DNA of 47,124 nt from a virus: IMG/VR virus record IMGVR_UViG_3300009706_000013, positions 1 through 47,124 of that record; one strand, 5' to 3'. The translations under genes were made by a program, and so were the position numbers. Positions 1-47,124 of the stretch are shown here, piece by piece (within the stretch, counting starts at the first letter, position 1; every line of letters begins with the position of its first letter). The notes below the pieces were generated by a model that saw only the letters and a program-made list of their open reading frames with translations, searched no databases and had not been told where the DNA came from.

Positions 1-1
1 T

Positions 2-211
2 GCCATCCAGAACATGACTATGCCCGGTCTGCGGCCAGAGGAGATGCAGCACTGGGATGAGTATGAGGAGTTCCCTGTAGCAGACTGGAGGGAGGAGGTT
101 GTGAACGACAATACCCGCATGGGGTATCACGAGTGGGCTGACTGCGCTGAGGCAGTCCGTGACGAGGAGGAGTATGACAAGGAACAGACTACAACAGAGG
201 AGGAGGTCTAA
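2..211 (+). CDS. Hypothetical acidic protein, probably the 3' end of a longer gene
   Basis: The frame is open from the first bases of the window to a TAA at 209-211. It encodes about 65 to 69 residues with many Asp and Glu and a C-terminal Thr/Glu tail. An ATG lies at 14, but the 13 bases before it contain no ribosome binding site, so this is more likely the end of a gene cut by the window edge. The next gene starts 2 bases after its stop, which suggests one plus-strand operon running into the recombinase. I recognise no family. Confidence 0.5.
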   Translation, partial: AIQNMTMPGLRPEEMQHWDEYEEFPVADWREEVVNDNTRMGYHEWADCAEAVRDEEEYDKEQTTTEEEV

Positions 212-213
212 GT

Positions 214-441
214 ATGAGAGGCACACAACCAAAGCACCCGGATGTCTACGTCCCACTGAATGGTGAGGACGGCAACGCCTTTGCAATACTGGGTCGGGTC
301 ACTCAAGCCTTGAAGAGTGCTGGTGTATCCCGTGAGGAGATCAAAGCGTTCCGCCTGGAGGCAACGTCTGGTGACTACAACAACCTGCTGCAAGTTGTCC
401 TGTCATGGATCAACGAGGGCGGCGAAGAGGAGGACGAGTGA
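214..441 (+). CDS. Small hypothetical protein, 75 residues
   Basis: The ATG at 214 follows a strong GAGGAGG ribosome binding site that lies inside the end of the upstream ORF. The product is small and soluble, with an amphipathic middle (AILGRVTQALKSAG) and a very acidic C-terminus. Its TGA stop overlaps the ATG of the recombinase (TGATG at 439-443), so the two are probably translationally coupled. No known domain is recognised. It could be an accessory protein of the recombinase, which is inference from position only. Confidence 0.65.
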   Translation: MRGTQPKHPDVYVPLNGEDGNAFAILGRVTQALKSAGVSREEIKAFRLEATSGDYNNLLQVVLSWINEGGEEEDE

Positions 442-1223
442 TGCCGAAGGTTTGTGCCTACCTGCGTGTCAGCAAGGACGAACAGAGCCTCAACGGCGAG
501 TCTCTGGATGATCAGGCTGCAAGGTCTACGGCATACTTCGATCTTCTCAAGACCATGCCCACTTCAGACTCCGGTCTGGAGTGGGGAGGGTTCTTCTTTG
601 AGAAGGGAGAGAGTGCGTGGAAGACTAGGCTCGTTGATCGTGAGGAGGGACGTCGGCTCAACAAGATCCTTGAGCGTGACGATCACATTGTATTCCTTCG
701 GATGGACAGAGCCTTCCGATCAGTGCAGGACTTCACGACAACGCTCCCGATGTGGGAGCAGCGTGGGATTACGATTCACTTCATCGACCAGTCCGTGAAC
801 CTGTCCACGCCGAACGGAAAGTTCTTCGCAAACGTACTCGTTGCTGTGGCACAGTGGGAGAGCGACATCAAGAGTCTGCGTAACAGGGAGGCTGCCGCCA
901 AGCGTAAGTCCGAGGGAAGGATGAACACACGTCAGCCGCCAATAGGTTACATGGCAGTAGGGAAGCGTAACGTACTGGTCAAAGACCCTGCCCAGATAGC
1001 CATCATGCGTCTCATATTCTTCATGAGGACCAAGAATGGCTACAGCTACGACCTCATCAGTGACAAGGTTGAGGAACTACTGTCCCAACGGGACGGCAGA
1101 GTCTTCCGCCGACGCAACGGGTTCGATGGCTCACGTCCTTGGCCAAGAGACAGGGTGCGCAAGGCGTACCACAGGTACGAGAAGATCGTTGCGTCCGACG
1201 AGCCTGTCTACACGGAGAGGTAG
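441..1223 (+). CDS. Serine recombinase, resolvase/invertase family, short form
   Basis: I chose the ATG at 441 because it overlaps the upstream stop (TGATG) and because the resolvase fold begins at once with CAYLRVSKDEQ, where the Ser of RVS is the expected nucleophile. Other family signatures are SLDDQ near residue 20, FLRMDRAFRS around residue 85, and a helix with VAVAQWESD followed by KRKSEGR. After the catalytic domain comes RQPPIGY and part of a DNA-binding recombinase domain. At 260 residues the protein is far shorter than large serine integrases (450 or more) but longer than simple resolvases. It could resolve genome multimers, invert DNA or be a truncated integrase. Its 3' end overlaps the convergent SNase gene by 16 bases. 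Confidence 0.88.
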   Translation: MPKVCAYLRVSKDEQSLNGESLDDQAARSTAYFDLLKTMPTSDSGLEWGGFFFEKGESAWKTRLVDREEGRRLNKILERDDHIVFLRMDRAFRSVQDFTTTLPMWEQRGITIHFIDQSVNLSTPNGKFFANVLVAVAQWESDIKSLRNREAAAKRKSEGRMNTRQPPIGYMAVGKRNVLVKDPAQIAIMRLIFFMRTKNGYSYDLISDKVEELLSQRDGRVFRRRNGFDGSRPWPRDRVRKAYHRYEKIVASDEPVYTER

Positions 1224-1597
1224 TCTTCGGCATGACCGAGGGCTACCATCTCCTGGTTCAGGTTGACCAGTGTGCCGTCAGGCTTACGCTTGCCGATGAT
1301 CTCTATAAGCCAGCGACCATACTTGCCAGAAGCGTCCATATCGTTTTTGGAACTCTGCTTGTGAGTCTTCACCGAGTGTGACCACATCTCTGTGGACAGT
1401 GAATACTTGTTCAGCAGATTCGTCAACGCTATCTTGGCCCGCTTGCCCTCATCGGTCTTCATCTCCTGTGCGTTGATCGCATAGAGCCTTGCCTTCATGC
1501 GGAAGGCTATGCCAAAGCCGCAGTCAACGATGACCTCCACGCTGTCTCCGTCGATCACTCTCATGATCTGAGCGTTGTAGACGTATCGTGTTTTCAT
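1208..1597 (-). CDS. Staphylococcal-nuclease-like (SNase) endonuclease
   Basis: The 129-residue protein matches the SNase OB-fold: VIDGDSVEV near the N-terminus, RLYAINAQEM in the middle, KYGRWL, then DGTLVNLNQEMVALGHAEDY. By alignment with staphylococcal nuclease, catalytic D21, R35, E43 and R87 correspond to D18, R37, E45 and R95. The calcium ligand D40 is replaced by N42. No signal peptide is seen, so it probably acts inside the cell on host or phage DNA. Its ATG overlaps the TGA of the upstream gene (ATGA at 1594-1597), making it the last gene of a minus-strand operon that collides with the plus-strand recombinase. Confidence 0.85.
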   Translation of the reverse strand: MKTRYVYNAQIMRVIDGDSVEVIVDCGFGIAFRMKARLYAINAQEMKTDEGKRAKIALTNLLNKYSLSTEMWSHSVKTHKQSSKNDMDASGKYGRWLIEIIGKRKPDGTLVNLNQEMVALGHAEDYLSV

Positions 1598-2073
1598 GGC
1601 TCCACCGTAGCCTTGATCTGGCCTTCGACTGATTCGATCAGCAAATCGAACTCTATCGGCGTGACTTTTGTATCACCAGGGGCCAGGGGTTTGGACGACT
1701 CCACGTTTCCAGGAGGAGGTGGGGTTTGGACGACGTTGTTTACAGCCCCTCCGGTGGATGCGTCAGCGAGCATCTGCATCCCCACAGTTCCAAGTCCACC
1801 GGCTCCGAGCAAACTTGCGGCCAACAGTGCGCCCTTGAGCAGGCCGCCGTTGTTATGAACGACGGTGTTGCTGGCTGGATGAGATGGATATGTTCCCACG
1901 TCTATATCTCCCAGACCCATGGCCATCGCTTCCGACTTCCTTCTTATCTTCAGTCGGTGTTCAACGTCATGTGTCCAAAGATTCGACAGCAGCGACCGAG
2001 CTTCGCGTGCTGATGATGCCGTCTTCGTCACTTCCGCTATGCAGTCGTGGTGTGGTGGGCTGCTCTCCGTCAT
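1594..2073 (-). CDS. Hypothetical protein with one hydrophobic segment, 159 residues
   Basis: The start at 2073 follows a good GAGAGGAG site. The N-terminal third is charged and polar. A Gly/Ala/Leu-rich hydrophobic stretch follows at about residues 77-102 (GGLLKGALLAASLLGAGGLG) and could be one membrane segment. After it come a Pro-rich linker (QTPPPPG) and an acidic C-terminus. It overlaps the upstream 92-residue gene by 107 bases in another frame, and its stop is coupled to the SNase gene. It sits next to lysis-like genes, so a membrane or envelope role is possible. No family is recognised. Confidence 0.6.
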   Translation of the reverse strand: MTESSPPHHDCIAEVTKTASSAREARSLLSNLWTHDVEHRLKIRRKSEAMAMGLGDIDVGTYPSHPASNTVVHNNGGLLKGALLAASLLGAGGLGTVGMQMLADASTGGAVNNVVQTPPPPGNVESSKPLAPGDTKVTPIEFDLLIESVEGQIKATVEP

Positions 2074-2245
2074 TGGTGTCTCCTCTCACCCAGTCCACCA
2101 TGGCCATATCCAGCGCGTGGAGGCTTTCCATCGTGCGACTGCTCTGCTCACCGACGCGCAGGCATGCCGTCACCGCTTCGATCAAAAGACCACGGTCGTC
2201 AAGATCGACTAACCGCTCTGCCTCCACACGCAACTCATCATCCAT
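1967..2245 (-). CDS. Small hypothetical protein, 92 residues, overlapping the next gene
   Basis: The ATG at 2245 has a G-rich stretch (GGGG) about 9 bases upstream. The first 55 residues read like an ordinary acidic helical protein (MDDELRVEAERLVDL and a later ALDMAMVDWV). The last 35 residues are coded in the same bases as the start of the downstream 159-residue gene. The tail is low in hydrophobic residues and may simply be what the overlap permits. No domain is recognised. Confidence 0.5.
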   Translation of the reverse strand: MDDELRVEAERLVDLDDRGLLIEAVTACLRVGEQSSRTMESLHALDMAMVDWVRGDTNDGEQPTTPRLHSGSDEDGIISTRSSVAAVESLDT

Positions 2246-2282
2246 GCCCTAACCCCTGCCTGGCAAAACAGTCTAGGGCAGA

Positions 2283-2483
2283 CTAACCGGCGTTGATGGG
2301 TGCTTCACGGTGCATGATCTGCCGGATGGCTGCTGCCTGTACCGGATCAGTCTCGGCGTGCAGCTTGAGCATCACGCGATCAAGGATCGCCATGAAGTTC
2401 GTACTGGCGTCCGACTGGCGTGCCAGACGTTCGCCACTTGCTGCCGTCAACAACTCTTGCAGGTTCACATTTCCTTCGGCCAT
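2283..2483 (-). CDS. Small hypothetical helical protein, 66 residues
   Basis: The ATG at 2483 overlaps the TAA of the protease gene (TAATG) and has a GGGAG site 9 bases upstream, so it is probably translationally coupled to the protease. The sequence is alpha-helical and charged (LQELLTAASGERLARQ, AILDRVMLKLHAE), with no membrane segment or cysteine. A partner or regulator of the protease is possible from position alone. A 37-base gap with an imperfect inverted repeat (AGTCT and AGACT arms) separates it from the next gene. Confidence 0.6.
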   Translation of the reverse strand: MAEGNVNLQELLTAASGERLARQSDASTNFMAILDRVMLKLHAETDPVQAAAIRQIMHREAPINAG

Positions 2484-3454
2484 TACTTAGTCTCCCGTGG
2501 AACCAGACGCAGGCGTACCCGCGCCTTGAAGCTGGATGTCCAATCTTCAAGATGAGACAGCCGTCTAGTGATGTCAGTCGTGTTGGCATCGGCTCCATCC
2601 TTGCCGCCTTTTCCAGCCGGACCAGCAGGCCCGACCAGCTTATCTTTGTTCAGCTCAAAAAGTTTGAGAAAATCCAGCTCAGGTGTTACGTCGCCCTTAA
2701 CCCTGGTGCCCGGCAGCCCTTCGAGCACGGCGATGCGTGCCTGCATGGCCTCGACAGTTTTCTCAAGCCTCTCGATAGCCTCAGCCATCTTGTTGTCGCT
2801 GCCCAGCCTGTCTGGACGGTCGTAACCTTTCAGGAACTTGGCCAGTTGGCTTGGTGTGGAGGCGTATGCCTCCGTGTCCTTGTCGCTACCATGGGAGATG
2901 ACACCCACCAGTTCACCGGCCTTGTTGAATACCCCGCCACCACTGTCACCGTTCCCGAACTTCCCCTCCTTCACGGAGTAGTGGGCACGGAGAACCTTGA
3001 GGTTGCTGGGAGTGGTGGTCCCGAGATAGCTAAAAATCTTGGGACGAAGCGTCTTACCCGCCCGGAACCCGTAAGCCCTGACGGACACCTCTTTCCGGGG
3101 TAACGACGACCCAACCCCCCCAGGAGCCGACGACAAATTTGTAACTTTGGGTGACGGATCTGTCACCACGAACAACGCCATGTCGAGATGCTTGTCAACG
3201 CGGACCCACTTGGCTGCGTACTGTGTGCCATGTCGGTCATAGACATCGACGGTCTTTCCGACCTCTGCTCCACCGTGTGCCACGCTGAGTCCGACCGTCG
3301 CGTCACCCACGCGGACAATCGTGCCGGAACAACCAGCCACCCGAACACTGGCGTTCTCTGCCCTTACCCCAGCCAGGCACCAGGGGGTTTCGGCAGTGGC
3401 CAAAGCCACGCAGATAGCCAGTGCTGCCAAGGTTTTCCGTTTCCGTACCACCAT
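2483..3454 (-). CDS. Secreted trypsin-like serine protease with coiled coil and collagen-like stretch
   Basis: The 323-residue protein starts with a signal peptide: basic MVVRKRK, then a hydrophobic core ending near residue 34. A chymotrypsin/trypsin-fold protease follows. The catalytic triad is visible as His60 (LSVAHGG), Asp91 (KHLDMALF) and Ser171 (GNGDSGGG). Residues about 222-246 form a heptad-like coiled coil (AEAIERLEKTVEAMQARI). Residues 275-289 are a short Gly-X-Y run (GPAGPAGKGGKDGAD), and a basic helix ends the protein. The coiled coil and collagen-like run suggest trimerisation. The gene has its own consensus promoter and lies just after a holin-like membrane protein. I infer a role in lysis or envelope digestion; processing of virion proteins is an alternative, but the signal peptide argues for export. 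Confidence 0.88.
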   Translation of the reverse strand: MVVRKRKTLAALAICVALATAETPWCLAGVRAENASVRVAGCSGTIVRVGDATVGLSVAHGGAEVGKTVDVYDRHGTQYAAKWVRVDKHLDMALFVVTDPSPKVTNLSSAPGGVGSSLPRKEVSVRAYGFRAGKTLRPKIFSYLGTTTPSNLKVLRAHYSVKEGKFGNGDSGGGVFNKAGELVGVISHGSDKDTEAYASTPSQLAKFLKGYDRPDRLGSDNKMAEAIERLEKTVEAMQARIAVLEGLPGTRVKGDVTPELDFLKLFELNKDKLVGPAGPAGKGGKDGADANTTDITRRLSHLEDWTSSFKARVRLRLVPRETK

Positions 3455-3461
3455 GACCCAC

Positions 3462-3491
3462 AGTCTAGTACTACCCTAGACCGTGTGTCAA
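3462..3491 (-). promoter_or_regulatory. Predicted promoter of the protease gene with overlapping inverted repeat
   Basis: On the minus strand TTGACA (3491-3486, a perfect -35) is followed after 18 bases by TAGACT (3467-3462). An inverted repeat with arms GTCTAG and CTAGAC spans 3463-3481, covering the -10 and part of the spacer, as an operator would. Transcription would start near 3456, almost at the ATG. The -35 box overlaps the stop codon of the upstream membrane protein gene. Confidence 0.5.
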
Positions 3492-3685
3492 CTCTTGTCC
3501 TTTCCGTTCGCAAGTTTCCGTTTGACGACCTCGAATCCCCCGGCCAGAAGCATAAGTTCGACGATGGTCTTGACCTCTGTCTCGTCAAAGGCATTGGAGT
3601 TGAGGTAGAGAAAGATCGTGATCCCGGCGAACACTACGATCAGCCGGACGATTGACCAGATGGGGTGTTCTGTGTCGCGTGGCAT
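3488..3685 (-). CDS. Small membrane protein, holin-like, 65 residues
   Basis: A perfect AAGGAG site lies 7 bases before the ATG at 3685. One clear membrane helix covers residues 10-28 (WSIVRLIVVFAGITIFLYLN). A weaker hydrophobic segment follows at about 41-54 (IVELMLLAGGFEVV), and the C-terminus is basic (KRKLANGKDK). Size, hydrophobic profile and the charged tail fit a holin or a similar membrane protein. The next gene downstream encodes an exported protease, which supports a lysis cassette. Holins are too diverse for a firm call by eye. Confidence 0.6.
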   Translation of the reverse strand: MPRDTEHPIWSIVRLIVVFAGITIFLYLNSNAFDETEVKTIVELMLLAGGFEVVKRKLANGKDKS

Positions 3686-3713
3686 GATAACTCCTTGCTA
3701 CAATGGATGCACT

Positions 3714-3777
3714 CCCAGACATCAGAGGGATCTCACGGTCTGGGACAGGCGAGCCACGGACGGCTCGCTGATTTTTT
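3714..3777. promoter_or_regulatory. Tandem hairpins with flanking T-run; leader structure or plus-strand terminator
   Basis: Two inverted repeats lie side by side: CCCAGAC/GTCTGGG (3714-3720 and 3738-3744, 17-base loop) and GCGAGCC/GGCTCGC (3749-3755 and 3762-3768, 6-base loop). On the plus strand the second is followed by six T (3772-3777), a classic intrinsic terminator shape, yet no plus-strand gene lies upstream within 2.4 kb. On the minus strand TATAAA (3780-3775) precedes the hairpins, so they could instead form the 5' leader of the holin-like gene. The rest of the 199-base gap shows nothing clear. Confidence 0.5.
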
Positions 3778-3884
3778 ATAACAGACGGCGTGATGACGCA
3801 ACTCGCCAGGGACCTGGTGAGTAACGTCGTCCAAAAGTGACCGCCACGACAGGGGTTTGGGCGACGAAATTCTCCACTTTTTTT

Positions 3885-4091
3885 TCACGAAGTCTTCCAC
3901 ACGCTCTCTTGTGCCAGGTCTGTGATAAAGTCTTCTGCCCAGCAGTTGAGTTCCCACAATTCATTCTTCGTCACCGAACGACCTTCAAACTTGGCCGAGT
4001 CGATACAAGCTGAGATAAACGTCGGGGCCTCTGCTGGTACAACGTCGATAAGCTCGATGTCGGTGAGCTTACTTGGCTCTAGCATCTTCAT
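3885..4091 (-). CDS. Small hypothetical acidic protein, 68 residues
   Basis: The ATG at 4091 has an AAGGA site about 9 bases upstream (an in-frame ATG follows two codons later). The product is soluble and acidic (SKLTDIELIDVVPAEAP) and ends in a helical region with two Trp residues. It lies between two membrane protein genes. No family is recognised, and two shorter overlapping frames here look less protein-like. Confidence 0.55.
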   Translation of the reverse strand: MKMLEPSKLTDIELIDVVPAEAPTFISACIDSAKFEGRSVTKNELWELNCWAEDFITDLAQESVWKTS

Positions 4092-4124
4092 TGTACGTTT
4101 CCTTGCGTGTGTTACGGTACGGTT

Positions 4125-4424
4125 TTATCGGAAATACGCGAGGCAAACGCCAGCCTGAATCAGACCGACTGCTAGCCACACGACCCTCCAGCCCTTGATA
4201 TTGCGACGTTCGATCTCAAACATCGCGGTCAACGCGACACCAAGACCGGCAGCCTTTGTTGCAACCAGCCCCTCGACGCCTGCAAGATCTATGATTGCAA
4301 CGCAGAGTGGGTTCAGTTCCACGTCACGCAGAAACTCTGCATCCTGCACGCAGAAGTAACTGTCTGCTGACGTTCCGATTATTACCAAGGCTATTGGCCA
4401 GAGCCTTTTGATTCTGTTGAGCAT
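4125..4424 (-). CDS. Small integral membrane protein, possibly DUF5658-like, 99 residues
   Basis: A GGAG site lies 7 bases before the ATG at 4424. Three hydrophobic segments are visible: residues 8-25 (LWPIALVIIGTSADSYF), about 54-70 (GLVATKAAGLGVALTAM) and 79-98 (WRVVWLAVGLIQAGVCLAYF). An acidic residue in helix 1, the ELNPL motif and a Lys in helix 2 resemble the DUF5658 membrane family as I remember it. Its start overlaps the end of the interrupted RusA frame by 34 bases. It could be a second lysis-associated membrane protein. Confidence 0.65.
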   Translation of the reverse strand: MLNRIKRLWPIALVIIGTSADSYFCVQDAEFLRDVELNPLCVAIIDLAGVEGLVATKAAGLGVALTAMFEIERRNIKGWRVVWLAVGLIQAGVCLAYFR

Positions 4425-4780
4425 GAGACTTTCTCCACGGTTAGCACAACCCTCGGATCAGTCTTGCTGACGCTGAACTCAACAGGCAAGTAGGTAACCT
4501 TGTTGTCGTCGCTGAGTATTCCCGCATCGACAAGACCGTCGATGGCTGATTTGAGGCTTCACAACCCGTTGTCAGGATCACGACGACGCTTATCTTTGTG
4601 GAAGAATTCTATGCGCACCATGGCTGCGGACCAAGGTTCATCTGGAGCAACCATCCTGCCCATCTCCCCGGACAGGGAGCGGTATCCTCTGACGGCAGAC
4701 GCCTTCTGCATGTAATGCACCCTTGCGTTAGGGGAACATTCCCCTGGTGGCAACGGTAGCACTACGCGAACCCTGTCCAT
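4391..4780 (-). pseudogene. RusA-type Holliday junction resolvase interrupted by an in-frame TGA
   Basis: The frame opens at 4780 after a GAGGGG site and gives a typical RusA start (LPLPPGECSPNARVHY) and the catalytic motif DPDNGL. It then meets TGA at 4561-4559. Directly after the TGA, in the same frame, the family pattern continues (SLKSAIDGLVDAGILSDD) to a TAG at 4393-4391. The whole frame would be about 129 residues, normal for RusA, with D-x-D-N and the paired DD both present. So this is one gene with a single nonsense codon. Neighbouring genes use TGA as a real stop, so general recoding is unlikely. A point mutation, a sequencing error or readthrough remain possible. RusA cuts recombination and replication junctions, which fits the nearby Rad52 and helicase genes. 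Confidence 0.85.
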
Positions 4781-4816
4781 GTCTAAACCCCTCAGAATAC
4801 TGTCTTCGGGTGGCCC

Positions 4817-4845
4817 ATTATACCAGCGATCACTGGTCTGGTGAA
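4817..4845 (-). promoter_or_regulatory. Predicted promoter for the RusA operon
   Basis: On the minus strand TTCACC (4845-4840, 4 of 6) is followed after exactly 17 bases by a perfect TATAAT (4822-4817). Transcription would start near 4810, leaving about 30 bases before the RusA ATG. The promoter overlaps the last codons of the helicase gene and could separate a replication/recombination operon from the downstream lysis-like genes. Confidence 0.6.
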
Positions 4846-6581
4846 CCCGAGTGTACCCCGAGGTGGTGCTGGAACTCCTCGTTGCTTATGGCGTCCTGCG
4901 CCCACTCAAGGTACTGGGAAGGCATGTCCTTGATCTTCATGCCACGGTACTTGCCGAACCGCATAACGAACTCTGATCCAGACTGAGTCTTCAGCTTGCT
5001 GATGATCGCGCCTGCCTGAGCCTTGCTACACTGGACGGCAAGCTGCCTGTCCACCCCAAGGTCAAGCATGTAGGACACCTGTTTGTCACTGGCTCCGCCT
5101 ACCAACTTCCCCATGTGCCTGATAGCCCGTGACTGATCCCCGAATGGGTCAACCCAATCCGTCGAGTAGCGTGCCGTAGCCCTTATCTTGGCACGCTTGG
5201 CACGTTCCGAACGCCTATCCTCCGCCAGCTTCTCAAGTCGCAACCGTGCTTCTTCGAGAGAATCTGCCGTGGTGGAAGGCTTCTTCTTCTTCCGCATGGT
5301 CTTGACGGCCTCAGCGATCACCTCGTCACTGTAGCTGCTGCCAAGCACGTTGGCTGATGACACGAGCTTGTGCCTGCCGGAGTTGCCCACGAAATCAAGC
5401 ACCGTAACCCTGGGCTTAGCACTATCAGCGATTGCCTTCACCCTGTCGGCGGCATGGGGTATGGGGTCCACAACCCCAGCCAGGGTCCTCGTCCCACGCC
5501 CGATGCACTGGCAATAAAGTGACAGAGACTTCGTGGGTCGGGCCATGGCAATCACCGCACAGGCGGGTGCGTCGAAGCCTTCGGTGAAGACACCAACACC
5601 CACTAGCATCTGCAAGCGACCTTGCTGGAAGTCTCTCACCGCACGCTTGCGGTCGTCGTCCCGCGTCTCGGCCAGTATGCACTGTGCTGTCACCCCGTCA
5701 TGCCTGTTCAGCACGTCGGTAAGCCTGCGTGCGTGGTGCTTGTTCACTGCGAACACTAGGGTCGGCCTGCCGTTAGCCTCCTTCACCGTGGGGTCAGCGA
5801 TGGCGTGAAGCATCTTCTCCTGCTTCTGTAGCAGGTGAAGTTCTCCAGCACCCATGCCCATGGCAGCGGCCAAGTCCTGTTCGTTGAAGTCGCCAGACTT
5901 GGTACGGACCTTGCTGAAGTCGAGTGACTCGATGACGACGTACCGTTGCTCGATGTCAACCAGCCACCCCTCACTGATCCCCTGCCGTATGTCCATCTGG
6001 TAGGCGACAGTACCAAAGGTAGCACCAAGGCCACGCTTGTCGTGCCTGTTGGGGGTAGCCGTTACACCTAGTAACTTCGTGTCACTACCCTGACTGAAGT
6101 ATTCGATAACCTTCTGGTAGCTGTTACTAGGTGCGTGGTGTGCCTCGTCAACTATGATGCAGTCGAACTCGGAAGGATCAAACCGCTCCCGCCTAGCCTT
6201 GCGTGCAAGAGTCTGGACCGATGCTATCACAGCGTTGCTCTTAGCCATCAGGCCGTGACGACTGGCTCGCCGTTCACCCATCTCTACGTTGGGTACGGAG
6301 CCTGTATGCAACCCGGTCTTGTCCCGTGCCTGGTCAACCAGTTCCTTACGGTGTGCCAAGATGAGGACTCGCCCAGTACCCTGCTCCCACCTACGGACAA
6401 CCTCTGAAAAGATCACCGTTTTTCCCAACCCCGTCGCCATCACCAGCAGGGTACTTGGAGAGCGAGTCCACTCATCGAAGATGGCATCAACCGCTTCCTG
6501 TTGGTATGGACGCAGCCGGAATGCTCCGGATACGGATGGCGGTTCCACAACGACAGAATCAAACAGTCCTAGTTGAGACAC
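4830..6581 (-). CDS. SF2 DEAH-type helicase with a C-terminal DUF3820-like domain
   Basis: The 583-residue protein has the SF2 helicase motifs in order: RLRPYQQEAV (residues 22-31), Walker A ATGLGKT (49-55), DEAHH (145-149), TATPNR (174-179), a helicase C domain with EGFDAP, and motif VI QCIGRGTR. It resembles type III restriction subunit/UvsW-like helicases that remodel DNA. A charged coiled coil follows, and near the C-terminus FGKYRGMKIKDMP resembles the DUF3820 fold found on exonucleases and helicases. The N-terminus overlaps the upstream gene by 13 bases. It likely works with the Rad52-like and RusA proteins in replication restart or recombination. Confidence 0.92.
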   Translation of the reverse strand: MSQLGLFDSVVVEPPSVSGAFRLRPYQQEAVDAIFDEWTRSPSTLLVMATGLGKTVIFSEVVRRWEQGTGRVLILAHRKELVDQARDKTGLHTGSVPNVEMGERRASRHGLMAKSNAVIASVQTLARKARRERFDPSEFDCIIVDEAHHAPSNSYQKVIEYFSQGSDTKLLGVTATPNRHDKRGLGATFGTVAYQMDIRQGISEGWLVDIEQRYVVIESLDFSKVRTKSGDFNEQDLAAAMGMGAGELHLLQKQEKMLHAIADPTVKEANGRPTLVFAVNKHHARRLTDVLNRHDGVTAQCILAETRDDDRKRAVRDFQQGRLQMLVGVGVFTEGFDAPACAVIAMARPTKSLSLYCQCIGRGTRTLAGVVDPIPHAADRVKAIADSAKPRVTVLDFVGNSGRHKLVSSANVLGSSYSDEVIAEAVKTMRKKKKPSTTADSLEEARLRLEKLAEDRRSERAKRAKIRATARYSTDWVDPFGDQSRAIRHMGKLVGGASDKQVSYMLDLGVDRQLAVQCSKAQAGAIISKLKTQSGSEFVMRFGKYRGMKIKDMPSQYLEWAQDAISNEEFQHHLGVHSGSPDQ

Positions 6582-7405
6582 TCCCTGTCCTCATCACTAA
6601 GTCGGTTGTAGGTCCCTCTGACAATCCAGCCACAGCCGTTGCACAGGTCACAGTCGTTGGCACAGGACTCTGCACCGACACCATGTGGGCACTCGGTGTA
6701 GTACATGCCGTGAGTGATTTCTTCCTGAGCCTGCTTCATGGCACGCTCGAACTCTGACAGGTCGATGCACTCACCACCCGGCTTACCCGCCATTCCCCTG
6801 ACCTCAGCCATGACGCTGCCCAGGCTGAACACTACACGCCGCAGGTTCGCAACTGAACCCTGAGTTTCCAGAAGGTGTTCCGGCACTTTGTGACCAAGCT
6901 CATCCACCGCACCCTTGACCACCTTCTTCTTCGGCGGAGCCTTGAGATACTTCTTGACCACCTTGGTTACAGCAGAGGCCGTCACCTTCTTGCTACCACC
7001 AGGTGCATCGGGAGCGTTCTCGACAACCTCAGCCCACACCTTGTCCCGCTTGACGGCTGGGACCTTGAGCAGTTCACGCATCTGCCCCTCGTTTTGTGGC
7101 AGGAAGGACAACTGGCCCATGTTGAGCTTGGAGTATGCGTCAGACGCGGCCATCAACTGGTTCGCACGCCTATGCTCCATGCCCCACTGTTCCTTGAGGA
7201 AGACTCCCATCGACTTGCAGCCGCAAGACTCGTAGAGCTTCTTGGTGCTGATCTCTGTCAGTATCTCACCACACCTGATGAAACCTGACATGACCGACGC
7301 GGACACCGTACCGTACTCGTCCACGAGTGACTGGAGTTCCTCCCTCCTGATCTTGCGAATTACCATGTCGTTCTGTGCAATCGACCCCTCGTCTAGCTTC
7401 ATCAT
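6569..7405 (-). CDS. Putative DNA-binding protein with N-terminal helical domain and C-terminal zinc finger
   Basis: The ATG at 7405 overlaps the stop of the upstream gene (ATGA) and follows AAGGA. The N-terminal part (LTEISTKKLYESCGCKSMG, then KEQWGMEHRRANQLMAA) resembles the DUF3102/KfrA-like helical region seen in phage and plasmid proteins, where a WGM-R-A-Q-L pattern marks a helix-turn-helix. A long basic linker (KVVKKYLKAPPKKK) follows. The C-terminus has six cysteines and a histidine (CPHGVGAESCANDCDLCNGC), likely binding zinc. At 278 residues it sits between the Gp157-like protein and the helicase, so a role in phage DNA metabolism or control is likely. The exact function is unknown. 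Confidence 0.7.
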   Translation of the reverse strand: MMKLDEGSIAQNDMVIRKIRREELQSLVDEYGTVSASVMSGFIRCGEILTEISTKKLYESCGCKSMGVFLKEQWGMEHRRANQLMAASDAYSKLNMGQLSFLPQNEGQMRELLKVPAVKRDKVWAEVVENAPDAPGGSKKVTASAVTKVVKKYLKAPPKKKVVKGAVDELGHKVPEHLLETQGSVANLRRVVFSLGSVMAEVRGMAGKPGGECIDLSEFERAMKQAQEEITHGMYYTECPHGVGAESCANDCDLCNGCGWIVRGTYNRLSDEDRECLN

Positions 7406-7899
7406 CGTATCCTTAGATGTGTGGTCTGCCTGATCTCCGTGCCAGGAACATCGCGTTCCTCTTTGAGGGCGTCGAGAACCCTTCTCTTGTCCAGCACTGG
7501 CGCAGGCGTGTTGAAATATTCCTCAGGTATATCCTTGGGCGTAACAATCTCAACGCTTGGCGGACCCTTGGAAACCCTAGCGTCAAAGACGCCAGCCATC
7601 ATGTGTTCAATGCCAAGCCGAGTCATGTTGTCGTAGACGTAATCCTTCATCCAGTCAGCCTTGCGCTTGGCTGAGGCGGCCAGCTTCTTGAGACGGTCAG
7701 CCTCCTCCTTGCACCTGCGACTGTCTGCCATGTATTCAGCGTGAATCTTCAGACAGCCTTCGACCTTGATCTTGATGTCAGTCTGTATCGTCTCAAGGTG
7801 TACGGCAATCTCCTGCGGATCGTCGTCATCCTCCAGGTTGTCCAGCTTAGAAAGGATGTCCTCGAAAGCCTCCGCCAGCTCGTAGAGTTTAGACGCCAT
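7402..7899 (-). CDS. Gp157-like phage protein (Sipho_Gp157 family)
   Basis: The 165-residue protein follows the family pattern I remember: an N-terminal helical start (KLYELAEAFEDILSKLDN), an acidic helix, a long coiled coil rich in Lys/Arg/Glu (SRRCKEEADRLKKLAASA), then a beta-rich C-terminus with GPPSVEIV and IPEEYF. Members occur in phage recombination operons and have been linked to phage resistance in streptococcal phages, but no biochemical role is settled. The ATG at 7899 has an AAGGA site. It lies between the Rad52-like gene and the zinc-finger gene, in the same operon. Confidence 0.85.
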   Translation of the reverse strand: MASKLYELAEAFEDILSKLDNLEDDDDPQEIAVHLETIQTDIKIKVEGCLKIHAEYMADSRRCKEEADRLKKLAASAKRKADWMKDYVYDNMTRLGIEHMMAGVFDARVSKGPPSVEIVTPKDIPEEYFNTPAPVLDKRRVLDALKEERDVPGTEIRQTTHLRIR

Positions 7900-7916
7900 A
7901 GCCAGTCCTTGCCCCC

Positions 7917-8780
7917 TTATCCTGCTATGTATTCTGTTGCAGAGACCATCATCGTCGGGTAGTCAGCACCCGCTGAGTGGCGACGTATCAGCTCCACCAC
8001 CACGTCCTCTGCACAGTCACGACGTGCCTCGTCCACAGTGGAAACCGTTCCGTTGCTTGCCCAGAAGACTACCGAGTTAGCAGACTGTGAGTCCGTGCAA
8101 CCAATGTCATGCTGAAGGATGATCTCTAGCTGCTTGACCCACTCGTCTGGAGTGGCCAGAGGTTCTTCCTCCAAGGCAGACATGAACTCACCGACCTCAT
8201 CTTCCGCGTCTTCCACAACTGTCACAACTTCCGTTTCCGGTGTCGTAACCCCCGACACGTTTTGCCCAGAGGGCACGGCCCAAGCTGGCAAGGCTGGTGG
8301 ATGCCACCAGAACCAGACGTCCCCTGTCTGGGAGCCTGAGTTCTTACCCTTCGCCTTGAACCATCCATCCCCAGGCTTCTGCCCAGTACGGCACTCGGCA
8401 AAGTTGGTGTCAAGGCTGTATAGATACCTACCGACACCCCAGAGGACAGCCGCACGCTTCATGGAATCCGAAAGTCCGCCCTTCACTGACTCGAACTCAG
8501 TGTTCTCTGCGCCGTCCCACTTGGATATCCACTCACCCTCCACTCGGAGAGAGAGGCCACAGAGCACTCCGCCCTGTGGCCCCTTCCGAAAGCGGTTGTA
8601 CCAGTTCTCTGGCCCCACGACGGAATCCAGTCTGGTTTGGATAGCCCTGTTGGTGATGTATGCCAGGCACATTGCCCATGGCACACCATCCTTAGCACCA
8701 CTCTTGCCAACACGCCACCCAATGTCCTGCTCCGGGAACGGCTCCCTGAGCAACTCAAACACATCAACCGCTTCAGTCAT
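7917..8780 (-). CDS. Rad52/Rad22-type single-strand annealing protein
   Basis: The 287-residue protein has the hallmark Rad52 N-terminal region: DIGWRVGKSG, AYITNRAIQTRLDSVVGPENW (residues 40-60), and WDGAENTEF then KGGLSDSMKRA and WGVGRYLY (88-121). Such phage proteins coat single-stranded DNA and anneal complementary strands during recombination and replication. The C-terminal 130 residues are acidic and variable, as often seen, and may bind partner proteins. A GAGGTAG site precedes the ATG. The gene starts 2 bases after the csrA stop and is followed by Gp157-like, zinc-finger and helicase genes. Confidence 0.92.
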   Translation of the reverse strand: MTEAVDVFELLREPFPEQDIGWRVGKSGAKDGVPWAMCLAYITNRAIQTRLDSVVGPENWYNRFRKGPQGGVLCGLSLRVEGEWISKWDGAENTEFESVKGGLSDSMKRAAVLWGVGRYLYSLDTNFAECRTGQKPGDGWFKAKGKNSGSQTGDVWFWWHPPALPAWAVPSGQNVSGVTTPETEVVTVVEDAEDEVGEFMSALEEEPLATPDEWVKQLEIILQHDIGCTDSQSANSVVFWASNGTVSTVDEARRDCAEDVVVELIRRHSAGADYPTMMVSATEYIAG

Positions 8781-8782
8781 CG

Positions 8783-8974
8783 CTACCTCGCTTGTTGCTC
8801 ACCATGTTGCATTTTGGCAGCGACCTCTCCTCGCAGGATTGAAACATCCTCAGGGAAGTCGAACCCCAGCTTGGCCTTGCCGTCGAAGGTCCGTATCAGG
8901 ATCACCGTGGATACCCGACCCTGCTCATCGGTCAGGTTCACACGACCCTCCTCACGCACCGTCAGAACTAGCAT
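8783..8974 (-). CDS. csrA: CsrA/RsmA-like translational regulator encoded by the phage
   Basis: The 63-residue protein begins MLVLTVREEG and contains GKAKLGFDFPEDVSILRGEV, which aligns well with bacterial CsrA (about 61 residues). R48 matches the RNA-binding R44 of E. coli CsrA and R7 is kept, but R6 is replaced by valine and the first loop is a few residues longer. CsrA dimers bind GGA motifs in mRNA leaders and repress or stabilise the message. A perfect AAGGAGGG site precedes the ATG. The start lies inside the end of the upstream gene (23-base overlap), and Rad52 follows after 2 bases. It may reprogram host metabolism or time phage translation. Confidence 0.87.
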   Translation of the reverse strand: MLVLTVREEGRVNLTDEQGRVSTVILIRTFDGKAKLGFDFPEDVSILRGEVAAKMQHGEQQAR

Positions 8975-9257
8975 GGCTGCCCTCCTTGAGTCCGTTACTG
9001 CTAGAGAACTTGACCACCCGACGCATCAGTGCATGCGCTGTACGCATGTCACCACCGAGACGGCCGTAGGTTTCGAGTGCTGCCTGTGCAGCCTCGGTAC
9101 CGCCCATCATGTGGACATACTCACTCGTCTTGGCAAGCCTGTTGAGTACCACGTTTACGTCAATCGTAGACTCCGCCTTGCCCTTCGCCCGCTTCTTACG
9201 CCACGCCGCCCTCAATTTTCGAGAGTGGGCTTTTCTGCGTTCTTCAGTCCATGCCAT
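8952..9257 (-). CDS. Basic hypothetical protein, 101 residues, possibly DNA binding
   Basis: The N-terminal 27 residues are strongly basic (AWTEERRKAHSRKLRAAWRK), resembling the DNA-binding tails or NUMOD/AT-hook-like motifs of phage proteins. The rest is helical (LNRLAKTSEYVHMMGG). It is the first gene after a strong predicted promoter at 9323-9351 and has a GAGG about 11 bases before its ATG. It overlaps csrA by 23 bases. A role in early regulation is inference. Confidence 0.65.
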   Translation of the reverse strand: MAWTEERRKAHSRKLRAAWRKKRAKGKAESTIDVNVVLNRLAKTSEYVHMMGGTEAAQAALETYGRLGGDMRTAHALMRRVVKFSSSNGLKEGSHASSDGA

Positions 9258-9322
9258 GTCGTGTGCCTCAAAAAAAGTGGCACGAGGCTCAGGCCCCGCG
9301 AAATTTCCATGCCCGCAATTTA

Positions 9323-9351
9323 TTTATAGCCGCGCCAATTCGAGTCGTCAA
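9323..9351 (-). promoter_or_regulatory. Predicted strong promoter for the csrA/rad52/helicase operon
   Basis: On the minus strand TTGACG (9351-9346) is followed after 17 bases by TATAAA (9328-9323); each box matches 5 of 6 consensus positions. Transcription would start near 9316, about 59 bases before the 101-residue gene. The leader contains a small hairpin and a run of seven T around 9270, which might attenuate. The promoter lies between the repressor gene and the early operon. Confidence 0.62.
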
Positions 9352-9363
9352 GACCGACGGTCT
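9351..9363. promoter_or_regulatory. Candidate repressor operator, 13-base palindrome
   Basis: AGACCG and CGGTCT form a perfect inverted repeat around one central base, touching the -35 box of the promoter at 9323-9351. The site lies just downstream of the XRE gene, whose product is the obvious candidate to bind it. I found no second exact copy near the other promoters, so the assignment is inference. Confidence 0.45.
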
Positions 9364-9392
9364 AAAACATTTCCGAAATTGAAAAATAAAAT

Positions 9393-9611
9393 TCAATCCA
9401 GAAGATCGGCGGGACGTATCTCGACGGCTGTCGCAATTCTCTGCAACGCCGGGATTGAGGGCCAACGCTCTCCACGTTCGTACTTGTACCAGGAGTCGCC
9501 GTGGAGGTCGGCCTTGTATGCGGCTTCAACAACACTCAGTCCGATTCGCACCCTGTGCGAGCGGAGCCTTTTGCCAAACCGTTTTTGGCTATTAGTGTGT
9601 TCTCTTGTCAT
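9393..9611 (-). CDS. XRE/Cro-CI family helix-turn-helix repressor
   Basis: I chose the ATG at 9611 (72 residues). An ATG at 9647 would add 12 residues but coincides with a -35 box. The fold is a standard XRE domain: FGKRLRSHRVRIGLSVVEAA, then a recognition helix region ending in WYKYERGERWPS and IPALQRIATA. No ribosome binding site precedes 9611, and the predicted transcription start falls on the ATG, so the mRNA may be leaderless as for lambda cI from PRM. There is no C-terminal oligomerisation or cleavage domain. It probably controls the adjacent early promoter. Confidence 0.82.
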   Translation of the reverse strand: MTREHTNSQKRFGKRLRSHRVRIGLSVVEAAYKADLHGDSWYKYERGERWPSIPALQRIATAVEIRPADLLD

Positions 9612-9618
9612 TAGACGT

Positions 9619-9647
9619 GTTGTATAATGTCGTAGGCGAAAAGTCAA
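9619..9647 (-). promoter_or_regulatory. Predicted promoter of the XRE repressor gene
   Basis: On the minus strand TTGACT (9647-9642, 5 of 6) and TACAAC (9624-9619, 4 of 6) are separated by 17 bases. Transcription would start at about 9611, which is the first base of the repressor ATG. The same TACAAC box with a 17-base spacer is seen in the predicted capsid promoter at 46312-46340. Confidence 0.45.
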
Positions 9648-9658
9648 CTACCCAAACG

Positions 9659-9721
9659 ACACAACCCCGGCTGGCTAGACCAGGGTTGTGTCCATCGTGG
9701 GGCACACAACTCACACGATGG
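9659..9721. terminator. Two tandem hairpins at the end of the virion operon
   Basis: Perfect stems lie back to back: ACACAACCC/GGGTTGTGT (9659-9667 and 9683-9691, 9 base pairs) and CCATCGTG/CACGATGG (9692-9699 and 9714-9721, 8 base pairs). They fill the space between the last virion gene (stop at 9745) and the repressor promoter, where a minus-strand terminator is needed. The bases after the last stem on the minus strand contain only three T in a row, so an intrinsic terminator is imperfect. Rho-dependent ending or RNA 3'-end protection are alternatives. Confidence 0.5.
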
Positions 9722-9744
9722 CATGGTTCGCCGGACACTGCGCC

Positions 9745-9879
9745 CTAGTAGCCGCTGGACTTCTTCTTGCCGCTCTTTTTGCCCATCTCGGCCTTGCCCT
9801 TGACGTTCTTGACGTACTTGCCGAACTTCGGCTTGGATGCACTGGATTCGGAGTAACCGCCACTCTTTTTCTTGGCCAT
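9745..9879 (-). CDS. 44-residue lysine-rich protein
   Basis: A GAGGTG site lies 7 bases before the ATG at 9879. The reading frame encodes 44 residues, of which about a third are Lys (MAKKKSGGYSESSASKPKF, KYVKNVKGKAEMGKKSGKKK), ending SSGY before TAG. It follows the 1353-residue virion protein by 15 bases and is the last gene of the virion operon. The composition suggests DNA binding or condensation, perhaps a packaged protein. It matches no family I can name. Confidence 0.7.
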   Translation of the reverse strand: MAKKKSGGYSESSASKPKFGKYVKNVKGKAEMGKKSGKKKSSGY

Positions 9880-9894
9880 GTCATCACCTCATTC

Positions 9895-12800
9895 TTAGTA
9901 TTGTGCTCTGCGAGCCTCCTCGGCCCGCTCCCTGGCTCGCTTGGCAAGCATACGCTTCAGGTTCATGAGACGCTCCGCGTGCTCCCTCTCACCCGGGGCC
10001 ATTGTAGCAATCACTTCCTCTGGCAGGTAGACGTTCCTGAATGTTTTGCCGCCCGGTATCTCTAGGATGGATTCCTCAGCAGCCTCTCGAAGCAAAGCCT
10101 CCTGCGTCCTGGGAGGAATATCGCTCACCCGGAAGCCTGTGCCCAGGTTCGCAGCCGTGCCAAGCACACCCTTCCGTGGGTCGGTCAGCGTTCTTGCTGT
10201 CGTCAGGAACCTGGAGAAGGGACTGTTGAGCATCAGGTGCTCGAAGGTCTGGCTGCCCAGAGGCTCAACCCTCCCAGTACTCTCGCCCGTCATCAGGTCA
10301 CTGATGTTAGACAACGTCCTGCCCATGGTCGGGTCGAGGTCAGTCAGAGGACGTCCTCCCATCGGACCCTTCTGGAAGAACGTCTGTCCCGAGAGTGCCT
10401 CAAGCGGGAACTTGAGCATGGGATTAAGACGTGATGCCATCTCCATCAAGGGGTCCGTGAGGACATCTCCGCCCGTGGTAGGCATGAAGGTGAACGGGTC
10501 CATGGACATCAGGTCCAGGGTTGTCAGGTACCTGGGATCACCTTCCGGTCCCTGCATCATTTCCGGCAGCTCAACAGCCATGGTCTGTTGTAGGTGCTCT
10601 GGGAGAGGACGTGTCTGGTCACCCTTCAGACTCCGGGTGCCACGCATCACCTTCGCCAGCCGTCCGCCGGGTCGTTCCGCCAGCTCCTTGATTACGAAGG
10701 GCATCTGCCTGCTGGAGAACTTGTAGAAGGGGAACAGCCTCTGTGCCGCATTCCTCTCGAACGACGTGTACGCCTTGGACGAGTAGTCCACCTGCGCTGC
10801 ATTGATCCGCTTCATGGCTGCCGCCGGGTCAATGCCACGCCGCAACGACTCGATGAACGGGGTCAGTCGGTTCAGATCCTCAACGTACTGGCCCAGCATT
10901 TCACCAGCAGCCGATGGACCGTACCCGGACACAGCCCTGCCGCTGACACCACGCTGCTCCGTCAGCATGGACCTGACATTCAGGGGACTACTGGCTTCCG
11001 GAACCCTGTTGCCGCGACCGAACCACGTCGCGATAGTTTCGGAAATCGTCGCAGGAGTGTCCCTGAGAGCCGACTCCGGTCCACCAACGCCACCGACGTA
11101 TCTGCCGCCAACCCCTTCCGTCAACAACTCGCCAGTCACATCGTCTACGTTCGAGACAGCACCAGCCCGCTCGAACACCTCGCCCATCTGACGCTTGGGA
11201 GACTGGATGTAATACATCTCGCGGACCAGGTCTGTGGCCACCTCGTCGTTCAAGGCTCTGGTTTCCACTCCCCTCACAACCCTGTCCGCGTGCATCCTCC
11301 GCACAGCGGGAAGATTGGATGCGCCATCCATCACCCCGCCCTTGGCAACGCTCCTCGCCGTTAGTAATGCTGGCCCCATACGGTCCATGTCCACCAGGCC
11401 AGCCACCCAGTTTCTGATCTGTCCGGAGACGCCGTTGCGTGTATGGAACGCCAGCCACGGTGCGGTCAGCATCCCCTTTATCATATTGGTAGCACTATCA
11501 AACTGCTTGGCAATCTCGCTAACGACCTCGGGACTCCTGAACGACTGGTGGAACCGGGTGAGATCGTCCGCCATGCCTGCGGGGATGTGCATCCCTGCTA
11601 TTTCCCCGATGACCGTCTTCATTTCCTCCGGGTCATCGACGTGCCTGCCCATCAGCTTGGCTATCTTCTGGTAAACCTCAGCACCTTCCCCTGTCTCTGA
11701 GACGAACCGGGTAGACTTCAGATTCAGACCAGCAACCAGCTCGCTAACCGTCTTGCTCCCCTCGCTTCTTACCGGGGTAGCCTTGGCGGCGAGGGTCCTG
11801 ACGGCTGCCTTGGTGCTCTCGATGTAGTCGTTGAACGTACTGACACGCCGGGTCAGGGCGCTGACCGGGTCAACATAGATGCCAGCCTGTATCGCGTCCG
11901 GGTCCATCCCCTTCAGCCATTTCGCCAGCGCCTCCCACCTGTTTGCCTGGGTGGCCCCAGTCGCTACGTCAACGATCTTCTGTCCCGTCGCCGGATCAGT
12001 CAGGTATGTGAGGGACTTAGTGTCCTCAAACATCTCGTCAGCCAGATGGCCCCAGCGATCACCCAGATGCTGTGCCGCGCCCTTCATGTTGCCAGTCTCA
12101 AGGAGATGGGACAGGCGTGGGTCCTGCGTCATCTCCCTGACTGCACCTGTGCCAGACTCGGTGAACCCTCGCGTGGATGCCTCTCTCCCTGCTAAGTGTG
12201 GGTCCGTCGCATACAGGGGGCCACGACTGCCAGCAGACTCAGCGCCTTCCCGAGCAGCCAGCCTGGCAAAGTAGTTTTCAGGAGGCACGAACTCGTCAGG
12301 TATCTCCTTCAAGGCTCGCTTGGCATCCTCAATGGCCTGCCACTTGATCAACCCCTCCTCGTCAAAAGGCAACAACCCTTCTCTCGTCCCGGCGTGATCC
12401 CGAATCACTCCCGGCAGTTCCATGGCTTCTGCCAGAGCCTTCTCGGCCTCTGTTCTACGCGCTGCATGGAGGGCGTATTCAGGACCGTACAGCTCCATGA
12501 AGTTAGCGCCCCACTCGTCCGCCTCACCCTTCATTGAGCCGAGAGTTCTGCGGACGCTTTCCACCATGTGGAAAGTTTCATCGCTGACGCCTTTCGTCCG
12601 CAGCAAATCACTGGGCATTTCCATCAGCTTGTATGTCGCTGTGACCACGTCCGGGTGCGACATCAACGCCTTGTCGGTGTCCCTCTTGAGAGTTTTCAGG
12701 GCGTCCTTGCCATAGCCCTTGGTCACCAACTTGCCAGTATCAGGGTCGGTGTACCTGACCCATGCCTGGCCAGTGTCCTCGATCTTCAGGACCTTGGCGT

Positions 12801-13956
12801 TGACGGGAAGGTCGATGCCTGACACCCAGTCACCCTCGATGGGCAAGCCCTCATCCAGCCCTGCCCTGACCTCATGGAGAGGACGTTCAAAATTATGAAC
12901 CCGCTCAAGGTCTTCCAGGTTCCTGCCAAGCACCGTCTCCATCTCACTACCGGCTTCCCTGCCGAGCGCCTCTGCCTGGATCTTCTTGTCATACAGTGCC
13001 TGAGCGGTTTTCTGTCCGGCTTCCGTTGTCGTGTCCATCACGCTGGGCCTGAACAGTCTGCTCACAGCCCGGCCACCAGCCGTCTTGTATTTCAGGTGAT
13101 GGCCGACCGCATCCAACGCCGCGTCAGCCCTCTTCCCTGTAAACGGTATGGTTGGAGCACCCATGTGCAGGCCGGGTAGACCGGGAGCCTTCCACCGGGC
13201 GAAGCTGCCTACTGGCTCGAACAGGATGTCGTCAAGTTTCTGCCCTACGTCGGTGGCGGCTTCCGAGAACAGATGACGCTGCCCAATCGCGACGTCCGCC
13301 TGTCTCGCCACGTCCGAACCGGCGTCCATCATCTCGTCGGAATACTTGATCATGTCAAAAGGAGTCACCTCGCTGCGTGCCTGGCTGGCACCGACACGGG
13401 TGACGTCATCAAATGCTTCCGAGACAGTCTTGCCACCTTTCTCAGCAGCATCTCTCGCTGTCCACGCTGCTGCCTCCATAGCCGCCTCATCCATTCCGGC
13501 CAATGATTTCCTGGTGGCGACCTTTGCCAGATCGTCCCACTTGCCCATGTGCTTCACCACCTTGCCCGCCTTGGTGGCTGCTGATGCACCAAGGGTCAGG
13601 TAGGTTAGCGGGTCAAGCAGAACCTCGGCTGCGAAGCCAGTCAGCCCCGGCGTCCATCCGGATTCGTCCCTGCCAAATCCGACCAGCTCCTGGCCGCGTG
13701 TCCTGCCCTCCTGGCTGGTCCAGTTCCACGGCAGTAGCTGGTCAAAGGGGTTCTCAGCATGAAGGACGTCACGAACCATGGACCCCGGAATGTCCAGTAT
13801 GTTCGCTGCACCTGTCAGCCCACTGATGCCACGCTGCACCAGTGACCTGTTGACCTCCTCCTCCTCTTGGGGAGTGAGATCACGGTTCAGGTGTCTGGCA
13901 CTTCGTCCACCAAGAGGAGCCAGACTGGCGAGCGGGGGCAGTCTTGGAAGCGGCAT
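9895..13956 (-). CDS. Giant internal virion/ejection-like protein, 1353 residues
   Basis: The largest gene of the window. After a charged N-terminus, residues 53-132 (ILDIPGSMVRDVLHAENPF, later EVLLDPLTYLTLGASAATKAG) are clearly related to residues 18-98 of the 657-residue protein at 29154. A long helical middle follows. Around two thirds of the way comes a stretch with RNWVAGLVDM, then VDYSSKAYTSFERNA and LFPFYKFSSRQMPF. I know such stretches from LPD-type domains of large phage internal-virion proteins. No lysozyme motif is visible. Such proteins are usually packed in the capsid and ejected with the DNA. A GGAG lies 11 bases before the ATG. Confidence 0.75.
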   Translation of the reverse strand: MPLPRLPPLASLAPLGGRSARHLNRDLTPQEEEEVNRSLVQRGISGLTGAANILDIPGSMVRDVLHAENPFDQLLPWNWTSQEGRTRGQELVGFGRDESGWTPGLTGFAAEVLLDPLTYLTLGASAATKAGKVVKHMGKWDDLAKVATRKSLAGMDEAAMEAAAWTARDAAEKGGKTVSEAFDDVTRVGASQARSEVTPFDMIKYSDEMMDAGSDVARQADVAIGQRHLFSEAATDVGQKLDDILFEPVGSFARWKAPGLPGLHMGAPTIPFTGKRADAALDAVGHHLKYKTAGGRAVSRLFRPSVMDTTTEAGQKTAQALYDKKIQAEALGREAGSEMETVLGRNLEDLERVHNFERPLHEVRAGLDEGLPIEGDWVSGIDLPVNAKVLKIEDTGQAWVRYTDPDTGKLVTKGYGKDALKTLKRDTDKALMSHPDVVTATYKLMEMPSDLLRTKGVSDETFHMVESVRRTLGSMKGEADEWGANFMELYGPEYALHAARRTEAEKALAEAMELPGVIRDHAGTREGLLPFDEEGLIKWQAIEDAKRALKEIPDEFVPPENYFARLAAREGAESAGSRGPLYATDPHLAGREASTRGFTESGTGAVREMTQDPRLSHLLETGNMKGAAQHLGDRWGHLADEMFEDTKSLTYLTDPATGQKIVDVATGATQANRWEALAKWLKGMDPDAIQAGIYVDPVSALTRRVSTFNDYIESTKAAVRTLAAKATPVRSEGSKTVSELVAGLNLKSTRFVSETGEGAEVYQKIAKLMGRHVDDPEEMKTVIGEIAGMHIPAGMADDLTRFHQSFRSPEVVSEIAKQFDSATNMIKGMLTAPWLAFHTRNGVSGQIRNWVAGLVDMDRMGPALLTARSVAKGGVMDGASNLPAVRRMHADRVVRGVETRALNDEVATDLVREMYYIQSPKRQMGEVFERAGAVSNVDDVTGELLTEGVGGRYVGGVGGPESALRDTPATISETIATWFGRGNRVPEASSPLNVRSMLTEQRGVSGRAVSGYGPSAAGEMLGQYVEDLNRLTPFIESLRRGIDPAAAMKRINAAQVDYSSKAYTSFERNAAQRLFPFYKFSSRQMPFVIKELAERPGGRLAKVMRGTRSLKGDQTRPLPEHLQQTMAVELPEMMQGPEGDPRYLTTLDLMSMDPFTFMPTTGGDVLTDPLMEMASRLNPMLKFPLEALSGQTFFQKGPMGGRPLTDLDPTMGRTLSNISDLMTGESTGRVEPLGSQTFEHLMLNSPFSRFLTTARTLTDPRKGVLGTAANLGTGFRVSDIPPRTQEALLREAAEESILEIPGGKTFRNVYLPEEVIATMAPGEREHAERLMNLKRMLAKRARERAEEARRAQY

Positions 13957-13962
13957 GACTGA

Positions 13963-16551
13963 TCAGTTCTCCAGACGATACTGCTCCAGCTCAGGAACCC
14001 ATGTCCCCAGCTCTCCTCCGCCCCACATGCTCGGATGCGTTTCAAAAGGAGTACCAGGAATTCCAATAGTCAGTGTATCCGGCATGCCTGGGTCTGCCTG
14101 GTAAAACCCTTCGTGCCAGTCATACGGCTCGGAGGATCCGTCAGGAGACTCTTGTGCGTAGAATTCCCTTGCCATTCCGTAGGTGAGCCGACCACGGTAT
14201 TTAGGCTGTTTCACCACCCACGCAGCCCAGTCGTCTGCGTCTGCGAATTCCAGGTTGTCGCCATACGACAAATTCTTTTCGTGGCTTATTCCACCCCAGT
14301 CTAAAGGATTCCAACTTGTGTCCGAATCAAGGCCCTTCCTTGTGCGCCACGACAAGCTGTGCAGATCCCTTAGCAGCAGGCTGTCAAGACCTTCTGACCC
14401 ATCGGGACGATTTGCCTTCACGTCAACGATAAGTTGCCTGTCCAGTAAATTTCCCTGTTGCGCCATGTAGTCAACATCGTCTTCTTTCCACATCGCAGGT
14501 TGTCCCGAGGTGCTCATTGGGGACCGAGTGTTAGCATGGCTAGGCAGACTGTGCTCCCTGCTTAGGCCCCCCCTGTTTCCGGGAGCAGCAGCGCCAGGTG
14601 CTGCGTCCATCCGGCGCTGGAAATCAGTAAACGTCTCCCCCGCGTTTCGGTTTTCGATATATTCTGCGGACTCCGCCTGCTGCCTGGGATTGACGCCTTG
14701 GCCACCCTTGGCCCTTTCGACATGCACCTGGTAATCTTGACCGGCTGTCGCAGTTCTAGTTTCTTCGTCTCTGATTTCCTGCTCTTGCTCCGGAGTCTTC
14801 GGCTTAGGACTAAGGTCTCTTTGCAGGCTTCTGTCTTCTCCCTTCTCCCTAATAATGTCTTTGTGTTGCCTTTCTTTCGCAGCATCCGAGCTTGACCTGG
14901 CAGTAATGGTCTCCTCGTGCTGCTGTTTTTGCGTTAGAAGCCTTTCCTCATGACGCCTACTCGCAGCGGCTTCTTCCCTATTCCCCCTACGTTCTGCGGC
15001 AGCGGCCTGCCGACGAGCCTGGTCTATTGACGCATCAAGTTTCCTGATCTCAAGACTATGCTTGGCACTGTCGAGTCCTCGGCCTCCGAGGCTGTCCTCC
15101 AGGCTGGGGTCCCTGCGGAGAGCTTCAGCGTTCCATGCCTGCCTACGCGCCTCTCGTTGGTCCGCATCCCGGAGACCACGAGCACCACCCCGTGCCCTGC
15201 GAACAGTTATCCGGTCTCGCTGCGCAGGCGTCATGTCGTCTATTAGTCCCTGCTCAGGCCCACTGATCTCTATGCCACCGGGACGTAGCCTCTCCCTGCC
15301 TTCCAGTGACTGCGCCAGGCTGCGTGCGTTTCTGGAACGTCGCGTGTTGGACCGCTGCCGTTCACTGTCGGCTGCCTGGGCACTACGGATTCCTTCCGCC
15401 TTGGCCCGAAGAGATCCCGCCCCCTCCATGTCCCCCTCGGACTCACGGACCCCCGCCTCTGACAGAAGGTCTTCCAACTGACCCTGCCGCCTGCCGACAA
15501 CCCTGGTAGCGCCGGGAATGTCCCGGCTCTCCTGATACCTGACCCCGGTAGGACTCTCTGTTCCAAGCTTGGCAAAGCCAAGATTGCTTCGGTCAAACTG
15601 ACCCGTGGCAATCGCGTGATCAATTAGTTTTTCATCAGCTACACCCTGACCAAGCTGAGACCTCTCCCTAGCCGTCAACCGCCTGGGTTCCGGCTCCTCA
15701 GGAGCGAGGCCCAGCATCCGACCCTCCAGACCTGTCGGGTCACTAGGGCCGTAGGTCCCATGTGCTATCTTGCGTTCTTCAGAGGTGCGAAGACGAGGAA
15801 GACCCAGGCGTTCCGATTCGAGATTCATAATCTCTCTAGCACGAGCCGGGTCCTGCTCCGCCCCACGCTCCGCCAGCGTCCTGATATTCTGCTGGTGGTG
15901 ACCCTTTGTCAGGGCCATCCTGGCATCACGAGCGTCCTCGGCAAGTTTCTCACGCTGATCCGGCCCTTTCTCAATAATCTGGTTTGCCTCATTTATCCGG
16001 CGGACACTATCGTCTGCCGACGCTTGCTCACGGAGCCTCTCCCCGGACCACTCTCCTGGAAACCCCACAAGATCGTCCATGAGACCTGAGCCTGGGGTCG
16101 GGAGGTCGGGGCCAAACGAGAACCTGTCTAACGCTCGGGGGTCAGGATTCCTCGCCCTCCACTCTGCTTCCACTTGGTCACTGGTCAGAAGTTCCGGGCG
16201 TCTAAGTGTCCGTCCAGCACCAACCGGGTCATGAGACACATTCTGTCTTGCTTCCCTGATTATGTCTTCACTCGTTGGCTCGCGACGTGGTAGCGGAGGG
16301 GCAGGTGGGTCGTCTGGTCCAATCGTTTCCTCTAGTGTGGGACGAGCCTTCCTCTTGGGAGGAGCCTTCTGGTTGTTGTCGTTGCGTGCTATGGCAGCCC
16401 TTTCGGCGGCCGCCCTCTTTCGCGAACTCTGGATATGTGCAGGGGCAGAGGCTCTCTCCGCTGCCTCCATCTCCATCAGTTCGCGACGGGCTTTCTTGTC
16501 GCCCTTCTCTGCCAAACGCAGCAGGAGTTTCCTTAACCGAGGATCTGCCAT
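13963..16551 (-). CDS. Very charged coiled-coil virion-like protein, 862 residues
   Basis: The ATG at 16551 lies 1 base after the stop of the previous frame. The protein is exceptionally rich in Arg, Glu, Asp, Ala and Gln, with long predicted coiled coils (for example ASIDQARRQAAAAERRGNRE). It is disordered and Pro-rich near residues 65-95. The last 160 residues are different, with many aromatic residues (MWKEDDVDYMAQQGNLL, WNPLDWGG, MWGGGELGTWVPELEQY), like a folded domain. Position between the Pro/Gly-rich cluster and the giant ejection-like protein suggests a second internal virion protein. No catalytic motif is recognised. Confidence 0.65.
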   Translation of the reverse strand: MADPRLRKLLLRLAEKGDKKARRELMEMEAAERASAPAHIQSSRKRAAAERAAIARNDNNQKAPPKRKARPTLEETIGPDDPPAPPLPRREPTSEDIIREARQNVSHDPVGAGRTLRRPELLTSDQVEAEWRARNPDPRALDRFSFGPDLPTPGSGLMDDLVGFPGEWSGERLREQASADDSVRRINEANQIIEKGPDQREKLAEDARDARMALTKGHHQQNIRTLAERGAEQDPARAREIMNLESERLGLPRLRTSEERKIAHGTYGPSDPTGLEGRMLGLAPEEPEPRRLTARERSQLGQGVADEKLIDHAIATGQFDRSNLGFAKLGTESPTGVRYQESRDIPGATRVVGRRQGQLEDLLSEAGVRESEGDMEGAGSLRAKAEGIRSAQAADSERQRSNTRRSRNARSLAQSLEGRERLRPGGIEISGPEQGLIDDMTPAQRDRITVRRARGGARGLRDADQREARRQAWNAEALRRDPSLEDSLGGRGLDSAKHSLEIRKLDASIDQARRQAAAAERRGNREEAAASRRHEERLLTQKQQHEETITARSSSDAAKERQHKDIIREKGEDRSLQRDLSPKPKTPEQEQEIRDEETRTATAGQDYQVHVERAKGGQGVNPRQQAESAEYIENRNAGETFTDFQRRMDAAPGAAAPGNRGGLSREHSLPSHANTRSPMSTSGQPAMWKEDDVDYMAQQGNLLDRQLIVDVKANRPDGSEGLDSLLLRDLHSLSWRTRKGLDSDTSWNPLDWGGISHEKNLSYGDNLEFADADDWAAWVVKQPKYRGRLTYGMAREFYAQESPDGSSEPYDWHEGFYQADPGMPDTLTIGIPGTPFETHPSMWGGGELGTWVPELEQYRLEN

Positions 16552-16552
16552 G

Positions 16553-17002
16553 CTATACCACCTGTCCGAGCCACCCCAACGACTGGCCGCGTCCAGTCAG
16601 CGAGGCTTCGATGCCCTTCTGGATCGCCTGCGACCTAGCGCCGCTGTAGGAGTTAGATACGTCTTGCGATGCCCTCTGTTGTGCCCCTGCATGGGCCAAC
16701 GACATCAGATTGCTGGGCTGTCCCTGTATCCCTCTGCGAGCCTGGGACTGCGAGAGGTTTTGATTCGCCTTGGCGAAGTCGCCGGAGATGGAACCACGCA
16801 GACGCTGCCCCTCACGCCTCTCAGCCGTGGGAGACAGGTGACGGAACAACGAATCTTCAAAAACCTCTGTGCCGGGAATCCCCGGTCTTGAAAGCCCCCC
16901 GGTATTCGAGGCTACATCATTCCCGGGAGACCCTGAAAAGGGGACGATGGCAATGTCGGGGCCTGTGGCCTGTCGGGGAACTGGTGCTGGGTCTGCTCCC
17001 AC
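16553..17002 (-). CDS. Second frame of a probable -1 frameshift pair; Gly/Ser/Gln-rich virion protein
   Basis: This frame ends at a TAG (16555-16553) just before the 862-residue gene. The only long-form start is a GTG at 17002 with a poor ribosome binding site, lying 91 bases inside the upstream gene. After the upstream stop it reads like normal protein (PGIPGTEVFEDSLFRHLSP, then a helical Q/A/S-rich part and SLTGRGQSLGWLGQVV). A CCCTTTT heptamer in the overlap could join the two frames by -1 slippage, giving a product of about 330 residues. I think it is mainly translated that way. Confidence 0.6.
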   Translation of the reverse strand: MGADPAPVPRQATGPDIAIVPFSGSPGNDVASNTGGLSRPGIPGTEVFEDSLFRHLSPTAERREGQRLRGSISGDFAKANQNLSQSQARRGIQGQPSNLMSLAHAGAQQRASQDVSNSYSGARSQAIQKGIEASLTGRGQSLGWLGQVV

Positions 17003-17544
17003 TGCGGAGTTTCCATCCCGGGGTTCCCGAAGCCCGCGCTTCCTTTGAAGTAGTCACCCATGGAACCGAACACAGCCGGGAAGGATTTGTCGAACCTCTG
17101 CTGGGCCAGTAGGGCAGGCGTCTGGGCGATCTCAGCCAGCACGGGAGACATCGCCGTGTTGTAGAGGTTGCCAAGGAACCCGGCCTGTGTCCCGTAGTTC
17201 TGCGCTCCCGTCCCCATCATCTGGTTCAGAATAGCGGAGATGGCATTCATCTGGTGGCCATAGGCCCCAGTGTCATCCCCTTCCCGCATCTCGAACTGGC
17301 CGGTGATCGGGTTGAAGCTGTATCCACCACCCGATGAGCCTGTCCAGCCTGGCAGGCCACCAAGCATCCCGGCCATGTTTCCGCCGCCCTGGAACCCAGC
17401 GGGTCCTCCCATGGCTCCAGCCGGACCCGCGCTGCCCATGGGGTTGATCGACCCTGGAGGCGTAAAGGTTCTCTGAACCTGCGGAGGGGCCATGTTGGTG
17501 GTGGTGGACGGACCCCTGATAACCTGCTGCTGTGGACTTGTCAT
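16912..17544 (-). CDS. Gly/Met/Gln-rich virion protein, first part of a probable frameshift pair
   Basis: The frame is open from 17757, but the ATG at 17544 has a good AGGAG site and matches the end of the upstream gene (stop at 17567), so I start there (210 residues). The N-terminus is Pro/Gly-rich and disordered (MGSAGPAGAMGGPAGFQGGG). A helical part follows (HQMNAISAILNQMMG, AEIAQTPALLAQQRFDKS) of the kind seen in phage internal virion proteins. It stops at 16912, five codons after the heptamer CCCTTTT (16942-16936) that could shift ribosomes into the 16553 frame. Confidence 0.7.
   Translation of the reverse strand: MTSPQQQVIRGPSTTTNMAPPQVQRTFTPPGSINPMGSAGPAGAMGGPAGFQGGGNMAGMLGGLPGWTGSSGGGYSFNPITGQFEMREGDDTGAYGHQMNAISAILNQMMGTGAQNYGTQAGFLGNLYNTAMSPVLAEIAQTPALLAQQRFDKSFPAVFGSMGDYFKGSAGFGNPGMETPQWEQTQHQFPDRPQAPTLPSSPFQGLPGMM
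16936..16942 (-). promoter_or_regulatory. Candidate -1 ribosomal frameshift site, CCCTTTT
   Basis: In the frame of the 17544 gene the heptamer reads C CCT TTT, which fits the X XXY YYZ slippery pattern. Slippage by -1 re-pairs as CCC TTT and enters the open frame ending at 16553. The site lies in the overlap of the two frames, and the second frame lacks a convincing start of its own. No strong downstream stem was found by eye, only short GGG/CCC pairings. Confidence 0.5.
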
Positions 17545-17566
17545 TGATCTTTCTCCTACACTGATC

Positions 17567-19831
17567 TTACCCGACCCGTAGGCCATACGAGAAGTTTGTT
17601 GATCCGCCTCCACGGCGACCGCCGCCGCCTTGCCGAGTGGTTGGAGCAATAGCCTGGCTGTTAGGATACACAACTGGTGAACCTGACGGAACACCACTTT
17701 GCGGAGCCTGCTGCAACTTCGCGTTGGCCGTCTCGGCAATCTCCTGACCGTACTCACCTAGCTCCGGCGCTGCTCCTGGAATCGGGGCCACAGGTGGCAG
17801 TCCGGGGATCACGCCAGCACCGGGAATGTTCTGTCCGGGGGTGCCGTAACCGGGCTGTGGTTCTGTTGGGCCGGGCTGTGCCGGGAAGCCTGAGTCAGGC
17901 AACGTAGCCCATCCGGGCAAATCCAGGGACTGATCGCGTAGCGGCTGTTGAAGTCCGGGGAACATATTGCCCATGCCTCCGCCGCCTTGACCACCGCCAC
18001 CGGGTTGCATGCCACCCCATAGATCCACCAGACTTGGCTGTCCTCCACCCCATCCCTGCCAACCGCCCTGGTCTTGCCACCCACTCGGTTGCTGCTGCTG
18101 TTGTGGAGGAGCAACATTGGGGTTTCTGGCCATGAACTGTGTCAGGTTTACTGACGTGCTCTCGTTTGGCGACCACCCACCCCTGCTCATGTCTCGCTGC
18201 ATCTCCGGACTATTCCTGATGTACTCAGGAATATCAGACCATTTTGTCAGCCCTGTAGGCAGGCCCTGCTGGACAGGTTGTCCTGTCCTTCTGTCCAAGA
18301 CTCGTCCAGTAATCGGGTCCTGAAAAGACTGCCCCTGCTCCTGTCTCTGCCATCCCTGCTGGCCACCCCACTGCTGGGTCGGGGCCTGCTGGCCACCACC
18401 ACCCCAAAGATCCATCATGCTTTGCTGGCCACCGCCAAGCTGGTCGGGGTCCATCGCCCTCCATTCGTCGTGCGTCAGTCCCGGTGGAGGCTGCTGCTGA
18501 AGTGGGGCTGGGGTAGCTGGGGCTGGGGCTGGGGCTGGGGCTGGGGCTGGGTCTACAGACGACGCAGGCATCTTGTCCAGAAACTTCTGTGTGTTCTGTA
18601 TCTGCACCCGTAGCTGGAGCATTTCCGTATCGAGCTGGTCATCACTCTTACCGCCAGCAGCCAACCTGCTGCTCTCGGGGACATTCCTAAGATTCTGTAA
18701 CCGTTCAAGGCTGGACTGCCAGCCCTTCATGGCCTGGGAGTTTTTGAATTTTAGATTTTCCTGACCCTTATACTCCTCACTAGGGTTGTCAGGCTGCTGG
18801 GGCAGCGGCCCTGTCGCTGGTCCCTGACCCTGGCTGGCCCCCTCTTTCTGACTCTGTGCTTCTTTGCGACGTTGGTCCTGCTCCTCTGGCGACAAGTCGT
18901 CCCACGACTTAATGGGTTGCTGAGGCTGCGGACTGCCGGGGGCAGGGGTGAGCTTGTCCCTCCATCCAGGAACATTCTCGTCTCTCCACTTGTCATAACC
19001 CGACTGGTTATACGCATCTGGGTCACTCTTGTAGGACTCCCAGCCCGCCTTGTTACGCTGGTCCAGAGGGTCCAACCCTGTCTGCGCTTTGAACTTGGCC
19101 TGGAGCGGGGTATAGGCAGTAGCCTGACCTATTGGTTTCAGTCTGTCCCAGACGGTGACAAACGCATCTTTAGGTTGAGTGTAATCCTCTGGCCACCGGC
19201 CATGTTTCTCCTTGAAGTCGCGGGCTAGGTAATACTGCTGGGCTTCCTGGGACCTGCCAGACTCTTCATTTTCCTGTACCCACTTATCCCTATCTATCTC
19301 ATCCCTGACTGGATCCCTTTCTTGCTGTGGTGGAGGCGAGGGAGATGGAAACCCAGGGAAGGGGGGGCGAGGAAACCCAGGGAAGGGGGGGCGTCCTGGG
19401 CCTCTTTTCGGAGGCTGGCTGGGACGCGGGATATTGGGTCCCTCAAGTTTTGTTCTCCAGAATTCTTGGTCGATGGACACCTGATCTGGACCGGCTTCAT
19501 CCTCCCCAGGTTGGCTGCCCGGCTGGCCTCCGTCAGGCAGACCTATGACAGGCTCCTCGGGTGATGGCGGGGTCGGCTGCTGGGGCTGCTGGGGCTGTTG
19601 GGGCTGTTGGGGCATAAACGACTGGATCTGCGGCATCCTTGACACCAACACCGCAACGACCTCCTTGTCGGTCATCGGTCCAGTCTTGGACCCAGCCCGT
19701 ATGTCGTCCACCTCTTTCTGAGTGACACCCCACCTGCGGTCCATCATCTCACTAAGAGGTGTGTCCAGTTGCTTCTGGTACGCCTCGTCTCGGCGTTTCG
19801 CGCCTTCTGATCCCGGTGCAAAATAAACCAT
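17567..19831 (-). CDS. Pro/Gln/Gly-rich low-complexity protein, 754 residues
   Basis: The frame is open from an ATG at 19852, but I prefer 19831 (MVYFAPGSEG), because it follows the upstream stop and shares its start with the neighbouring MVYIPPTQR protein. The N-terminus is helical. Pro-rich tracts follow (QPQQPQQPQQPTPP, RPPFPGFPRPPFPGF), then a hydrophilic helical middle with many Trp-Asp/Lys-Trp patterns, a PAPAPAPAPAP linker, and a Gly/Gln/Trp-rich C-terminal third. The protein is probably extended and disordered, perhaps a fibre or flexible surface protein. It sits in a run of four such genes. Confidence 0.65.
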   Translation of the reverse strand: MVYFAPGSEGAKRRDEAYQKQLDTPLSEMMDRRWGVTQKEVDDIRAGSKTGPMTDKEVVAVLVSRMPQIQSFMPQQPQQPQQPQQPTPPSPEEPVIGLPDGGQPGSQPGEDEAGPDQVSIDQEFWRTKLEGPNIPRPSQPPKRGPGRPPFPGFPRPPFPGFPSPSPPPQQERDPVRDEIDRDKWVQENEESGRSQEAQQYYLARDFKEKHGRWPEDYTQPKDAFVTVWDRLKPIGQATAYTPLQAKFKAQTGLDPLDQRNKAGWESYKSDPDAYNQSGYDKWRDENVPGWRDKLTPAPGSPQPQQPIKSWDDLSPEEQDQRRKEAQSQKEGASQGQGPATGPLPQQPDNPSEEYKGQENLKFKNSQAMKGWQSSLERLQNLRNVPESSRLAAGGKSDDQLDTEMLQLRVQIQNTQKFLDKMPASSVDPAPAPAPAPAPATPAPLQQQPPPGLTHDEWRAMDPDQLGGGQQSMMDLWGGGGQQAPTQQWGGQQGWQRQEQGQSFQDPITGRVLDRRTGQPVQQGLPTGLTKWSDIPEYIRNSPEMQRDMSRGGWSPNESTSVNLTQFMARNPNVAPPQQQQQPSGWQDQGGWQGWGGGQPSLVDLWGGMQPGGGGQGGGGMGNMFPGLQQPLRDQSLDLPGWATLPDSGFPAQPGPTEPQPGYGTPGQNIPGAGVIPGLPPVAPIPGAAPELGEYGQEIAETANAKLQQAPQSGVPSGSPVVYPNSQAIAPTTRQGGGGRRGGGSTNFSYGLRVG

Positions 19832-19832
19832 G

Positions 19833-20828
19833 CTATTTACCCGGCCATCCACGAGGACTGTGAGCAGATCTCGGTTGTGAGTGGTCTACATCAAAGTGTG
19901 CTTGAACGTGCTGGTGGCCTTTGAGAGTTCCGTCAGGATTGAAGTGCTTCATATCAACCGTGGACCAATCGGTCTCGAACCCGCCGGGCAAACCCTCCAT
20001 TAGGTCCTTCATGTCCGGGCGGGGGGGCTGTCCTCCGTCTGGACCCGGCTCTGGACCAGGCTCTGGACCAGGCTCTGGACCCGGCTCATCCATGGGGCCA
20101 TGCTCCGCAATGTTCTGCCTGATCCAGTTGAAGATCGTCACCGGCCCATTGAACATTCCGAACCCTGGAATGTCCGCAGATACGGGGTAGTCTCCATCAG
20201 GCACTGGTGGGGCCGGGGACCATGATTCAGGAACCCCTCTGGTCTTGGGCTTTGGCGGCTCGCCTTGGTCGGGACCATCTCCCGGCTTCGGGAAGCCTGG
20301 ACCAGGCATTCCGGGTCCGGGCTGCATTCCACCGCCACCCATTCCACCGCCACCCATCAGCATCATCATCAGCATCTGCATCAGAGGGTTGTTGCCGCCT
20401 GTGTCAGGCTTCGGCTGATACCTGTTGGACAAGCCGTCCAGAAAGTTCTGCAACTCAGGGGAGATTCCCGGCATCCCCGGTGGGCCACCACCTGCCCCCG
20501 GAAACCCACTGGAGTCTGGGGCAATCGGGAGGGGTGCTGGGGCAGGCTGGGGTGACGGGCTAGGTGCAGGCGGCATCTGCTGCGACCACTCACCCGCTAT
20601 GCCCGAAGGCTGGACGGGGCTGAACGATTGCTGCGGGCCACCTACCTGCGGGCCACCGTGAGCCGTCTGCTGCTGGGGCTGCCACTGCTGAGTCTGAGGC
20701 TGAGGCTGCTCCCACTGCTGCTGTGGTTGGCCCCACTTCTGCTGATCAGGCTGGCCCCATTGCTGCTGCTGGGGCTGTCCCCATTGCTGCTGCTCAGGCT
20801 GATGCTGTTGTTCGCCAAAGTAGGGCAT
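19833..20828 (-). CDS. Gln/Pro/Gly-rich low-complexity protein, 331 residues
   Basis: An AGGTGA site precedes the ATG at 20828. The first 60 residues are a repeat of a Q-Q-W-G-Q-P type unit (QQWGQPQQQQWGQPDQQKWG). Pro-rich and Met/Gly-rich tracts follow (GGGGMGGGGMQPGPGMPGPG), then an EPGPEPGPEPGPEPGP repeat. A less biased C-terminal part (GGFETDWSTVDMKHFNPDG) may fold. The next gene begins at the stop. It is likely an elongated virion or adhesin-type protein; no family is recognised. Confidence 0.65.
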   Translation of the reverse strand: MPYFGEQQHQPEQQQWGQPQQQQWGQPDQQKWGQPQQQWEQPQPQTQQWQPQQQTAHGGPQVGGPQQSFSPVQPSGIAGEWSQQMPPAPSPSPQPAPAPLPIAPDSSGFPGAGGGPPGMPGISPELQNFLDGLSNRYQPKPDTGGNNPLMQMLMMMLMGGGGMGGGGMQPGPGMPGPGFPKPGDGPDQGEPPKPKTRGVPESWSPAPPVPDGDYPVSADIPGFGMFNGPVTIFNWIRQNIAEHGPMDEPGPEPGPEPGPEPGPDGGQPPRPDMKDLMEGLPGGFETDWSTVDMKHFNPDGTLKGHQHVQAHFDVDHSQPRSAHSPRGWPGK

Positions 20829-20831
20829 TGG

Positions 20832-21893
20832 TCACCTGTTTACGCCACTAGGCATCGGTCCACCTCTGCCGTCAACCCTCTGCTGTTGCCCCATTTGATT
20901 CTTGTAGACACCCGGCGACTGTGGATACTGAACCGGAGCAGGTCCTTGCCACGGCGGAGGCTGTGCACCACCACCGGGCTGCTGCTGCTGATTGGGTCCT
21001 TGCCACGGCGGAGGCTGTGCACCACCACCGGGCTGCTGCTGCTGATTGGGTCCTTGCCACGGCCGGGGCTGTGCACCACCACCGGGCTGCTGCTGTCCGC
21101 CACCTGGGTTGTAGCCGGGGGGTAGCTGAGAGAGGGGCTGTCCACCACCCTGATAAGTTTGGTTGGGGTCTATCATGCCTCCCGGTTTAGGGCCTACAAC
21201 CCCGCCGCCGGGAGGATACTGGCCACCAGGAGCAAAATTTTGTTGGTTGTCCCACCACCTTTGCCTGTCATAGGCCTGCTGCTGGCCGCCGGGCTGGGTA
21301 GGCAAGGAAGGAGACGGCGGAAAGAAGCCTGGTGGCGGCGGCTGACCATTCGGTCCAGGTGCTCCCGGCCAATGAGTAGGCCCGCTAGGCGGTTGCGGCT
21401 GACCACCGGGTTGCTGGCCTATTCCAGGCAGGAAATCTAGTCCCAGCCCCGTGCCGGGGGGAGGACTCCTCGCCCATTCCGGATCGAACCCACCGGATCC
21501 GGGGAGAGGCTGATTCCCCATCCCAGCGCCTGGCGTCACGGCATCTGAGCCGGGAGGACGTCCGGGCATGGAGATGTCTAGTGGTCCCGGTAACGGATTG
21601 TATCCGGGAATCATCGGAAAACCACCGGGATTGTTCCCCGGCAGGTTCGGGGCCAGGCCGGGGTCCATCGGAGGGTTAACGCCTGGAGCGCCTGGGGCCT
21701 GGGGGTTGAACGGAGGGGGTCCGGGAGGAGGCGGAAAGGCATTCTGGCCACCGCCGGGCTGCTGACCAAGCTGGTTTCCGCCGTATGACTGCATCCCCAT
21801 TCCTGGATTACCCGTACCCCTAGGCCTCCCGGCACCACCGGGACGCGAGACCCCTTGCTGTGTTTGAAATCCCGGCTGCTGTGGCAATGCCAT
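20832..21893 (-). CDS. Pro/Gly/Gln-rich protein with 18-residue tandem repeats, 353 residues
   Basis: GGGAG lies 9 bases before the ATG at 21893. Almost the entire protein is Pro, Gly and Gln with few charged residues (for example GLAPNLPGNNPGGFPMIPGY). Near the C-terminus an 18-residue unit (QQQQPGGGAQPPPWQGPN) is repeated nearly three times, matching a 54-base DNA repeat at 20941-21097. Such composition implies an unfolded, extended chain. It lies between two genes of the same style and probably arose by duplication and repeat expansion. Confidence 0.65.
   Translation of the reverse strand: MALPQQPGFQTQQGVSRPGGAGRPRGTGNPGMGMQSYGGNQLGQQPGGGQNAFPPPPGPPPFNPQAPGAPGVNPPMDPGLAPNLPGNNPGGFPMIPGYNPLPGPLDISMPGRPPGSDAVTPGAGMGNQPLPGSGGFDPEWARSPPPGTGLGLDFLPGIGQQPGGQPQPPSGPTHWPGAPGPNGQPPPPGFFPPSPSLPTQPGGQQQAYDRQRWWDNQQNFAPGGQYPPGGGVVGPKPGGMIDPNQTYQGGGQPLSQLPPGYNPGGGQQQPGGGAQPRPWQGPNQQQQPGGGAQPPPWQGPNQQQQPGGGAQPPPWQGPAPVQYPQSPGVYKNQMGQQQRVDGRGGPMPSGVNR
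20941..21097. repeat. 54-base tandem repeat, almost three copies, inside a coding region
   Basis: Copies start at 20941, 20995 and 21049. The first two are near identical; the third carries a few changes (ccgg in place of cgga) and is cut short. The period is 18 codons, so length changes would keep the frame. This marks a region of likely copy-number variation between related phages. Confidence 0.85.
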
Positions 21894-21904
21894 CCCTTGT
21901 CTCC

Positions 21905-23953
21905 CTACACGATATGTCGTGGCTTCTTAGGCGTTGGGCGATTGTCAGCACCCATCTTCCTGATCCCGCCATACTCACTCTTGTCGTCGCGATCAGGCCG
22001 GTCTGGCCGAACCTTCCGTTTCGATATGATGGTTCCCTTCGTAGGCTCCCACGGCTTTCCATCCGCTGTGGTATATGACTGGCCAGGAATATTGCCGGGA
22101 GGCTTCCAACTGTCATCAACACTCTGCCACCCTCCACCGCCGTAGTCACCTTTGTGAAAGACCCACGACCTTCCCTCACCCGCCGACGTGGATGGAGGAG
22201 CCTTGAAGTCTTGTCCACCTCCACCTTCGGGGGTTGTCGGTCCAGGCTTGGGTCCTAGATCAGGCTTGTTGCCTTCTCCTCCCGGGACGCCGGGTCCGGG
22301 CATGGGTACTAGATCAGGAGGGTCGCCGGGTCCGGGCTTCGGGGGTGTCGGGTGGGGCGTCGGAACCTCACCGGGTCCGGGCGGGAGTCCGCCGGGATCC
22401 ATGGCAGTTGGCCACTTGAAGCCTGTCACCTTCTCGTAACGATCCTTGATCCAATCCTCATCCACGGTCCCGTTAGTTACTCCCTTGCGCAACTCCTCCA
22501 GGTATTTTGCTGCCGCATCCCTTTGTTCGGGAGTGTCTCGCCACGGACCTCCCAATATGGCAGCCTCAAGCCTCTCTCGGCCCTCATGAAACACCCTGTC
22601 CTGACGCTCTGTTGGAGTCTCGAAGGGGCGAGGCGGCGGGGGAGGCTTCGGTTCTGGCCTTGACGGCCTGTCTGGATGCGGCTTCGGCCCGGTCGGCTTC
22701 TGATCAGGTGGCTTCTGTCCGGGTCCTCCGGGCTGTCCGGGTGGCTGCTGATCCGGTGGAAGACCTCCGTCTGGCAATCCGGGTCCGCCGGGCTGTCCGG
22801 GTACACCACCGGGCTGTCCGGGTCCGCCGGGCTGTCCGGGTCCGCCGGGCTGTCCGGGCACTCCACCACCGGGCTGTCCGGGTACACCGCCGGGCTGTCC
22901 GCCGGGCTGTCCTCCGGGCTGTCCTCCGGGCTGTCCGGGTCCGCCGGGCTGTCCGGGCACTCCACCACCGGGCTGTCCACCACCCGGCATTCCACCACCG
23001 GGTCCGCCACCGGGCATTCCACCGCCGGGTCCGCCACCGGGCTGTCCGCCACCGGGTCCGCCACCGGGCTGTCCGCCACCGGGCATTCCACCACCGGGCA
23101 TTCCACCACCGGGCATTCCACCACCGGGAAGCCCAATTGGTGGCTGCATAGGTGGCTGTCCGCCACTTCCAGGTCCTCCTCCAGATGGGAACCCACCTGA
23201 TTGAGGCGGCGGGAAGTTGCCACCCGGAGTCCCGCCTGGAAATACCGGCTGGACGGGGTACACGGGCATTCCACCACCTGTGTTACTAGTGTCACCCGGC
23301 ATGAATACTGGTGGCTGCGGAAGCTGCGGCCAGCCCGGTGGGTATTGGGGTGGGTATTGGTATCCACCTCCGGGTTGGCCGGGGCTGTTCGGTACCGGAG
23401 TGTTGGGGTCTACGCCTCCGGGTGTCTCACTGCCGGGAGGTGGCAGTTGGGGATAATCCGGGTTCGTGGTCCCGCCAGGATTTGTGTACGGATCATACGG
23501 GCCAAGGTCGCCAGTTGTTGCAGGGTCTGCCGGGACACCTCCAGGCTGAGACGGATCAACCGGAACCTGTGGCCACTGTGGCTGACCCTGGCCCGGACCC
23601 GATGGGATCGGGTCCCATCCACCCGGGACACCTCCAGGCTGAGACGGATCAACCGGAACCTGTGGCCACTGTGGCTGACCCTGGCCCGGTAGGACCGGGT
23701 CCCATCCACCCGGGGAGGTCGGCCCAGAGTTCCACGGGCCTCCGGGACTAGAGGGTAAAGGCGCAGTGACGCCTGGCCCAGCCGGGATCGGGTTCCATGG
23801 TGGCGGGGCCTGACCCTGACCCATGCCTGGTGATGTGGATCCTGGAGGCTGCATGGACATCTGCTGCGCACCGCTGTTCTGGGCGTTACCGTTCATCGAC
23901 TGATTGGTAATGCCGTTCTGTCTAGCACGCTGCGTGGGCGGGATATACACCAT
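21905..23953 (-). CDS. Collagen-like Pro/Gly-rich protein, 682 residues
   Basis: A GAGGTGA site lies before the ATG at 23953. Residues 1-270 are Pro/Gln/Gly-rich, with a 31-residue unit (containing QPQWPQVPVDPSQPGG) present twice. Residues about 273-405 are a dense Gly/Pro repeat of the types GGGMPGGG, GGPGGGQP and PGQPGGPGQPGG, partly Gly-X-Y as in collagen. Residues 430-680 are different: a helical Arg/Glu-rich segment (RQDRVFHEGRERLEAAI), Pro-Gly linkers, and a Lys/Arg-rich end (KRKVRPDRPDRDD). Collagen-like phage proteins are usually trimeric fibres. The adjacent glycosyltransferase could modify it. Confidence 0.72.
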   Translation of the reverse strand: MVYIPPTQRARQNGITNQSMNGNAQNSGAQQMSMQPPGSTSPGMGQGQAPPPWNPIPAGPGVTAPLPSSPGGPWNSGPTSPGGWDPVLPGQGQPQWPQVPVDPSQPGGVPGGWDPIPSGPGQGQPQWPQVPVDPSQPGGVPADPATTGDLGPYDPYTNPGGTTNPDYPQLPPPGSETPGGVDPNTPVPNSPGQPGGGYQYPPQYPPGWPQLPQPPVFMPGDTSNTGGGMPVYPVQPVFPGGTPGGNFPPPQSGGFPSGGGPGSGGQPPMQPPIGLPGGGMPGGGMPGGGMPGGGQPGGGPGGGQPGGGPGGGMPGGGPGGGMPGGGQPGGGVPGQPGGPGQPGGQPGGQPGGQPGGVPGQPGGGVPGQPGGPGQPGGPGQPGGVPGQPGGPGLPDGGLPPDQQPPGQPGGPGQKPPDQKPTGPKPHPDRPSRPEPKPPPPPRPFETPTERQDRVFHEGRERLEAAILGGPWRDTPEQRDAAAKYLEELRKGVTNGTVDEDWIKDRYEKVTGFKWPTAMDPGGLPPGPGEVPTPHPTPPKPGPGDPPDLVPMPGPGVPGGEGNKPDLGPKPGPTTPEGGGGQDFKAPPSTSAGEGRSWVFHKGDYGGGGWQSVDDSWKPPGNIPGQSYTTADGKPWEPTKGTIISKRKVRPDRPDRDDKSEYGGIRKMGADNRPTPKKPRHIV
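22738..23133. repeat. Highly repetitive Pro/Gly codon tract
   Basis: Dozens of near-identical 9- to 15-base units (ccgggctgtccgggt and ccaccgggcattcca types on the plus strand) encode the collagen-like part of the 682-residue protein. The tract is entirely in frame and shows no spacer/repeat regularity of a CRISPR. It is prone to slippage and to assembly error, so its exact length may be unreliable. Confidence 0.85.
23531..23689. repeat. 66-base identical direct repeat with a 93-base period
   Basis: The segment 23531-23596 is repeated exactly at 23624-23689. The 93-base period equals 31 codons, so it duplicates a peptide unit of the collagen-like protein without shifting the frame. Complete identity over 66 bases suggests a recent duplication or ongoing conversion. 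Confidence 0.85.
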
Positions 23954-23956
23954 TGT

Positions 23957-25408
23957 TCACCTCATTTCGAGGAGCTTACCAGAAGCATCCACTTCGTTCC
24001 AGATGTCCTCGATGTGATCGGCCTCACAAGACCAGTCTACTAGGAACCTATAGCCAGTGTCATCGCTCAATCGCTTGTAGATCGCTGAGTCCACCCAGCC
24101 TTTGCAGTACGACGTGTCTGCTGAAAGAACCTCATTCGCAAGGCACGACCGGCGGAAGATCGTGCAGCCGAAGCCGTTTCCACCAACGCGGACAACGCCC
24201 TCTCCCTGTTGCCTACACAGCTCGCGGTTTTTGTCCCAATGGCAATAGGCGTCGGTATACCTCTGCCTGTATGGGGCAGCGACAGACGCAACCCGAGAGG
24301 AAAACGATTTCATCAGTCGTAACCCCGTGTCCAAATGAGGGATTACGTCGTCCTCAAGTATCCACACGAACTCGGTTGTGACGTCTCGCATCATCTGATT
24401 GTAGATTTTGCCAACCTCAAGCGTCACCTCGTCTTGAACGTCCTTCTCTCGCCTGTCCATGTCAGCCAGTCCGGCGCGGCTGGCCTTTCTCTTGACGTAG
24501 CGGAAATCCGGGTAGTCGGACTGGTGCAGCCACTCCCTGACTTCTTCGCCAAATGCGACATCGTCACTGCCGTCGTACATCAGCAGTTTGATCTGATCCT
24601 TTGGCCACGTCTGCTCCTCAAGGAACTCACGCATGCGTGGCCATGCCCAGTCCCTGCCTGACAGCGGGATGAACAGGGTCAGGTCTTCCATCTCCAGGCT
24701 GGCAGACTTGTAGTAGGGCACGCTTCCGTTGTTCAGATGCTCGTTTTTTCCGTGCATCCGGTACAGCAGCATGGACGCCTGCTTCCCCACAGTCCAACCG
24801 GCACGCAGAACCGCCCTCCAGATGTACCAGTCTGCCATGGGTGCATACCCGATGGCGTCCTTCTCGAAGGCTTCGGTCAGATTCAGTGCGTGCCTGCGGA
24901 CAAGAGCACTGCAATGGATGTAGTTGTCCCTCTCCATCATGTCACGGTTGAACGACGGATAGTGCTTTGTCTCGTACCTGTTGCCTATGGTGTGCAGGTC
25001 TGACGTGACAATCCCCACCCTGTAATCAGCGAACAGGGGCATGCCCCCGGCCAGGTAGTCACGCTCCATCATGTCGTCGGCGTCAACGAAACAGACTATG
25101 TCGCTCTTGGTGTTCCTAAACCCGAACCCCCGTGACAGGTACACGTCCCGGTATGCCACTTTCTCGTACCTGACCCCGTCATTCTGGTAGTCTTTGGCCA
25201 CCTGTGCCGTGTTGTCTGACGAGGAGTCGTCAACAACCAGTATCTCCCGTGGACGCTTGGTCTGATCCACAACGCTCCGGATGCACTCCCCCAGGAATCT
25301 GCCGTAGTTGTGAGACACGATGACCACCGACACCGTGTTCGCACCCGGCGTGCCCTTGGCAAGCATGCTGCGAATCTTGCCGCCCATCTTTCTTTTCTTG
25401 CGATTCAT
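23957..25408 (-). CDS. Two-domain GT-A glycosyltransferase, family 2 type, 483 residues
   Basis: I start at 25408 because this ATG overlaps the upstream stop (ATGA); the longer frame adds 15 unlikely residues. Domain 1 (residues 26-230) is a classic GT2: VSVVIVSHNYGRFLGECIRS, ILVVDDSSSDNT and the metal-binding FVDADD (107-112), then ADWYIWRAV. Domain 2 (244-483) starts again with LFIPLSGRD and has ILEDDV (350-355) and GNGFGCTIFRR, a second GT-A-like fold. No membrane segment is seen, so it acts in the cytoplasm. Directly downstream is the collagen-like gene, which makes virion protein glycosylation a reasonable guess; host surface change is the alternative. Confidence 0.85.
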   Translation of the reverse strand: MNRKKRKMGGKIRSMLAKGTPGANTVSVVIVSHNYGRFLGECIRSVVDQTKRPREILVVDDSSSDNTAQVAKDYQNDGVRYEKVAYRDVYLSRGFGFRNTKSDIVCFVDADDMMERDYLAGGMPLFADYRVGIVTSDLHTIGNRYETKHYPSFNRDMMERDNYIHCSALVRRHALNLTEAFEKDAIGYAPMADWYIWRAVLRAGWTVGKQASMLLYRMHGKNEHLNNGSVPYYKSASLEMEDLTLFIPLSGRDWAWPRMREFLEEQTWPKDQIKLLMYDGSDDVAFGEEVREWLHQSDYPDFRYVKRKASRAGLADMDRREKDVQDEVTLEVGKIYNQMMRDVTTEFVWILEDDVIPHLDTGLRLMKSFSSRVASVAAPYRQRYTDAYCHWDKNRELCRQQGEGVVRVGGNGFGCTIFRRSCLANEVLSADTSYCKGWVDSAIYKRLSDDTGYRFLVDWSCEADHIEDIWNEVDASGKLLEMR

Positions 25409-26466
25409 GATGCCACCCATGCTCTGGCATCCACGTTCAGGTCTATGTAGCACACGGGACTGCCACCAGTGTCCGTCACGCCCGTCCCGTTACTGACCCA
25501 ACGGATATAGATTTCTGACCCATCGACATACACTGTCTCCACGTCATACGGGGGATCAACCGTCTGCGACTCGCTGACACCTCCTGCTGTAGCAGTACGA
25601 GCCTGACTGTCATCCTCTACGTCTGTGTAGGAGTTGCCGCTAATGGTCTCACCATCGTAATAACTCGTCCTCAAGACTGGAGGTTTGGCCACGGTGACCG
25701 TGTCTCCGATGATCTCCCGTTTCACCTCCAGGTACTCCTCGTAGACGGCAGTCACTTCGCCACGGTTGACAGCCCACCCGTGCAGGTTCTTGATCCACCA
25801 CAGGGGGTTCCCGTTGAGGGTCAACTGGTGTGCTGTATCAGGCGGGTGGCTACCTTGCAGCGTCGAAGAATCAGAGCAGTTGACACGGGACGACTTCTGC
25901 AAGCTGGACAGCATCTGGCCGTAACCGGCTATTACCACGAACGTCGGTGGGTCTATGCCCACCAGTCCGGGTATGCCAGTTCCGCTGTTCCCGGTGTTGT
26001 ATCCGCTCTTGAGATCAGCCCCTCCCTGAGTCTTCTTGTTCACTCCTGGTCCAGCAGGCGAGCCGCTAGGGTTGTCTGTGCTGTCCGGGGTAAGTGTCGT
26101 GTATCCCCCGTGACCACCTACCGACGAGTATTTCTGATGCACCAAGTCCGGGTCCAGGGCGTAGTTTATCAGAGGGATGATTTCGTTGGCCACGATCCCC
26201 TCTGACCCCATCCCCACGCCTAGTGTTGATTGCTCACCCTTGTCGTTGATGACAGACAGTCCGCTGTGGTTCGTGTCCCCCACGTTGTTGATGCGGATAG
26301 CGGGACCGTTCGTCTTGTTGTTCAGGACCAGAGGCTCCTCCAGAGTGATCCCATCTGAAGATGACAACGCAGCCACCAACGCCTCGGAAAACTCCTGTAC
26401 CTCAGGAGACCACTCCCTCTGGGACAGGTTTGCGATTACTCCACCAAACAAGGACTTCAAGCTCAC
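25405..26466 (-). CDS. Putative tail or fibre protein, 353 residues
   Basis: It begins with a GTG whose TG is shared with the stop of the previous gene (GTGA), with GGAG upstream. The N-terminal 110 residues (NNKTNGPAIRINNVGDTNH and GLSVINDKGE) resemble beta-helical fibre segments. A Gly/Ser/Thr-rich middle follows. The C-terminus is beta-rich with many Tyr and Val (VYVDGSEIYIRWVSNGTG). Position after the propeller protein fits a tail-tip or fibre component. The host receptor is unknown. Confidence 0.6.
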   Translation of the reverse strand: MSLKSLFGGVIANLSQREWSPEVQEFSEALVAALSSSDGITLEEPLVLNNKTNGPAIRINNVGDTNHSGLSVINDKGEQSTLGVGMGSEGIVANEIIPLINYALDPDLVHQKYSSVGGHGGYTTLTPDSTDNPSGSPAGPGVNKKTQGGADLKSGYNTGNSGTGIPGLVGIDPPTFVVIAGYGQMLSSLQKSSRVNCSDSSTLQGSHPPDTAHQLTLNGNPLWWIKNLHGWAVNRGEVTAVYEEYLEVKREIIGDTVTVAKPPVLRTSYYDGETISGNSYTDVEDDSQARTATAGGVSESQTVDPPYDVETVYVDGSEIYIRWVSNGTGVTDTGGSPVCYIDLNVDARAWVAS

Positions 26467-28751
26467 TGCTGCACTCCATGGACGGATATCTCGAACACCT
26501 TCTGCCTCTCAGTGGAGGGCACGCCTTCCACCTCGATACGCACATACATTGGTGACTTTGTCCGTCCCTGACGCACCCCATCAAAGAAGTGCTCTACAAC
26601 ACCAGTGGTCTCTGTTGTGTCTACTACGATATCAGATGAACCCTTCTCAGTAGCTGACCCGTCCCCCTCTGACTGGGCACGGTCGTACTGCATCGGGTCC
26701 GCCTCTGTCGAATGATCCAGGTAACGCCTCACGGATAGACGTGAGCCTTTATCGGGCTGGAACACCAGCTCAAATCCACGCACGTCGTTGCTGTCCGTCC
26801 AGACCCAGCGTAGCATTCCGCTTTTCCAGATCCAGCGTATTCCACCGAGCTGGTACTTGCTCGTGTTGTCCGGCCTCACCAGCCATGGCCGGTCAATAGT
26901 AAGCCTCTCTCCGCTCGCTGCTACCACAAGCCTCTGCTGCCCCTTTCCCCGTCCACCTGTGATCTGGATGGGAGTGCCAACCACGGCACTGCTGAACGAA
27001 GCCGAGGGGTCACTGGATGTCACCTGGGTGGATGTACCCAATGTTCCCGATATCTTTCCGTCCGTCGTCCCTAACCCGTCCAGGGAGCCGGTGTTTGACG
27101 CAACGACCTGACGACCGTCCATTCCGAGGTACATCTGCCTGCCACCCTGCAATTCACCCACCGTGGACGACGTGACAGGTCGGCTGTATTCCTCTACCCA
27201 CCAGCGTGAGTGGATGTAGTGGTAACACAGAGCGTGCCTCGGATACCTCATCCCCGACAGGCAGACAAACCACTTGATGGTCTGCTCACTGGGGTAGTGT
27301 GCAGCGTGGAAGTTGTCTGCATTCTTCCAGTTGATCGCCAGCTCACCCCTGCCTGAGAACATCGGTTGCAGGTCTGATGCCAGCTCCTGGGCCTGCCTGC
27401 CGTCGTAGGCGTATATCCCCTTTCGGTCAAGCAGGTAGGCATTGCCTTCCACAGTGACCCAGCATTTCTGGTTGACACAGCCTCTCCATGTGCCAAGGAA
27501 CACCCTGCCGTCGTCCTTGGGGCTGGTGACGTATTCCAGTCGGTACAGCCGGTGCTCGAACAGTACGAACAGGGAGCTGGACAGCGGCATCAGGCCTGTC
27601 ATTTCTCCAGCCTGCGGGTCCTCGGTGATCGTCAGGTAGTCACCGTCCGCCTCCTCCTTGTTCCATGAATCAGGGGAATCCACCTTGCTATAGAAGACAC
27701 GCAGTGCACTCTGCCCGCCTGGAGCGATGGCGTAGTCCGCAAAGGGTGACGTTGTCCCGTCGTATTCTGCTGACAACGTCAGCGTCTGGTTCGTGGTGTC
27801 AACTGATGCAATCGCGTAGCTCTTGGTGTTTCCCGACACGTTCGGATACAACACTCTCCCGGCCAGGTTTGACGTCCACCCGGTTCCAATCCCTGTGACG
27901 GTCGTCGAGCTGTTCGTCAACACGACGCTGCCCTCCGTGTACGTCATGTCCACGGCTGCCCACAGGCGGCTGTAATGGGAGATCAACACCTGCTTCAGTC
28001 CGGGCGGCTCGCCATGAACAGACACGGAAAAGTCATTTCCGTTGTCGTCCATCAGGGTCACCTCCTCTAGAGCACCCAGGTCGTCGTCCGTGTTGGTTGA
28101 ACTGAAGCTCGTGTCCGTCAGGTCTGTGTCAGTGACGTCTATGTAAAAGACGTTGACTGATCCGTCCTTTGATCTGAGGATCTGTCTCGTTGTGACACGG
28201 CTGTCCGTGGGGACTTCGACATTCGTGTAGTTGATCGTCGAGGCCCCGCCTGACCACTCGCCGCCGCTGGTGTAGTCTCCCGTGCCCTCCGATTCATCCA
28301 GTGTAAATGTCGTTGTGCCCACCACGGTAATTGCCCAGCGTCCATTTGCGCCGTAGTTCCCCCTCACTCCACTGATCTTCACCGATGCTCCAGTGGACAG
28401 CCCGTGAGATGCCGCCGTCGTTATCTTGATTGGGCTGGCATTTAAGGCATTACTGACCGCCCCGCTACTGACAGCTATGCTGTACGAGGAGGACAATGGA
28501 GACAAGTTGCTCAGGCGACCATCGGCATCCAGAAACCTCAGATAGGCGTAGATCGTACCCACGATTGGACCCGTCCCCGACGCTGCCAAGGTGACCGCCG
28601 TGCCAGGTGCCGGAACCCCCGCGTCCACAAAGTCTGAGGCCAACCCGTCCCACCGCTTCACAGGCTGGTCACCACGGGCCATATAGATGTTCCCGTCCGC
28701 CGTCTTGGTGAACGTCGGGACTGGAACCCTGGCTGTGAAACTGTCACTCAT
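26463..28751 (-). CDS. Beta-propeller-like tail (nozzle/stabilisation) protein, 762 residues
   Basis: The sequence is beta-rich throughout. The start (TKTADGNIYMARGDQPVKRWDG) and a fibronectin-like stretch (GTIYAYLRFLDADGRLSNLSP) match podovirus tail proteins that usually carry about 60 more N-terminal residues. A middle part (RLYRLEYVTSPKDDG, NAYLLDRKGIYAYDGRQ, then HYIHSRWWVEEYSRP) is typical of the propeller domain of such nozzle-like proteins. The expected N-terminal extension is instead coded by the 59-residue ORF at 31447-31626. TAATG coupling links it to the upstream 147-residue gene. Confidence 0.72.
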   Translation of the reverse strand: MSDSFTARVPVPTFTKTADGNIYMARGDQPVKRWDGLASDFVDAGVPAPGTAVTLAASGTGPIVGTIYAYLRFLDADGRLSNLSPLSSSYSIAVSSGAVSNALNASPIKITTAASHGLSTGASVKISGVRGNYGANGRWAITVVGTTTFTLDESEGTGDYTSGGEWSGGASTINYTNVEVPTDSRVTTRQILRSKDGSVNVFYIDVTDTDLTDTSFSSTNTDDDLGALEEVTLMDDNGNDFSVSVHGEPPGLKQVLISHYSRLWAAVDMTYTEGSVVLTNSSTTVTGIGTGWTSNLAGRVLYPNVSGNTKSYAIASVDTTNQTLTLSAEYDGTTSPFADYAIAPGGQSALRVFYSKVDSPDSWNKEEADGDYLTITEDPQAGEMTGLMPLSSSLFVLFEHRLYRLEYVTSPKDDGRVFLGTWRGCVNQKCWVTVEGNAYLLDRKGIYAYDGRQAQELASDLQPMFSGRGELAINWKNADNFHAAHYPSEQTIKWFVCLSGMRYPRHALCYHYIHSRWWVEEYSRPVTSSTVGELQGGRQMYLGMDGRQVVASNTGSLDGLGTTDGKISGTLGTSTQVTSSDPSASFSSAVVGTPIQITGGRGKGQQRLVVAASGERLTIDRPWLVRPDNTSKYQLGGIRWIWKSGMLRWVWTDSNDVRGFELVFQPDKGSRLSVRRYLDHSTEADPMQYDRAQSEGDGSATEKGSSDIVVDTTETTGVVEHFFDGVRQGRTKSPMYVRIEVEGVPSTERQKVFEISVHGVQQ

Positions 28752-29194
28752 TAGCTTGTCCTCGGATTCTTCCTGAATTCAAGAACACCGGAGTCCAGAT
28801 GTCCGACAATGTGGCTGGCCTGTGGGCGCTTGTAATGCTGCACTGCCGTGTACGCCCCATCCTGGTGACCACCACCCACCACCCTGAACCGCTTCAGATC
28901 CGCCCCGTTGTGGGTTCCTGCCGACCACTCGAACAGAGCGTGATGCACGCCCTCGCTGAACCCTGACGCCAGCCTGCCCTCGATCTCGAACATCCCTGTC
29001 CTGTTGCTGACATCCTTTGCAGGGATGGACTTTCCGCTGACAACGGACGCGAAGTCCCCGTCGTATACCGTCACAGTGGGAGCACTGTCCGGAGCGACAG
29101 CGTCACCGTTTGCATCAGTGCATTGCACGGACAACGGAACCCACTCACCCAGCTTATAGCGTCCCAGATACATCGAGTTCTTCTTCCTCTCCAT
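28751..29194 (-). CDS. Small beta-sandwich virion protein, paralogue of the gene at 31127
   Basis: The frame encodes 147 residues from 29194, or 140 from an ATG at 29173 that lines up better with its paralogue and has AGGA about 11 bases upstream. Shared features with the 106-residue protein at 31127 include LSVQC/VAIQC, SAPTVTVY/SAPTYTVY, TGMFE/VGFRTG, and a C-terminal F-V/M-V strand. It is probably an Ig-like or baseplate-type domain. It overlaps the end of the 657-residue ejection-like gene, so the two may be co-assembled. Confidence 0.65.
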   Translation of the reverse strand: MERKKNSMYLGRYKLGEWVPLSVQCTDANGDAVAPDSAPTVTVYDGDFASVVSGKSIPAKDVSNRTGMFEIEGRLASGFSEGVHHALFEWSAGTHNGADLKRFRVVGGGHQDGAYTAVQHYKRPQASHIVGHLDSGVLEFRKNPRTS

Positions 29195-31127
29195 CTAACA
29201 TATGCCTGCCCACCCTGAGAGAAGGCGGGATAACCGGTGCGATGTATGGCATGGCCTTTCCGTACATCCCCGGATCCAGCCCAGCTACCGATGCTCTGGT
29301 TCTGGCCCGGTGTCCGGTCACTGTGGTGAGCGGGTCCCAGATCATGTCCTCTATCATCTCCGTGAACTTTTTGCCGATTGGCCTGTTGCTTGTGATATCG
29401 ACGACAGTCGGCTCATGCCATCCACTGCCCCCTCTGCCGGCTTCTTCCAGTGCCAGGTCATACTCTCCAATCTCCCTAAAGACCGGCGAACTGGTGGGCG
29501 AGCCGTGGGTGGTCTTAATATTCTTCTGCCTGATTGCACCTGGGTCATTGGTGACTGCCCGTCCGGTATCCGGGTCCAGCATCAGGTTGTGCATTTTCCT
29601 GCCTGATCCCATGTCCTTGACGTCCCATGGATTGAGGCCCTGCCTTTCTACTTGGTCCTTCCATGCGTAGAATTCTTGATTGTGTATTTGTTTATTTCCC
29701 AGGTCTTCTCCTCCTTGAACCACGGCTTGCCGTCTCACATACGCCGCCTTCTCGGCATCGTCCATCGCATTTATGATGTCCGACCCTTGCCCAGCGGTTA
29801 GCTGCCCGCCGGGGATCTCCTCCAGCATGGGGGAATGCGTGATCTGGATAGCCTCGTGGCCTGGGGTTGGAGTTGCTAGCTTCCTCTTCGCGTCATGAAA
29901 ATTAATCATGGCACGTTGCATCTCCTCATGGGTTGCCCCAAGAGAATCTTGAATGTCAGAAACGCCTCGGCCTGTCGCCAGACGAGCGTCCCCTTTCCCT
30001 TGCGCATCTAAAAGCGGAGCAATTATCCGCTGGTCCTCAACATCCAAATGACGCAAGACGACTTCATCCGTAGCAGGCGTTTCTGGCCAGTTACCCCGCC
30101 TAAGACGCGACCTAACTCCGTGACGGCCTGCTTCTGCCGACGCAGCCCCAGAAGATGGAGCGGGAGAAAAGTCTGATGTATGCGGACCAGTCCAGACAGA
30201 TGGCGTTGTTCCCTCCTGCGCTCGCAACCAGGAAGAACGAGGACTAGGAGAATGCAAGCTAGACAGTGCCTCCTCTCCAGACCCCCGCAGGGAGACGCCC
30301 CCCCAACCACCACCCCGCAGCCGTCTATTGATGTCACTCGTGTTGGTTGGCGGTCGGCTCGGGTGCTGGTGTAAGCTCCGGCCAGGTGCCCGCCAGTTGA
30401 TGGCAGCGGCGGGAGTGGGCGGCGTCAGGCCAAGAGCGGGGAATACTTCACCAGTTTCCGGGTGTCGCGTCTGTATCGAGGGAGTGGCAGTATCAGACCT
30501 GATAACCGCATGTCTCCTGATCGGGACCATTTGCTCTACGTCCGGAATCCTCATGCTTTCTACAATCGCTGATTCAGGCATATCAGTCGGATGTATGTTC
30601 CCCCCGCCTAGAGGAGATCGGGATACCCGAACCACTCCGCCCTGGGGTGTTTCCAAGGCCATGGCTTCAACGCCCTCATCAAGACGCCTACTTCCCGGAG
30701 GTATTTCCCGCAGAAGTTCTCGCTCCACCGGATCGGACGGTGGAAGAATCCTCCTCTCGTCGGTAACCCTGATACTTCCGGCATCGTCCAGGTTTTCAAT
30801 ACGCTTCCTGAACGTCGTGCGGTAACGGGGACCGAGCTTGGCGGACATCTTAGCACCCTTGAGGGCACCCAGACCTCCGACGAGCATCATGGGGTCCAGC
30901 AGCATCTCCACGCCCATGCCGGCCATCATTCCGGGGTCTTCCATCCCCCAGTGTTTCAGGACATCAGCGCCCGTAGCCCTGTTCTTGGAACTGACCCAGG
31001 CTTCAGGTCCCTCAAGCTGGTCCAGTGGGTTCTCCCACGCAAACGCATCCCTGACCATTGACCCCGGCAGGTCAAACAGGTTCATCAGCCCGAGGCCGAA
31101 GTCCTTCCAGAAGTCACTCATCGACAT
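29154..31127 (-). CDS. Ejection-like internal virion protein, 657 residues, paralogue of the 1353-residue protein
   Basis: Residues 18-98 (LFDLPGSMVRDAFAWENPL, later GMGVEMLLDPMMLVGGLGAL) match residues 53-132 of the 1353-residue protein closely: the PGSMVRD, ENP-DQL and LLDP motifs are all shared. After this the protein is hydrophilic, Pro/Ser/Arg-rich (residues 230-330) and then helical, ending with a folded region near TRAVTNDPGAI and VVDITSNRPIGKKF. The shared start could be an assembly or capsid-entry signal. The ATG overlaps the upstream stop (TGATG). A second ATG two codons in is an alternative start. Confidence 0.7.
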   Translation of the reverse strand: MSMSDFWKDFGLGLMNLFDLPGSMVRDAFAWENPLDQLEGPEAWVSSKNRATGADVLKHWGMEDPGMMAGMGVEMLLDPMMLVGGLGALKGAKMSAKLGPRYRTTFRKRIENLDDAGSIRVTDERRILPPSDPVERELLREIPPGSRRLDEGVEAMALETPQGGVVRVSRSPLGGGNIHPTDMPESAIVESMRIPDVEQMVPIRRHAVIRSDTATPSIQTRHPETGEVFPALGLTPPTPAAAINWRAPGRSLHQHPSRPPTNTSDINRRLRGGGWGGVSLRGSGEEALSSLHSPSPRSSWLRAQEGTTPSVWTGPHTSDFSPAPSSGAASAEAGRHGVRSRLRRGNWPETPATDEVVLRHLDVEDQRIIAPLLDAQGKGDARLATGRGVSDIQDSLGATHEEMQRAMINFHDAKRKLATPTPGHEAIQITHSPMLEEIPGGQLTAGQGSDIINAMDDAEKAAYVRRQAVVQGGEDLGNKQIHNQEFYAWKDQVERQGLNPWDVKDMGSGRKMHNLMLDPDTGRAVTNDPGAIRQKNIKTTHGSPTSSPVFREIGEYDLALEEAGRGGSGWHEPTVVDITSNRPIGKKFTEMIEDMIWDPLTTVTGHRARTRASVAGLDPGMYGKAMPYIAPVIPPSLRVGRHMLDGEEEELDVSGTL

Positions 31128-31447
31128 CAGGTCACCATGAACGTGCCAATTGCCGCCCTGTTTTGGCTGTCAGCCGTGTATTCGTAGATCACAGTGTAGA
31201 GCTTGTTGGTCTCATACCCCGTTGACGACGTTGTCGCGATGCTGCCCGTCCGGAACCCTACCTTCGAGTCCTTGTCGCTGGCATCCAGTGACCCCGTGGC
31301 GATGTATACCGAGAACCCCGGCGGGTACACCGTGTAGGTCGGTGCGGAGGACGGTGCTGTCACTACACCTGACGAGTTGCGGCACTGGATCGCCACAGGC
31401 AGCGTGTCGTCCAGATCAATGAAGCCTATGAATCCAATATCGTCCAT
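31127..31447 (-). CDS. Small beta-sandwich virion protein, 106 residues
   Basis: The ATG overlaps the TAA of the 59-residue ORF (TAATG) and the stop is shared with the next start (TGATG), showing tight coupling. The sequence has the same layout as the 147-residue protein at 28751 (LPVAIQCRNSSGVV, SAPTYTVY, KLYTVIYEYTAD), pointing to a duplication that flanks the 657-residue gene. Likely a structural tail or head-tail component. Confidence 0.65.
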   Translation of the reverse strand: MDDIGFIGFIDLDDTLPVAIQCRNSSGVVTAPSSAPTYTVYPPGFSVYIATGSLDASDKDSKVGFRTGSIATTSSTGYETNKLYTVIYEYTADSQNRAAIGTFMVT

Positions 31448-31626
31448 TACTCACCCTCGAATTTCACAACCGCGTACCCGGTGCGGGACTGTAGAACGCC
31501 CACGTCCTCGCACACGGCATTGATCTGCTTGTCTGATGCACCGGGGGGCAGATCCCTGACATCCGTCTCTCTCTTGAGGCCCGGAAAGTCCTTGATAACG
31601 ATACTTGTTGTTGGTGCGGCTGCCAT
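31447..31626 (-). CDS. 59-residue ORF equivalent to the N-terminal domain of propeller tail proteins
   Basis: The ATG at 31626 overlaps the TAA of the LamG gene and the TAA overlaps the next ATG. The product starts MAAAPTTSIVIKDFPGLKRE and continues with DLPPGASDKQINAVCEDVG and LQSRTGYAVVKF. In full-length podovirus propeller proteins the same pattern (a D-F-x-G-L-x-x-x motif, then L-P-P-G-x-A and G-x-L-x-x-R-x-G-Y) forms the first 60 residues. Here it stands alone, separated from the rest of the protein (26463-28751) by three genes. Confidence 0.75.
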   Translation of the reverse strand: MAAAPTTSIVIKDFPGLKRETDVRDLPPGASDKQINAVCEDVGVLQSRTGYAVVKFEGE

Positions 31627-33026
31627 TATTCCGGATCATCCACTCGGGGCCTGAGGGTGTCTTCCTGGTCCGCCCTCTCTGGTATGTAAAGACCACCCTT
31701 TCCGTCGATGGACGGCTCTGCTGTCGGAGGAACAACAGTATCATCTCCGCCTCCAGTGACAGCCGATGGGCTGGCGACAGAGGGATTAGTCGTAGGCACA
31801 GATGGGTCGCCGCTGGCAGAGTCCCTGTCCATTCCATAAGCCCAGTACGCTTTCTCTCCAGCACCCTTGCGAGGCATGACAGGCTCAGACGCCTGCAACC
31901 ACCAATCACTCACGTCAGGATATATGTTCCTGTCTTCCTGACTGTAGAAGCGGTATGGTGCTCGCCTGTGTTCCAGTGGCAACACTGGGACCTCGGGAGG
32001 TGAAGCCCAGTCGGTGACGTCCGGCACATCCAGAAACTTGTCGTTGAGGAATCCGGACCACGAGTAATCGTATTGCACGAAGACCGGGTTGGTACGCTCC
32101 GGGGTGAGGTGTCTGCGGTGCAAGGTTTCCAATGAGCCGGTTGATTTCCAGTCCAGGTCTGATCCATTAGCTTCCACCCACGGGTACTGTATACCGAACC
32201 CAAAATTCCATAGCTGCTCGACCTCGCCCATCGTCAAGGCCCGCTTCCAGATCGCCACCTCGTCCAGGCCGCCCTCAAGGAAGTTGGCAGCCCCGGTGGA
32301 TGTACCGAATCTCAGTGCATTGGACCCAGCGCCAGGCGCAGATTCCAACCTAGTATTTAGAGAATTGAGTCGTCTCCCTGGAGACCAAGCCCCACTCGCC
32401 GCAGTCCCGTGCGCATAATGTGACTGCATCCCCGGACCTGGCTCCCACTCTGAATACATCATGATATTGGCTTCTGAGCCATCGGGATTTGGGTTCGGAA
32501 TGGAGCTGTCGTATACCGCACACCCAAAATAGTATTCTTGAGACGGACCATGTCCTGTAAATATATAACCGCCATCCGCTCCGCTATCAAACTGTCCATC
32601 TGTTGTAGAGTAGTCAATAAAACCAAGAGGTGACCCTACGCTACGCTGGGTGTCAGTTCCGGCTGATAATCGCCAGTACCCTCCTGATGACGATTGTATG
32701 AAGGAAACCGTGTATTCGTTTCCTGCCTCGTGTAGAGTCCCCGTTCCGCTTCTCTTGGCGACCAGGCACGCTGACGCCAGGTCCGCTACGCGCGCTCTCC
32801 ACATGATCGTGTAAGACGTTCCGTTCAGTTGCAGGTCTGAATGGTTTGTAACCGATAGGGATTCACTGGCTGACGCATCAAACAGGGCCGACCTACCGAC
32901 CTTCCCGGATTCATAGAGAACCGTGTTGTTGTCTGCCAGGTCGTGGTTGTTAGCCGTGGAGTCCAGACGGGTGCCCCCCGTCTCGTCGAGGCTCCAGTGC
33001 GACATTAGACTGTCTGTCAGCGGCAT
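31626..33026 (-). CDS. LamG/concanavalin-like lectin domain virion protein, 466 residues
   Basis: Residues 1 to about 275 show a LamG_3 jelly roll: SLMSHWSLDETGGTRLDS, VGRSALFDASASESLSV and, at the end, GGLDEVAIWKRALTMGEVEQ. This domain binds sugars or proteins and often occurs in phage tail or capsid-surface proteins. The remaining 190 residues are Pro/Asp/Trp-rich and probably extended (DVSDWWLQASEPVMPRKGAG). It may bind the host surface. The start is ATG at 33026 with a weak GGAAG site. Confidence 0.82.
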   Translation of the reverse strand: MPLTDSLMSHWSLDETGGTRLDSTANNHDLADNNTVLYESGKVGRSALFDASASESLSVTNHSDLQLNGTSYTIMWRARVADLASACLVAKRSGTGTLHEAGNEYTVSFIQSSSGGYWRLSAGTDTQRSVGSPLGFIDYSTTDGQFDSGADGGYIFTGHGPSQEYYFGCAVYDSSIPNPNPDGSEANIMMYSEWEPGPGMQSHYAHGTAASGAWSPGRRLNSLNTRLESAPGAGSNALRFGTSTGAANFLEGGLDEVAIWKRALTMGEVEQLWNFGFGIQYPWVEANGSDLDWKSTGSLETLHRRHLTPERTNPVFVQYDYSWSGFLNDKFLDVPDVTDWASPPEVPVLPLEHRRAPYRFYSQEDRNIYPDVSDWWLQASEPVMPRKGAGEKAYWAYGMDRDSASGDPSVPTTNPSVASPSAVTGGGDDTVVPPTAEPSIDGKGGLYIPERADQEDTLRPRVDDPE

Positions 33027-33028
33027 GA

Positions 33029-33316
33029 CTAACTTCCAGGTGTCCAGATCACTGACGTAGATACCTCGGTCCCGTTACTGGAACCTTCCATGATCTCAAG
33101 CTGCCGTTCCATGGGCACACACTCAGAACACTGTGGTCCGCAGACTGGGCCGTTACAACGCGAGCAGAACCCTCGCAGCTTTCCGCTGCCGGGCTGTACC
33201 TGCCAGTGACATCCACAGTGAACACACTGTAGTGTGTCGGCCTCGATCACCCCGTCAGGACCCGACAGTATTGACGTTCCCTTTGGTCGGAGTGCTGTCC
33301 ACTTCTTGTCGGACAT
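33029..33316 (-). CDS. Small zinc-ribbon protein, 95 residues
   Basis: GAGGAG precedes the ATG at 33316. Eight cysteines are grouped as CVHCGCHW (residues 31-38) and CSRCNGPVCGPQCSEC (51-66), enough for two zinc sites. The rest is short and polar. It lies among virion genes and ends 3 bases before the LamG gene, so a small structural or assembly role is likely. Confidence 0.65.
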   Translation of the reverse strand: MSDKKWTALRPKGTSILSGPDGVIEADTLQCVHCGCHWQVQPGSGKLRGFCSRCNGPVCGPQCSECVPMERQLEIMEGSSNGTEVSTSVIWTPGS

Positions 33317-33318
33317 CC

Positions 33319-33771
33319 TTACTCCTCATGGAACATCACCACTTCATAGGCTGTGGTCCCCGTGCTGACGGACACAGTCTTGCAACCCAGGCCATTGCTT
33401 GCCGTGGCCGGAGCTACCATCTCGCCACCAGGAGCGGCAACCCAGCGGAAGGTGTTACGCTGGTTCATAGAAATCTGGAGCAGCACAGCGTTCGACGTGT
33501 AGGTCGGCTCGCTGGAGTGAGCCACCGCGTAGTCCGCCAAGGACGCCGGGTCACCAGGGTCGAGAGCAATCGGGGTGAACCCGCTGCCCTCGGTTCCAAC
33601 AGCCGTGGTCCTCGCGACGTGCCACTTGACAGCAGCGTCAGCCGGTGTAGCAACGCTGCCGATGACAAGATCGTAGAGCGCCGGACGAATCGTCGCTGCC
33701 GAGATCAAGTTGAGGCAGGTCTTGTTGGCACCACTCGCTGCGGTTCCGTTACCTGTGTATCGTCTACCCAT
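33319..33771 (-). CDS. Putative virion decoration or tail protein, 150 residues
   Basis: AGGAG lies 8 bases before the ATG at 33771. The protein is beta-rich and low in charge (TIRPALYDLVIGSVATPADA, NAVLLQISMNQRNTFRWVA), like small phage tail or capsid surface proteins that I remember from marine phages. No signal peptide is present. Gene order between the tail adaptor and the zinc-ribbon gene supports a structural role. Confidence 0.6.
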   Translation of the reverse strand: MGRRYTGNGTAASGANKTCLNLISAATIRPALYDLVIGSVATPADAAVKWHVARTTAVGTEGSGFTPIALDPGDPASLADYAVAHSSEPTYTSNAVLLQISMNQRNTFRWVAAPGGEMVAPATASNGLGCKTVSVSTGTTAYEVVMFHEE

Positions 33772-33785
33772 CGAATTGTCTCCTA

Positions 33786-34946
33786 CTAATTCGGTGTAAC
33801 TGTCGCGAAGTCCCGCAGGTGGTGGACGGAATAGTTTGCCGAGCCGTCCTGTCCACTGAAGTCCCTGTTGTCAGCCTGCATCGCCAACCGTAACGCTCCG
33901 GCGTAGATGCCCTGTTTCATACCCACATCATCCGACTTGGTCAGGATCGACAGCCGTGCCTCGGCAAGTGCCAGGAACGCCTCGAACATCGCACCCTGCT
34001 CAATGTCCAGGGGGTCAGAGATCCTGTATTTTATATTAGTGTGTCCGTTGTCCAGTACCTGGTCTACCGTGATGGACGTCGCGCTGTTGACCGCTGTGAC
34101 GACCCTCTCCTCCTGATAGGGATTCAATCCGTCGATGCCGTCCGGGTAGTCTTCAAGGGTTCCCATTCTGACGATGGAGCCAAGCATGCTCTGGGTCCAC
34201 GTTGTGCCTTTGCCCGTGAGAGTCGCCACCCCAGCCGTGCCGGTCAGCGTGCCAGCCTTGTAGTCCGTGATCCGGACGGGGTGCGGAGTCCGCTGGTACA
34301 CGAAGTCGAAGCTGTTGGCACTGGACGGGGGCGGGTAGAAGAACACCGCCATGGCCCCGAGGTAATCCGGGTCAGCCATGTAGGTGTAAATCCTCGGATC
34401 ATTGGCGGCTTCCTTGCTCTCGTGGTGTGCCAGCCACTCGCCGGGAGCAACGTATGTGGGCCACTGCCAATTCTTGTCAGCGTTCCTGAGCTGGTTGGCT
34501 GACTGGAAGTCCAGAGGCAGCGTGTACGAGTCCCTGGCGAGGGTGTACGACGAGGCTGTCGTGACGTCCTCGCCGGGATTGTTATTGATACCCAACACTA
34601 CCGCCGTGTCACTGATACGCTTGGACACTGCGTAGTCGATATTGTTGATCCGGATGATTCCTCTGGCGGCCCACGACGGGAATGTTCCGGATGCCAGCGT
34701 CACCTCACGATTGTTGCTGCCCCCGGCATGGTCGTATGTCACGGTCCCGGTGGCATAGGACGCCACGGTCGTCACGCGACCACGCTTGTAGTAGTACGAC
34801 CAGTTGGTAGCAGTCGAGAGGTTCCGGTAGGCGGACAGGATGGATCGCTTGGACATACGGACGTTCCGCCCCTCGCTCGTCCCGCCCATGTGGTCGAGCA
34901 AGTGGTCGATGACGTCAGAGAATGTCCAGATTACCTGTGTCGTCAT
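33786..34946 (-). CDS. Podovirus tail adaptor-like protein (tail tubular A type), 386 residues
   Basis: The N-terminal helical part (FSDVIDHLLDHMGG, RMSKRSILSAYRNLSTATNW) and the following beta-barrel (TVTYDHAGGSNNREVTLASG) are the layout of head-tail adaptors. The C-terminal helical part returns with GAMFEAFLALAEARLSILTK. Such proteins form a 12-mer ring under the portal. No good ribosome binding site is visible before the ATG at 34946, which lies 4 bases after the upstream stop, so coupling is likely. Confidence 0.68.
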   Translation of the reverse strand: MTTQVIWTFSDVIDHLLDHMGGTSEGRNVRMSKRSILSAYRNLSTATNWSYYYKRGRVTTVASYATGTVTYDHAGGSNNREVTLASGTFPSWAARGIIRINNIDYAVSKRISDTAVVLGINNNPGEDVTTASSYTLARDSYTLPLDFQSANQLRNADKNWQWPTYVAPGEWLAHHESKEAANDPRIYTYMADPDYLGAMAVFFYPPPSSANSFDFVYQRTPHPVRITDYKAGTLTGTAGVATLTGKGTTWTQSMLGSIVRMGTLEDYPDGIDGLNPYQEERVVTAVNSATSITVDQVLDNGHTNIKYRISDPLDIEQGAMFEAFLALAEARLSILTKSDDVGMKQGIYAGALRLAMQADNRDFSGQDGSANYSVHHLRDFATVTPN

Positions 34947-34950
34947 GTTA

Positions 34951-35301
34951 TCAGTGCAAGAAGTAACTCAAATGGCCGCCTACAGCATTGCTGCCACAGG
35001 TGACAACCAGGGCCTCGCCGGACAGGCTCTCTAAATGCCCATCTGGGTTCCAGCCACACGACAACCCACTGCTGGCAGAACCCTTGACTGTCATCGTCCC
35101 GGTCAGATCGGTGTATGTGGAAGCACCGTCAAAGCTCTTCAACACCCATGTAGTGTTTCCAGACGAGGAGGCATAGTACGACACCACGCAAATCTTCTTG
35201 CCTGTCACTGCTGCAACAAGTGACGTGGTCGCTGATCCTCCTGCGACGATCTTTGCGAACTTGACGTCCTGACGTGACAAGTCCCTCAAGCCTACTGGCA
35301 T
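34951..35301 (-). CDS. Small beta-rich virion protein, 116 residues
   Basis: AGGAG precedes the ATG at 35301. The sequence (TGKKICVVSYYASSSGNTTW, LKSFDGASTYTDLTG) is a compact beta-sandwich type seen repeatedly in phage structural modules, with a conserved C-terminal G-x-L-x-Y pattern. It may decorate the head or tail. No enzymatic motif is present. Confidence 0.6.
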   Translation of the reverse strand: MPVGLRDLSRQDVKFAKIVAGGSATTSLVAAVTGKKICVVSYYASSSGNTTWVLKSFDGASTYTDLTGTMTVKGSASSGLSCGWNPDGHLESLSGEALVVTCGSNAVGGHLSYFLH

Positions 35302-35603
35302 CAGTATCTCCTCCGAATGTTCTTTATCTGTCCGGGAAACTGACCCTGTGGTGGCCTGTTGAACTGCCTGAAATCTCGTTGGAACCTGTCGGACATGGAC
35401 TGCTGTCTCAACTGCCGAAACAGTTGGTTCATCATCTCCGTCTGCATCAGGCTCCTGGCATTCACACCCGCTGGCACAGACTGGAGCGGCTGCTGCTGTA
35501 GACCCGGCGGACGAACCCCCGGATGGTTTCCGGCAAACTCACCGCCGTGAACCACCGCTGACAGGTTCGATGGCATCTGTGGTGACAGGCGGGGCTGATA
35601 CAT
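35301..35603 (-). CDS. Small Gln/Arg/Pro-rich protein, 100 residues
   Basis: The ATG overlaps the stop of the upstream gene (TAATG). The N-terminus is Pro-rich (GVRPPGLQQQPLQSV). A helical basic stretch follows (TEMMNQLFRQLRQQSMSDRF), then an Arg-rich end (IKNIRRRY). The composition resembles a small internal or assembly protein. No family is recognised. Confidence 0.55.
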   Translation of the reverse strand: MYQPRLSPQMPSNLSAVVHGGEFAGNHPGVRPPGLQQQPLQSVPAGVNARSLMQTEMMNQLFRQLRQQSMSDRFQRDFRQFNRPPQGQFPGQIKNIRRRY

Positions 35604-36142
35604 TATTTCCCACCATGCTTGTCCGTGACCTCGTCCTTCAGGTCCCTCATGTTCATGCGAGCCTTATCAGGATCATTCCTGATCGCCTGCTGCATCTTCC
35701 TCTGTGTCAGGTCCTTGCCTAGCTTCTCCCGGTCTTCCCGTGGGTCCGTCTCTGGCTGACGATGCTTCACGTTCACAGAGCCTGAGCACTCCCAGCCCCT
35801 ACGTTCACAGAGGTCCTGGATCTGTCCCCGTCCTCCGCTGCCAGAAATGAAAGCCTCCGGGTCTCCGGGAAACTTCGCCAGCCCTCCGATGTACACGTCG
35901 TTGTAATTCGGAGTAAACCCCTTGGCCCGAGCGTTCGCAACGAGAGTATCCAGTGCTCGCTCGTCTCCCTCGAACTGCTTGGCAAGAGTCCCCTGCCCCT
36001 CGAAGAATTCCCTGTCCGTCAGGGACCGGGGACCCTCACGGAACGCCATCATCTCAGCCATCCGATGGCCGTTGCCTTTATCTCGCAGCCACTCGTAATC
36101 CGACTGGATTCCTTCGTTGCTGCTAACTGTCTGGTATGCCAT
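35603..36142 (-). CDS. Hypothetical virion-module protein, 179 residues
   Basis: The frame is open from 36274, but the first 44 residues are Trp/Cys/Arg-rich and unlikely. The ATG at 36142 (MAYQTVSSNE) has AGGGC upstream and fits the previous stop at 36169. A compact middle (NARAKGFTPNYNDVYIGGLA) is followed by a highly charged helical C-terminus (DREKLGKDLTQRKMQQAI). It may be an internal head or assembly protein; the function is unknown. Confidence 0.62.
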   Translation of the reverse strand: MAYQTVSSNEGIQSDYEWLRDKGNGHRMAEMMAFREGPRSLTDREFFEGQGTLAKQFEGDERALDTLVANARAKGFTPNYNDVYIGGLAKFPGDPEAFISGSGGRGQIQDLCERRGWECSGSVNVKHRQPETDPREDREKLGKDLTQRKMQQAIRNDPDKARMNMRDLKDEVTDKHGGK

Positions 36143-36168
36143 GCCTAGCCCTGTTTCAAGTTTTACTA

Positions 36169-36708
36169 CTATGCGAACGGCGAGGCCGAAGTTCCAACAC
36201 CAGCAAGGGTTCCAGAAGCCACCAGCATGTTTGCGGCGGCGATCTCGACCCGGACATATCCACCCTGAACCCACCCCTTGGTGGCACCAGTAATAGCCAG
36301 CTTGTAGTGGCTGGACTGGTTTGGTAGCTGAATCGCCTTGACTCCTGCCGTGCCGGTGTTGTCCTGCGAGATGAAGACGTGTCCGTAGTAGAGATCGGCT
36401 GAACGACTGCCGTCGATGCTGAACCCTGCTGACGCTGCTGTTGTCTTGATGAGAAAGTCGCAGTACCAGCCCACGTTGTCTGCGTTGGCCTCGGGCAACG
36501 TCACAACTATGCCGTCATTCTTGTCGAGAACGACGAGAGAACCGCTCTGGGCGGCAGTCAGCGTCTTGGTGGCGTCTGTGACCGTGATGATGGGACGATG
36601 GGCGACCTTGCTTCCATCAAGAAGGTCACGAACCTCGTCGTTCGTCGTGTTATCTGCCACCGCAACCGCCAACTGGTTGAGCGCCTTTGAGCTAAGTGTA
36701 GTAGTCAT
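36169..36708 (-). CDS. Virion surface/decoration-like protein, 179 residues
   Basis: GGAGG lies 7 bases before the ATG at 36708. After a short helical start the protein is beta-rich (LTAAQSGSLVVLDKNDGIVV, TLPEANADNVGWYCDF), a pattern common in phage surface proteins with repeated beta-strands. It follows the portal gene and has its own predicted promoter (36744-36771), so it may be made at a higher level than the portal. Confidence 0.6.
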   Translation of the reverse strand: MTTTLSSKALNQLAVAVADNTTNDEVRDLLDGSKVAHRPIITVTDATKTLTAAQSGSLVVLDKNDGIVVTLPEANADNVGWYCDFLIKTTAASAGFSIDGSRSADLYYGHVFISQDNTGTAGVKAIQLPNQSSHYKLAITGATKGWVQGGYVRVEIAAANMLVASGTLAGVGTSASPFA

Positions 36709-36743
36709 CGGGACCTCCGTGTGTACCTGACAGTTGCTGTTAG

Positions 36744-36771
36744 ACTATACTCTCTCGCCCATCTATGGGAA
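36744..36771 (-). promoter_or_regulatory. Predicted internal promoter after the portal gene
   Basis: On the minus strand TTCCCA (36771-36766) and TATAGT (36749-36744, 5 of 6) are 16 bases apart. The start would be near 36737, about 29 bases before the next ATG, similar to the other predicted leaders here. A small CCCA/TGGG hairpin lies inside the spacer. Confidence 0.4.
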
Positions 36772-36777
36772 AGATCA

Positions 36778-39567
36778 CTATTTTTCGTCCTTGTCCTTCT
36801 CGTCCTTGCCATTTGTCTTGGCCGCAGCCTGCTTGAGACGGGAGCGTTCTCGCTGCTCAGCCTGCTTTATCAGGAGCTTCTGGGCAGCCTCACGCTTACG
36901 GATTTTCTGCTCCGTCTGGTGGACGTCAGCCTTCTGCCCAAGGTTCTGCTGGTGCGATGTCTGGCTGAACATGATGTCCTGTAGCTGCTTGGCCCTGCCA
37001 GCCATGAATTCCTGCTGTCCCTGCTGGGCGTCCTGCACAGCCTGTGCCTGGTCCACCTGCTGGCCCATGGCTGCTGCCTGCATGGCCTGCTGCGTCTTGG
37101 CGGCATCCAACTGCATGCTCTGCTCGCCCTGAGCAGCACCCAGTTGCATATCTGTCTGCGCCTTCATCATCTCAAGCTGCATCAACTGCTGCTTGAGTTG
37201 GGCTTCCATGGCAGCCATCTGCTGTTGCTGCTGCATCTTCATCATTTCAGCCTGGGTCTTGACCTGCATGCCCTGCTGCTTCATCGCTTCGGTCTGAACC
37301 TTCTGCTGCGATTCCTGGGCGGACATCTGCATCTTCTGCATTTCCATCTGCTGCTCCTGCTGCTTCTCCTGCTGCTGTGCTTCCTGCTGTTGCTGCTGGC
37401 CCTGCTGCTGTTGCTGGGCCTGCTGTTTCTGGAATTCAGGCTGGAATTGCAGCGGCAGACGCTTGTCAAGCTGCAACTTGGTGACATCCATGTCGATGGC
37501 CCGGCCCCACATCTGGATCAGGGCATTGATAGGGTTGGTGTCGGTCGTGGCGTCCGCGTGCTTGGAAAGCTCCGGGAACAGTGCAGGCATCACTGTGTTG
37601 ATATTGGTCGTGTCCAGTGCGCGGTTGGGCTTTCTGGCACTTCCAGCTTCCACCGTGGCGTCGATCTGCCTCACCACCAGCTCCGGGTCCTGCTTGGAAA
37701 CGAGCTGCTCCCAAAGCATGGAGCCAGCCTTGCCGATCAGAGGCTCTACATCCTTCCCCTTGATGAAGAACCGGCAGCACATCTTTTCCATCTGTGCCAC
37801 CTCGGCCTGCCACTTCTCCACCTTGGAGGCCATGTGGTCTGGCCGAATGTTCATCTGCTCCCGCTTTGTCGCAACATCCTCGGCGCTACGGGATTGCGTT
37901 GCCGTAATCCCTGACATCAGCTCCGTCAGGCCTGTCCGACGCTCGAACAGTTGCATGACGTGATCAAGGATTTTCCAGACATCGTAGTTCGTCTGCGGCT
38001 GCTGGAGGAACTGCACCACTTGGTTGATATCGCTATGCACCTCGTTCAGCGGGATGATAGCCTGATCTTCGCCGCTCTTGAGGACCCTCTCGACTTCCTT
38101 CTCTGCCGACTTGAGGACAGCAATGAAGTCCCGGCTGCTGCTCCAAATCCTGTTTGCCAGGTGGGATATGATCACGTTCATGAACACCAGTTCGCCCAGT
38201 CCTGGGGCGATTGGTGCGATTGGCCACGCGCTGCCGGGACGCGGGTAGAAGTCCAGTATGGCTACCGGCCAGCGGGCATCACGCCAGTACGGAGTCGGCC
38301 ACGAGAACATCTCGGCAACTTCTTCATCCTTGGCACTCTTGACCGTAGGTCCTGGCTCCTCAAGGACGCTTGAGTCCATGGGAGCGTTGAGCGGGAACGG
38401 GACGTCTGGACTGACCACGATGTAGGCATAATCTCCCACGACCTTGTCAAACGCATCCTTCAGCGGGGTCTTGACATCTGTCATCCGTGCCCCGACACCA
38501 CCCTTGCTCCATATCTTGTAGTACACCACTAGGTCAAACGTCTTGCCCTGCTTGCGGTGCATGCTGCTCGTGTCGCTACCGAGCGACTCGCCCTGTGACT
38601 CGGCACTCTCCATGGACCCGGACAGGGTCCCCTTCTTCAGTCCGAAATCCCTCTCCACTTGCCATACCGGATGGACGTGCTTGCGGGCTATCCACTTGGC
38701 GTCATGAATGCTCTCGGCGTCAGGATCAATAATCAGGTTCTCAACCTTGTCGTAGAACGACCCGGTCAGTGTCTGATCAGATCCGGGCATCTGGTAGGGT
38801 TCCACCCACAGACATCCCCTACCCTTTACCAAGGCTTCGGTAATCGCCATTTCCGCGTGGTAGGCCAGCCCGCCACCCGGCTGCTCACCCGGTGTGTAGT
38901 TCAGGTATGACTCCACGAGGTTGGCACGAGCCTCGTCCTTGATGCTCGTAGCCTTCTGGTCCATCATCGCTTCGTTGTAGAGGTTCTGTGCCTCCTGTAC
39001 CTCCTGGACTTTCGGCTCAATCTCCTGCATCTGCTGCTGGAGCTGCTGCAACTGCTGCTGGGCCTGCTGCATCTGCTGCTGCTGCTGCATCTGCTGCTGC
39101 TGGGCCGCCATGGGGTCCTGTTGCTGCTCCTGCATCTGCTGCTGCTGCTGCTGTTGCATCTGCTGCATCTGCTGCTGAGCCTGCTGCATCTGCTGCTGCA
39201 ACTGCTGCTGCTGCTGCTGTGTCTCCTCCATATCATCCGGGCCAAACAGCTCCGGACGCAGAAGAATCTTCTTCCTCGGCCTGACGGTCCTCTGGGGGTT
39301 GCGCCAGTACAGGACAGGACCAAACAGTGCCACCAGCTCAAACGCCTTGGACATCGTCATCCGGAAGCGTGGGCTGGTGTTCGTCTTCAGGTACTTGTTC
39401 TTGAACTTCGGGTCCCACATGAACCCGCTGGACGCGCTGAAGAACGCCATGCACTGGTCAGAGATATCCTGGAACCAACTCTTGTGCTGGATGCCCAGCT
39501 CGATCTTGCCGAGCCATCCAGTAACGAGTGGCCGCAGGTAGTCTTCGGTCCTACCTTCTGGCAGCAT
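36778..39567 (-). CDS. Portal protein with large Gln-rich insertions, 929 residues
   Basis: The N-terminal part (WLGKIELGIQHKSWFQDIS, KAFELVALFGPVLYWRNPQR) and the middle (GRGCLWVEPYQMPG, NLIIDPDAESIHDAKWIAR, WRDARWPVAILDFYPRPGS) fit podovirus portal proteins. A stretch with ERRTGLTELMSG and RSAEDVATKREQ is also typical. Residues 117-182 are almost pure Gln/Met, and roughly residues 700-850 are again Gln/Met-rich coiled coil, making it much longer than usual portals (about 500-700). Its ATG overlaps the upstream stop (TGATG). The portal sits at one capsid vertex as a 12-mer for DNA packaging and exit. Confidence 0.82.
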   Translation of the reverse strand: MLPEGRTEDYLRPLVTGWLGKIELGIQHKSWFQDISDQCMAFFSASSGFMWDPKFKNKYLKTNTSPRFRMTMSKAFELVALFGPVLYWRNPQRTVRPRKKILLRPELFGPDDMEETQQQQQQLQQQMQQAQQQMQQMQQQQQQQMQEQQQDPMAAQQQQMQQQQQMQQAQQQLQQLQQQMQEIEPKVQEVQEAQNLYNEAMMDQKATSIKDEARANLVESYLNYTPGEQPGGGLAYHAEMAITEALVKGRGCLWVEPYQMPGSDQTLTGSFYDKVENLIIDPDAESIHDAKWIARKHVHPVWQVERDFGLKKGTLSGSMESAESQGESLGSDTSSMHRKQGKTFDLVVYYKIWSKGGVGARMTDVKTPLKDAFDKVVGDYAYIVVSPDVPFPLNAPMDSSVLEEPGPTVKSAKDEEVAEMFSWPTPYWRDARWPVAILDFYPRPGSAWPIAPIAPGLGELVFMNVIISHLANRIWSSSRDFIAVLKSAEKEVERVLKSGEDQAIIPLNEVHSDINQVVQFLQQPQTNYDVWKILDHVMQLFERRTGLTELMSGITATQSRSAEDVATKREQMNIRPDHMASKVEKWQAEVAQMEKMCCRFFIKGKDVEPLIGKAGSMLWEQLVSKQDPELVVRQIDATVEAGSARKPNRALDTTNINTVMPALFPELSKHADATTDTNPINALIQMWGRAIDMDVTKLQLDKRLPLQFQPEFQKQQAQQQQQGQQQQQEAQQQEKQQEQQMEMQKMQMSAQESQQKVQTEAMKQQGMQVKTQAEMMKMQQQQQMAAMEAQLKQQLMQLEMMKAQTDMQLGAAQGEQSMQLDAAKTQQAMQAAAMGQQVDQAQAVQDAQQGQQEFMAGRAKQLQDIMFSQTSHQQNLGQKADVHQTEQKIRKREAAQKLLIKQAEQRERSRLKQAAAKTNGKDEKDKDEK
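39022..39219. repeat. CTG/CAG trinucleotide-rich tract coding polyglutamine in the portal
   Basis: The segment encodes portal residues 117-182, nearly all Gln with Met and Ala. CTG units on the plus strand (CAG on the coding strand) dominate, mixed with CAT and TTG units. A second, less regular tract lies at about 36980-37440. Both stay in frame. Trinucleotide runs are prone to slippage, so lengths may differ among relatives. Confidence 0.8.
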
Positions 39568-40049
39568 CAGATTCTGGCCTCAACTGGTTTGTCTAGGACT
39601 GCACGGACTTTAGCAACAGTCCATCCAGAACCCATGTCGCTAGTAATCTCGGCGTGAGTCAGACCCTTGTCATAGAGAGTCCACACCCGCTCCTCAAGAC
39701 GAAGCTCCTTGGCAAGCGCCTCGTCCTTGTCACGCTTATCCTTGTCCACCTTTCTCAGCTCGGACGCACGATCCCGCGCCTTCTCCATGACAACCTTGCG
39801 TCTGCCAGCAGCGTTCTCAATGGTGTCCCAGCCTCCGTAGTTGGTCGCCATCCCCGTCTTTTCCTTCAGGATTTGCGAATCAACATGATGGACGTTCCTG
39901 TGGAGTGACGAAATGCCTCCGCCACGAGGGAAACAGGTCAGGTAGAGAACACCCATCCCATTTGTCCCAACGACGACAGACGCTTCCGGCTCCTTTGTCT
40001 TGTCAGCCTGCGAGTAATACACACAATTCGTGCCCACTTCCAAATCCAT
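39567..40049 (-). CDS. Protein with C-terminal helix-turn-helix, 160 residues
   Basis: GGGAG precedes the ATG at 40049. A small beta-rich N-terminal half is followed by a charged helix (ARDRASELRKVDKDKRDKDE) and a helix-turn-helix-like end (RVWTLYDKGLTHAEITSDMG). It sits between the terminase and the portal, where small terminase subunits or regulators often lie. The C-terminal motif is a sigma-70 region 4/homeodomain-like pattern. Possible terminase small subunit or transcription regulator; neither is proven. Confidence 0.6.
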   Translation of the reverse strand: MDLEVGTNCVYYSQADKTKEPEASVVVGTNGMGVLYLTCFPRGGGISSLHRNVHHVDSQILKEKTGMATNYGGWDTIENAAGRRKVVMEKARDRASELRKVDKDKRDKDEALAKELRLEERVWTLYDKGLTHAEITSDMGSGWTVAKVRAVLDKPVEARI

Positions 40050-40067
40050 GCCGTGTCTCCCTGTTGT

Positions 40068-41753
40068 CTAGCCCCTACCGGGTCCCATGTGAACGAACTC
40101 GTTTTCTTCTTCGCCGTTTTCGGCTTCCTGCCACTTCTGAAACGCTTTCCAGGCCGGTGACGGGTGTGCCTTTCCCGGTGTTGGCCTAGCATACTCGATA
40201 TTGTGGGCTGCGAGGTATCTCAAACAGTCCATCAGGTGATTGTTGCGGTCAACAGGTTCCTCTTTTGCCTCTGAACCCACCACACGCTTGTGGTATCTGT
40301 AGAATTCCCGCTTCAAGTTGGGCGTTCTGTTGATGATGACCTTCATCTTGATCGTTCCGTCCGTCCTGACAGACATCCACTCCCTCACAAGGCCTATGCC
40401 AGCCTGGATGTTGTCACTGCCTGGAACAAAATTGTTCGATGTCATCTCGCTTCGGACGTTGTAGCGACCGAATGCGTCAGCATACTGCTGCTTGACCGTC
40501 CTGTTGAATCCCATCGGGGTCTGGCGACCGGCGCGGTTGTCGATGATGAACGTCTGAAAGGTTTTCCCGCCCACCTTGGCAGCAACCATCCTCGCTGTTT
40601 CAGCCGCATCACACCGTCGAAGATACAGCTCGTCGTACAGGACGACATGATCCCCCAGGGATGGCGGGGGAACGGCAACAAACAGGATGGCACAGACGAC
40701 ATGGCCAGGGTCGAGAGCGAGATACCGACACCAGTCGTCCGGGGGAACCCCGTTGTTCTTCCTGATTGCCTCGTCAACCTTGTCCTCAAGCTCGACCGTT
40801 TTCTTTGGGGTCCCGTGAAGTTCCTCTGAGAAACTCGGGTACACCAGAACTGTGTCCGTGATGAATTCACCGAGGTCTCTGGACCGAACTTCTTCCGGGC
40901 TTCGCTTCGACCACGCCTCAATACGCTTCCGCTTCTCGTTCTTGTCAATGAAGGGGTTGTCACTGTATCTGAGCGTGACCTCGAAGACGTCGGGGTCCTT
41001 CCGCTTCTTCTGTTCCGAGGCCCGCTCACTCATCTCGATAAGGGCATCGTTCTTGGAGTGAGGCCACACCGACCAGATCATTCGCCCTTTGCGGTCAGAC
41101 AACCGTGCCTGGTACTCAGGGATGTGACGGGGATATTCGATGTCCTCGTCGATGTGAATGAGGTCAACCGGATCGCCCTGCTTAGGCTCACCATGAGAAC
41201 TGAAGGCGTGTATTTCCGTGCCATTCAGAAGCCTGCAAACAGTGAATACACGCTCTCCTTTGTTCTCCCAAGCCCACCCCTTTGGCTCGATCAGACGCGG
41301 GGGGATGAGTGGCGGAGCTTCCTTGGACTTTTCCTCGTGGGCAGCGTCATATTCGTTCCATGGACAGAACGGTCGCCACTCCGTCGTGATCTCATCCTTG
41401 ATGATCCGGAATGCACCCGGTCGGAACAGCATTCTGTGGATAGTTCCGCCGATATGACGTTGATCGTACCCCACCACCCAGATGAGCAAACCCCTGTCCC
41501 TGGGGTACTTGAAGGGCATTGGCCCGTCGTCTGTGTATATCGGCATACCCGTGGCTGCGGACGCTGTTTCAGCAAACGCCGACATCGACTTTCCTGATCG
41601 GTTTCCGCCCCGGACTATGCGCTCACTGGCCATCGACAGATGGAACGGAATCTGGCTCTTCAGAGGCCTATAGATACGCAACGCCTCCGACCTGCGACGA
41701 TGCTTCTCAGCCGCAGCCTTTCCGATGCGTTCCATCGCCTCTTTAGTTGTCAC
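40068..41753 (-). CDS. terL: Terminase large subunit
   Basis: The start is a GTG overlapping the upstream stop (GTGA). ATPase motifs are Walker A GGNRSGKS (residues 49-56) and Walker B DLIHIDED (197-204). The nuclease part shows D348 in YLALDPGH and D405 in FIIDNRAG, and a late acidic site near NNHLMDCLRYL. At 561 residues it is in the normal range. It pumps DNA into the prohead through the portal and cuts it. In this genome it lies downstream of the capsid genes rather than upstream. Confidence 0.95.
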   Translation of the reverse strand: MTTKEAMERIGKAAAEKHRRRSEALRIYRPLKSQIPFHLSMASERIVRGGNRSGKSMSAFAETASAATGMPIYTDDGPMPFKYPRDRGLLIWVVGYDQRHIGGTIHRMLFRPGAFRIIKDEITTEWRPFCPWNEYDAAHEEKSKEAPPLIPPRLIEPKGWAWENKGERVFTVCRLLNGTEIHAFSSHGEPKQGDPVDLIHIDEDIEYPRHIPEYQARLSDRKGRMIWSVWPHSKNDALIEMSERASEQKKRKDPDVFEVTLRYSDNPFIDKNEKRKRIEAWSKRSPEEVRSRDLGEFITDTVLVYPSFSEELHGTPKKTVELEDKVDEAIRKNNGVPPDDWCRYLALDPGHVVCAILFVAVPPPSLGDHVVLYDELYLRRCDAAETARMVAAKVGGKTFQTFIIDNRAGRQTPMGFNRTVKQQYADAFGRYNVRSEMTSNNFVPGSDNIQAGIGLVREWMSVRTDGTIKMKVIINRTPNLKREFYRYHKRVVGSEAKEEPVDRNNHLMDCLRYLAAHNIEYARPTPGKAHPSPAWKAFQKWQEAENGEEENEFVHMGPGRG

Positions 41754-42319
41754 GCAGTCTCCATTTCCGATTCAGCCGGGTCATGGATTTTCAGCCCATG
41801 CTTGTTGGCCAACTCGTTGATAAGCTCGGGACGGTTGTCGAGAAGACCGGCGACCATTTTGCCTATCTCCTCCTCAAGCTCATCGTCAGTCAGTGACGCC
41901 AAGTCGGGGGCGCTCTGGCGATGGTCGGCTGACAGGGAAGTTAGCCGGATTCCGACCGCGTAGAAGGCGTCCAGGACCAGCTTGCTGCCCGGCCTGTCGG
42001 TGGCGGCATCGTTGATGTGACGCATCCACTCGGCACAGAAAGCCTTGAGTCCGCCGAACTGCTCGTACATCTCTGCGGCGACTTCTGTCGGGTGCGGCAC
42101 CTCGATCCTGTCACCACGGATGTCTGCAACCAGCTCCTTGAACATATCCTGCCGACCCTTCTTGCGTTCGTCGGCAGTTTTCTTCTTCCGGTCAGACTCC
42201 TGGCACGACTTGCACCAGCTTGACTGCCCGTTGGTTTTCTTACCTTTGTGAGCGTAGAAATCAGAGAGCTTCTTGGTCTTTCCACAGAAGCTGCATGGCT
42301 TGGTTCGTACCCCTACCAT
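41750..42319 (-). CDS. Zinc-finger protein, candidate terminase small subunit, 189 residues
   Basis: I start at 42319 (MVGVRTKPCS), 11 bases after the upstream stop and after GGGGTGGTGA; an ATG at 42364 would overlap that gene. C9/C12 and C36/C39 form a CxxC...CxxC zinc finger like that of HNH-associated proteins. A charged helix and a helical domain follow (VAAEMYEQFGGLKAFCAEW). The acidic C-terminus (TDDELEEEIGKMVAGLLD) and position directly before terL support a terminase small subunit role. This is inference. Confidence 0.6.
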   Translation of the reverse strand: MVGVRTKPCSFCGKTKKLSDFYAHKGKKTNGQSSWCKSCQESDRKKKTADERKKGRQDMFKELVADIRGDRIEVPHPTEVAAEMYEQFGGLKAFCAEWMRHINDAATDRPGSKLVLDAFYAVGIRLTSLSADHRQSAPDLASLTDDELEEEIGKMVAGLLDNRPELINELANKHGLKIHDPAESEMETA

Positions 42320-42329
42320 GTCACCACCC

Positions 42330-43232
42330 CTATCTAGGAACCTTGAATGGACGCTGCGGGACATCCCAGGACCTGTCCAGCCCTGATGTGAAATCGACGT
42401 GTTTCCGCTTTTCGTTTTCCGGAAGTCTCGTCGGCGCTATTTTCAACAGCCTGTCACTGACCATGGACGGGGTCACAAGCTGGGGTTTTCCTACAACCTT
42501 GGGCTTCCAGTGTCCTGCCCAGGCGTCCCAGTTCACACACACCGGGTTGTATCCCCATTCACACTCTCCCTTGAGGCTTAGGTCTCTGGTCGCAGTCACA
42601 TCCTCGGTTGAGCACTTCTGTGACTCGTAGACGTCCTCGTACTCATAGTAAAACCACGGGTTGTCGCCCTTTTCTTTTGGCTCAGTCAGGTCAAACACCG
42701 ACACGTCACAGAGAATAAGACCTGTCGGAAGGGCGGCAACGTGTTCAATACCACCTCTCTCGAAAGCCTCCTCCCGTGTGAATTGACCCAGCTTCATATC
42801 AACCTCATCCGGAGTATCCGACTCCATTCCTCTCCAACGGAACACATAAATATTTTCTTCCGGAGGTGGGCCACAGTAGGGAGCCGCGACAACAAGAGGC
42901 TTACCATATTCGATCATGTAGTCCAGGGACGATGACCAGAACGGCTTGGCTTCCAGGTCCTGCCCAAGGAGAAGGTCGGGAGCCATATCGCTGTCAAGCA
43001 TCAACAGCAGGTCGTAGTTTTCCTCTCTGGCTAAACGAACTGCGCGGTTGCGGGTCATGGTGATCGGCGTGTCCGCCATGTCCACCAGGTTAACCCTGCC
43101 AATCCGAGAGTCCGCTTTCATCTCCGGAATGGATCTCAGGAGCCAGTCACGCACGTCAGGATGTTCAGACTTCATCCCCCCGTTGCCACCGTAACTAAAT
43201 GTGCATATCAGTACGTCATGCTTCATCGGCAT
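42330..43232 (-). CDS. GT-A type glycosyltransferase, 300 residues
   Basis: The protein begins with a Rossmann-like strand (HDVLICTFSYGGNGG), then a substrate region TPITMTRNRAVRLA and a DxD-type motif MLDSDMAP (residues 78-85). Later HVAALPTGLILCDVSVFDL matches the acceptor-site part of GT2-like enzymes. No membrane segment is seen. It lies between the decoration protein and the zinc-finger gene. Together with the glycosyltransferase at 23957 it suggests that the phage adds sugar to its own virion. GAGAG lies before the ATG at 43232. Confidence 0.75.
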   Translation of the reverse strand: MPMKHDVLICTFSYGGNGGMKSEHPDVRDWLLRSIPEMKADSRIGRVNLVDMADTPITMTRNRAVRLAREENYDLLLMLDSDMAPDLLLGQDLEAKPFWSSSLDYMIEYGKPLVVAAPYCGPPPEENIYVFRWRGMESDTPDEVDMKLGQFTREEAFERGGIEHVAALPTGLILCDVSVFDLTEPKEKGDNPWFYYEYEDVYESQKCSTEDVTATRDLSLKGECEWGYNPVCVNWDAWAGHWKPKVVGKPQLVTPSMVSDRLLKIAPTRLPENEKRKHVDFTSGLDRSWDVPQRPFKVPR

Positions 43233-43311
43233 TGTTGTCTCTCTTGTTGTGCGCCAAACTGAAACTCAAGCCTCCCATGCCACCACTACCGCCATGCTCT
43301 CTACAAACGAA

Positions 43312-43360
43312 TAGCCGCTGCTCGGTCGTGGCACCGAACAGCGGCTACCGTCTCGGTGCC
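43312..43360 (-). ncRNA. Predicted H-type pseudoknot or compound terminator after the decoration-protein gene
   Basis: On the minus-strand RNA, arm 1 GGCACCGA (43360-43353) pairs with TCGGTGCC (43337-43330), and arm 2 TAGCCGCTG (43347, inclusive of 9 bases, to 43339) pairs with CAGCGGCTA (43320-43312). Arm 2 lies inside the loop of stem 1, and the second half of stem 1 lies inside the loop of stem 2. Connecting loops of 5, 1 and 9 bases are right for an H-type pseudoknot with 8 and 9 base-pair stems. It starts 8 bases after the TAG at 43371-43369. Only a weak T tract follows. It may protect the capsid mRNA or end part of the transcripts. Confidence 0.6.
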
Positions 43361-43368
43361 GGCAGTCT

Positions 43369-43983
43369 CTATCTGATTGACAGGTCAATCAGCGTGTCTG
43401 TGTTAGTATCACCGGCTGTTCGTGCCGTGATAGCCGTGCCAATGGCATTCTGGCTGACTAGCAATGCATCAGCACCTGTCGCTGCCGCTGCGGCATTTCT
43501 GTCAAACCTACCACTCTCAGTCGCCCCGGCTGTGCTGGCGGCGGCTGTCTTGGCATGAACGGGATCATTGATCGCGGCGGCCAAACCCAGGGTGGTATAC
43601 GACGACTTGACCAGGCACGGACCCTTGACAATGATCCAGCAAATGTCGTCATCAAGGCAGCCAGCGGCGGGGAGGTGGTCGTCTACCACGCCCGCAACTT
43701 TCTGACTGTACGAATTTGCATTTCCGTCCACTTCCTTGCCAATTGCATCAGTCTTGAACTGGACAATTGTCTTAGGCAGCAGGGCAACCCCGCTGACGTT
43801 CCGAACGGCGATAGCGACCACGTCACCGTTGCTACGGTGCTTGGTTTCGTCTGACGGGTCCGTGTCCTGAAAGACGTGAACCTGTCCGAGAATTGAGGTC
43901 CCTGGCAAGTCTGACGAATCAACCGTCTTCCCGTGAAAGAACGTCCGCCCTCTGGCGAAAGGTGCTACTGCTCGGTCTGGCAT
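43369..43983 (-). CDS. Putative capsid decoration/cement protein, 204 residues
   Basis: GGAGG precedes the ATG at 43983. The protein is beta-rich and Ala/Gly/Thr-rich (DVVAIAVRNVSGVALLPKTI, later DDICWIIVKGPCLV), a layout like DUF2190-type capsid cement proteins. The C-terminal part has the repeated Ala/Gly/Thr composition of surface-exposed strands. It follows the major capsid protein by 58 bases. A role in stabilising the shell is inference from composition and position. Confidence 0.68.
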   Translation of the reverse strand: MPDRAVAPFARGRTFFHGKTVDSSDLPGTSILGQVHVFQDTDPSDETKHRSNGDVVAIAVRNVSGVALLPKTIVQFKTDAIGKEVDGNANSYSQKVAGVVDDHLPAAGCLDDDICWIIVKGPCLVKSSYTTLGLAAAINDPVHAKTAAASTAGATESGRFDRNAAAAATGADALLVSQNAIGTAITARTAGDTNTDTLIDLSIR

Positions 43984-44041
43984 CTCGTATCCTCCGTGAG
44001 GCTCTCTATTTTATTGTGTCCAAGTGCGTAACGTCTCTTTG

Positions 44042-45142
44042 CTAGGCAATTGCTGCCAGCTTCGCGAAGTGCTTGGGATTGTAACGCACGTTGCCGAAGA
44101 ACCCTACGAGGAACAACCAGGCGTCCGTCTTGATGTCGTACTCGGGGCCACGGGAGGAGAACAGCACACTGTCGAGGCTGCCTAGCTCCATCTGATCCAC
44201 GTTCAGTCCGTATCCAACATCGGCGGGAACGTCGAAGTCGGTGTCGATCATCACTCCGTCCTGATTCAACACGTCGTCGAATCCTAGGTCCTGAGCACCC
44301 TTGTGCGGAACCATGATCCGCCGGAGGGATTCGATCTTGTTCTTGTATCCGTAGAACAAGTTACCGGCCAGAAGATAGATATCAGGCCGCCCGTCCTTGC
44401 CGGAAGTCTGAGTCAGCCAGATCGTTGACTGCCGGAGAACCCGCTCGCAGTTGTTGTCCCAGGATGTCGAGGACGTTCCCCAACCTGAGCTGCTGTAGTT
44501 GATGATCTTCGGAGAGATGTAGTCATACTCCGGGTCGCCGTTGCCGTCCGGCCAGTCCGTCGCAGCATTGGCGTTCGGACTGGTTGTCAGGTCGGTACTC
44601 CACGAGCCACCCTCGTTGGCCAACGCCGTGGACTTGCCACCGTAGGTATCACTCGGCTGTGCGATACGGTCGGCGGCGACAGTCGTGCCCGTTCCGAAGA
44701 AACTCTCCAGTCCGTGCAGACGGTTCTCGTTGCCGGTCGCGTAACCGTCAATGAAAAACTCTCCGCAGAACTTGTTGCGGAGAGACTTGGTCAGCGTCGG
44801 CATGATCCGGTCGTAGCGTTTGACAATGGCGATGTCGCCCTTGTTCTCCAAACGCTCTTTCTCCGTCATCATGTCCGTGGCTTTGTAGCCACGCCAGTCG
44901 ATCTTGAGCTGACGCAGAAGATCGTGCCGGGAGAAGTCAATAGTTCCGCCGTCGCCGTAGGCGCTGACGGGCTGCTCTGCGTATTCGACATCCCAGTTGC
45001 ACTCGTGGGATGACTCGTTGAACGTGATCCGGCCCTTCTGGCGGACCATCGTCAGGATGAGCCTGTTCCGTATCGTGTTGTCAGCAGCTCCCGAGAGATA
45101 CTTCGGAGCCGTGCTATGAATAATCCCAATCCACTCTGCCAT
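44042..45142 (-). CDS. Major capsid protein, HK97-fold type
   Basis: AGGAG lies about 10 bases before the ATG at 45142. The 366-residue protein lies right after the scaffold gene. It reads like a capsid protein: a helical and acidic start (RNRLILTMVRQKGRITFN), a P-domain-like helical part (IMPTLTKSLRNKFCGEF), a large beta-rich A-domain-like region and a Phe/Tyr-rich end (WLFLVGFFGNVRYNPKHFA). No protease cleavage signal is obvious. The assignment rests on context and overall layout; it is expected to be the most abundant virion protein. Confidence 0.82.
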   Translation of the reverse strand: MAEWIGIIHSTAPKYLSGAADNTIRNRLILTMVRQKGRITFNESSHECNWDVEYAEQPVSAYGDGGTIDFSRHDLLRQLKIDWRGYKATDMMTEKERLENKGDIAIVKRYDRIMPTLTKSLRNKFCGEFFIDGYATGNENRLHGLESFFGTGTTVAADRIAQPSDTYGGKSTALANEGGSWSTDLTTSPNANAATDWPDGNGDPEYDYISPKIINYSSSGWGTSSTSWDNNCERVLRQSTIWLTQTSGKDGRPDIYLLAGNLFYGYKNKIESLRRIMVPHKGAQDLGFDDVLNQDGVMIDTDFDVPADVGYGLNVDQMELGSLDSVLFSSRGPEYDIKTDAWLFLVGFFGNVRYNPKHFAKLAAIA

Positions 45143-45156
45143 CTGTCAGTCTCCTA

Positions 45157-46281
45157 TCAGCCGTTTTGCGGAAGCAACCCTCGTTCTCGCATTTCTAATT
45201 CAGCGAGCTGAAGGAATGACGAATCGCCATTTTGCGGGATGCCACTCCGCTCTGAACTGTCGATTGTGCCCGACTGGTTGGGTTGGTGATAAGCACCCTG
45301 CAATCCACGCTCTAGGAATGTCTGGTTTTGTTCTGGCTCTGTCAACCCCGGTTCTTGGTACTCTGGCTGGGCCTGTTGTTGATATTGCTGTTGCGCAAGA
45401 GATTGTTGCTGGTACTGCTGGTTAGCGTACCCCATTCCTGTCTCAAGCATATCCCTCTGCAACAGTCCTGACGCAAGGTCCCTGATCTCTTTCGCGTCAG
45501 TTACTCCGGACGACCTGAGACGCCTTGCGTACTCCTGCATCTTGTGACCGGCAGGAGTCAGCATCTCTCCTCCAGAATCGTCAACCAGCCGGTTTCCCTG
45601 GTTGTCCAACTGAAAGAAAATCGACTTGTTCTCGTCGAGGAAATCTCGTGCAGTTGACCTTTCCCTAATCCCGTCTACTGCGTCCCTGACCCGGCTCTCG
45701 ACCATGTTTTCGACACGATCATTGAGTCCCTCCCACATGAAGTCATGCGGGTTCTCCCAGAACCTCTGTCCCTCCTTGCGGAGGTATTCCCGATACTCGT
45801 TCGCCTTCTGAGCGACAATCGGATTGACGTGCTGATAACGCGGAACGAACTGCCCACTATCCGGATCCAGCTTCACCAGAGCGTCCCAGTCCTGGTCGTA
45901 CTCCGGAGGGTTCCACGAGCTGGCAGGAGCTGATTCCGGTGTCGGAGGATAGTACGGTTCATCGTACTGGGCCGAACGATCCTGCTGCTGCTGGGCCAGC
46001 CAGGCGTTCTGCATCTCGCTCATCTGCCCCTGCATCTGGGGGATGGTCGCTAGACCCTGCTCCAAAGCCTGCACGAACGTCGCGTCGTCCTCGAACTGGC
46101 TAACGTCGTAACCCCGTTCCGCGAACGCCTGCCTCGCTGACGACTCAGTGGCCGCTGGGGGTGCGTTGTACTGCTGGTTGATCTCCTCCAACCCCTGCTC
46201 AAATGTCGGCTCGGGTGTCGGTGCCTGCTCTGGAGTGGGCTGCTGGGGGACGCCTGGTTGCTCGGAGTAGCCAGTTGACAT
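45157..46281 (-). CDS. Scaffolding-like protein, 374 residues
   Basis: GAGAGGTGA precedes the ATG at 46281, the first gene of the virion operon. The N-terminal 130 residues are Pro/Gln/Glu-rich and disordered (QQPTPEQAPTPEPTFEQGLE). A helical core follows (KANEYREYLRKEGQRFWENP, NDRVENMVESRVRDAVDGI), then a Gln/Tyr-rich end and a short helical tail (FLQLAELEMRERGLLP). Low complexity, high helix content and position directly before the capsid gene are typical of scaffolds. No protease motif is seen. Confidence 0.78.
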   Translation of the reverse strand: MSTGYSEQPGVPQQPTPEQAPTPEPTFEQGLEEINQQYNAPPAATESSARQAFAERGYDVSQFEDDATFVQALEQGLATIPQMQGQMSEMQNAWLAQQQQDRSAQYDEPYYPPTPESAPASSWNPPEYDQDWDALVKLDPDSGQFVPRYQHVNPIVAQKANEYREYLRKEGQRFWENPHDFMWEGLNDRVENMVESRVRDAVDGIRERSTARDFLDENKSIFFQLDNQGNRLVDDSGGEMLTPAGHKMQEYARRLRSSGVTDAKEIRDLASGLLQRDMLETGMGYANQQYQQQSLAQQQYQQQAQPEYQEPGLTEPEQNQTFLERGLQGAYHQPNQSGTIDSSERSGIPQNGDSSFLQLAELEMRERGLLPQNG

Positions 46282-46311
46282 CAGTCACCTCTCATGCTGG
46301 TTGACACCAAA

Positions 46312-46340
46312 GTTGTACACGGCCCGGTTTTCTTTTGCAA
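46312..46340 (-). promoter_or_regulatory. Predicted leftward promoter of the virion operon
   Basis: On the minus strand TTGCAA (46340-46335, 4 of 6) and TACAAC (46317-46312, 4 of 6) are 17 bases apart. The start would be near 46305, leaving a leader of about 24 bases with the scaffold ribosome binding site. It is divergent from the promoter at 46357-46385. Confidence 0.45.
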
Positions 46341-46342
46341 TT

Positions 46343-46354
46343 GACAATTTTGTC
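46343..46354. promoter_or_regulatory. Candidate operator between divergent promoters
   Basis: GACAA and TTGTC form an inverted repeat around two central T, placed exactly between the two -35 boxes (46340 and 46357). A regulator bound here could control both transcripts. Which protein binds it is unknown; the XRE repressor or the DUF1580-like protein are candidates. Confidence 0.4.
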
Positions 46355-46356
46355 GC

Positions 46357-46385
46357 TTGACATCGGTTTGCGTTTTTTGTAAATT
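46357..46385 (+). promoter_or_regulatory. Predicted rightward promoter of the DUF1580 arm
   Basis: A perfect TTGACA (46357-46362) is followed after 17 bases by TAAATT (46380-46385, 4 of 6). Transcription would start near 46392, giving a short leader with the GGAG at 46397-46400. A second TTGACA at 46341 has no matching -10 box. Confidence 0.55.
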
Positions 46386-46409
46386 TTGAAAGTCTTGGAG
46401 AAAATGACA

Positions 46410-46688
46410 ATGACGCTCAAAATCACAGACGACAAACTTATTCCAGTTTCTGCTGTTTCCAAAATCCTGCCGCACGTCAGCTACGGGACGGTCAGGAACT
46501 GGTACATGAAGGGCTGCGTTTCCCACGCTACGGGAGAGCGGGTCACCCTGGATGTTATCCAGATCGGACACCGCTTCTTCACCAGCCGAGAGTCGGTTGA
46601 CGAGTTTATAAAGAGGCTCAATGGTGGGGACGAGGACCGCTCTGTCAGAACGGCTGACACGAATACTGGAGTAACCTTCTGTGAGTGA
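46410..46688 (+). CDS. DUF1580-like helix-turn-helix protein, 92 residues
   Basis: I use the ATG at 46410, 9 bases after GGAG (46397-46400). A closer ATG at 46404 and a TTG at 46386 are less likely. The sequence KLIPVSAVSKILPHVSYGTV, then RNWYMKGCV, GHRFFTSRESVDEFIKRLNG fits the DUF1580 pattern (winged-helix or excisionase-like, W-x-x-x-G and R-x-T-S-x-E). As far as I know this family is found mostly in Planctomycetes. It is the first gene after the divergent promoter, so a regulator or excisionase-like role is plausible. Confidence 0.72.
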   Translation: MTLKITDDKLIPVSAVSKILPHVSYGTVRNWYMKGCVSHATGERVTLDVIQIGHRFFTSRESVDEFIKRLNGGDEDRSVRTADTNTGVTFCE

Positions 46689-47034
46689 AGGTGACGCCAT
46701 CCGCAGAGCTGACGAACTGGAAACAGAACTTCGTGAAATCAAGGAGGAGAACTACAAACTCAAAAAGCGTGTTGAGAGGCTACTTGCTCCCGAGACTATG
46801 CTGACTGCTGACGGGTTCATCGAGGCGATCACGGGCATCTCGTATCGCTTCGGCCTGCCCCCGGTCGTTGCCTACGACTACGAACAATGTGTCGAGATCC
46901 TGAAAGACCGAGATGGCATGGACCATGGTCAGGCTGTCGATTTCATGGAGTTCAATGTCCTGGGAGCCTACGTTGGAGAACGCACACCCTGTTTCATAGA
47001 CAAATCGTGGAGACCAGAAGATCATGGACACTAA
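46681..47034 (+). CDS. Coiled-coil protein of unknown function, 117 residues
   Basis: It begins with GTG at 46681, overlapping the stop of the previous gene by 8 bases. Residues 8-36 form a charged coiled coil (ADELETELREIKEENYKLKK). The rest is a compact acidic domain (YDYEQCVEILKDRDGMDHGQ, then AVDFMEFNVLGAYVGERTP), which reads like the small phage proteins seen near replication genes. No named family is recognised with confidence. Confidence 0.6.
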   Translation: MSEGDAIRRADELETELREIKEENYKLKKRVERLLAPETMLTADGFIEAITGISYRFGLPPVVAYDYEQCVEILKDRDGMDHGQAVDFMEFNVLGAYVGERTPCFIDKSWRPEDHGH

Positions 47035-47124
47035 CGAAGTCCGGCTGAGTGGAATTGTTGACAAGGCTACGACCCGTAACGTGGGTCAGAAGAACACCCG
47101 GCTGCTTGAAGTGGACCTCAGACA
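47024..47124 (+). CDS. Start of a gene, OB-fold/single-strand DNA-binding-like, cut by the window end
   Basis: The ATG at 47024 overlaps the end of the previous gene by 11 bases. The visible residues (MDTNEVRLSGIVDKATTRNV, then GQKNTRLLEVDLR) look like the first strands of an SSB OB-fold, where N-x-V-x-L-x-G begins the barrel. Only 33 codons are visible, so this is a tentative call. Confidence 0.5.
   Translation, partial: MDTNEVRLSGIVDKATTRNVGQKNTRLLEVDLR

Follow-up and report, generated by a model that had tools for sequence, protein, structure and literature searches.

How might a phage open its host with an exported protease? To our knowledge, a muralytic enzyme is employed by every double-stranded DNA phage for which the lysis mechanism is established. 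The question is raised by the virus record IMGVR_UViG_3300009706_000013, whose 47,124 bases, analysed as a whole, we refer to as the window. Here a gene for a secreted trypsin-like protease adjoins a gene for a small, holin-like membrane protein, and a sequence-only reading of this DNA had proposed that the two might constitute a lysis cassette that digests protein. In what follows, we examine the protease, its membrane partner and the wider module to which they belong, and weigh the lysis proposal against other roles that an exported phage protease might fulfill.

The window is a partial genome, encoding among others a portal protein (PHROG_156, also matched weakly by the Pfam P22_portal model) and a major head protein (PHROG_9953). 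An open reading frame (ORF) continues in frame across both ends, as though the window were a closed circle; this reading was rejected because a near-identical contig, G001, carries about 10.1 kb between the window ends. Every protein that G001 has in common with the window is identical or nearly so, and together the two amount to about 57 kb.

The Protease and Its Relatives

The following parts of the protease gene, all on the minus strand, can be distinguished:

2483..3454 (-): secreted serine protease of 323 aa, trypsin-like and of HtrA/DegS type, called from Trypsin_2, PHROG_9683, predicted fold and homologs
3392..3454 (-): Sec signal peptide, residues 1-21, MVVRKRKTLAALAICVALATA followed by E, predicted cut after ATA (sequence, hydropathy, homolog N-termini)
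2825..3349 (-): trypsin-fold catalytic domain (sequence motifs, homolog alignment, predicted fold)
3275-3277, 3182-3184 and 2942-2944 (-): catalytic triad H60, D91 and S171, respectively (S1 motifs)
2717..2797 (-): heptad-repeat helix spanning residues 220-246, probably a coiled coil (heptads; helix predicted at low confidence)
2588..2632 (-): collagen-like Gly-X-Y run of five triplets, residues 275-289 (sequence, homologs)
2498..2563 (-): C-terminal motif R..LE.W...F+A.+R+RL.P, also given as R..LE.W..NF+A.+R+R+.P (homolog alignments)

The protein matches Pfam Trypsin_2 with an E-value of 1.6e-8, exceeding the curated cut-off, as well as PHROG_9683, annotated as “protease.” Its triad resides in the motifs SVAHGG (H60), HLDMALF (D91) and GDSGGG (S171), and among 22 aligned homologs neither D91 nor S171 varies, while H60 occurs in all those whose sequence extends over the position. 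Full-length homologs likewise begin with signal-like N-termini; no second protein with a clear signal peptide turned up in the window ORFs examined. Downstream of the catalytic domain, the heptad a and d positions between residues 223 and 244 read M-I-L-V-M-I-L, such that seven core positions are filled. The five-triplet Gly-X-Y run, equalled in 47 of 20,000 shuffles, is kept in full-length homologs and is longer in some, reaching 12 triplets in L094. Indeed, the signal peptide, heptad helix, Gly-X-Y run and C-terminal motif all recur in full-length homologs down to roughly 30% identity. The signal peptide, His-Asp-Ser triad, coiled coil and Gly-X-Y run described in the sequence-only reading were thus all recovered in place. 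With respect to cysteines, aligned relatives possess Cys61 of a likely Cys42-Cys61 pair, where the window protein has Gly61 along with Cys26; a re-paired disulfide involving Cys26 is possible.

An AlphaFold2 monomer model, confident for the catalytic domain only (pLDDT mostly >80 for residues 31-210), predicts a chymotrypsin double-barrel fold for which DegP, HtrA1 and DegS reach DALI-scale Z scores of ~21-22. Foldseek searches with the model place MarP (Rv3671c) first, with DegS and DegP close behind, and the sequence profile of the protease matches HtrA1, HhoA and DegQ/DegS. The signal peptide and trypsin fold are accordingly common to the window protease and the HtrA/DegS/DegP family (peptidase S1C). 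Because no PDZ domain is matched by Pfam, the C-terminus holding instead the heptad helix, the collagen-like run and a phage-specific motif, sequence and model together indicate an HtrA-like S1 protease, related distantly and by fold, rather than a canonical HtrA; a further difference is the small-membrane-protein gene alongside. MarP of Mycobacterium tuberculosis is a periplasmic trypsin-like protease that cuts the wall hydrolase RipA (PMC6628586), but it is a bacterial stress protein held by four N-terminal membrane helices, and activation of a RipA-type hydrolase by the window protease would be an analogy only. Among viral proteins, A0A516LES5 of BFVD is 34% identical to the protease over 319 alignment columns; this and other trypsin-like phage proteins are related to it and carry no function label in the tables.

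The Small Membrane Partner and the Junction between the Genes

Two features define the upstream side of the protease gene:

3488..3685 (-): type T membrane protein of 65 aa, holin-like and predicted to form a two-helix hairpin (hydropathy, predicted fold, position)
3454..3490 (-): 14-pair palindrome or RNA hairpin that begins at the stop codon of the upstream 65-aa gene and ends at the protease start codon (folding energy, relatives)

The 65-aa gene lies 33 nt upstream of the protease gene. Its product is predicted to form helices at residues 8-28 and 35-64 (core pLDDT ~85), the first of which is clearly hydrophobic, and by prediction it has the size and topology expected of a holin, being short with between one and four membrane helices. 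The holin-like neighbor of the sequence-only reading is therefore borne out as a membrane protein, by hydropathy and by a predicted two-helix hairpin. Its designation as a putative holin derives from size, topology and position: neither Pfam nor PHROG yields a holin-family match for the small membrane proteins considered here, holins being a very diverse group. In sister lineages the place of this protein is taken by others. The type C partner (~90 aa) starts with a coiled coil and ends in a membrane helix, and the type U partner (L186-188) is a third kind with two helices. Homology of type C with XhlA was considered and gained no support, as PF10779 gave no match for L094 and L082 (Pfam, E 0.1) and none above cut-off in 18 records; by sequence, the resemblance appears to be one of architecture only.

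The stop-to-start hairpin has a folding energy of -20.9 kcal/mol (z -3.1) and is kept in close relatives, where changes fall in the loop or give a G-U pair. More distant members have no such hairpin; their genes overlap or are separated by different gaps. The overlapping palindrome is thus a real and conserved element, for which translational coupling would be the simplest reading, translation of the protease being tied to that of the membrane gene; a function as an operator is possible. The dedicated promoter proposed with it did not hold up. The match put forward, TTGACA-18-TAGACT, is part of this element, its -35 box overlapping the upstream stop codon within the palindrome, and promoter-like matches in the region number four against 2.5 +/- 1.5 expected, which is chance level.

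Conservation and Exchange of the Module

The gene cluster continues beyond the protease, on the same strand, with the following features:

2283..2483 (-): conserved gene for 66 aa, immediately following the protease gene (59/59 loci)
1967..2245 (-): small ORF, with the 66-aa gene on one side and the gene for the second membrane protein on the other; relatives encode 76-80 aa here
1594..2073 (-): second membrane protein, 159 aa, with the motif DVGTYP and a Gly-rich hydrophobic stretch (49/49 loci)
1208..1597 (-): SNase-like endonuclease, closing the cluster (PHROG_452 endonuclease, E 8.4e-19)

Profile searches of IMG/VR returned 38 loci of the protease family and more were reached by way of neighboring genes, giving about 60 contigs in total. 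A small membrane protein is encoded directly 5' of the protease in 56 of the 59 contigs of uncultivated marine viruses whose upstream side can be judged (that of L170 is cut off). These partners belong to three sequence-dissimilar types, namely T in 26 contigs, C in 27 and U in three, and these counts include near-identical contigs. No contig has both T and C, and each T or C gene that was found independently is followed by the protease. The exceptions are L162, in which the protease has an N-terminal helix of its own, L172 and L173, all of which are without a separate small membrane gene at this position. Most pairs of partner and protease have a spacing of -22 to +34 nt. In a tree of 34 distinct protease sequences, a single switch between T and C suffices, falling between two lineages (support 95/92). 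On the 3' side, a gene of 64-66 aa follows the protease at all 59 loci with room for it, and the DVGTYP membrane protein lies downstream at 49 of 49, these being counts of loci of which some are overlapping stretches of one contig. By sequence comparison, then, the membrane protein and the secreted HtrA-type protease represent a conserved and closely coupled gene pair, and the pairing suspected from the window alone can be extended to a conserved module whose membrane component can be exchanged. Between the window and three more contigs that bear the module, blastp finds few virion-block proteins in common (one in G024, one in G027 and two in G028), showing at this level of comparison that phages with largely unrelated virion genes share the module. 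Queries with the window protease, the 65-aa protein, a type C protease and a DVGTYP protein had, at the sensitivity applied, no tblastn match in 50,697 deposited phage records.

Two observations concern the edges of this cluster. Relative to G003, the 66-aa gene has accumulated 15 synonymous and no non-synonymous codon changes, where the adjoining protease is 76% identical, a pattern indicative of extreme purifying selection on the small gene. At the far end of the module, on the opposite strand, the window encodes a serine recombinase with a Resolvase N-terminal domain (405-1223, +), members of whose family are also present in G016, G020 and G024.

The Search for a Lysin

The sequence-only reading had seen no classical endolysin in the window. 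This holds at the level of Pfam, where none of the ORFs scanned matched a peptidoglycan-hydrolase family, and for four lysin families (Phage_lysozyme, Amidase_2, Peptidase_M15_4 and NLPC_P60) in a six-frame search, which returned nothing in 20 records including the window and related phages. A lysin might have been concealed in the large virion proteins, but these have no Pfam or PHROG lysin match. It might equally have been situated in the missing 10 kb; this stretch of G001 encodes a single-stranded DNA-binding protein (SSB), a C5-cytosine methylase, a DUF6744 protein and a DUF2201 metallopeptidase/VWA protein, and neither its scanned ORFs nor those of G016 have a lysin match in Pfam. The lysozyme or amidase that had been suggested as a check on the rest of the genome was thus not found among the scanned ORFs of the ~10.1 kb, and an endolysin-spanin cassette elsewhere, which had been named as evidence that would count against the proposal, was not found by sequence. 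Scanning with Pfam was confined to chosen ORFs in G016, G024 and G020 and is not exhaustive there: G024, whose scanned ORFs gave no lysin match, proved on six-frame search to carry a gene for a C92 papain-like enzyme.

Sister lineages differ from the window in this regard. Those with type C partners have a gene for a Peptidase_C92 enzyme (YaeF/YiiX, a permuted papain-like amidase) in or near the cassette, and in L102 inside it. In L173, L186 and L188 (lineage U and L173), a papain-like protein is encoded upstream of the protease, as judged from the motif LGPSH...CSELV; PF05708 gives no match. In eight type T records of the window lineage (G000, G001, G008, G016, G023, G026, G027 and G028), neither the Pfam model nor a profile built for this purpose detected a C92-like or similar papain-like gene. 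The idea that a protease has replaced the muramidase consequently survives in part: the window lineage showed no recognisable endolysin in these searches, but the replacement is not a rule of the whole family, because sister lineages also have the C92 enzyme. Furthermore, a phage with a 45%-identical capsid protein and without the module (G020) is also without a recognised lysin among the ORFs scanned. For this reason the missing lysin is at most moderate evidence for a protease-based mechanism, and these phages may, to judge from their sequences, have lysins that are undetectable.

What the Module May Do

We consider the chances about even that the pair lies at the heart of a module for lysis, or for breaching the envelope, that exports a protease as its enzyme; this protease would cut envelope proteins or activate the wall hydrolases of the host. 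The protease would be exported by Sec, as its signal peptide suggests, and would mature in the periplasm, where its C-terminal heptad helices and collagen-like stalk may bring about oligomerisation, probably to a trimer. The small membrane protein, judged holin-like from its size and topology, from the coupling of the genes and from the exchange of partner types, would collapse or perforate the inner membrane and so set the timing. The protease would then disable the envelope by cutting load-bearing or surface-layer proteins or, alternatively, by activating host peptidoglycan hydrolases, for which MarP and RipA offer a precedent.

Several lines of evidence favor this reading: the small membrane protein, in three dissimilar types, that precedes the protease in nearly all contigs; the signal peptide and full triad, found family-wide; the predicted HtrA/DegS fold; the absence of a lysin from searches of the window lineage; the recurrence of the module in phages that, by blastp, have hardly any virion genes in common with the window; and the C92 enzyme in or near the sister cassettes, as would be predicted of a set of genes for attacking the envelope. 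The layout is also that of holin-endolysin cassettes, including those with LysA/LysB, in which a short membrane protein adjoins or overlaps an envelope enzyme and membrane partners vary among related cassettes (PMC9671378). The window module departs from these in that its enzyme is a protease and not muralytic or an esterase, and in that no homology to a known holin family was found. The case is weakened because the holin designation derives from size, topology and position, with no Pfam or PHROG family matching, because a Sec-exported enzyme can leave the cytoplasm without a holin, because three contigs have no separate membrane gene before the protease, and because the module is much larger than two genes and is followed in the window by a nuclease gene. 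The broader proposition, that a widespread group of marine phages lyses by means of an oligomeric protease of HtrA type that is exported by Sec, is triggered by a small two-helix holin and needs no peptidoglycan-cutting enzyme of the phage, digesting envelope proteins or unleashing host autolysins, is put forward tentatively, and we regard it as doubtful.

The same protease could serve to remodel the cell surface. Possibly a trimer, it would shave receptors, surface layers or hostile proteins, with the membrane protein as its anchor or export partner, to the end of superinfection exclusion or of keeping released virions free. A signal peptide would export the enzyme all through infection, the HtrA fold is one of periplasmic proteases, and the C-terminal motif, together with the stalk and the coiled coil, seems fit for display or anchoring; the serine recombinase, moreover, makes a temperate life possible. 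Such a role leaves unexplained both the dissimilar membrane proteins that occupy the same slot 5' of the protease and the missing lysin, and we judge it unlikely. More improbable again is that the protease is an accessory factor that helps a divergent, unrecognised endolysin, much as LysB does in mycobacteriophages. The papain-like C92 enzyme of the sister lineages would fit this account, as would G020 in showing that such phages can be without a recognisable lysin, but the window lineage has no C92-like gene, and its examined ORFs offer no second candidate with a clear signal peptide. Least probable of all is a protease that belongs to the particle, as a virion or ejection component, and digests surface protein at entry, a role suggested by the collagen-like repeats common in tail fibres and by the Gly-X-Y part of relatives, which matches PHROG tail-fibre families, but opposed by the cleavable signal peptide of full-length homologs, the position of the gene apart from the virion block and the recurrence of the module alongside virion genes mostly unrelated to those of the window.

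Host and Significance

No relative of the protease, membrane protein or terminase that would name a host was found in deposited phages or plasmids. Two capsid matches of 20-24% in phages of Bradyrhizobium and Stenotrophomonas are too distant for host assignment, and a search of 84,980 genomes gave one weak 28% match to a trypsin-like protein of Sphingobacterium, taken to be an unrelated S1 protease. The suggestion that the protein-rich envelopes of some Planctomycetes would favor lysis by protease was set aside, because no host evidence was found and because Planctomycetes possess peptidoglycan sacculi that are sensitive to lysozyme (PMC4432640).

In open-access full text, we found nothing relevant on phage lysis by a trypsin-like protease or on a module of this kind. 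Its parts are of known kinds; their conserved combination is, as far as our searches reach, undescribed. If the lysis reading is correct, a module built around a protease would represent a second solution beside muralytic enzymes, would hint at hosts with a protein-dependent envelope or with autolysins that can be hijacked, and would supply a genomic marker for such phages. Whatever its role, a module spread over about 60 contigs and at least two deep lineages, and unmatched by tblastn among deposited phage records, offers a compact and testable system.

Other Features of the Genome

Within the virion block, about 7 kb (16912-23953, -) encode low-complexity proteins rich in Pro, Gly and Gln, for example that at 21905-23953, which are poorly conserved in relatives; the block also includes a gene for a family 2 glycosyltransferase (23957-25453, -). 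Very long open frames occur in related contigs, with at least 4,242 residues in L116 (contig G024, which carries the module; record positions 18001-30726) and 3,125 residues in G026. Lastly, the window gene for a RusA-like Holliday-junction resolvase (4424-4780, -) contains an in-frame TGA at 4559-4561, within the active-site motif DPDNGL*SLKSAID. The TGA is also present in G003 and G008, and distant relatives have a sense codon there. Past it, the frame completes the C-terminal half of RusA and, over 46 codons, differs from G003 by five synonymous changes and one non-synonymous change, a pattern that suggests UGA readthrough or recoding.
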